Translations under genes and position numbers: made by a program
Virus record (IMG/VR): IMGVR_UViG_3300007734_000514
Coordinates: 1-25,672 of that record
Reading direction: 5' to 3' (one strand)
From: a virus
DNA length: 25,672 nt
The notes under the pieces: model-generated
The model's database searches: none
Told to the model about the DNA's origin: nothing
What the model saw: the letters and a program-made list of their open reading frames with translations, nothing else
Part shown: one piece after another, positions 1 through 25,672 of the stretch
How positions within the stretch are numbered: the stretch's first letter is position 1
How the letters are laid out: every line of letters begins with the position of its first letter

Positions 1-514
1 CCTGCTGCACGGCTTCAACCGTGTGCGTGAGGTGCGAGGGAAATATCATCAGGTCGCCCGCGCCGACCTCAAACCACCACGACTCTGAGTTGTGCAGGTT
101 CCAGTTGTTTGTCGGCAGGCTGATCTGCTTGTAGCCGTCGCGGTAAAAGTAAATCTTGTCGCGCTCCCGTGCGGCCTTCATGTAAAGAACGCCCGAGATA
201 AACGAGTTCGGATGCGCGTGTTTGTGGTGCCACTCGCTGGGCTTGCAGTAGTTGAGCCACGACTGCGTGATGCGTAGACCGACCTCATTCTTCGGCGCGT
301 AGATGGAGCGCAGGTATTCGCCCACGCTCGCCTCTACGAACGCCTTGAGGTTCGCCATCGTGTCGTGACGCAGCACATAGCGGTCGTTGCTCGTCGTGTT
401 GCCTTGGTTCTTGTGCGTCTCTTGCGAGTCCACAAAGGCGTTTTCATCGGCGGTGTACTCACGACCGAGTTCAAACTTGGCAACCGCTGTCGGGAATATG
501 GAATACAGGTTCAC
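1..514 (-). CDS. 2OG-Fe(II) oxygenase family protein, 3' end outside window
   Basis: I translated 171 residues from a GTG start at 514; no stop is reached before the window edge. The N-terminus (NLYSIFPTAVAKFEL) resembles the start of the phage putative 2OG-Fe(II) oxygenase family (PF13759 type). The iron ligands are visible as HAHPNSFISGVLY at residues 99-111 (H99 and H101) and a distal histidine in FPSHLTHTV at 158-166 (probably H164). The arginine that would bind 2-oxoglutarate should lie just beyond the window. Such enzymes use Fe(II), O2 and 2-oxoglutarate to hydroxylate a substrate; the substrate of the phage versions is unknown. The GTG overlaps the TGA of the upstream small tail gene (GTGA), so it is translationally coupled to the tail operon. 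An AAGGCGG stretch precedes the start. The family call is fairly sure, the function is not. Confidence 0.82.
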   Translation of the reverse strand, partial: MNLYSIFPTAVAKFELGREYTADENAFVDSQETHKNQGNTTSNDRYVLRHDTMANLKAFVEASVGEYLRSIYAPKNEVGLRITQSWLNYCKPSEWHHKHAHPNSFISGVLYMKAARERDKIYFYRDGYKQISLPTNNWNLHNSESWWFEVGAGDLMIFPSHLTHTVEAVQQ

Positions 515-759
515 GCGACCGCCTTTTCAATCTGGCTGACGTAATCCTCAAACGCCTTTGCCTGCTCAGGCAACAGGATCGTCGGCACCGCGTCCTCAAG
601 TTCCTTGATCTTTTCAATCGTGAACATAATCTCGTCCCACGACGGTTTCGGTCGCGGGTCTTCCCAACGGGTGATTTCGCGGTTGCTGATTTCCCATTTT
701 GCACCGGGACGCAGCAAGTGCATCGCCGTATCAATGCCCATTAGTTGATAAGTTTTCAT
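511..759 (-). CDS. Small tail-assembly-chaperone-like protein (82 aa)
   Basis: A small acidic protein with a central segment RWEDPRPKPSWDEI (about residues 31-44) followed by a predicted helix rich in Glu, Ile and Leu. A Trp-x-Asp-x-Arg-Pro-x-Pro-(S/T)-Trp signature followed by a helix is common in small phage proteins encoded directly after tail fibres, often annotated as tail-fibre assembly chaperones. Its ATG overlaps the TGA of the glycine-rich adhesin gene (ATGA) and its own TGA overlaps the GTG of the oxygenase gene. The position right after the adhesin supports a role in folding or attaching that adhesin, but this is inference. A different-frame ORF over the same DNA (471-734) is not supported. 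Confidence 0.68.
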   Translation of the reverse strand: MKTYQLMGIDTAMHLLRPGAKWEISNREITRWEDPRPKPSWDEIMFTIEKIKELEDAVPTILLPEQAKAFEDYVSQIEKAVA

Positions 760-3137
760 GTGAAGTTGACCTTGAGAATTACGATACCGGAACCGCCTGC
801 TGCGCCGTTGGTTAATGCGGAGTTTCCACCGCCACCGCCACCACCGCCGCCGGTATTTGCACTTCCTGCGGTGCCATTACCATTTTGCGAACCTGCACCG
901 CCGCCTCCTGTGCCACCCGCGCCGCCACCGCCACTTAAATAATTTCCACCACCACCGCCGCCGGCATAGGTGACAGAACTGCCGGAAATAGATGATGCGG
1001 TTCCATTTCCTCCCGCGCCGCCACTAGCACTAGAGTTTCCATTTGCTCCGGTTGCTCCTGCGCCGCCGCCACCGCCTGCCGAATAATTGCCGCTCCATGA
1101 GCCTGCTACGCCACCACTATTGCCCTGCGACGGCGATACGCTTGGCGCATTACCCGCCCCAGCAACACCTGTGTATGATGCTCCACCGCCAGAGCCTCCA
1201 GCGCCGCCATCTCCATTGGATACGCCGGCTGTGCCGCCGCCGCCCCCTCCGGTTGAAGTAATGGTGCTAAATACGGAGTTATTACCTGTAGAGCCAGCTC
1301 CCGTTGATGCATTTGATGATGCACCTGCTGCACCAACGGTGATCGTGTACTCAGTTCCTGCGGTAATAGCCAATGCTGTGCCAGTACGCATACCACCAGC
1401 ACCGCCGCCTCCGCCTACATTTCCGCCACCACCGCCGCCTCCGGCCACAACGAGGTAGTCAACGCTGACCGCACCAGCCGGTGCAGTCCACTTCTGCGAT
1501 GACTTGAAGGTGAAGATCGTGGCAGAGCCGATGTTGTATTTGAGGATGACGATGCCGGAGCCGCCGGTATTTCCAGCAGAGTAGTTAGAACCGCCTCCGC
1601 CAGACCCACCGCCGGTGTTGGCCGTTCCTGCCGTGCCAGCAACACTTGCTCCGCCGCCTGCGCCGCCGCCTCCAGTACCACCCGTTGATCCTGTGCTGCC
1701 GCCGCCGCCGCCGCCGCCAGCATAAGTAACGCTACCGCCAGAAATGGACGATGCGGTGCCATTTCCTCCATTACCGCCTGTGTTAACGGAGCCATTTGAA
1801 CCAGCTGACGTAGCACCGCCGCCGCCGCCACCGGCAATGCCAACACCATTCAATTCGCCTGCGCCACCATTTGACCCCTGCGACGGACTAACTGACGGCG
1901 TATTACCAGTTCCCGCTGCTCCGCTTATTCCTTGCCCACCGCCCCCAGAGCCTCCGTTTCCACCAGATGCGCCACCGGGAACTGATCCACCCCCAAGCCC
2001 ACCACCTGTGCTGGTGATGGTGCTAAATACGGAATCACTCCCTTTGCCGCCAGATGCAGAACCGGGATTGCCTCCCGGCCCTGCGGAACCACCGCCGCCG
2101 ATAGTAACGGTGTAATCGGTTCCAGCCGTAACTGATAACCCTGTTCCAGTTCTAAAACCACCGCCACCACCACCGCCGCCAACGGTTCCACCACCACCGC
2201 CGCCACCCGCCACCACAAGGTACTCAACCTCGGTGACGCCAGTCGGTGCAGTCCATGTGCCGCTAGAGGTAAACGTGGCTACGACGCTCTGTACGGGTAC
2301 GCTGTACTTGAGGATGACGATGCCAGAGCCGCCGGAACCGCCGTTTGCATTTTGGCCTGCGCCATAGTCATTGCCTGCACCGCCGCCACCGCCTCCGGTA
2401 TTTGCAGAACCTGCCGTTCCTGCTTGTGTCCCCGACTGGTAACCACCAGCACCGCCGCCACCAGCGCCACCGCTTCCTGCTGGGCCGGGGGCGCGAGAAG
2501 CGCCGCCACCACCGCCTGCATAGGTTACGGACGAACCAGAAATAGACGAGGCTGTGCCAGCGCCGCCGTTTCCTGCCGTTCCGCCCGGAGTGGTTACGTT
2601 TCCTCCCGCAGCACTAGCCCCGCCGCCACCACCACCGCCATATCGCGGATCAACCGCAATGGTGCCGGGGTTTGAACCTCCGGCGCTGCCTTGCGATGGA
2701 CTAACAGAGGGCGTATTTCCAGACCCGCCCGATCCAGCGCCTACTCCACCTGCGCCGCCACCAGAGCCGCCATTGCCGCCGGCAGTTGAATCTTTACCGC
2801 CGTAGCCGCCGCCGGTGCTAGTGATAGTGCTGAATATGGAATCGTTGCCTGCTGATCCGTTGGTGTTATTGACTCCACCAGAACCGCCTGCACCTACTGT
2901 AACGGTATAATTAGTGCCCGCTGTTACGGACAATCCCGTGCCGGTTCTAAATCCACCGGCACCGCCGCCACCCGCGTCGTCAGCGCCACCCCCGCCGCCT
3001 CCGGCGACGACAAGGTATTCCACCTGCGTCACGCCCGTGGGCGCAGTCCAGTTACCGGATGCGGTGAAGATTTTGTATTCGGTGTATGCCGCTGCGCTGA
3101 CCACTTGGCCGAGCAGCAGACTCATAATGCCGCTCAT
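756..3137 (-). CDS. Glycine-rich triple-domain tail adhesin
   Basis: A 793-residue protein made almost wholly of three tandem domains, at residues 24-277, 289-533 and 542-789. Each opens with a beta segment (F-T-x-S-x-x-W-T-A-P, then VEYLVVAGGGGGG or a variant) and closes with GGSGIVILK. Inside each are the same landmarks in the same order: FSTITSTGGG, a (N/A)PSVSPSQG element, TASSISG(S/G)SVTYAGGGGG and long Gly/Ala/Ser/Asn runs. Similar glycine-rich domains occur in tail fibres and surface structures of many environmental phages. The glycine tracts resemble those of the phage S16 gp38 adhesin, where polyglycine-II helices pack into a sandwich; equivalence is inference. A hydrophobic N-terminus (SLLLGQVVSAAA) may be the attachment segment. 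It is the last large tail gene, where receptor-binding proteins often sit. Start choice: first ATG, 3 bp after the previous TAA; only a weak ribosome site. Confidence 0.85.
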   Translation of the reverse strand: MSGIMSLLLGQVVSAAAYTEYKIFTASGNWTAPTGVTQVEYLVVAGGGGGGADDAGGGGAGGFRTGTGLSVTAGTNYTVTVGAGGSGGVNNTNGSAGNDSIFSTITSTGGGYGGKDSTAGGNGGSGGGAGGVGAGSGGSGNTPSVSPSQGSAGGSNPGTIAVDPRYGGGGGGGASAAGGNVTTPGGTAGNGGAGTASSISGSSVTYAGGGGGASRAPGPAGSGGAGGGGAGGYQSGTQAGTAGSANTGGGGGGAGNDYGAGQNANGGSGGSGIVILKYSVPVQSVVATFTSSGTWTAPTGVTEVEYLVVAGGGGGGGTVGGGGGGGGFRTGTGLSVTAGTDYTVTIGGGGSAGPGGNPGSASGGKGSDSVFSTITSTGGGLGGGSVPGGASGGNGGSGGGGQGISGAAGTGNTPSVSPSQGSNGGAGELNGVGIAGGGGGGATSAGSNGSVNTGGNGGNGTASSISGGSVTYAGGGGGGGSTGSTGGTGGGGAGGGASVAGTAGTANTGGGSGGGGSNYSAGNTGGSGIVILKYNIGSATIFTFKSSQKWTAPAGAVSVDYLVVAGGGGGGGNVGGGGGAGGMRTGTALAITAGTEYTITVGAAGASSNASTGAGSTGNNSVFSTITSTGGGGGGTAGVSNGDGGAGGSGGGASYTGVAGAGNAPSVSPSQGNSGGVAGSWSGNYSAGGGGGAGATGANGNSSASGGAGGNGTASSISGSSVTYAGGGGGGNYLSGGGGAGGTGGGGAGSQNGNGTAGSANTGGGGGGGGGNSALTNGAAGGSGIVILKVNFT
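771..3068 (-). repeat. Three tandem ~740-760 bp glycine-rich domain repeats
   Basis: Three in-frame copies inside the adhesin gene, at about 2307-3068, 1539-2273 and 771-1514, separated by short linkers. The copies share landmark segments but differ in length and in the glycine-rich filler, so they are diverged duplications and not recent perfect repeats. On the plus strand they read as runs of cca/ccg/cct, which produces proline-rich shadow ORFs. Confidence 0.85.
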
Positions 3138-3140
3138 GGC

Positions 3141-4016
3141 TTAACTCACGTTGCCGCTAACGACGCAGACCGTTCCCGAGATAAACAATATCGTCGCTAC
3201 CCCTCGCGTTGCTAAAGTAATGGTGTCTTTGTCGGTGTTCGTGCCAGCAATGTAGGCAGTCGTAATGCTCATCGTCAGCGTTACGTTGCCTGAAGTGTTG
3301 TTGAAGATAGACACCACATCGCCTGCCGCAAACGTGCTGTTTGGCACCGTGATGGAACCCGACGTACCGACGCCGACAAACTTGCCAACGTCCGTCGTGG
3401 CAAGCGAGTAGCTCGTCGTCTTGTCCGATCCTGACTGCGGGATGTTGCGATAGCCGACATTGTTCGTGCCGTCAGCCGTGCAGTTAGAGAGGTTGCCCGA
3501 GGTCGGGGTGCCGAGGACGGGAGTAGTGAGCGAGGGGCTAGTAGATAGCACGACGCTGCCCGAGCCGGTGCTTGAGGTAACACCTGTGCCGCCGTTTGCC
3601 ACCGCCAACGTGCCAGTAACCCCTGTAGACAGGTTTACCGTGCCAACCGTCTGTTTTAGCGATCCGTTGGTGTCATACGCGCCATCTAGCGTCCAAGTAT
3701 CACCCACCGCCAACGTCACCTTGACAATGTTGCGCAAAGTGCTGTTGTTGTTAAACGACACCGTAATCGTGACGGCTGCGGTGTCTTTGTTGTAAATCGT
3801 GATGTTTTTGACAACGCGCCGCGTGGAGGATGCAGGCGCTGCCACCAAGGTGACGCTGCTGGTGCCGTTTAGCGCACCGTCAGTTGACCCTTCCGTAAAG
3901 GCAGAACCGGTATCGTCAGCCCACGCCGCCGTAAAGTCAGGGTTCGTGGTCGCCGCCGCGCCCGACATGGCGACGACGATGCTTTCAGTTGTTGCGTCAA
4001 GTACAAAAATGCCCAT
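3141..4016 (-). CDS. Tail fibre / virion surface protein (291 aa)
   Basis: Three zones are visible. Residues 1-115 form a beta-rich domain with STRRVVKNITIYNKDT (64-79), a pattern of Ig-like phage structural domains. Residues 130-180 hold LAVANGGTGVTSSTGSGSVV and the following TSPSLTTPVLGTPTSG, a fibre-shaft motif widespread in phages. Residues 185-291 form a C-terminal beta domain (GYRNIPQSG, then YSLATTDVGK, ending ILFISGTVCVVSGN) that resembles common phage fibre tips. A GAGGTGA ribosome site precedes the ATG, 8 bp after the stop of the long fibre gene. It lies between two other fibre genes and probably forms part of the same receptor-binding apparatus, as adaptor or accessory fibre. The exact role is inferred from position. 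Confidence 0.8.
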   Translation of the reverse strand: MGIFVLDATTESIVVAMSGAAATTNPDFTAAWADDTGSAFTEGSTDGALNGTSSVTLVAAPASSTRRVVKNITIYNKDTAAVTITVSFNNNSTLRNIVKVTLAVGDTWTLDGAYDTNGSLKQTVGTVNLSTGVTGTLAVANGGTGVTSSTGSGSVVLSTSPSLTTPVLGTPTSGNLSNCTADGTNNVGYRNIPQSGSDKTTSYSLATTDVGKFVGVGTSGSITVPNSTFAAGDVVSIFNNTSGNVTLTMSITTAYIAGTNTDKDTITLATRGVATILFISGTVCVVSGNVS

Positions 4017-4024
4017 GTGTCACC

Positions 4025-6022
4025 TCAAGAGATAAACCAAGCGAAGGCATTACTGCCGCCACCGCCACCGCCGCCAGATTGGGCGACCCATGACAAGGTG
4101 CCTGCGCCGTTGGTTTGCAAAACATAGCCATTTACTCCGTCCGCTGTGGGCAGAGTATACGTTGTTGATCCCGCCGCGCTACCCGCCGCAAGTCCGACAT
4201 AACCCGACACCGCACCCAACAATCGCATCGCCGCCATATTGGCCGAGCCGATAGACGCCTGCGTGCTAGTCAGCGTCGTAACCGTGCCGGTCGTTATTAG
4301 CGCCACAGCGGCGTTAATAGAGGCTACCGAGGCTTGCGTTGCCGTGAGGTTTGTCACCACCGCCGTGCCTGCATTGGCCGATGCGATGGAGGCACCCGTA
4401 GCCGTCAAAGTCGTGATTACTGCCACCCCGACGTTGGCCGAGGCCACAGATACCGCGTTAAGGTCTAGGCGGTTGGTGTTGAGCGTGCCGACGTTAGCCG
4501 ATGCGATAGATGCGCCGGTCGCCGTCAAAGCCGTAATTGCTGCCGTACCGACGTTAGCCGAGGCGATGCTGGCTGCCGTAGAGGTCAGGTTAGTGATCGT
4601 TCCCGTCGTGACGAGGGCAACCGCTGCGTTAGCCGAGGCCACCGACGCGCTGGTTGCCGTCAAATTGGTGACGATAGCCGTACCAAGGTTGGCCGAGGTA
4701 ACCGATGCGCCTGTGGCTCGCAGGTCGGTGACATTGGCTACCCCGACATTTGCGGAGGCAACCGATACGCCTGTCAGCGTCAGCGCGGTGATATTGGCCG
4801 TCCCGAGGTTAGCCGAGGCAATGCTGGCTCCCGTTGCGGTCAGGCCCGTAATTACTGCCGTGCCGACGTTCGCAGAGGCCACGGACGCGCCCGTGGCAGT
4901 CAGCGTTGTCACAACCCCTGTGCCGATGTTGGCCGAGGCAACCGATGCCCCTGTAGCCGTTAGCGTTGTTGCAACAAGGTTGCCCGCGTTGGCCGAGGCT
5001 ACGGATGCCCCGGTTGCGGTCAATGTGGTAATGGCTGCGGTGCCGACGTTGGCGCTAGTAACCGACGCCCCTGCCGCACGCAGATCGGTGACGTTGGCAA
5101 TACCAAAGTTAGCCGAGGCAATGGAAACACCCGACAGCGACAAGTTGCCGATGTTGGCTGACGCAATAGACGCGCCGGTGGCCTGTAGGTTTGTAACTGT
5201 GGCCGTCGTGAAAAGCGCGACCGCCGCGTTAATAGACGCGACCGATGCACCCGTGGCGGTAAGGTTGGTGACAACCGCCGTTCCGACGTTTGCGGAAGCA
5301 ATAGAGGCTTGCGTAGCGGTCAGGGTCGTAATGACGCCGACCGTTGCGTTGGCTGAAGCGGCAGATACCGCGCCGAGGTCAGTTTTGCCGGTTACCGTGA
5401 GCGTGCCGCCGACCGACAACGCCGAGGTGATGGATACGTTGGCCTGAAAGCCTGCGTTACCCGTGACCGTCAGCGTGCCGTTGATCGTCGTGTTGCCGAA
5501 CGAGTTGGCGGCGTTAACCATCTGGAAGCGTGTGCCGTCGTACACCACGACCACGATCTCGCCAGAGTTGATGTCACCCGCCGCAAGGGCTGACGCACCG
5601 TCACGGGTCACCGCCTTGGCACCCAGCCCGTCAATGTTGAGCGTCACAGGGCCGGTGTTGGCCCCTGCCGCCACAAAGTAAAACATCTGGCCCGCTGCAT
5701 AAGCCGTCAGAACGGGCGACATCGTGCCGGTGATCGTATCCACGCCGCTCGGCGTGATGAGCTTGACCGCCGTGGACTGCACTTGCGAGAGGTTTGCGGC
5801 GTCTGTCGCCAACGTGCCGACCGCAAGGCCCGTGATCTTGTTGCCGCCCATCGGAATGTTGGCCGTGGGCGTAGTCTGGCCGTCTTTGGTGATACAGGTC
5901 GTCAGACCCGTGGCAAGGTCAGCCGTTAAAGCGTTAAAAACCGTGGCCGAAATGACGGTGTTGGCAACGACAGGCTGCCCTGCCGAGTTGATGAGGAATG
6001 TACCCGAACCGTTAAACGACAT
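4025..6022 (-). CDS. Long tail fibre with 20-residue repeat shaft
   Basis: A 665-residue fibre. The N-terminus (about 1-90) carries GGNKITGLAVGTLATDAANL, typical of phage fibre or collar-binding regions; residues 90-175 form a further beta domain. Residues about 221-595 are a low-complexity shaft of units like TNLTATGASVASANVGTAVV, repeating every 20 residues. The C-terminus has TYTLPTADGVNGYVLQTNG, a common phage fibre-end motif, then a polyglycine stretch and SNAFAWFIS. The start is firm: an AGGAGG site lies 7 nt before the ATG and overlaps the previous stop. Shaft plus terminal domain suggests a trimeric host-binding fibre, as is usual for the class. The regular 5-residue spacing rule in the shaft is described in the findings. 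Confidence 0.88.
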   Translation of the reverse strand: MSFNGSGTFLINSAGQPVVANTVISATVFNALTADLATGLTTCITKDGQTTPTANIPMGGNKITGLAVGTLATDAANLSQVQSTAVKLITPSGVDTITGTMSPVLTAYAAGQMFYFVAAGANTGPVTLNIDGLGAKAVTRDGASALAAGDINSGEIVVVVYDGTRFQMVNAANSFGNTTINGTLTVTGNAGFQANVSITSALSVGGTLTVTGKTDLGAVSAASANATVGVITTLTATQASIASANVGTAVVTNLTATGASVASINAAVALFTTATVTNLQATGASIASANIGNLSLSGVSIASANFGIANVTDLRAAGASVTSANVGTAAITTLTATGASVASANAGNLVATTLTATGASVASANIGTGVVTTLTATGASVASANVGTAVITGLTATGASIASANLGTANITALTLTGVSVASANVGVANVTDLRATGASVTSANLGTAIVTNLTATSASVASANAAVALVTTGTITNLTSTAASIASANVGTAAITALTATGASIASANVGTLNTNRLDLNAVSVASANVGVAVITTLTATGASIASANAGTAVVTNLTATQASVASINAAVALITTGTVTTLTSTQASIGSANMAAMRLLGAVSGYVGLAAGSAAGSTTYTLPTADGVNGYVLQTNGAGTLSWVAQSGGGGGGGSNAFAWFIS
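4238..5362 (-). repeat. 60-bp in-frame repeat array in the tail-fibre shaft
   Basis: The array encodes residues 221-595 of the fibre. The Ser-(Ala/Ile)-Asn landmark recurs 19 times, with Asn at residues 225, 245, 265, 290, 305, then every 20 to 465, 490, then every 20 to 570, and 595. Spacings are 20 residues fourteen times, 25 three times and 15 once. The DNA copies differ at many third codon positions, so selection has acted on the protein pattern and the array is not a recent expansion. Confidence 0.9.
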
Positions 6023-6035
6023 TTCTCATCCTCCT
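6023..6035 (-). promoter_or_regulatory. Strong ribosome-binding site for the long tail fibre
   Basis: AGGAGG (minus strand, 6035-6030) lies 7 nt before the fibre ATG and overlaps the TAG of the upstream ejection-protein gene. It is among the strongest Shine-Dalgarno matches in the window and fixes the fibre start. Confidence 0.8.
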
Positions 6036-7920
6036 ATTCTTGGCCCGCACCAGTTGCCCCAATGCGGCCTGACACTTGCCGTCCAAGCGCCTGCCCTGCG
6101 GCACGGCGGCGCATATATTCCTGCATATTGCGTAACTCTGCTTGTGCAGGTTCGTCACGCAGCATCAATAACTGTGCAAGCCGATTACGCTGCGCTTCTG
6201 GCATACCGTACCGCTGCCCAAAACGCTGCGCACCAGCCATAAATCCTTGCGGGCTTGTTACGGCTTGCCCAACAGACTGTGCCGCTGACAACGCATCAAA
6301 CGCATCGGCTTGATCTTGCGCTTGCGCCAATCGCTTAAACGTCTGAGAGCCGCTTCCTACGCGCTCCAACTTCTTCAGTTCTTCCTGCGCCAAAATCATG
6401 CGCTGAAACTCTCGGAAATCGTTTCCAAAAATGGAGCGCAATTTGCTTTGCAATTCTGGCTCTTTGTACATATTTAGCAAGCGCGTTTGCCCCGCTTGAC
6501 TGCCTGCAACGCCGCGCAACGCATCTACCGCGCCAACTCGGAACGCTTCCAATTCCGATGGGGTCATTTCGTTGGTTAATTTAGACAACGATTCTGATGT
6601 TTCGGACAACGCTTTACGGCCTTGCTCCACCGCTGTCTGCAACTCCGCAAATCCAGCAAAGGTGCTGCGGGCTTTGGCATAACTGGGTGACAATGCGTCA
6701 AGTTTGGCAACCAATGCCAAACGCAATTCATCTAGTTCACCCGCTTCATTGGTTTTGCCTTTATCAAGCGCCGCTTGTCGTTTGTCCCACAATGTGCGTT
6801 TTAACTGATCCGCAGCGGTAAACGGCAATTCATCACCTTCTGCAAGTTTGCGTAACGGAACTTGCGGTTGGCCTCGTCGGGTTGCGCTGCGCTGCGCTGA
6901 TGCCAAATCTAATTTGGAGCGATCAAGAATTGCTTTCAATTCTGCGTCAATTGGGAATGACGTATTTTGCAACGCTTGATACAACGGCCCCGCTGCATCT
7001 GCTTGCTTTTTCGCAAGATCGGTTAATTCATCTTCGGCGGTTTTTCTTACGCCCGTGATTTGTTCGGCGGTTTCTGTAATTGCCCCGCCTCTACCCGCCT
7101 GCACTCTGCGCTGCTGGCGAGTTAATTGCCGCCCTGCTGATCCCGGCAGCTGCGACAACATATCTATTTCTGCAAGCGTGTTGCCGCCTGATGCTGCAAT
7201 TGGCGCTTCTGTGCCAACTTTGCGCAGCCGTGTTGCCGCCATAACGGCTTCTTGTCCCGGCTCCACGCCGCCCATGATACGAGCCTGCGCATCACGCTCT
7301 AACAGTTGTGCGAGGCGTTCGCGTGGGTAATCAGGGCGGACGTTGTACGAACCAACCGTTTCAGGAATCATGCCCAACACGCCTTGCGGCAATCGTGACA
7401 TCGTTGGCGTGATCGCCGCGCCACGAATGGTGCGGCCCAAAATGTCAGCGCCACCGCCTAACACCATGCTAGTTCCAGCGCCCATAGCCGCGCCCGATAA
7501 CCGGTCGCCCTCATCAGCGGCACCAGCACCCGACAATGCACCCTGCGCGGCAAGATCGCCTGCGGTGCGCAATACGCGCCCTGTCGTAGTAACGCCGCGC
7601 CCAAGCGATAACGGGCCAGTAAGCGGGGCCGTGGCAAGGCCGCCTGCCATTTCTAATCCCAATGCCGCCATCGGATTTTGCTGGGCGTAAGTTTCAGTCG
7701 CCCCGCGCACCATTTGCGTATATTGGGGGCCAGCTAACCCCGCCAATTCATCGGCAAAGTTAAAAGTTGCACCTTGTGCCGCTGTTAATGCGGCTTGTGC
7801 ATACGGCGACATTTGTGCGCCACGCTGATAAGCCTCGCTTTTCGGAGCGCCGCCACGCGATGCAAGCCGTGCTTGCGCCGTTGCAATTATTTTCTTTTGC
7901 TCCTCGTCAAACTGACTCAT
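6034..7920 (-). CDS. DNA-ejection / internal virion protein (628 aa)
   Basis: The N-terminal region carries GATFNFADELAGL (residues 50-62), a motif I recognise from ejection or internal proteins of short-tailed phages. A long Gly/Ala-rich hydrophobic zone follows (about 85-165) that could insert into a membrane. The rest is charged and helical, with many Gln, Arg, Lys and Glu. This is the composition of P22 gp16 or T7 gp16-type proteins, which leave the virion during infection and help DNA cross the envelope. I chose MSQFDEE at 7920 because it makes an ATGA overlap with the preceding gene; the 14 extra residues of the longer frame read into that gene. It is the last of four ejection-type genes. 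No lytic transglycosylase motif was seen. Confidence 0.75.
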   Translation of the reverse strand: MSQFDEEQKKIIATAQARLASRGGAPKSEAYQRGAQMSPYAQAALTAAQGATFNFADELAGLAGPQYTQMVRGATETYAQQNPMAALGLEMAGGLATAPLTGPLSLGRGVTTTGRVLRTAGDLAAQGALSGAGAADEGDRLSGAAMGAGTSMVLGGGADILGRTIRGAAITPTMSRLPQGVLGMIPETVGSYNVRPDYPRERLAQLLERDAQARIMGGVEPGQEAVMAATRLRKVGTEAPIAASGGNTLAEIDMLSQLPGSAGRQLTRQQRRVQAGRGGAITETAEQITGVRKTAEDELTDLAKKQADAAGPLYQALQNTSFPIDAELKAILDRSKLDLASAQRSATRRGQPQVPLRKLAEGDELPFTAADQLKRTLWDKRQAALDKGKTNEAGELDELRLALVAKLDALSPSYAKARSTFAGFAELQTAVEQGRKALSETSESLSKLTNEMTPSELEAFRVGAVDALRGVAGSQAGQTRLLNMYKEPELQSKLRSIFGNDFREFQRMILAQEELKKLERVGSGSQTFKRLAQAQDQADAFDALSAAQSVGQAVTSPQGFMAGAQRFGQRYGMPEAQRNRLAQLLMLRDEPAQAELRNMQEYMRRRAAGQALGRQVSGRIGATGAGQE

Positions 7921-9149
7921 CGGGCAAATCTCCGACGTTCGTCCAAAGTCATTTCTGCCCACACTTCGGGAGCAATGCCCTCTGGCGGTTTGATTGGTGC
8001 GAGCTTGTATTGCGGGCCAGCACTCAACGCTAATCCACGCAATGCGGATTCACGAGCGCGGCGCTTTTGCTCCAATGTCCGTTCATCATCGCCAGTCATT
8101 GGAATGTATGTTTTTGACATTGTTGCAATTTCGGTATCAGGAATGTTTGCACCTGATTCTTTACGCGCAACGGCGGTGATGAAGTTAAGCGCGGCTTGGT
8201 TGAACTGACGATTTTCTGGCGATTGCAGCACATTGCCAACGCCCGGAACTGACCCTTTTGCGGTTGCCGAGATGGTAGGCGGCGGCAAAATGTCCAAAAG
8301 CGGAGCCGCTTCCGACATACGATCAGCAAACAATGCTGATTTTGCTTCCTCGGTTCCCGGCGCTTCAGGTTTTGGTTTTACGTTGGGAATGATGCTAGGT
8401 GCGCCACCCGTTCGGCTTGGCTGGAAATAAACCGGATTGCCTTGCGCGTCTACACCAGCAACCGGAGCGCCATACGACACATCTACATTGGTTTTCGGCG
8501 TGCGGCTCGCAATAAATTCTTTATACCCCGGCGTTGTTTGTGTTAACTCAAACTCTTGAAATGAAGTTGGCGGTTCTGCTTTTGGTTTGGTAACGCCATT
8601 TAAATACCGAATTTGCCCCGCTTTGTTGATAACAAATGCGTTGCCCTGTGCGTCGTATTGTGGCGTTGTGCCGTACTCCGCCTCACTTGGCGCTTTCATC
8701 ATTTCCGCAAGACGCGCCGCCATGATTGGGCGATTTTTCAGCGCAGCCGTGCCAATACTCGTTGATGCCATTGCAGCGGCCTCTGCTGGATCGCGCCGAT
8801 ATTTGGCTTCCAATACGGTCGGCCCTTCTTCGCCAATGGCCTCTATCACCGCAGGACGTCCGCCGCTCATGCGGCCTTCCATGCGCCGTGCGTATTCTTC
8901 CTCTAACTGCCCCGCTTTGGACGCGGCTTCCTCGGCCTGTCGTCCAGCGCGAGCGGTCAGGTAGCCCTGCAACGCCTTAACAAGCGGTGCGGCACGCGGG
9001 ATCGGGGCAGCTGCGCCCTCCATCGGCTGATATTCCTGCTGCGCAAGGGCTTCTGCCAGCGCCTTCTGCCGACGCGCACGCTCTACCTCAAGTTCGTACT
9101 CGGTCGGTGCGCGAAACGTGCTGACGTATCGGGGTCTATTCTGCGCCAT
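7917..9149 (-). CDS. Internal virion / ejection-associated protein (410 aa)
   Basis: A mostly helical, charged protein. The N-terminal third is rich in Glu, Arg and Ala (EYELEVERARRQKALAEALA), suggesting coiled coil. The middle is Pro/Thr/Gly-rich and probably flexible. Near the C-terminus are FITAVARKESGANIPDTEIA and MTGDDERTLEQKRRARESAL, a pattern that recurs in internal proteins of podovirus-like phages. It sits between the Met/Pro-rich small protein and the large ejection protein, with a 14-nt overlap upstream and an ATGA overlap downstream. The frame also permits a TTG start at 9155, but AGAGGAG lies 9 nt before the ATG at 9149 and only 3 nt before the TTG, so 9149 is chosen. The exact function is unknown. 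Confidence 0.72.
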   Translation of the reverse strand: MAQNRPRYVSTFRAPTEYELEVERARRQKALAEALAQQEYQPMEGAAAPIPRAAPLVKALQGYLTARAGRQAEEAASKAGQLEEEYARRMEGRMSGGRPAVIEAIGEEGPTVLEAKYRRDPAEAAAMASTSIGTAALKNRPIMAARLAEMMKAPSEAEYGTTPQYDAQGNAFVINKAGQIRYLNGVTKPKAEPPTSFQEFELTQTTPGYKEFIASRTPKTNVDVSYGAPVAGVDAQGNPVYFQPSRTGGAPSIIPNVKPKPEAPGTEEAKSALFADRMSEAAPLLDILPPPTISATAKGSVPGVGNVLQSPENRQFNQAALNFITAVARKESGANIPDTEIATMSKTYIPMTGDDERTLEQKRRARESALRGLALSAGPQYKLAPIKPPEGIAPEVWAEMTLDERRRFAR

Positions 9150-9537
9150 CGTCAAAATCTCCTCTGTACCGACCGCCCTGCGGGGTCGTCATGCCGGGAG
9201 AAGAAACCCGGGGGCGTACCCCCATGCCGACCTGCGGGGAACGCATCGGCGCGTTACGCGGTGCGCCCATGCCCATCATTCCTGTGCCGCCCATGCTCTG
9301 GCTGTAGCCAAACGGGCGACCGCCCTGCATGGCCTGCGGAGGGCCGTTAAAATTCATGGCCTGCGGCGGCACGCCGGGGGCGACGTTTGGCGTCGGCTGT
9401 GCGTAACCGAGTCCTGCCGTCTGGCGATACGCCATGTCACGCTGGCCCGGGGGTGCGTTCAGCGAGGAATTGCGCTCTTGCATGGCAAGCATACGCGCCA
9501 TCTGCTGCGGCCTACGATCTGGTTGAAAACCGTTCAT
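9136..9537 (-). CDS. Met/Gly/Pro-rich small virion-associated protein (133 aa)
   Basis: A low-complexity protein rich in Met, Gly, Pro, Gln and Arg, for example MGGTGMMGMGAPRNAPMRSP, with no hydrophobic core, signal peptide or membrane segment. The N-terminus (MNGFQPDRRPQQMARMLAMQ) could form a short helix; the rest looks disordered. Its ATG directly abuts the TAA of the 807-residue ejection protein, and its end overlaps the next gene by 14 nt, so it is locked into the ejection-protein cluster. I do not recognise a family. A disordered partner or packing protein of the ejection complex is a guess from position. Confidence 0.65.
   Translation of the reverse strand: MNGFQPDRRPQQMARMLAMQERNSSLNAPPGQRDMAYRQTAGLGYAQPTPNVAPGVPPQAMNFNGPPQAMQGGRPFGYSQSMGGTGMMGMGAPRNAPMRSPQVGMGVRPRVSSPGMTTPQGGRYRGDFDDGAE
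9150..9165 (-). promoter_or_regulatory. Ribosome-binding site deciding the 9149 start
   Basis: AGAGGAG (minus strand, 9165-9159) has 9-nt spacing to ATG 9149. The upstream in-frame TTG at 9155 lies too close to it to be used. The site sits just inside the C-terminal coding end of the previous gene. Confidence 0.75.
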
Positions 9538-11961
9538 TTATGGGCCTCCAAATAAGCCTTTGCCGATAGCGCCGCCGAGCGGGCCGCCGAGTGCCGTACC
9601 TGCTGCGCCAGCAAGGCTACCAAGTAACCCCATGCCCGCGTTATAAGAGCCTACTTGGTTCTGGTAATTGCGCTGTGCAAAGTCGCCTGCCGCCTGACCC
9701 GCTTGGAATATCGGCGCGGGGGCGACGCTGACGCCTTGGTAGCCTTGGAATTGCGGTACAGCCACCTGACCGCCAGAAAGCAACGCGCTGATCTCGTTGA
9801 CCGGCAGCGAGCGGATCGCGGCTTGTTGAGCAAGTGCCTGCTGCACAGCCGTGTTGTAAAACTGCTGCTGCGCAAGGTTTTGCTGGAACTGTTGCTGCGT
9901 GGCTTGGTTGTTCGCAGCAATACGCGCCTGCTGCTCTGCAAACCGTTGCGCAATAGCGGCGTTTCTTGCCTCTTGCTGCTGCACAATCTGCTGGAACATT
10001 TGGCCTTGTGTGGCGTTCTGCGCCTGCTGACGCGCCAACTCCTGCTGCATGGCCTGCGCCTGCGCTTGGTTGTAAAACTGCGCCTGTTCGCGGGACTGAC
10101 CGGCCTGCTGGGCCTGTCGGGCAAGGTTAAGTTCTTGAGCAGCCTGCTGTTGCGCAAAGTTCTGCGCAATGGCTTGGTTATACATCTGCTGCTGCTGCGC
10201 GCCTTGACCAAAAATCTGCTGTAACGCAGCGTTTTGGGCTTCGGTGGCAGACAACCCTTGCTGGAAGTTTTGTGCAACGGCTCGGTTGTACGCTTCGTTC
10301 GCTTGTTGGCCCATGCCAAACTGCGCAAGAAGCCCGGCGCGGTTAAATTCCTGTGCGCCCAAAGCCTGACCAAAACCCTGACCCAATGCGGCGTTTTGCG
10401 CCTGTTGCGCGGCTAACGCCTGCTGGAAGTTTTGGCCAACGGCTTGGTTTTGCGCTTCCTGCGCGGCCTGTGCCTGTGCAAAGTTTTGTGCGATAGCGCG
10501 GTTTTGCGCCTCTTGCGCCTGTTGACCCGTCTGGAACGAGGCCAACTGCGCCTCACGGCCAAACTCACCGGCCTGCAGCCGCTGCTGGAACGCCTGCTGC
10601 TGCGCCTGATTCTGCGCGGCCTGCGTGGCGAGGGCTTGCTGCACGTTCTGGCCGAGGCCGACGTTGTACAGCCCCGCCTGTTCCATGCCCGCCCCAAAAC
10701 CCTGCAACTGCGCCTGATTGGCAAACATGGCGCGGGCCTGCTGTTCAGCAAACCCCTGCTGGCGAGCGGCTTGGTCAAGGCTGATGCCCTGCGCGGCGGC
10801 TTGCAGTAGCAGATCGTTTTCTTTCTGCATCTGCGCCGACATCGCGGCGTTAAAGGCTTCACCGCCCGGGCGTAAGCCTTGGTTAATGAGCTGCGTGTAA
10901 AGCGCCTGACGTTCGCCCTGCAACTGCGGGGTAAGGCGCGACATGATGGCCTGCTGCGCCGTTGTGCCTGCCTGCACGGGGGCAGCCGCAAGCTGCGATA
11001 CGTCTATCTGCCCCTGAAGCTGCGGCCCGCCTACAAACTGTTGGGCGTAGCCAAACTGCCCTTGTGCGGGCGCTGCTTGCGGGCCGCCAAGGCCCGTAAC
11101 GTCAAGTCCCTGCAAGTTAATGCCCTGCGGGCCACCGCCTGCAAGGCCAAACATTCCATAGCTCGGGCCGCCGCCTGCCATGCCGAACGCTTGCCCCGAC
11201 GGAGCAGCCTGCGGCGCAAACGGGCCAGCATCTGCACGACCTAAATCGGTTGGTGCAGCAGGGCCAGCGACAGCGCGTTCTATGCCCGTTGTGTATGGCA
11301 GGATCGCGCCTTGCACGGGCAAATTAACGGACGCCTGCTGGCCTGCCCCCATTTGTCCCGGCAAACCTTCGGTGTAATACGACCCAGCGGGCGTGTAAGC
11401 CGCCGTAGGCGCGTTCATTAACCCCTGATTGGCATACCCAATGTCGGTGTAGCCCGGGGTTTCCTGCAACATTGTGTAGCGTTCAATGCCGCCCGCGTAG
11501 GGCAGGTCGTACCGCAACCCGGGCAAACTGCGTGCATCAAACGCCGATGCAATCCCAAGGTTTTGCAACCCGCCTGCGGCACCGGCGGCAGCCTGCGACA
11601 TTCGCAGCTGCGCAAGTTCCTGCTGACGCAACGCCTGTTCGGCTTCCGCGCTAACCGTTTGCCGTACTGTCGGCTGCTCAATGTAGCTGGTAAATTGCTC
11701 TTGAGTCGGTTCTGGGCCGCCGTAATCAGGCCCATACTGTGCTTGTCGGTCGTAGTACGCCTGCAACGCTTTCTGGTATGCGTCGGTATCTACCTGCGGG
11801 GTCTTTGTCCAAGTGACCGTCTGGCTGCCTTGTGGGGTGTATATGTTCGGATTGGACATATACGCCGACTGCTTGGCAGCGGCCAAATTGGCTTCACCCT
11901 GCTTAATCGCAAGGGTTGCGTAATCAGGTGCCGGTGGCGGTGCCGGTGATTTTTTGCCCAT
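9538..11961 (-). CDS. Large Gln/Ala-repeat ejection (internal virion) protein
   Basis: An 807-residue protein. Residues 1-60 (MGKKSPAPPPAPDYATLAI onward, then NPNIYTPQGSQTVTW) resemble the N-terminus of a family found in many podovirus-like phages after the tail nozzle. Residues 150-330 are Gly/Pro/Gln-rich. Residues 340-394 include TQLINQGLRPGGEAFNAAMS, another landmark of that family. Residues 395-718 are 18 gap-free 18-residue repeats rich in Gln, Ala and Asn, predicted to be one long helix. The C-terminus (775-807) is a Gly-zipper-like hydrophobic segment (GLLGSLAGAAGTALGGPLGG) that could enter a membrane. Head-ejected proteins with helical bodies and membrane-active ends are known from P22 and T7; assignment here is by context. 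A GGAG site precedes the ATG, and the gene overlaps the GNAT gene by 38 nt. Confidence 0.78.
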   Translation of the reverse strand: MGKKSPAPPPAPDYATLAIKQGEANLAAAKQSAYMSNPNIYTPQGSQTVTWTKTPQVDTDAYQKALQAYYDRQAQYGPDYGGPEPTQEQFTSYIEQPTVRQTVSAEAEQALRQQELAQLRMSQAAAGAAGGLQNLGIASAFDARSLPGLRYDLPYAGGIERYTMLQETPGYTDIGYANQGLMNAPTAAYTPAGSYYTEGLPGQMGAGQQASVNLPVQGAILPYTTGIERAVAGPAAPTDLGRADAGPFAPQAAPSGQAFGMAGGGPSYGMFGLAGGGPQGINLQGLDVTGLGGPQAAPAQGQFGYAQQFVGGPQLQGQIDVSQLAAAPVQAGTTAQQAIMSRLTPQLQGERQALYTQLINQGLRPGGEAFNAAMSAQMQKENDLLLQAAAQGISLDQAARQQGFAEQQARAMFANQAQLQGFGAGMEQAGLYNVGLGQNVQQALATQAAQNQAQQQAFQQRLQAGEFGREAQLASFQTGQQAQEAQNRAIAQNFAQAQAAQEAQNQAVGQNFQQALAAQQAQNAALGQGFGQALGAQEFNRAGLLAQFGMGQQANEAYNRAVAQNFQQGLSATEAQNAALQQIFGQGAQQQQMYNQAIAQNFAQQQAAQELNLARQAQQAGQSREQAQFYNQAQAQAMQQELARQQAQNATQGQMFQQIVQQQEARNAAIAQRFAEQQARIAANNQATQQQFQQNLAQQQFYNTAVQQALAQQAAIRSLPVNEISALLSGGQVAVPQFQGYQGVSVAPAPIFQAGQAAGDFAQRNYQNQVGSYNAGMGLLGSLAGAAGTALGGPLGGAIGKGLFGGP
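9808..10779 (-). repeat. 54-bp (18-residue) in-frame repeat array, 18 copies
   Basis: Residues 395-718 of the ejection protein divide into 18 consecutive 18-residue units without a gap, such as AQNRAIAQNFAQAQAAQE and AQNQAVGQNFQQALAAQQ. Position 3 is Asn in 14 of 18 units and position 10 is Phe in 14 of 18, with Val, Ala, Met or Leu in the others. The DNA copies are diverged. The array creates several long antisense ORFs that are artefacts. Confidence 0.9.
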
Positions 11962-12367
11962 ACCGAGGCTCCAAGAAACGACACTTGTCGGGTGTCTGCG
12001 TCATCAAAACAATATCTCCAGAGTCATGCGCGGCGTCCTTTATCCGCGCTTCTTCCGAAAATCCCATCTTGCTGACCAATGCGAGCGCCCGGGTATGGTT
12101 GCTGCTTATTGGCCCTATGATCTTATCAACATTTGCGACGTTGTACGCATAGTCATACACCGCCGCCATATACGCTGGGGTCACCCGCTGCCACGCAATG
12201 TGGCAAACCACGGATTTCCCGTTCCAGTTTTCGTATACCGTCCCGGCGACCAACGCGCCGTCACGCTCCAATCCGATAGCGACCGACCGCTCAGGGTCAA
12301 ACGCCCCTTCGGTCTGCGCCGTAACCCATGCCCCCACTTGAGGGCCGCTGACTATATTCCAGCCCAT
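11924..12367 (-). CDS. GNAT-type acetyltransferase fold protein (147 aa)
   Basis: The protein has the shape of a GNAT domain: a beta strand pair around SVAIGLERDGALVAGTVYEN, a helix VTPAYMAAVYDYAY, and the C-terminal half SSNHTRALALVSKMGFSEEA (residues 88-107), where Asn then Ala-x-x-x-x-Lys-x-Gly-Phe is the usual end of the acetyl-CoA fold. The glycine-rich CoA-pyrophosphate loop (Q/RxxGxG/A) is not obvious, so it may be structural and not catalytic. It ends in CRFLEPRYGQKI. GNAT-like proteins at this place, between nozzle and ejection genes, are common in podovirus-like phages. I chose MGWNIVSG at 12367, which overlaps the nozzle gene by 16 nt; a longer frame to 12400 overlaps it further. 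Function unknown. Confidence 0.72.
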   Translation of the reverse strand: MGWNIVSGPQVGAWVTAQTEGAFDPERSVAIGLERDGALVAGTVYENWNGKSVVCHIAWQRVTPAYMAAVYDYAYNVANVDKIIGPISSNHTRALALVSKMGFSEEARIKDAAHDSGDIVLMTQTPDKCRFLEPRYGQKITGTATGT

Positions 12368-13929
12368 CCGAGTTGATACACCACATCCGTTGAGGCCCAC
12401 TCCAACGACACGTTTTTACTGCTGCTGTTGAAGATGATGCCGCCGCAATATCCGACGCCGCTCAACCCGACGACCGTGTTATTGGCAATCGTGTTGCTGC
12501 CCCAAATGGCCTGATCCCAAAGTCCCACATCCCATAGGCCGTAGTTGGTCGCCACAAACGAGAGCGCACCGAGGAAGTCATCGGTTTGGAAATCCACGGC
12601 GATGCCGACGCCAATGGTCGGCTGGCCGTTGCTATATGTCGTGGTGCGCCCACGGGTGAAGTATTTGATGACGCCACGGGTGTCAAAGTAGTTAAAAGCC
12701 TGCAATGCCTTGGTGTTGATCGCTTGGTTGTTGTCGTTGTACCCGGCTGACCCCGTTCCCGTTGTCCATGCCTTTGCAACGTAACCGTCGCTGCCGAAAT
12801 AAAGTTCGTTGTTGAGCAACGACCAACAGTTCGCATACCAGCCGGTAAACCGACACCACGCCTTAGTGATGTTGTTCATCACAAACTGCTGTTGCGAGCC
12901 GCTGCCCGTCGGAATGTTGACAATTAGGGCATTGTTGAGCGGGTAATACTGCAACGCCCAACCGTGATTGTCTTTGTAAGTGCGTGCGGCAATCGCAAAC
13001 GCGCCTTGAATCTTGTCCGACAGCGCCACGTTGGGATCAAGCCGTGACGATTGCAACGCCGAGGCAAGCGGCACAAGGCCATCCAGCGTCAGCACAAGCA
13101 AGTCGCCGCCGTACTTCATCAGGCAACGCCGTGAGATCGGCGCACCGACGATCCACACGCCGATCAGCGCCCATGTGGAGGCGCTAGAGGGATCGGTGCC
13201 GCGATAAACGATGACTTCGCCCTTGTCGGTGACAAACACAAGGTTGTCGTCAACGCCGTAGCCTGCGTCAATCGTCCACGTTGCCATTGCAACAAGTTTG
13301 CCGCCCAACTTGGCAACCGAGGACAAATCAAGTGATTGTGCCGCACCGCCCACCGATGCCGTCGGTAGATACCACGCTTTCAACGTGTCCACTTGAATAA
13401 ACCACATCCTGTTCTTGAACAGGGTGGGTTGCATCAGCGAGGTGGTTGTGACCCCTGTGATAGCGGGTGTGGATACGCCGTCAATCGCCGTCCAGTTTGT
13501 GCCGTCATACAGCAGCGGCTTGTTGACGCCATTAGCTGCGTACAAATACCCGCCTGCCGAGGTCGTGATATTGGCGGCTTCCCAGCGGCTATTAGATAAC
13601 CCGCTGACCTTGGCCGCGCCAACTGCCCCTGCCGACGTAACGTCGTAAATATTGCCGCCGACGATGGCAAAAAGCTTATCCGTTGACCCGGCGCTGTACT
13701 CCATCAGGGTTTCTATTTGCCCTGTCATGCCGGTGGCGTGTTTGTCGTAGCCACCGCGCAACGTCACGCTGGAAACGCCGGGGAACAAGTTGTCTAGCGT
13801 TACCGCGTCCGTCGGGGCCATGTTGGCGAGCGCATCGCGGGCGTTCCAGCCGCCCACGGGGGCGGGGAGCGAGGCCACATTGGCCTGCGTGCGCTGAATC
13901 AACCGACTGCGACGAACGGGCGAGGCCAT
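12352..13929 (-). CDS. Tail nozzle / packaged-DNA stabilisation protein (P22 gp10-like)
   Basis: A 525-residue beta-rich protein. The N-terminus (LPAPVGGWNARDALANMAPT, about residues 21-40) followed by DAVTLDNLFPGVSSVTLRGG is the recognisable opening of podovirus tail-nozzle proteins. After it come beta-propeller-like segments with repeated aromatic-Gly patterns (LFAIVGGNIYDVT, GGYLYAANGVNKPLLYDGTN, DNLVFVTDKGEVIVYRGTD). P22 gp10, the equivalent, is 472 residues. Such proteins form a hexameric nozzle under the adaptor and hold DNA in the filled head. The start shares a TAATG overlap with the adaptor gene, and the order adaptor-nozzle fits the assembly order. The family assignment rests on pattern recognition, not on an alignment. 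Confidence 0.78.
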   Translation of the reverse strand: MASPVRRSRLIQRTQANVASLPAPVGGWNARDALANMAPTDAVTLDNLFPGVSSVTLRGGYDKHATGMTGQIETLMEYSAGSTDKLFAIVGGNIYDVTSAGAVGAAKVSGLSNSRWEAANITTSAGGYLYAANGVNKPLLYDGTNWTAIDGVSTPAITGVTTTSLMQPTLFKNRMWFIQVDTLKAWYLPTASVGGAAQSLDLSSVAKLGGKLVAMATWTIDAGYGVDDNLVFVTDKGEVIVYRGTDPSSASTWALIGVWIVGAPISRRCLMKYGGDLLVLTLDGLVPLASALQSSRLDPNVALSDKIQGAFAIAARTYKDNHGWALQYYPLNNALIVNIPTGSGSQQQFVMNNITKAWCRFTGWYANCWSLLNNELYFGSDGYVAKAWTTGTGSAGYNDNNQAINTKALQAFNYFDTRGVIKYFTRGRTTTYSNGQPTIGVGIAVDFQTDDFLGALSFVATNYGLWDVGLWDQAIWGSNTIANNTVVGLSGVGYCGGIIFNSSSKNVSLEWASTDVVYQLGWAGI

Positions 13930-14843
13930 TACTGGCTATCCGTACCGTAACCGCTGTCGGGGATGTTGTCGTAGCCGATCAACACCGTACCCGGGCGCGG
14001 CGCAAAGGACAGGTTTGCAGCGGCCACATCCTGCGCAATGGCCGTTTCCAATTCCATCAGGTAATCGCGGTAGAGCGCGGTCGTGTCAAAGCCCTTGGCC
14101 TCAAAATACTTGAGCTTGGTGCCGAGTACGATGACGCGATCTGGATAGATGCAGCGGTCATCATCAGCGGTAAAGCTGGTTTTGGCGAGGCCGGTGGCGC
14201 TTTCTACCCATGCGTTGCTGCGGTACTCAAAACCCAGCAACTCGCCTGCGTTCATTCCCGGCCAAATCTGGAAATATTTGCCGTATAAGCGCCAACGCAC
14301 ACGCGGGCCGGTGCTGATGTAGCCCGAGAGCAGCCATTCCCATTGCTGCGCTGACTCGGGGCCGAGCATTTCCCACCGCTTGCTCTTGTCCCAATGCGTG
14401 CGGTTGACCGTACTGTTGTAGTCCGACGGCAGATCGTATTTGATCTTCTGGAAAACCAGATTGCCGCCTACCTGCGCTTCGGTTGGTGCGTAGTTAATCG
14501 TCACCGAGTTGGCGCTGGTGACCGCCGTGATGTAAGTCGCGTTCGGAATGCCAACGCCCTGCACCTGATACGACGCCGACAGCCCCGCCGTAGAGGGGAT
14601 GCCGGTGATCGTGTAGCTGCTTGTCGTCCACGTTCCCGTGGTAGACGTTGCTTCGGTGTAAAAAGTGTGGGGCTTGGTCAGTTCTCGCCAATCAGCACGA
14701 CGCAGCATTTCGTACCCGACGGCGTTCATCAACGCCAACAACTGCACGGTTTCCTGACTGGTGTTACCCGCGACCGTGCTGGGGGTCGGTATGCCTAGCT
14801 CATTCGTACATTGCTGAATGAGCTGAATCATCGTGCTGCCCAT
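13929..14843 (-). CDS. Head-to-tail adaptor (P22 gp4 / tail tubular A-like)
   Basis: A 304-residue protein starting with a helical domain (IQLIQQCTNELGIPTP, then ETVQLLALMNAVGYEMLRRA, residues 6-50), the characteristic opening of podovirus adaptors that bind beneath the portal. Residues 136-260 carry YDLPSDYNSTVNRTHWDKSK and LLGFEYRSNAW, then DDDRCIYPDRVIVLGTKLKY, all family landmarks. Between the two halves, at about 66-130, is an extra beta-rich segment (YQVQGVGIPNATYITAVTSA) that looks like an inserted Ig-like domain. P22 gp4 is only 166 residues, so this form is enlarged. The start ATG has a GGAG site 7 nt upstream, 1 bp after the previous stop; it overlaps the nozzle gene by TAATG. Confidence 0.8.
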   Translation of the reverse strand: MGSTMIQLIQQCTNELGIPTPSTVAGNTSQETVQLLALMNAVGYEMLRRADWRELTKPHTFYTEATSTTGTWTTSSYTITGIPSTAGLSASYQVQGVGIPNATYITAVTSANSVTINYAPTEAQVGGNLVFQKIKYDLPSDYNSTVNRTHWDKSKRWEMLGPESAQQWEWLLSGYISTGPRVRWRLYGKYFQIWPGMNAGELLGFEYRSNAWVESATGLAKTSFTADDDRCIYPDRVIVLGTKLKYFEAKGFDTTALYRDYLMELETAIAQDVAAANLSFAPRPGTVLIGYDNIPDSGYGTDSQ

Positions 14844-14844
14844 A

Positions 14845-15387
14845 CTACAACTCCGCTAATTTAGGCGGTCTGCCCCGCCGCTTGGGAGCGTCAGCGGTCA
14901 GTTCCGCAAGCTGCGCCTGCAATTCTGCCAACTGCCGCTTGGTATCGGCCAATTCCGCGTTAGATTCGGTGCGGTTCTTGCGGTTGAGGTACTGGCGGGC
15001 CTTTTCACGCAGGCCCACCGCGCCCATGCCGACGCGCTGCAACTGCCCGTCAGAGGCCAGCGCCAACTGCTCCACCGTCACAAATTTAAGGATATTCAGT
15101 TCAGCGATCTGATCCTTGTTAACTTCCTCGGGATAATCACGGTGCCATTGCGACAGCGGGGTGCCGATCTGCTGCGCGGCGTCCTCGTTCTGCTGCATTT
15201 GGAAATACAGCCATTGCCGGGGGAACCGCTGCTTATGATCGTCCCGCGCCGGTTGCTCAATGATGTTGGTTTTGTCACCCGGGGCCATGATGCGCACATA
15301 GGTTTTGCCTTTTCGTGGGCCATCTTCCTTGGTGTAAAACTCAACATGAAGTTGGGCATCGGCGTTGTTTACATCGCTGTCTAACAT
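14845..15387 (-). CDS. Conserved phage structural protein with AT-hook-like tail (180 aa)
   Basis: I recognise this as a conserved protein encoded near the adaptor in many podovirus-like phages, without a firm function. Residues 13-60 form a beta-rich start ending in RFPRQW (54-59). GTPLSQW (75-81) and the helical segment LNILKFVTVEQLALASDGQL, then GMGAVGLREKARQYL (120-134), are its most conserved-looking parts; the latter resembles a helix-hairpin-helix. Residues 141-163 are a short coiled coil. The C-terminus is RRGRPPK (170-176), the core of an AT-hook DNA-binding motif. An AGGAG site lies 9 nt before the ATG. DNA contact at the portal or head is possible but unproven. Confidence 0.72.
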   Translation of the reverse strand: MLDSDVNNADAQLHVEFYTKEDGPRKGKTYVRIMAPGDKTNIIEQPARDDHKQRFPRQWLYFQMQQNEDAAQQIGTPLSQWHRDYPEEVNKDQIAELNILKFVTVEQLALASDGQLQRVGMGAVGLREKARQYLNRKNRTESNAELADTKRQLAELQAQLAELTADAPKRRGRPPKLAEL

Positions 15388-15410
15388 TGTCCGTTTCTCC
15401 TGTGGGGATT
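15388..15410 (-). promoter_or_regulatory. Ribosome-binding leader, copy 1 of a shared 15-mer
   Basis: The 15 bases at 15396-15410 (plus strand tctcctgtggggatt) contain AGGAG on the minus strand, 9 nt before the ATG at 15387. The same 15 bases occur at 19561-19575 with identical 9-nt spacing before another start. Confidence 0.7.
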
Positions 15411-16236
15411 ACAGGTTGTTGACCTGTGTTACGGTGCAGATAACTGAAGGAATCGCAGGCCATACGCTTGTGGCGCTGGCTGCGAGGATTCTAGCGTTTG
15501 TGGTATCGGTTGCCCACATCAACTCAACGTAGTTGGTTGGCTCTAATTGAATAATGAAGTTCCACGCAGCGACCAACCGCGCCGAGGTTCCTTGCAACGC
15601 AACCGTACTGGCTGAATTTGGCACATTTGTGCCGTTTTTACGCAGCCAAATGTAGACGTTTGCCGTGCCGCCCGAGGTTTCGTCTAACTGAGCCGAAAAC
15701 TGGACGTTGTAGACGCCTTGATTAGCGACGACAAGGCGCGAGGTCGGCGACCCGATAGATACGCCATTGCTGCTATCGGTCGTGTTAAACGTCATGGCAT
15801 AGGCGGTATTGATGGAGGCCGCCGTCTGCAACGTAGTGTCCGAAAACGAACCGTAATGCAGAATCGGCACCGCCGAGTTAAAGCCTTGCAAACCCTCCCA
15901 ACGGCTATTGCTCACGGCAAAAAATACTGCCGAACAGCCAATATTTACCGTTGAGGACGACCCGCCGTCTATTTGCGTGGTGGATTCATACGGGTGAACG
16001 GTTAGCGCGTTTGCGCCCGAATTTGTTACCCAAATTGTCTCGCCCATCTCGGTTGGCGGGAGTTTAACGCCTGCGCTAGAGCCAACCGTGGTGACGTTGT
16101 TGTAAACGTAAGTAATCGCGGTGGCGTTTCCCGCTGATGTACCGGCTGCCGTCACCGAGGCATTGCCGTCGCCACAAATGGACACGGTGGACAGGCTGTT
16201 AACGCCTGATCCCAAAACCCTGCTAGGAATTGCCAT
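15409..16236 (-). CDS. Head-fibre-like / C1q-like beta-domain virion protein (275 aa)
   Basis: Two beta-rich halves. Residues 1-120 include TEMGETIWVTNSGANALTVH and CSAVFFAVSNSRWEGL, a pattern of phage surface proteins. Residues 126-275 look like a C1q/TNF-type jelly roll: ASINTAYAMTFN, GVYNVQFSAQLDE, ANVYIWLRKNGTNVP, then a long strand AAWNFIIQLEPTNYVELMW. Such domains form trimers on head fibres and tail tips. The gene lies among head genes after the capsid and DUF115 genes, so a capsid-attached fibre or decoration is the likely role; tail attachment cannot be excluded. TAATG overlap with the gene before it fixes the start. Confidence 0.7.
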   Translation of the reverse strand: MAIPSRVLGSGVNSLSTVSICGDGNASVTAAGTSAGNATAITYVYNNVTTVGSSAGVKLPPTEMGETIWVTNSGANALTVHPYESTTQIDGGSSSTVNIGCSAVFFAVSNSRWEGLQGFNSAVPILHYGSFSDTTLQTAASINTAYAMTFNTTDSSNGVSIGSPTSRLVVANQGVYNVQFSAQLDETSGGTANVYIWLRKNGTNVPNSASTVALQGTSARLVAAWNFIIQLEPTNYVELMWATDTTNARILAASATSVWPAIPSVICTVTQVNNL

Positions 16237-17009
16237 TACGCGGCCTTGCGCTGATCGCGCACGCGCATGATTTCGGCAATCAACCCCGGGCCTTTAACGT
16301 CTACCGTTATATCGCCCATCACATCAAACAGTTTCTGGAATTCGTTAGCCTGCTGCGCCATTGCCATGTTGCAGTTGAACTTTTTGCCTGTCGGGCCGCC
16401 GACAAACACATCAATGGCAGGGCCGGTGACATCGCCCGTAAACCGCTTAACCCCATCCGCACGGTTGCAGGAGTCGTAACCGTATAGCGTAAAGTTACGA
16501 AACCCGAGCAGGTAACCGATGTTGACCGCCCGTAAACCCGAGGTTGTCCCGCCGCCTACGGCCAGTTTGTTCGGGCCAATGGCCGCCATCTCTGGGCCTT
16601 CTGCCCATGAGTGCCACAGCAGTACCTTGCGGCCTTTGAGGTAATCAAACGTGGACGGTGGGCAGCGCGAGGCTGGCATATACACCGTATGGTCGTTAAG
16701 CCGCTGGATGCCGTTTGTACGGTCACGCGGGTCAAGATTGACCCACATATCAGGGTTAACGCCGTTTTCCACTAGGAAGTCGTGTGCGGCCTTTACAGCC
16801 ACAATCGGGCGACCGGCTCGGCGGTGCGCCTTGATCTCGTCAATGTAGTCAGGCATAGACCACCCGCTCGCCACCAAGACAATGTTGCCATCGTGCTTGA
16901 TGGGAGCGAGGGTCAGTTCTGGTAGACCACGGCCAAGCGCAGAGCGGATGTTGGAGCAAAGCTCCTCTGCCGTACCTGCTGCCTGTACCGTGATCTCCAG
17001 AGGCTGCAT
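16236..17009 (-). CDS. DUF115 / MptE-like protein inside the head operon (257 aa)
   Basis: The sequence matches the DUF115 (PF01973, 6-hydroxymethylpterin pyrophosphokinase MptE-like) pattern: a nucleotide-binding-like loop after a strand (NIVLVASGWSM, residues 42-52), then helix, then NPDMWVNLDPRD (85-96), then GGGTTSGLRAVNIGYLLGF (152-170) and LYGYDS (175-180). In archaea MptE transfers diphosphate to a pterin; bacterial relatives such as Maf proteins act in flagellin glycosylation. The phage version's substrate is unknown. I chose MQPLEI at 17009, 4 bp after the previous stop; an upstream ATG at 17057 adds only an Arg/Ser-rich stretch inside the preceding gene. No good ribosome site is seen, so it is probably coupled. 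An oddity for a morphogenesis block. Confidence 0.72.
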   Translation of the reverse strand: MQPLEITVQAAGTAEELCSNIRSALGRGLPELTLAPIKHDGNIVLVASGWSMPDYIDEIKAHRRAGRPIVAVKAAHDFLVENGVNPDMWVNLDPRDRTNGIQRLNDHTVYMPASRCPPSTFDYLKGRKVLLWHSWAEGPEMAAIGPNKLAVGGGTTSGLRAVNIGYLLGFRNFTLYGYDSCNRADGVKRFTGDVTGPAIDVFVGGPTGKKFNCNMAMAQQANEFQKLFDVMGDITVDVKGPGLIAEIMRVRDQRKAA

Positions 17010-17013
17010 CGGA

Positions 17014-17490
17014 TTAGAACCCGACGACGCCCGTTGCAACGTGCGGGTAGCCCGCAACGCAGGTCAACGCGGTAGCGCCAGAGGCCGTGGTCAGGGCAAC
17101 GATGCCCTCAACCAGACCGCCAGTTACCGTGGCGTCGTCAAGCGTTCCAGCGGTGGCCGTCGTAAAGAGCGGAACCGCCGGGAGGCATGACGCAGCGAGG
17201 TTAACAACCGGCTTGCCGCCCAGCTGCACCCAGCCATACGAGGCCGAGGCAATGGACGCCTGCGCAAAGCCAACGGCCTTGCTGTTTGCCGAGTTGGTCG
17301 TGGTGAGCGGCACCACGGTGTTGTCACCTTTCACCGAAACGGCCATGTAGGTGCTGACGGTAGATGCCGCCTGCACATAGATCGCCTGACCGCCATCGTC
17401 AAGGTTGACGGTGGTGCCAACCTTAAACATCGGGCTGGTGTCGGTGTAGCCAAGGGACACGCCAATCAAATTTGAAGTAGAAACAGCCAT
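17014..17490 (-). CDS. Capsid decoration-like protein (158 aa)
   Basis: A small all-beta protein rich in Ala, Thr, Val and Gly with no Trp/Tyr-rich core, encoded directly after the major capsid protein. Landmarks are FKVGTTVNLDDGGQAIYVQA, then YMAVSVKG, KAVGFAQASIAS and GWVQLGGKPVVNL, a layout resembling DUF2190-type head decoration proteins, which sit on the capsid surface and stabilise it. The start has an excellent AAGGAG site 9 nt upstream that overlaps the capsid stop codon, consistent with high expression. A head-completion role is the alternative. Confidence 0.68.
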   Translation of the reverse strand: MAVSTSNLIGVSLGYTDTSPMFKVGTTVNLDDGGQAIYVQAASTVSTYMAVSVKGDNTVVPLTTTNSANSKAVGFAQASIASASYGWVQLGGKPVVNLAASCLPAVPLFTTATAGTLDDATVTGGLVEGIVALTTASGATALTCVAGYPHVATGVVGF

Positions 17491-17506
17491 TGTCGTGTAC
17501 TCCTTT
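17491..17506 (-). promoter_or_regulatory. Strong ribosome-binding site after the capsid gene
   Basis: AAAGGAG (minus strand, 17506-17500) lies 9 nt before ATG 17490 and overlaps the TAA of the capsid gene. It is one of the best matches to the anti-Shine-Dalgarno sequence in the window, which suits an abundant decoration protein. Confidence 0.75.
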
Positions 17507-18524
17507 AGTCAATCAACACGCCTTGGAACTGGCTGCCCGAGCAGGTCAAGTTACCTGCCCAGCCAATCAGTTTCACAATGGCGTCTTGGTTAACGGCCTG
17601 CCGCTCGCCGCCAATCGGCACAAAGTTACGATCCTTGTGCGGACGGAAGTGCAGGTACTTGGTGTTCAGGAACCACATATGGTTGGCGTTGCCCGAACCG
17701 CTGTTGTAGGTAGACGAGCCGATACCACCGTCCAGCACCACGTCGGAGGCCATGCCTGCGCCGTAATACTTGAGGGAGGCAAAGCCCGCGCCAGCCATGC
17801 TGGAACCGCTGTCCGTCACGCGCTGAATGTTCTGAAGCGACTGCAAGTAATAACGGTAGAAGTTATTGTCTGCAACGATCAGATCAGGCTTGTCGGTGCC
17901 ACGGATGAGCTGCACAGCAAGGGCGTCCATGTACCCCTGAATGGTGGTGGACGAGACAACGCCCGAACCACTCACCGAGGCATCAAACACCTTGGACTGC
18001 CAGAACGACCACACGGCGCGGTTGATGCCGCCGTAGGTTCCCGTGGTCGGGTCATCCGGCACAGCCGCAGCAAGGCCCGTGAGGTTCTTGCCCGCGTTGC
18101 CGGTGCCATCACCGTACAGGTCACCGCTGATGCGGTTAGCCAGCTGCGCTTCCGCAACCGACATACGACCGTCAAGAAGGTCAATGATGGCCTCCTTGCC
18201 CGAGTTCTGGATCATCTCCAGACCCGAGATCGTCACCGCACTCGCGTACTGCGTGATGGAGAACTGCGCCGCAGAAATGGGCGAGTTCTGACCGACGTTC
18301 AACACTTCATAACCCGAGTACGAGTTGGTGTTGTTCGTGGTCGGATCGGTGTACATGATTTCCTGAAGGATCACGTTACCGCCCGAGAACGTCTTGACGT
18401 TCCCACGCTCTTTAAGACGACGCAACAACGCATTGTTGTTGGTCACGTTGTCAGCGAGTTCACCGCTACGGCTCTGGATCGTAGTAGCGATGATGTCGCT
18501 GATACTAGAGTTGGCAAATGCCAT
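17505..18524 (-). CDS. Major capsid protein (HK97-like)
   Basis: A 339-residue protein between scaffold and decoration genes. It opens with an N-terminal helix (SISDIIATTIQSRSGELADN) and continues with LLRRLKERGNVKTFSGGNVI, the usual N-arm to E-loop passage of this capsid group. SVAEAQLANRISGDLYGDGT, then the GL repeat and GTYGGINRAVWSFWQ, are landmarks of podovirus major capsid proteins with the HK97 fold. KPDLIVADNNFYRYYLQSLQ and HMWFLNTKYLHFRPHKDRNF lie in the expected A- and P-domain regions. The length is normal for the family. An AGGAG site 7 nt before the ATG fixes the start. The protein would form the icosahedral shell around the scaffold encoded just upstream. Confidence 0.9.
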   Translation of the reverse strand: MAFANSSISDIIATTIQSRSGELADNVTNNNALLRRLKERGNVKTFSGGNVILQEIMYTDPTTNNTNSYSGYEVLNVGQNSPISAAQFSITQYASAVTISGLEMIQNSGKEAIIDLLDGRMSVAEAQLANRISGDLYGDGTGNAGKNLTGLAAAVPDDPTTGTYGGINRAVWSFWQSKVFDASVSGSGVVSSTTIQGYMDALAVQLIRGTDKPDLIVADNNFYRYYLQSLQNIQRVTDSGSSMAGAGFASLKYYGAGMASDVVLDGGIGSSTYNSGSGNANHMWFLNTKYLHFRPHKDRNFVPIGGERQAVNQDAIVKLIGWAGNLTCSGSQFQGVLID

Positions 18525-18547
18525 TTGAAGTCTCCTATATCAGTTAA
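18525..18547 (-). promoter_or_regulatory. Short gap with capsid ribosome-binding site
   Basis: The 23-bp gap between scaffold stop and capsid start holds AGGAG (minus strand, 18536-18532) with 7-nt spacing. I see no terminator hairpin or promoter in it. Confidence 0.7.
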
Positions 18548-19552
18548 TTACAAACGCGATTCCAGATCGGCAAACTGCTCCTCCAAAATCGCACGACGGT
18601 CGCCGCCTTTGGGAGCCGTGTTAACGCCGGGTGTGGCGCTTCTGACACTCACCGCTGCTGCTCTGGCTGCTTTCGCAACCTTGTTGGCCTCTCTGGCCTG
18701 TTTGTTGGCAATCTCGGCCTGTTGGGCCTTGTTCACCTGCTCAAACAGATCAGGATTCAATCGGATGGCCTTTTCGTAGGCTTCGTCCAGCGTTTCGGCC
18801 ATGCCACTCTGTAGGAGTTGAATCATGGTCGGTCTGGCGTCCTCAAAATGTTCAGCCTTTGCGCTGAACTGATTGATCTCGTTGAGAAGCGTCTGATTTT
18901 CACGCATCTCCTGCTGCTGTTTCCAGCCCATGACCTCGCCGCGCACGTTGTTCAGCTCGTTCTGGAGCTGATACACCATCGGGTCAACGCTGCCCTGCGG
19001 CATTACACCCTGCGGCGCTGCGCCCTGCTGCGCGGCACCCAAATTGATGCCGTAGGACTGCGCAAGCTGGTAAAAATAAGCCAGTTTCGTCTGCGGGTCG
19101 CTGTTCCGCAGCTTGTGATCGGCCTCCATCAGCGCCGCCACGGCTTTCTCGGGCTGCAATCCCAGCCCCTGAATCGTGTTCATGTAGGGCTGGATGGCTT
19201 CCTGCATCGCATCGGCAAACTGCGCCTTGGAAAGCAGCGGTTCCACGCCCGCACGCATCTGCTCCTCACGCTGCCATGCGTATTCCTGCATCTTTGGGTC
19301 GGCTTTAGCCCAAATCTCATGGAAATCCTTTTTCCACGACGCAGGGGGACGTTTCCATACCGGCGGTTCAGCGTCGGCCTCGGGTTCTGGCTCGGGCTGG
19401 GTTTGGCGAGGGGCAAAACGGCCTTTTTCGTCGCGCTGCCCAATGGTTTCTACAGGTTCGCCCTTCTCAATAGCCTCAAAACCCTGCTCTAACATCGCTC
19501 TCCGGGAATCTTCGGCCTGTGGGGCTTCCGTATTCTGGTTTTCAACGTCCAC
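18548..19552 (-). CDS. Scaffold protein (334 aa)
   Basis: A charged, Glu/Gln/Ala-rich, mainly helical protein directly upstream of the capsid gene, the classic scaffold position. The acidic, Pro-rich N-terminal part (EPEPEADAEPPVWKRPPASW) is followed by FHEIWAKADPKMQEYAWQRE and further helices, a pattern of scaffolds in this phage group. The C-terminal third (about 230-320) is a long Ala/Glu/Lys coiled coil (EQVNKAQQAEIANKQAREAN) and then a basic tail, a likely capsid-binding end as in P22. The start is GTG, not ATG; an AGGAG site lies 9 nt before it and no ATG occurs for about 19 codons. Confidence 0.82.
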   Translation of the reverse strand: MDVENQNTEAPQAEDSRRAMLEQGFEAIEKGEPVETIGQRDEKGRFAPRQTQPEPEPEADAEPPVWKRPPASWKKDFHEIWAKADPKMQEYAWQREEQMRAGVEPLLSKAQFADAMQEAIQPYMNTIQGLGLQPEKAVAALMEADHKLRNSDPQTKLAYFYQLAQSYGINLGAAQQGAAPQGVMPQGSVDPMVYQLQNELNNVRGEVMGWKQQQEMRENQTLLNEINQFSAKAEHFEDARPTMIQLLQSGMAETLDEAYEKAIRLNPDLFEQVNKAQQAEIANKQAREANKVAKAARAAAVSVRSATPGVNTAPKGGDRRAILEEQFADLESRL

Positions 19553-19575
19553 GATTAGCCTCTCCTGTGGGGATT
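19553..19575 (-). promoter_or_regulatory. Ribosome-binding leader for the GTG-start scaffold, copy 2 of a shared 15-mer
   Basis: The bases at 19561-19575 (plus strand tctcctgtggggatt) equal those at 15396-15410. AGGAG lies 9 nt before the GTG at 19552, and this supports use of the non-ATG start. The site overlaps the coding end of the previous gene. Confidence 0.7.
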
Positions 19576-19902
19576 GGTGAAGTTCAACTCTTGGCGTAGC
19601 TGTCGGATTACCCGATCAGCCTGCTCGTTCGTCATGCGCTGGTTCACTTCCCACTTCAAACGCTCAAGGCGGCTGTTATCCACCTTGGGTTTTGGCAAGT
19701 GCCGTGCGGGATCGTCGTTGCCTACCTCAATGCAGTCGTTTGCCTTGAGGTGCCGACGGTGTTGTGAGCGCGAGGTAATCATGCTGCCGTCAATCATGCT
19801 CTTGTAGGGCTGAATGTCCGGCTGGACGTAGTGATAGCGGCCCTGCGCGTCCTTTTTGCGCTCTACAAACTCGCCATCCATGTAAACGTAAGTGCGTTTC
19901 AT
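19555..19902 (-). CDS. Conserved small head protein after the portal (115 aa)
   Basis: A basic protein with a beta start (RTYVYMDGEFVERKKDAQGR), then MIDGSMITSRSQHRRHLKAN followed by DCIEVGND. The Ser-Arg-Ser-x-His-Arg-x-x-Leu-Lys and Glu-Val-Gly-Asn pattern recurs in small proteins next to portal genes of podovirus-like phages. The C-terminal half (WEVNQRMTNEQADRVIRQLR) is helical. Function is unknown. ATGA overlap with the portal gene and only 2 bp to the scaffold gene place it firmly in the head operon. A head-assembly or portal-associated role is inferred from position only. Confidence 0.7.
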   Translation of the reverse strand: MKRTYVYMDGEFVERKKDAQGRYHYVQPDIQPYKSMIDGSMITSRSQHRRHLKANDCIEVGNDDPARHLPKPKVDNSRLERLKWEVNQRMTNEQADRVIRQLRQELNFTNPHRRG

Positions 19903-21920
19903 TGCTCAAATGACGGCGTGGGCATGGTCTTGCCCATCTGCGCGATGATGAGTTTGGTCTGGGCGTCCACATCAGCCTTGTATTTGGCTGCGGCCTGCTG
20001 ACTTTGCAGTTCCATCGCTTTTAGTTGCGCCTCAAACTGCTGTTTCTGCTGCTCCATCGCCATCTTGGCCTGCGTGCGCACCTGCTCCATCTGGAATTCA
20101 TGCTGCAACTTGGCCTGCGTGAGCGCCGATTCCATTTGCATTTTGGAGGCTTCCATCTGCCCCTTCTGCTGCAACTCGGCCTGTTTGCCCTGCTGCTCGC
20201 CGTCGGGCTGCTGCTGCATGGCGGCCTGCTGCAACTGCTGCAACGTGGCGTCAATCTGACCCTCAATCGGGCGTGCGGCCTTAAACGCCTGCATCCCAAA
20301 GCGCAGCAACTCCATCATCATCGGCACCATCTGCGGGGAGGCTTGGCCGACGGGCAACGCTTGCGCAAGGAACCCGCCAAACGCCTGCAAAAACTGCATC
20401 CGATCCTGCTTGTTCTGGTTCTCATCCAGCATCACAAGGCTATCGGCGGCAATGTCCACGCGGAAATTGCGCAGCGGCTTGTCGCGCAGCAACTGCATGG
20501 CCTGCGGGATCAACTGTTGATCCGATGGCGTCATCTGCCCTGCGGCAGCGTAGGCAAGGATTGTGTCGGGCTGGAAGTGCAGGCACATGACCTGCGCCTT
20601 GAGCTTGATGATCTCGGAGGCGTAGAGGGCAACGTCCTCCTGCATGGAGCGCAGTCTTAATCCCGCGTACTGGCCTTTGATTTGCTGCGCGGTCGCGGTT
20701 TCGCTGGCGAACGAGGTGCCTCGGATGATGTCCGAGATGCCCGTGATTTCGTAAATCTGGCTCTTGATGTCCTCTCTAGCTCGGTAGCAGTTAAGTAACG
20801 CATTTGCGAGCGTGTCAAGCGGGAGGAGGTCAATGCTTCCTTTAAGGCCGCCCTTTTCGCTGAAAGCCATCCACTTATCAACTGGAATAAGCGCATTGTT
20901 GTCGCCCTCTGTGAGCAAGCGTTGCAGCGCAGGCTGGCTGGCGTCGTACACGCCACGCACACGCAGCGCCTTCACCAACCCGTCAATGCGGTCGGAGAGG
21001 ATGTCCAACTCCATCGCCTGATCTTGGTACAGCACAAAGTCGGGAACGGGTACGAGCGTGTCGCTGGTCGTCGTTGCATAAAGCGGTTTCGGGCAAGGGA
21101 AAAACCCCTCAAGGCCGAGCGGGTCATCGCGCACATCAATCATCTGCGGCATACCCTTGCAGAACCAATAGACCTTCTGCGTCTCCTTGTCCCACAACTC
21201 GCAAATCTTGGCGCGGTTGTAGGTGCGCTTGCTCTCGTTGTAAGCGTTAAGCGGCTCTGGCCCTTGGTCTAGCGGGATGCGGCGTGCCATTTCATCGCCA
21301 AACCGTTCTACGAGCGCCTCACGGGTCATGTAGACCCAGCGCCACACCTGCCCCACTTCTTCCCATGTGCGGGCCTGCGAATGGCCGAAATCGCGCCAAT
21401 GAACGTAATCCACCGGGGCGCATTCGTACTCAATTTGCTCCATCGGCTCGGACATTTCGCCCTGCTCTACGGCAGAGGTGACCGATACGCCGTCATCGTC
21501 AATGCCAATGGGCGAGGTGTGCGGTTCGTAGCGCACCCATGCGCTGCCGCGACCGCCCAAAAACCGATCCTCCACGCTGTATTTCATCGTGGAGCGGAAG
21601 TCAGGGTAATGCTCAATCTCAAAGTCAATCGCACGCTCAAGGAGCTGCGCGGCCACGCGGCCCACCGGGTCGTTGTCACCAAAGCGGCGGCTGATGTCAG
21701 CCTTGGGCAGTTTGGCGTAAACGGCAGGCGTCAGCGTCTGCACGTTTGACCACAGGATGTTGAACTTGGCCGATTCGGTCAGCGTCTGCCCACGGGTATC
21801 GTCACGGTAACGCTTGATGATTTTCTTGGTACGCGCCGTCCATTTGGCAAACTCGTTGTCGTACTGCCCAACGATCTTGAGGTAGCGATCCACCTCGCTG
21901 CTAACAAGCATCGGTTCCAT
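19899..21920 (-). CDS. Portal protein (P22-like)
   Basis: A 673-residue protein downstream of terminase and upstream of scaffold and capsid. The opening (EVDRYLKIVGQYDNEFAKWT, then RTKKIIKRYRDD) and NILWSNVQTLTPAVYAKLPK are the usual start of P22-type portals. Other landmarks are CAPVDYVHWRDFGHSQARTW, then LVPVPDFVLYQDQAMELDIL and ITGISDIIRGTSFASETATA, the last in the clip/stem region. The final ~110 residues are a Gln/Ala/Lys/Met coiled coil (MAMEQQKQQFEAQLKAMELQ), like the barrel helix of P22 gp1. The portal forms the dodecameric ring through which DNA is packaged and ejected. Its start makes TAATG with the previous gene. Confidence 0.9.
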   Translation of the reverse strand: MEPMLVSSEVDRYLKIVGQYDNEFAKWTARTKKIIKRYRDDTRGQTLTESAKFNILWSNVQTLTPAVYAKLPKADISRRFGDNDPVGRVAAQLLERAIDFEIEHYPDFRSTMKYSVEDRFLGGRGSAWVRYEPHTSPIGIDDDGVSVTSAVEQGEMSEPMEQIEYECAPVDYVHWRDFGHSQARTWEEVGQVWRWVYMTREALVERFGDEMARRIPLDQGPEPLNAYNESKRTYNRAKICELWDKETQKVYWFCKGMPQMIDVRDDPLGLEGFFPCPKPLYATTTSDTLVPVPDFVLYQDQAMELDILSDRIDGLVKALRVRGVYDASQPALQRLLTEGDNNALIPVDKWMAFSEKGGLKGSIDLLPLDTLANALLNCYRAREDIKSQIYEITGISDIIRGTSFASETATAQQIKGQYAGLRLRSMQEDVALYASEIIKLKAQVMCLHFQPDTILAYAAAGQMTPSDQQLIPQAMQLLRDKPLRNFRVDIAADSLVMLDENQNKQDRMQFLQAFGGFLAQALPVGQASPQMVPMMMELLRFGMQAFKAARPIEGQIDATLQQLQQAAMQQQPDGEQQGKQAELQQKGQMEASKMQMESALTQAKLQHEFQMEQVRTQAKMAMEQQKQQFEAQLKAMELQSQQAAAKYKADVDAQTKLIIAQMGKTMPTPSFEQ

Positions 21921-22126
21921 TACGCTTTCCCCTCATTGCGGGCGCTAATCGCTCGGGCCTTGGCCTTGGCGTCCTCTTTGCTGGACGCGCCCCATGCCTT
22001 TAACGCAAGCGCAAGGCGTGTGGGTTCGCCGTTCTTGGCCATCGGCCCCGGCATATTGCCCATGCGGGCAAGGAACGAGGCACGGCGCGGGTTTTTGCCC
22101 TCGCTACGCTGCCATGCGGCGGTCAT
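21920..22126 (-). CDS. Small basic protein of unknown function (68 aa)
   Basis: A short Ala/Lys/Arg-rich protein (RASFLARMGNMPGPMAKNGE, then LALALKAWGASSKEDAKAKA) with no membrane segment. It is accepted as real because it is bounded by two coupled overlaps, ATGA upstream and TAATG into the portal gene. The Ser-Lys-Glu-Asp-Ala-x-x-Lys-Ala pattern is typical of small phage proteins but I cannot name a family. The role may be in packaging or head assembly, by position only. Confidence 0.6.
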   Translation of the reverse strand: MTAAWQRSEGKNPRRASFLARMGNMPGPMAKNGEPTRLALALKAWGASSKEDAKAKARAISARNEGKA

Positions 22127-22290
22127 GCTTTGCCCTTGTTCTCTGGCTTGGCCGTCTTGGCCGCCTGCTTAAAGTCAGCGGCGGTCGGGCGTCCAGCCTC
22201 ACCGGGGCGCTTCATACGCTCGCCAGAGCCAGCCTTAATGCGTTCCTGCTTGGCTAGGATGTTGGCATAAAGCCCGGGTTTGTTGTTCAT
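22123..22290 (-). CDS. Small basic protein of unknown function (55 aa)
   Basis: It starts MNNKPGLYANILAKQERIKA and is Lys/Arg/Gly/Pro-rich, with a likely disordered C-terminus (PTAADFKQAAKTAKPENKGK). The Gly-Leu-Tyr-Ala-Asn-Ile-x-x-Lys pattern recurs in small phage proteins encoded near portal genes. I chose the ATG at 22290 because it forms an ATGA overlap with the preceding gene; the longer frame to 22347 begins with an Arg-rich stretch read inside that gene. Its stop overlaps the next ATG. Function unknown. Confidence 0.65.
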   Translation of the reverse strand: MNNKPGLYANILAKQERIKAGSGERMKRPGEAGRPTAADFKQAAKTAKPENKGKA

Positions 22291-22589
22291 GCGGTGAAGA
22301 ACCCGACAGCCAACACCGTTACGCCTGCGCCGGTCGTGATCTTCCACGGGCCAGAGGCCGAGGCGGCGTTGATCTCAAGGCTATAGACGCCGACGGGCGT
22401 GTTGGCGGCCATTGTTAGCACCGTGGTGCTGTTATCCAGCACGCTCAACGTGGAAGTACCGGTCGCCGTGACCGTGACCACGATGCGGTGCAAGTAGTCG
22501 CCTACCGCGCCCGACCCGCCCAACACCTGCGCGGTCTGGGAGGCGGCCACAGTCTCGTAAGGGTATCTATTCGGGGACGTAATGCTCAT
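22287..22589 (-). CDS. Small beta-rich protein of unknown function (100 aa)
   Basis: A Thr/Val/Ala-rich all-beta protein (YLHRIVVTVTATGTSTLSVL, then TVLTMAANTPVGVYSLEIN and WKITTGAGVTVLAVGFF). It has the look of a small virion surface or decoration domain. The position between TerL and portal is unusual for such a fold, but ATGA overlaps at both ends support it as a real gene. I do not recognise a named family. Confidence 0.65.
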   Translation of the reverse strand: MSITSPNRYPYETVAASQTAQVLGGSGAVGDYLHRIVVTVTATGTSTLSVLDNSTTVLTMAANTPVGVYSLEINAASASGPWKITTGAGVTVLAVGFFTA

Positions 22590-23926
22590 ATCCGCGCTCT
22601 CCGCGAGGTTGTCCGATCATGCACCGCCCACATATCGTTAAGCGTGACGGTGTTCTGTGGGCCGACCATGAGCGGTTTAGGCTCAAGGGCCGGGGTCTTG
22701 TCAGCAGTCTCCTGCCATGATACCGCAAGCATACGGAAAGCGTCAGCCGGGTGGCTAGTCCAATCGTGACGCGGTGACTGACGATAGGCTTTCTTGTCCT
22801 CGTCGTACTCGCGCTGATACTGACGCAACGCCTCAATGCCATCGCGGCATTTCTCGGCGTCAAACCAAATGCGCGGCAACGTCATGCGCACCGCTTGGAT
22901 GCCTGACTGCACGCCGATGTCGGGAACCACGGCAAGTTTGGCGACATCCAGATGCACCGCCAACTGCTCAATGATGCTCTTGCCAGTTTGCAAGCTCTTG
23001 GCTCTAGCGTCGTGCGGTAAATAGTGGCGAGCGTAACGGTACGGCTTTGCCATCACGGTTGTGGCGATGTCGTAAATGTCGGCACCCGACACCGCGTAAA
23101 AGTCTATGACGCGGATTTCCCCGCGCCCGATCTGGTAGAACCATATTGCCGTATCGTCCCGATACCCCAAGTCCCAACTGCTGTAGACAGGCAGGTTGGG
23201 GTCGTATGGCACTTGGCAGATTCGGCCCTGCTGGTCGGCCTCGCGCATTTCCTTGCCGTAAAAAGCGCCGAGGATGGCAGCCTCAAAACTGCACTCGTAC
23301 TCCTGCAAATACTGATCCTCGGCCAATTGCGCCCGGGCGGCAGACAGTTCGCCGCTAGGGAGTAACCCGCTGCTGGAGGCGGGGAGGCGCAGCAGGAACC
23401 ACTCGCTAGGGAGACGAGTGGCCGTTTCGTAAATCTCCCAAAAGGCGTTCTTACCCTTGGGCGTACCGCCGAACACCGCCCAGCCTTGTTTATCCGAAAG
23501 GGCAGGGCGTATGACGTTGCCGAACACGCTGGGTTTGAAGTCGCCGTATTCGTCCATGTACACGCCAGAGAACCCGAGGCCACGCATGGCATCCGCGTTG
23601 TCAGCACCGTAGAGGCGTATCTGGCTGCCGTTTATCAGCGTGATCGTCAATTCTTGTTCGTTTTTGGACTGCGTGACGCTTTGCGCAAACTCTTGAAAGT
23701 ATTGCCATGCAACTGCCTTGGCCTGACTACGGTAGGGGGCGATGTAGGCAAACAGCCCCCGATCCCCTTGGTAGGTGATGGCGGCTCGGATGATGTCGTT
23801 GACGGCGGCGACGGTTTTGCCTGCGCGACGATGCGCGACAAGGCAGGCCCAGCGTTGCGTCCTGTCGTGAAACGGCATGAACGCTTTGCGTGGGCGGTAG
23901 GGGATGATTACTCGGGAGCCATCCAA
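22586..23926 (-). CDS. terL: Terminase large subunit
   Basis: A 446-residue packaging motor. The ATPase half has Walker A AHRRAGKT (residues 31-38), Walker B GVYMDEYG (121-128, with D125 and catalytic E126) and the coupling motif GGTPKGKN (153-160). The nuclease half shows SSWDLGYRDDTA (249-260, acidic D252 and D257/D258), YLPHDAR (302-308, D306) and HPADAFRM (392-399, D395), the expected RNase H-like metal ligands. It cuts concatemeric DNA and drives it through the portal. I keep the first ATG: the stretch IPYRPRKAFMPFHDRTQRWA before Walker A is a standard part of this family, so a start at residue 17 would truncate it. It overlaps the small-terminase-like gene by 19 nt. Confidence 0.93.
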   Translation of the reverse strand: MDGSRVIIPYRPRKAFMPFHDRTQRWACLVAHRRAGKTVAAVNDIIRAAITYQGDRGLFAYIAPYRSQAKAVAWQYFQEFAQSVTQSKNEQELTITLINGSQIRLYGADNADAMRGLGFSGVYMDEYGDFKPSVFGNVIRPALSDKQGWAVFGGTPKGKNAFWEIYETATRLPSEWFLLRLPASSSGLLPSGELSAARAQLAEDQYLQEYECSFEAAILGAFYGKEMREADQQGRICQVPYDPNLPVYSSWDLGYRDDTAIWFYQIGRGEIRVIDFYAVSGADIYDIATTVMAKPYRYARHYLPHDARAKSLQTGKSIIEQLAVHLDVAKLAVVPDIGVQSGIQAVRMTLPRIWFDAEKCRDGIEALRQYQREYDEDKKAYRQSPRHDWTSHPADAFRMLAVSWQETADKTPALEPKPLMVGPQNTVTLNDMWAVHDRTTSRRARI

Positions 23927-24162
23927 CTCACTTGCACCTTGATCTTGTCGCCGTTCTGCCCGGTCAACTCATGCCGGGCAAGTTTCGGCACATGGTACTC
24001 AATGACATCCATCATGCAGCGCCATGCGGCTTCTGCGCCTTTCGTCTCATAGATTTCATCTAACCAAATGTTAAGGCGATGGGCATTGCCGTCTACCAAA
24101 CGGGCTATTGCTTCCCGAGCCTCTGCGGTTGCCTTGTTGGGCGATCCTTTAGGTCTTGGCAT
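23908..24162 (-). CDS. Probable terminase small subunit (84 aa)
   Basis: A short helical protein opening with RPKGSPNKATAEAREAIARL (residues 3-22), a basic Pro-Lys-Gly-x-x-Asn-Lys start that is common in small proteins directly upstream of phage terL and is consistent with DNA binding. A helical middle (LNIWLDEIYETKGAEAAWRC) and a beta end (IKVQVSWMAPE) follow. It overlaps terL by 19 nt, the usual terS-terL arrangement. Most small terminases are longer than 84 residues, so this may be a compact form or a different packaging accessory. It is the first gene after the AT-rich gap. Confidence 0.6.
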   Translation of the reverse strand: MPRPKGSPNKATAEAREAIARLVDGNAHRLNIWLDEIYETKGAEAAWRCMMDVIEYHVPKLARHELTGQNGDKIKVQVSWMAPE

Positions 24163-24205
24163 GGCTTATTTATGCACAAATGAAACAATAATTAAAGTAT
24201 AGCCG
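24163..24205 (-). promoter_or_regulatory. AT-rich 43-bp gap, possible late promoter
   Basis: This is the longest and most AT-rich gap in the window. A TATACT hexamer (minus strand, 24201-24196) is one base from the -10 consensus and sits about 33 bases upstream of the small-terminase ATG. No convincing -35 hexamer lies 16-18 nt before it, there is no extended -10 TG, and no clear Shine-Dalgarno sequence precedes the ATG. A promoter for the packaging and head genes is plausible but weakly supported. No terminator hairpin is seen. Confidence 0.25.
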
Positions 24206-25615
24206 TTATTTGGACTTCTTGGGGTCACGGTACATGGACTCGCTGATGGCGTAATTCTTATTTCGGCCTTTGTTTTCTACGAACCCAAACCGTTTGTAAA
24301 AGTCTTTTAAGCGCCCAACCGAACTTGCGCCGTATTCGGTTGAAGGCGACAGCACCACGCGCTTACCTTCGGCATCGGCTTTATCAATAATCTCTTGCAT
24401 GGCCTGTGATCCAAGTCCTTGCCCTTGTTGGTCTTTAGGTACGGCGATTTTGGATAAATACAGAGTGTTTGGATCGCTGCGAAGCGGGTAAATGTCCACC
24501 TCAACCTGTGCGCTGGTCGGTGCGGCGCGTTGGAGCATATCCGCAACCTTTTTGCCGTCTCGCTCCAATATGCGTACTTTCTTTTCCTCGCCGGGGAATA
24601 CGACAAAGTTGCGAGTGCCGGTGCCGCCTTGGCCTCGGCTGCCTGCGTCTTGATACTTTACTCCCAGAACGCCTTGGCTTTGCAAGAACTTGGCTACTTT
24701 TGGTTTTTCTCCGCCTTTTGAAGAGCCATAGCCTTCATAAATCCAACCATGAGCGGTTTCACCTGTTGGGTTTGCAAACATTTTGTCAATTTCTGCTTGC
24801 GTATTCCCCCTAGCAAGCAATTGTTTTTTTAGTTTTTGCGCTTCTTTTGTTTGCTGCCATGATTGCCATGCCGCCCTAACAGATTCAGGCTGGTCGCTTA
24901 TTCTCTTGTCCCAATCCAGCATACGATCAATCATTTCGTCGGGGAGGTCGGCTTTGTAAAGTGCGCCAGCCGCTTTTTCGTTGATTTTACCGATACGGTT
25001 CACTAACGCTTTCTGATTTGGGTATTGCTCACGCAATTCGCTTGCCGTGCGGTGCAACATTGCCGCTTCTAGCACTTCCATTGCGTCGTAGTTTTGACGC
25101 GCTTCGGCTTGCTTGTACAAATTCATCAGTTTGGCTTCGGCTTTCGGGTCACGCGGCTGATACCCTTTTGCTACTTCGGGGTTTTCTGCGTAGTAAATCC
25201 CATGCCCGTAAGCCTGCGCGCCTTCGCCCGTGCCGATCTTACTTGCATCAAACTCGCCTAACGGGTTGGCTTCCGTGGCAGGGAATCGGTGCGGCGTGCC
25301 GTGGTAAACATCCAGCTCTAACCGTGTCGGGTCAAAGCCCTTCAGCAGTTTGGCAAGCTTACCGCCCGGTATCGCCCCTGCCGCTGCCATAGCCATGCCT
25401 GCGGGGTCGTTAGCGCGTCTGGCGCGTTCTACGTCACGGGCGGCAAGTGCCTGCCCTACGCCGGGGACAAAGCTCGCACCCGTCTCCACGGCAATATCGG
25501 CTAGGTCTTGCTCCTGCGGGTCAAGGCTCACCATCCGTTCGGCGCGGCGGCGCAAATCGGCCTTGTCGCCCAGATAGCGCAATGCAGCCGCTACGTTTTC
25601 GCGCCGCATTGGCAT
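24206..25615 (-). CDS. ADP-ribosyltransferase-like and GNAT fusion protein (469 aa)
   Basis: Two enzyme-like domains in one chain. Residues 101-160 and 285-350 carry the landmarks of the ART fold found in phage polyvalent proteins (ART-PolyVal type): VYHGTPHRF (103-111, H105), FDASKIGTG (122-130), AYGHGIYYAE (135-144, Y141/Y142), then GVLGVKYQDAGSRG and NFVVFPGE (336-343). They are split by a helical insert (about 160-285). Residues 370-469 look like a GNAT acetyltransferase: YLSKIAVPKD, the acetyl-CoA loop QGQGLG (397-402), and GRLKDFYKRFGFVENKG (434-450). The N-terminal ~95 residues are helical and Ala/Arg-rich. ART enzymes transfer ADP-ribose from NAD to proteins; GNATs acetylate from acetyl-CoA. 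Targets are unknown. The ATG abuts the previous TAA. Confidence 0.8.
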   Translation of the reverse strand: MPMRRENVAAALRYLGDKADLRRRAERMVSLDPQEQDLADIAVETGASFVPGVGQALAARDVERARRANDPAGMAMAAAGAIPGGKLAKLLKGFDPTRLELDVYHGTPHRFPATEANPLGEFDASKIGTGEGAQAYGHGIYYAENPEVAKGYQPRDPKAEAKLMNLYKQAEARQNYDAMEVLEAAMLHRTASELREQYPNQKALVNRIGKINEKAAGALYKADLPDEMIDRMLDWDKRISDQPESVRAAWQSWQQTKEAQKLKKQLLARGNTQAEIDKMFANPTGETAHGWIYEGYGSSKGGEKPKVAKFLQSQGVLGVKYQDAGSRGQGGTGTRNFVVFPGEEKKVRILERDGKKVADMLQRAAPTSAQVEVDIYPLRSDPNTLYLSKIAVPKDQQGQGLGSQAMQEIIDKADAEGKRVVLSPSTEYGASSVGRLKDFYKRFGFVENKGRNKNYAISESMYRDPKKSK

Positions 25616-25672
25616 TTACTTAAAACGCTCCAGCTTATACGACAGCGCGGCGATCTCGCCCACGATTTCGTC
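25616..25672 (-). CDS. C-terminal end of an upstream gene (partial)
   Basis: The last 18 codons of a gene entering from the window's right edge, reading DEIVGEIAALSYKLERFK then TAA. The stop directly abuts the ATG of the ART-GNAT gene, so the frame fits the operon. Too short to assign a function; it shows that the transcription unit extends beyond the window. Confidence 0.6.
   Translation of the reverse strand, partial: DEIVGEIAALSYKLERFK

Follow-up and report, generated by a model that had tools for sequence, protein, structure and literature searches.

Paired repeat arms in a podovirus-type virion protein: whole-unit changes in an 18-residue array are matched by a co-varying linker, suggesting an antiparallel hairpin of variable length

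The window analysed here, the whole of a 25.7-kb record of an uncultured virus, carries podovirus-type genes on its minus strand in the order terminase, portal, major head protein, tube A, tube B, an acyltransferase-type gene, the gene containing an array of 18-residue units that is the subject of this work, and two large proteins. No long-tail tube genes were recognised in the window, its portal, tube A and tube B all being of podovirus type. The array gene, its predicted parts and its neighbours are as follows.

12352..13929, minus strand: tail tube B, a P22 gp10-like protein (phrog_5107 and named homologues)
11924..12400, minus strand: upstream neighbour, internal virion protein A-like gene of acyl-CoA N-acyltransferase type (phrog_4470; order shared with Mx8, Mx9, Rhizobium and Sulfitobacter phages)
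9538..11961, minus strand: whole array gene, 807 aa, phrog_6121 virion structural protein in the internal-virion-protein-B (gp14/gp7) slot (open reading frame, profile match, gene order)
11680..11961, minus strand: N-terminal domain, residues 1-94, of length independent of repeat number (AlphaFold2 pLDDT, rho)
10984..11679, minus strand: putative return-arm linker, residues 95-326, built of Gly-rich modules (GPQGINLQGLDVTGLGG..QFGYAQ type) and gaining about 10.5 residues with each 18-residue unit (linear co-variation, self-repeats)
10882..10983, minus strand: predicted helix alpha1, residues 327-360 (AlphaFold2 pLDDT about 44-76; counterpart 188-220 in the clade 2 model)
10861..10881, minus strand: putative turn of the hairpin, QGLRPGG, at residues 361-367 (both models break the helix here; alignment)
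10780..10860, minus strand: first part of predicted helix alpha2, residues 368-394, ahead of the array (AlphaFold2 helix; near-invariant QMQKENDLLLQAAAQGI)
9808..10779, minus strand: array, 18 units of 18 residues, residues 395-718 (repeat split; unit-exact length change in 79 of 79 homologues)
9541..9807, minus strand: C-terminal domain, residues 719-807; it contains the conserved LPVNEISALLSGGQV and finishes in a hydrophobic, Gly-rich tail whose last residues are GLFGGP (alignment)
7917..9155, minus strand: 412-aa downstream neighbour occupying the slot of internal virion protein C, of length independent of repeat number
6034..7962, minus strand: 642-aa downstream neighbour (phrog_5880) occupying the slot of internal virion protein D, of length independent of repeat number

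The window protein matches the profile of phrog_6121, a family placed in the head and packaging category, with an E-value of 3.1e-23; short named members of the family score from 1e-48 to 1e-137. The gene order typical of phrog_6121 (tube A, tube B, acyltransferase-type gene, family member, large internal proteins) is present in the window, and recurs around homologues of 282-339 aa in Mx8, Mx9, Rhizobium and Sulfitobacter phages, ctMlz233 and Bradyrhizobium ppBjS10J-1. The named members Mx8 p54, Mx9 p88, RHph_Y25 QIG74520.1 and pCB2047-C SUBG_00009 share with the window protein the profile, synteny, N-terminal motif, hairpin turn and C-terminal motif. The array gene follows those for tail tube B and internal virion protein A, and so occupies the position of T7 gp14 and P22 gp7 (PMC10386132). 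Comparisons with T7 gp14 or P22 gp7 in hhalign gave probabilities of 0.1-6.4%, with no sequence or profile homology detected, and none was shown between the upstream gene and single sequences of T7 gp13 or P22 gp14. The assignment is one of gene order and literature, not of our own homology test, and as a statement about the gene slot it supports the initial annotation of an ejection protein.

Residues 395-718 do divide into 18 consecutive units of 18 residues free of gaps, as first proposed, and their coordinates agree exactly with 9808-10779. Shifted by 18 residues, the sequence matches itself with an identity of 0.337 (z = 8.8 relative to shuffles that preserve composition); shifts of 36, 54 and 72 give z = 8.6, 8.8 and 12.0, and no further lag up to 79 has z > 2.7. 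The strongest of these, lag 72 (identity 0.44), hints at past copying of four units at a time. The Asn at position 3, which had been picked out as conserved, is found in 14 of the 18 units, as are Ala-5 and Phe-10, and Gln-8 in 16; family-wide, Asn-3 is present in 72% of units, Ala-5 in 81%, Gln-8 in 87% and Phe, Tyr or Leu at position 10 in 85%. About 54% of array residues are Gln or Ala, beta-branched residues are few and Pro is absent from every array of the family. Identity between the window's units at the DNA level has a median of only 0.43 (maximum 0.70), and Tandem Repeats Finder reports no DNA tandem repeat at the array. Since the DNA units have diverged in this way, the 18-residue period is not the product of recent DNA duplication, and the claim that a strict length has persisted despite diverged DNA holds good. 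We found no 18-residue repeats in podovirus proteins in the open-access literature.

Array length among relatives of the window type (clade 1; 722-1152 aa) was measured as the distance between a left anchor, GGEA[FY]N, and a right anchor, LPVNEI, with the window as reference. In all 79 distinct homologues this distance differs from that of the window by an exact multiple of 18, with 14-28 units represented and none of the 79 having 20, 23 or 26. The check proposed earlier, whether repeat number changes in whole 18-residue steps among relatives, was thus passed and, because length changes are whole units throughout, selection on the 18-residue length is strongly supported by these comparisons. 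In the genome collection, a search for members related to the window clade found none.

The Gly-rich segment that precedes the array was measured from a fixed QPTV motif to the left anchor. Its length M follows the relationship M = 81.4 + 10.54 x units (slope standard error 0.08, r = 0.998, n = 79). Unit number has changed at least 29 times on a tree of conserved blocks for 78 of the sequences, and independent contrasts on this tree give a slope of 10.36 with r = 0.994. Some 70 conserved residues separate linker from array. The linker's own self-repeat is 32 residues in clade 1 and 10 residues in clade 2 (see below); larger unit counts in clade 1 tend to differ by three units, which matches the 32-residue repeat. 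The N-terminal domain, ahead of QPTV, does not change in length with unit number (rho -0.04), and among 11 other gene families at the same loci none tracks unit number beyond a few residues. Tube A, tube B, the head protein, the downstream internal proteins and the fibre show no convincing tracking. Internal virion protein A varies over only 8 residues (rho 0.33 with units, p 0.003), and a 334-aa head-region protein gives rho -0.61 (p 0.04, n = 12).

The linker of one homologue, L073, is about two modules short, which counts against the explanation preferred below, and this protein looks chimeric. Three others, L097, L098 and L102, have a different N-terminal domain, around 42-47 residues longer, and this seems to have been swapped independently since the ratio of linker to array is unchanged.

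Nine short homologues formed too diverse a profile for scanning, and a second clade, of Rhizobiales-type prophages, was found by a scan with the Rhizobium homologue. This returned basal members with an anchor distance of 41 and no array, along with intermediate and long members. The latter have anchor distances of 98, 116, 134, 152, 170 and 224, all equal to 8 modulo 18. Among 60 arrays with a distance above 90, 56 equal 8 modulo 18; the other four are off the register and count against our preferred explanation. The clade 2 linker is visibly made of decapeptides, for example QTSLGNAGNI, of which we counted by eye approximately one, four and seven at 6, 9 and 12 units. The N-terminal part measures 183-187 residues in most members at 6 units, 215 at 9 and 245 at 12, and the basal form, with 144-145 N-terminal residues at its anchor distance of 41, falls near the same line. 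A rate of about ten linker residues per 18 array residues therefore holds in the sequences of both clades. Clade 2 relatives are found in Ensifer and Sinorhizobium genomes and in others that are mostly alphaproteobacterial.

The positions of paired insertions give the relative direction of the two arms. For an antiparallel arrangement, an array insertion x residues past the anchor is predicted to accompany a linker insertion 40 + (x - 38) x ratio before the anchor, where alpha1 (about 34 residues) is taken to pair one to one with the start of alpha2. Eight hand-picked insertion events, a first check, fitted with an rms of 6.2; the second check covered every pair that exceeded set identity thresholds. 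With the threshold at 70%, clade 1 provided 18 distinct pairs (x 96-290, y 69-202, Spearman 0.94), which the antiparallel prediction fits with a median error of 5.4 and an rms of 12.0 residues, compared with 97 if pairing were parallel and 83 if placement were random. The 12 distinct pairs of clade 2 fit with an rms of 6.8 residues, against 45 (parallel) and 41 (random). These figures should be read knowing that insertions inside repeats can be placed only to within about half a module or worse, and that the distinct pairs are not all independent. Parallel pairing of the arms is rejected on the insertion positions, which clearly indicate arms that run antiparallel and in register. At the level of sequence comparison, then, the strict unit steps, the proportional growth of the linker in two clades and the antiparallel pairing of insertions are established, and a hairpin that folds back in register is, from sequence alone, very probable. 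The initial annotation had overlooked both the co-varying upstream segment and the antiparallel register, features that would explain the whole-turn unit more specifically than a helical bundle or channel lining alone.

Structure prediction gives a partial view of these arms. The AlphaFold2 model of the window protein (41 sequences) has a mean pLDDT of only 42.8 and was not usable for the linker. Residues 327-360 are helical in it, the helix breaks at 361-367, and the array is modelled as long helices of low confidence (pLDDT 33-48); values below 50 over the linker and much of the array count against our preferred explanation. The N-terminal domain is better predicted, with pLDDT 64-86 over most of residues 41-100. 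In the model of a clade 2 member (56 sequences), a helix at 188-220 is followed by a turn and a second helix at 228-288, and then by a continuous 98-residue helix at 308-405 with pLDDT mostly 66-77; its linker has no resolved fold. The hairpin turn, QGLRPGG in the window protein, coincides with an NQGxxxGSEAY-type motif conserved across the family. The proposal that the array is a helix is therefore upheld in part: the absence of Pro, the Gln- and Ala-rich composition and the 98-residue helix of a related array favour it, but the confidence of the window's own array is low. A further proposal, that nonpolar positions form a single stripe, did not survive a Fourier test: hydrophobic power at 100 degrees is 0.3-0.4, against shuffle maxima near 10, and the array peaks instead at 80 and 120 degrees. 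A simple amphipathic helix is rejected on these grounds. Peaks at 80 and 120 degrees would be expected if the hydrophobic side alternated between two faces in each unit, perhaps one for the linker and one for a neighbouring subunit. Foldseek comparison of both models with the PDB gave nothing at E <= 0.001, and the window protein's sequence likewise had no match there. The rows from VIA-align were low-Z helical matches and S74 domains, and the best BFVD matches were proteins annotated with an intramolecular chaperone auto-processing domain.

That last result touches on the C-terminus. Where the window protein ends, in GLFGGP and with no Pfam match to S74, many relatives run on into an S74 intramolecular chaperone domain. 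Among complete clade 1 members the domain is present in 42 of 70 and absent from 28, L009 and L061 being included in this present/absent set. Those without S74, among them the window protein with its C-terminal end at 9541-9600, stop just before the position of an SDRRLK motif, the expected site at which S74 proteins cleave themselves. The named homologues in Mx9 and pCB2047-C also end in S74. The S74 part of the family profile matches structures of a long tail fibre, a neck appendage and MYRF. Fibre and neck-appendage proteins with S74 are trimers as far as known. MYRF is likewise a trimer (PMC8326128). The S74 domains of relatives give a hint of trimers here too and, with so many relatives having one, a trimer would fit better than a hexameric channel.

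Gene position invites comparison with T7. After T7 has ejected its DNA, each gp14 subunit is a pair of antiparallel helices with a short loop between them, and the tail channel is extended across the outer membrane by six such subunits (PMC11784390). For a putative hairpin of this kind in the present family, the window and clade 2 models place a helix on either side of the conserved turn at moderate confidence, and the paired insertions support a fold-back. The window protein resembles P22 gp7 in its Gly-rich hydrophobic C-terminus. Unlike these proteins it is long, carries paired repeat arrays and has many relatives with S74; gp14-like proteins elsewhere have 181-240 aa and vary little in size (PMC8954989). 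The basal phrog_6121 members, of about 282-345 aa and lacking both arrays (anchor distance 41 compared with 353 in the window), look like hairpins of gp14-like size. Given these and the T7 precedent, we propose that the window clade has lengthened its channel staves.

With a rise of 1.5 Angstrom per residue, 18 residues of straight helix cover 27 Angstrom, a distance that about ten residues of extended chain can reach. Our preferred explanation, which taken as a whole we consider marginally probable, is of a greatly elongated version of the podovirus gp14-slot hairpin protein. At the conserved turn, the short alpha1 would meet the long alpha2. Units of 18 residues, each of five whole turns and some 2.7 nm, would lengthen alpha2, and for every unit the return arm would gain one extended-chain module of about 10-10.5 residues. 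The modules would dock antiparallel and in register along alpha2. As 18 residues make five whole turns, each unit's docking site could face the same side, and keeping these sites on one face would explain the strict unit length. We infer, with moderate model confidence, that the array is an alpha-helix, and also that the linker is docked along it; both are likely. N- and C-terminal domains would then end at the same base, the turn forming the far tip. Several such staves might form a ring-shaped rod, ejected first and extending the short tail, whose length would be set by unit number; the window's long arm would reach about 53 nm if fully straight. Such staves of a variable-length tail-extension channel are proposed by analogy. 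A straight rod of 53-80 nm would equal or exceed the interior of a typical small podovirus capsid, and this counts against the explanation, as do the lack of detected homology to T7 gp14 or P22 gp7 and the S74 domains of many relatives. It is a doubtful, if possible, further step that an ejected rod adjustable in 2.7 nm increments, with arms in an 18:~10 ratio, amounts to a modular tail stored in a short-tailed virion. We know of no return arm or variable repeat number in the phiX174 protein H. It is an amide-rich DNA pilot protein forming a tube that spans the cell wall (PMC7354561); it is unrelated and decameric, and serves here as an analogy for a Gln/Asn-rich conduit.

The serious rival to a channel is a trimeric external fibre or needle, a hairpin rod assembled by S74 and projecting from the tail tip with no DNA conduit, its antiparallel pairing retained and its length set by the surface layers of the host. 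The C-terminal S74 domains of clade 1, Mx9 and pCB2047-C proteins, and the fibre, neck-appendage and MYRF matches of the profile, speak for this. Nevertheless, the gene follows that of internal virion protein A, beyond the position of the P22 needle gene 26, its product has no detectable similarity to P22 gp26 (hhalign probability 0.1-0.2%), the Q/N-rich array lacks a recognised receptor-binding domain and phrog_6121 is classed under head and packaging. We regard an external rod as somewhat unlikely. A composite solenoid, in which stacked layers would each comprise one 18-residue coil and one ten-residue linker strand with no long straight helix, is unlikely: Asn-3, Ala-5, Gln-8 and Phe-10 (63-87% of all units) do resemble ladder positions, and the hydrophobic peaks at 80 and 120 degrees with none at 100 would suit it, but the lack of Pro, the scarcity of beta-branched residues, the abundance of Gln and Ala and the long array helices of both AlphaFold2 models do not.

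Less probable again, indeed quite improbable, is a tape measure, with array length setting the length of another structure as in siphophages. The likeness is to TP901-1, whose tape measure protein has aromatic-marked 18-residue repeats, the deletion of which changes tail length (PMC5099701); its length varies by repeats, and aromatic-marked repeats of 11 and 18 residues are carried by siphophage tape measure proteins. TP901-1, however, is long-tailed, while the phage here is short-tailed, with no long-tail gene set found, and its repeats have a partner array elsewhere in the chain, which a tape measure does not need. Tube A (302-304 aa) and tube B (520-525 aa) are of podovirus type and constant length, and the lengths of other virion proteins gave no tape-measure signal of substance. 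Neutral slippage without structural coupling is barely credible and is contradicted by the sequences: both segments are of low complexity, and repeats readily expand and contract, but these are separated by conserved residues and yet correlate almost perfectly after phylogenetic correction, their insertion points pair and the DNA units have diverged.

The fixed length ratio kept by two separated repeat arrays of one protein, over a two-fold size range and in two clades, amounts to a quantitative rule, and the paired insertion points show how the chain folds back even though no structure is to hand. Should the rod prove to be an ejected channel, repeat number would offer a handle on how podoviruses fit their channel length to the envelope of the cell; T7 and P22 are poorly suited to such a test, as their gp14-like proteins hardly vary in size.

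Other genes of the window have features of their own. Upstream of the terminase, 24206-25615 (minus strand) encodes a GNAT acetyltransferase domain (PF13508, E 8.8e-8) and a weak ADP-ribosyltransferase-like stretch (E 3.9e-4, below cut-off). An MptE-like gene (PF01973, E 5e-15) lies at 16236-17057 (minus strand), between the head and tail genes. A fibre-like protein of 665 aa (4025-6022, minus strand) has regular 20-residue repeats, with a lag-20 identity of 0.50 over residues 181-580, and the 402-aa open reading frame at 4239-5447 (plus strand) is its antisense shadow. Lastly, the 793-aa protein encoded at 756-3137 (minus strand) contains three tandem glycine-rich domains (PF21722, E 4.6e-74) and is possibly a variable receptor-binding module.

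What the first reader, a model, noticed from the sequence alone, without database searches (positions are those of the whole stretch)
24206..25615. ART-like domain and GNAT acetyltransferase fused in one phage protein next to the packaging genes
The chain carries an H-Y type ADP-ribosyltransferase pattern (H105 in VYHGTPH, Y141/Y142 in GHGIYYAE, E343 in NFVVFPGE) and a complete-looking GNAT CoA loop (QGQGLG). Phage ARTs such as T4 Alt and ModA modify host proteins early in infection, and polyvalent phage proteins deliver effector domains with the DNA. Two protein-modifying activities in one product could mean sequential modification of a host target, or one domain controlling or protecting against the other. 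Its position just before the packaging and virion genes makes virion packaging conceivable.
Basis: partly seen in the sequence, partly recalled or inferred. Interest (0 to 1): 0.7.

Follow-up and report, generated by a model that had tools for sequence, protein, structure and literature searches.

The report
Swappable phage effector beside packaging genes
A bacterial virus carries, next to its DNA-packaging genes, a protein that joins two predicted protein-modifying enzymes; the pairing was already described in 2017, but related viruses keep exchanging the enzyme part, and two helical pieces inside one enzyme, while the rest hardly changes, which suggests a delivery slot for weapons against the host cell.

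Summary
The ORF (minus strand, 24206-25615, 469 aa) contains an ART-fold domain (residues about 99-352; separate model pLDDT 91.8; matches the cyanophage A4 pre-ejectosome, diphtheria toxin and PARPs) and a minimal GNAT (about 370-469; above Pfam cut-offs; model pLDDT above 90). H105 is conserved in 121/124 relatives and Y141 in 124/124. Y142 is not conserved, and E343 is probably not the catalytic residue: invariant N336 occupies the strand-5 position. The T4 Alt/ModA comparison is the wrong ART clade (R-S-E). ART+GNAT in one polypeptide near virion genes was described by Iyer et al. 2017, so the fusion is a new member of the polyvalent proteins. Beyond the papers I could read: (1) this position beside small terminase is a replacement hot spot in Mx8-like podovirus relatives, where leaders starting with an 'RxxxAAALxY' helix carry interchangeable C-terminal modules (ART, GNAT, ART+GNAT, zeta-toxin-like, LPD23+HExxH and others); (2) within the ART, two helical inserts reassort as unrelated cassettes while the core is frozen (pN/pS about 0.07). 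ART and GNAT also occur separately, which speaks against obligatory two-step chemistry. Best reading: a probably virion-delivered modular effector; delivery, activity and targets are inferred.

The parts
24206..25615 (-). whole gene, 469 aa: leader + ART + minimal GNAT
   Evidence: ORF; relatives with the same start; purifying selection in ART blocks and GNAT
25325..25615 (-). constant leader, residues 1-97, helical, no Pfam match; carried by proteins with unrelated C-terminal modules
   Evidence: no Pfam family at E<=10 in this part
25571..25606 (-). N-terminal motif RRENVAAALRYL (residues 4-15), shared by otherwise different leaders
   Evidence: in 41 of 50 unique slot proteins (43 by eye) versus 0 of 142 other ORFs of the same loci (pattern chosen after inspection)
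25172..25321 (-). ART core block 1, residues 99-148: strand 1 with H105 (25301-25303), strand 2 with Y141 (25193-25195)
   Evidence: conservation, pN/pS 0.065, model
24959..25183 (-). cassette A, residues 145-219: helical insert between ART strands 2 and 3, reassorting (approximate limits)
24905..24958 (-). ART middle block, residues 220-237 (YKADLPDEMIDRMLDWDK), includes strand 3
24674..24904 (-). cassette B, residues 238-314: second helical insert, between strands 3 and 4, reassorting
24560..24673 (-). ART end block, residues 315-352: strands 4-6 with invariant N336 (24608-24610) and E343 (24587-24589)
24209..24508 (-). minimal GNAT acetyltransferase, residues 370-469
   Evidence: Pfam; model pLDDT >90 in this part; best structural match AcrVA5; alignment of 40 relatives
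24410..24427 (-). acetyl-CoA loop QGQGLG, residues 397-402
   Evidence: both glycines (G400, G402) invariant in the 40-sequence alignment A6
23908..24162 (-). small terminase gene (by position and homology within the group), 43 nt downstream
   Evidence: PHROG hit without function
22586..23926 (-). large terminase, anchor used for the slot survey
   Evidence: phrog_2
19899..21920 (-). portal protein, related to that of Myxococcus phage Mx8
17505..18524 (-). major capsid protein
   Evidence: phrog_9953

Best explanation
The gene is one allele of an exchangeable effector slot beside the terminase genes of short-tailed, Mx8-like phages. The N-terminal leader (helical, beginning RxxxAAALxY) most likely directs the protein into the head during assembly, so that it enters the next host with the DNA (inferred). 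There the H-Y-type ART would transfer ADP-ribose from NAD+ to a host macromolecule, with its two helical inserts shaping target choice, and the separate minimal GNAT would acetylate the same or another host protein, most plausibly to blunt defence or redirect host functions (inferred). Shown here: ART fold, conserved H105/Y141/N336, intact GNAT fold and CoA loop, purifying selection on both domains, constant leader with swapped C-terminal modules, DNA-level mosaic with reassorting inserts. Not shown: packaging, catalysis, targets.
For: ART fold and catalytic positions. GNAT. Position 5' of TerS in many contigs, or between TerL and portal; TerL-anchored survey that does not presuppose ART. Module exchange at near-constant flanks: L186/L187/L188 keep 90-97% DNA identity in TerS-TerL-portal while the slot gene is mostly replaced. 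Alternative modules: LPD23 + HExxH, zeta toxin, GNAT alone. Motif shared by different leaders. The best-matching solved structure of the ART model is part of a virion pre-ejectosome protein (9k3a). Literature predicts virion packaging for such proteins. Purifying selection.
Against: No virion proteomics could be consulted (the phiGT1 table is in a supplement that was out of reach). N336 sits where diphtheria toxin and PARP1 have the catalytic glutamate, so activity or chemistry may differ. The leader has no known family and modelled poorly (pLDDT about 40-70). Genes next to TerS may simply be late genes. The motif test was post hoc.
Confidence: 0.5

Rival explanations
1. The effector is made late and acts inside the producing cell (host control, protection of packaging from defences, exclusion of rival phages) and is never packaged.
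For: It lies in the packaging operon and would be expressed late; the survey of viral ARTs itself offers the alternative that such ARTs counter immunity against portal or terminase.
Against: A constant leader carrying unrelated modules looks like a sorting device; ART-like domain in a virion pre-ejectosome protein.
Confidence: 0.22
2. The ART part is a pseudoenzyme or structural ejection domain that binds but does not transfer, and only the GNAT is catalytic.
For: N336 replaces the catalytic glutamate position in 122/123 relatives (register inferred); the best structural match is a structural virion protein (9k3a).
Against: H105, Y141 and their neighbourhood are under very strong purifying selection; H-Y-x ARTs without the glutamate are known to work as mono-ARTs (own knowledge, e.g. 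PARP10); the insert cassettes vary as expected of a targeting surface.
Confidence: 0.15
3. A toxin of the phage-borne polymorphic type used against competing bacteria or against other phages, as proposed for MuF toxins.
For: Constant N-terminus with exchangeable C-terminal modules, including a zeta-toxin-like one; HYD2-type ARTs are shared with polymorphic toxins.
Against: No MuF domain; the next gene is TerS 43 nt downstream, so no dedicated immunity gene follows; no leader homologue was found in the genomes of 84,980 bacterial and archaeal species, which speaks against common prophages.
Confidence: 0.08
4. One reading: ART and GNAT act in sequence on one target, or one domain controls the other.
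For: They are fused in at least six related contigs (window, L002, L054, L060, L257, L268), and adjacency recurs in polyvalent proteins.
Against: Most relatives have the ART alone; the GNAT occurs with the leader but without ART (L264, L265-L267) and in giant proteins with other neighbours.
Confidence: 0.05

Closest known systems
Polyvalent proteins of phages (Iyer et al. 2017, PMC5512222), in particular ART + RimI-like GNAT
   Same: ART and this GNAT family in one polypeptide, encoded near virion genes; uncultured phage protein BAR32501.1 is a named example with this GNAT, and the phiGT1_5 record cites BAR32501 as its closest phage homologue
   Different: Short (469 aa), built as constant leader plus swapped C-terminus; the paper says polyvalent proteins do not follow that toxin-like layout
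ART-PolyVal (PF18760), Tox-ART-HYD2 clade
   Same: H in strand 1, Y in strand 2, ART fold; sequence hits at sub-threshold score, L050 above threshold
   Different: Two long helical inserts; invariant N at the strand-5 position, acidic residue only after the strand
Cyanophage A4 pre-ejectosome protein (PDB 9k3a chain B, residues 1420-1599)
   Same: Best structural match of the ART model (Z 9.8, 151 aligned, 3.7 A, 15% identity); resides inside a virion
   Different: Part of a very large internal protein; function of that domain not checked here (paper not held)
AcrVA5, anti-CRISPR acetyltransferase (PDB 6iuf)
   Same: Minimal GNAT of about 90 residues; best structural match of the GNAT part (Z 10.3, 88 of 95 aligned)
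   Different: Sequence relation not significant (profile E 0.21); target unknown; generic GNATs score nearly as high
MuF polymorphic toxins of phages (PMC5576092)
   Same: Constant N-terminus, variable C-terminal module, next to terminase/portal genes
   Different: No MuF domain, no immunity ORF downstream, no trace in sequenced host genomes for this leader
T4 Alt / ModA
   Same: Phage ARTs; Alt is injected with DNA
   Different: R-S-E active site, different ART clade

Membership tests
ART superfamily, H-Y clade | ART fold | tested here: met
   model pLDDT 91.8; VIA Z 8.2 diphtheria toxin, about 7 PARPs, 6.8 cholix; Foldseek against PDB alone gave E no better than 0.2, BFVD ART-PolyVal proteins 1e-16
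ART superfamily, H-Y clade | H in strand 1 and Y in strand 2 | tested here: met
   H105 121/124, Y141 124/124; both lie in the modelled strands 3-9 and 42-45
ART superfamily, H-Y clade (H-Y-[EDQ]) | acidic or Q residue in strand 5 | tested here: inconclusive
   strand-5 position is N336 (122/123); E343 (E/D in 104 of 123) lies after the strand; register inferred from aligned end points only
ART-PolyVal PF18760 | Pfam gathering score | tested here: not met
   21.6 bits versus cut-off 31.2; relative L050 scores 33.1
T4 Alt/ModA (R-S-E clade) | R-S-E active site | tested here: not met
   H105/Y141 at the first two positions in nearly all relatives; Alt clade defined as R-S-E
GNAT acetyltransferases | Pfam score and Q/R-x-x-G-x-G/A loop | tested here: met
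   PF13508 32.9 (27), PF00583 31.0 (20.7); loop glycines invariant; fold
AcrVA5 | sequence homology beyond the general GNAT fold | tested here: not met
   profile E-value 0.21, weaker than many ordinary GNATs
Polyvalent proteins | unrelated enzymatic domains in one phage polypeptide near virion genes | tested here: met
Polyvalent proteins | packaged and injected | not testable with these tools
   no proteomics at hand; supplement look-ups not available
MuF polymorphic toxins | MuF domain at N-terminus | tested here: not met
   no Pfam family in residues 1-97 at E<=10
MuF polymorphic toxins | small immunity ORF directly downstream | tested here: not met
   TerS follows 43 nt downstream

The most novel reading that the evidence does not exclude
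The ART is a retargetable enzyme: a frozen catalytic core with two all-helical, freely reassorting cassettes that act like the target-recognition domains of type I restriction HsdS, mounted on a MuF-independent leader that loads interchangeable effectors into podovirus heads from a recombination slot beside TerS.
Probability: 0.3. Interest if true: 0.7.

Novelty: new variant of a known kind. Interest (0 to 1): 0.45.

Why it matters
The ART-GNAT pair alone adds a member to the polyvalent proteins. The slot matters more: it gives a natural library of short effectors on common leaders, with near-identical phage backgrounds, so delivery (leader) and target choice (cassettes) can be tested separately. 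If the leader proves to be a head-loading tag it would be a compact delivery signal unrelated to MuF, and the cassettes would show how ARTs change targets in an arms race.

Tried and rejected
T4 Alt/ModA kinship: wrong active-site clade. AcrVA5 homology: structural match only; profile E 0.21. The first full-length model gave a poor ART because ART-only rows were misaligned onto the GNAT (seen); replaced by an ART-only model. Profile search of the ART against PDB sequences returned only gp41 and nucleoporin constructs with coiled-coil composition, taken as spurious. Leader in bacterial genomes: no relative, so no host assignment. Relatives of the genome could not be drawn for a virus record. 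Immunity-gene idea: nothing between the window gene and TerS; in L020/L201 the 280-nt gap holds an open minus-strand frame, not followed further. phiGT1 virion proteomics: main text does not name gp5 and the supplement could not be opened. Cyanophage A4 paper not held. Blast clustering of whole slot C-termini merged ART with other modules because leaders differ in length, so module types are given by domain evidence instead. The motif regex was written after seeing the leaders, so 41/50 versus 0/142 is descriptive.

Full report
What is there. The ORF is on the minus strand, 24206-25615, 469 aa; its ATG directly follows the stop of the preceding gene, whose 3' end is the last part of the contig. 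Downstream, in order, lie TerS, TerL, portal, a gene in scaffold position and the capsid gene. The window is a 25.7-kb virus record; its portal resembles that of Bradyrhizobium phage ppBjS10J-1 and Myxococcus phage Mx8 (36-39% identity).

Domains. Residues 376-447 match GNAT families above the Pfam cut-offs; residues 101-193 match ART-PolyVal below its cut-off. An ART-only AlphaFold model (residues 99-350, 85 aligned relatives) has mean pLDDT 91.8 and pTM 0.82. Structure comparison puts first the cyanophage A4 pre-ejectosome protein (9k3a chain B, Z 9.8, 151 residues, 3.7 A), then diphtheria toxin (Z 8.2), PARP13, PARP10 and tankyrases (about 7), cholix (6.8) and ParT (6.4). Plain Foldseek against the PDB gave ART toxins on top with weak E-values (best 0.22), and against viral models ART-PolyVal proteins at 1e-16. 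Matches around Z 7-8 are modest in themselves; that nearly all listed rows are ARTs, with the right residues at the right strands, is what convinces. The GNAT part of the full-length model has pLDDT above 90 and is closest to AcrVA5, a 95-residue minimal GNAT (Z 10.3), but sequence does not tie it to AcrVA5 (E 0.21).

Catalytic residues. In 124 relatives, H105 is His in 121, Y141 is Tyr in 124, N336 is Asn in 122 of 123 and Y152 is Tyr in all; Y142 is mostly F or L; E343 is E in 73 and D in 31. The structural alignments run from model residue 1 to 252 against diphtheria toxin 15-162 and tankyrase-2 1025-1150. Counting from the ends places H105 on toxin His21 and tankyrase His1031, and N336 on toxin Glu148 (inference, assuming no gap near the ends; the residue roles in those proteins are own knowledge). 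Iyer et al. give H-Y-D for this clade; whether their D is the residue aligned with E343 could not be settled.

Selection. Between the window and L002 the first ART block shows pN 0.010 and pS 0.71; the mean pN/pS over 37 pairs is 0.065. Middle and end blocks give 0.034 and 0.068; the GNAT gives 0.23 over three pairs, 0.12 for the closest. Both domains are therefore maintained.

Modularity of the slot. Searching viral contigs with the protein found relatives with the same leader and ART but no GNAT (L003-L009), the same leader with quite different C-termini (L016-L024), and other leaders with ART and GNAT (L002, L054, L060). A second search anchored on TerL, which presupposes nothing about the slot, showed the gene 5' of TerS to be ART, ART+GNAT, ART with a weak ParB-like hit, LPD23 with an HExxH motif, a zeta-toxin-like kinase (PF06414, 50.6 bits), and several unassigned modules, or a ParB-methyltransferase where no TerS was detected. 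Genomes that keep 90-97% DNA identity across TerS, TerL and portal, with detectable identity again just before the slot gene, have it largely replaced (L186, L187, L188). Of 50 unique complete slot proteins 41 (43 by eye) start with an RxxxAAALxY-like motif; none of 142 other ORFs from the same loci do. L066 carries two such proteins, one 5' of TerS and one between TerL and portal.

Mosaic inside the ART. At DNA level the window and L005 share 92.6% over nt 1-458, nothing detectable in cassette A, 88% over 74 nt, nothing in cassette B, and 96.7% over the last 90 nt of the ART. Smith-Waterman scores of non-matching cassettes are at the level of shuffled sequence, apart from a small stretch in L007. 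Among 42 unique ARTs there are 29 cassette-A, 25 cassette-B and 11 leader clusters, freely combined: A1 occurs with five B types and B1 with eight A types. BLAST clustering of short sequences cannot exclude remote homology between cassette types. In the model both cassettes are helical bundles between strands 2-3 and 3-4. A role in target choice is inference by analogy with HsdS specificity subunits.

Independence of ART and GNAT. ART proteins usually end 18 residues after N336. The GNAT occurs after the leader without ART in L264, and with another module in L265-L267, and in giant DarB-like or PLxRFG proteins of Serratia, Klebsiella and Vibrio phages. The two are separate modules that recur together.

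Comparison with what is known. Iyer et al. 2017 describe this ART clade, this GNAT family and their adjacency, and predict injection with DNA. A 2022 survey adds that phage ARTs are often encoded beside terminase, portal and capsid genes and are likely head-packaged. Hence the finding as stated is a new member of a known kind. The constant leader with swapped C-termini resembles MuF polymorphic toxins but has no MuF domain and no immunity gene; the reassorting ART cassettes I did not find described in the library, which lacks most subscription papers.

Verdict. Observation confirmed; interpretation partly supported; the slot and the cassettes make it a new variant. Packaging, activity and targets remain untested.

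Noticed in passing
L210:2124-3335, L211, L215, L236, L247, L248: In some close relatives the slot holds a ParB-like plus N6/N4 DNA methyltransferase (PF01555, 80 bits) and no homologue of the window's TerS was detected next to TerL.
   Followed up: partly
L020:2763-3044 and L201:4063-4342: In loci with the 'SMSDRTAAGGVLRGIND' module, a conserved open frame on the opposite strand lies between the effector gene and TerS; it could be a small partner protein.
   Followed up: no
L026:3583-8052 (Tunturiibacter phage Tunturi_5 gp273): Polyvalent protein that by eye contains a Nudix domain, three ART-like segments and more than one GNAT, with an ART followed by a GNAT as in the window.
   Followed up: partly
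window 4025-6022, minus strand: 665-aa protein made of many 'TATGASVASANVGTAVVTNL'-like repeats of about 20 residues, probably a fibrous tail protein.
   Followed up: no
window 756-3137, minus strand: 793-aa glycine-rich protein with three long repeats ('TAPTGVTEVEYLVVAGGGGGGG'), probably a tail fibre part.
   Followed up: no
window 11924-12400, minus strand: 158-aa protein with weak GNAT hits (E 0.03), a possible second acetyltransferase among the tail genes.
   Followed up: no
L066:1265-2083: Leader-bearing 272-aa protein 5' of TerS with another ART-like C-terminus (YHAS...SYAVFDKK), in a contig that also has the main ART between TerL and portal.
   Followed up: partly
L039:21-1622: Second, different ART-like domain (TIYRGVPKDAGDGINVGDWVTL) fused after the main ART.
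   Followed up: no
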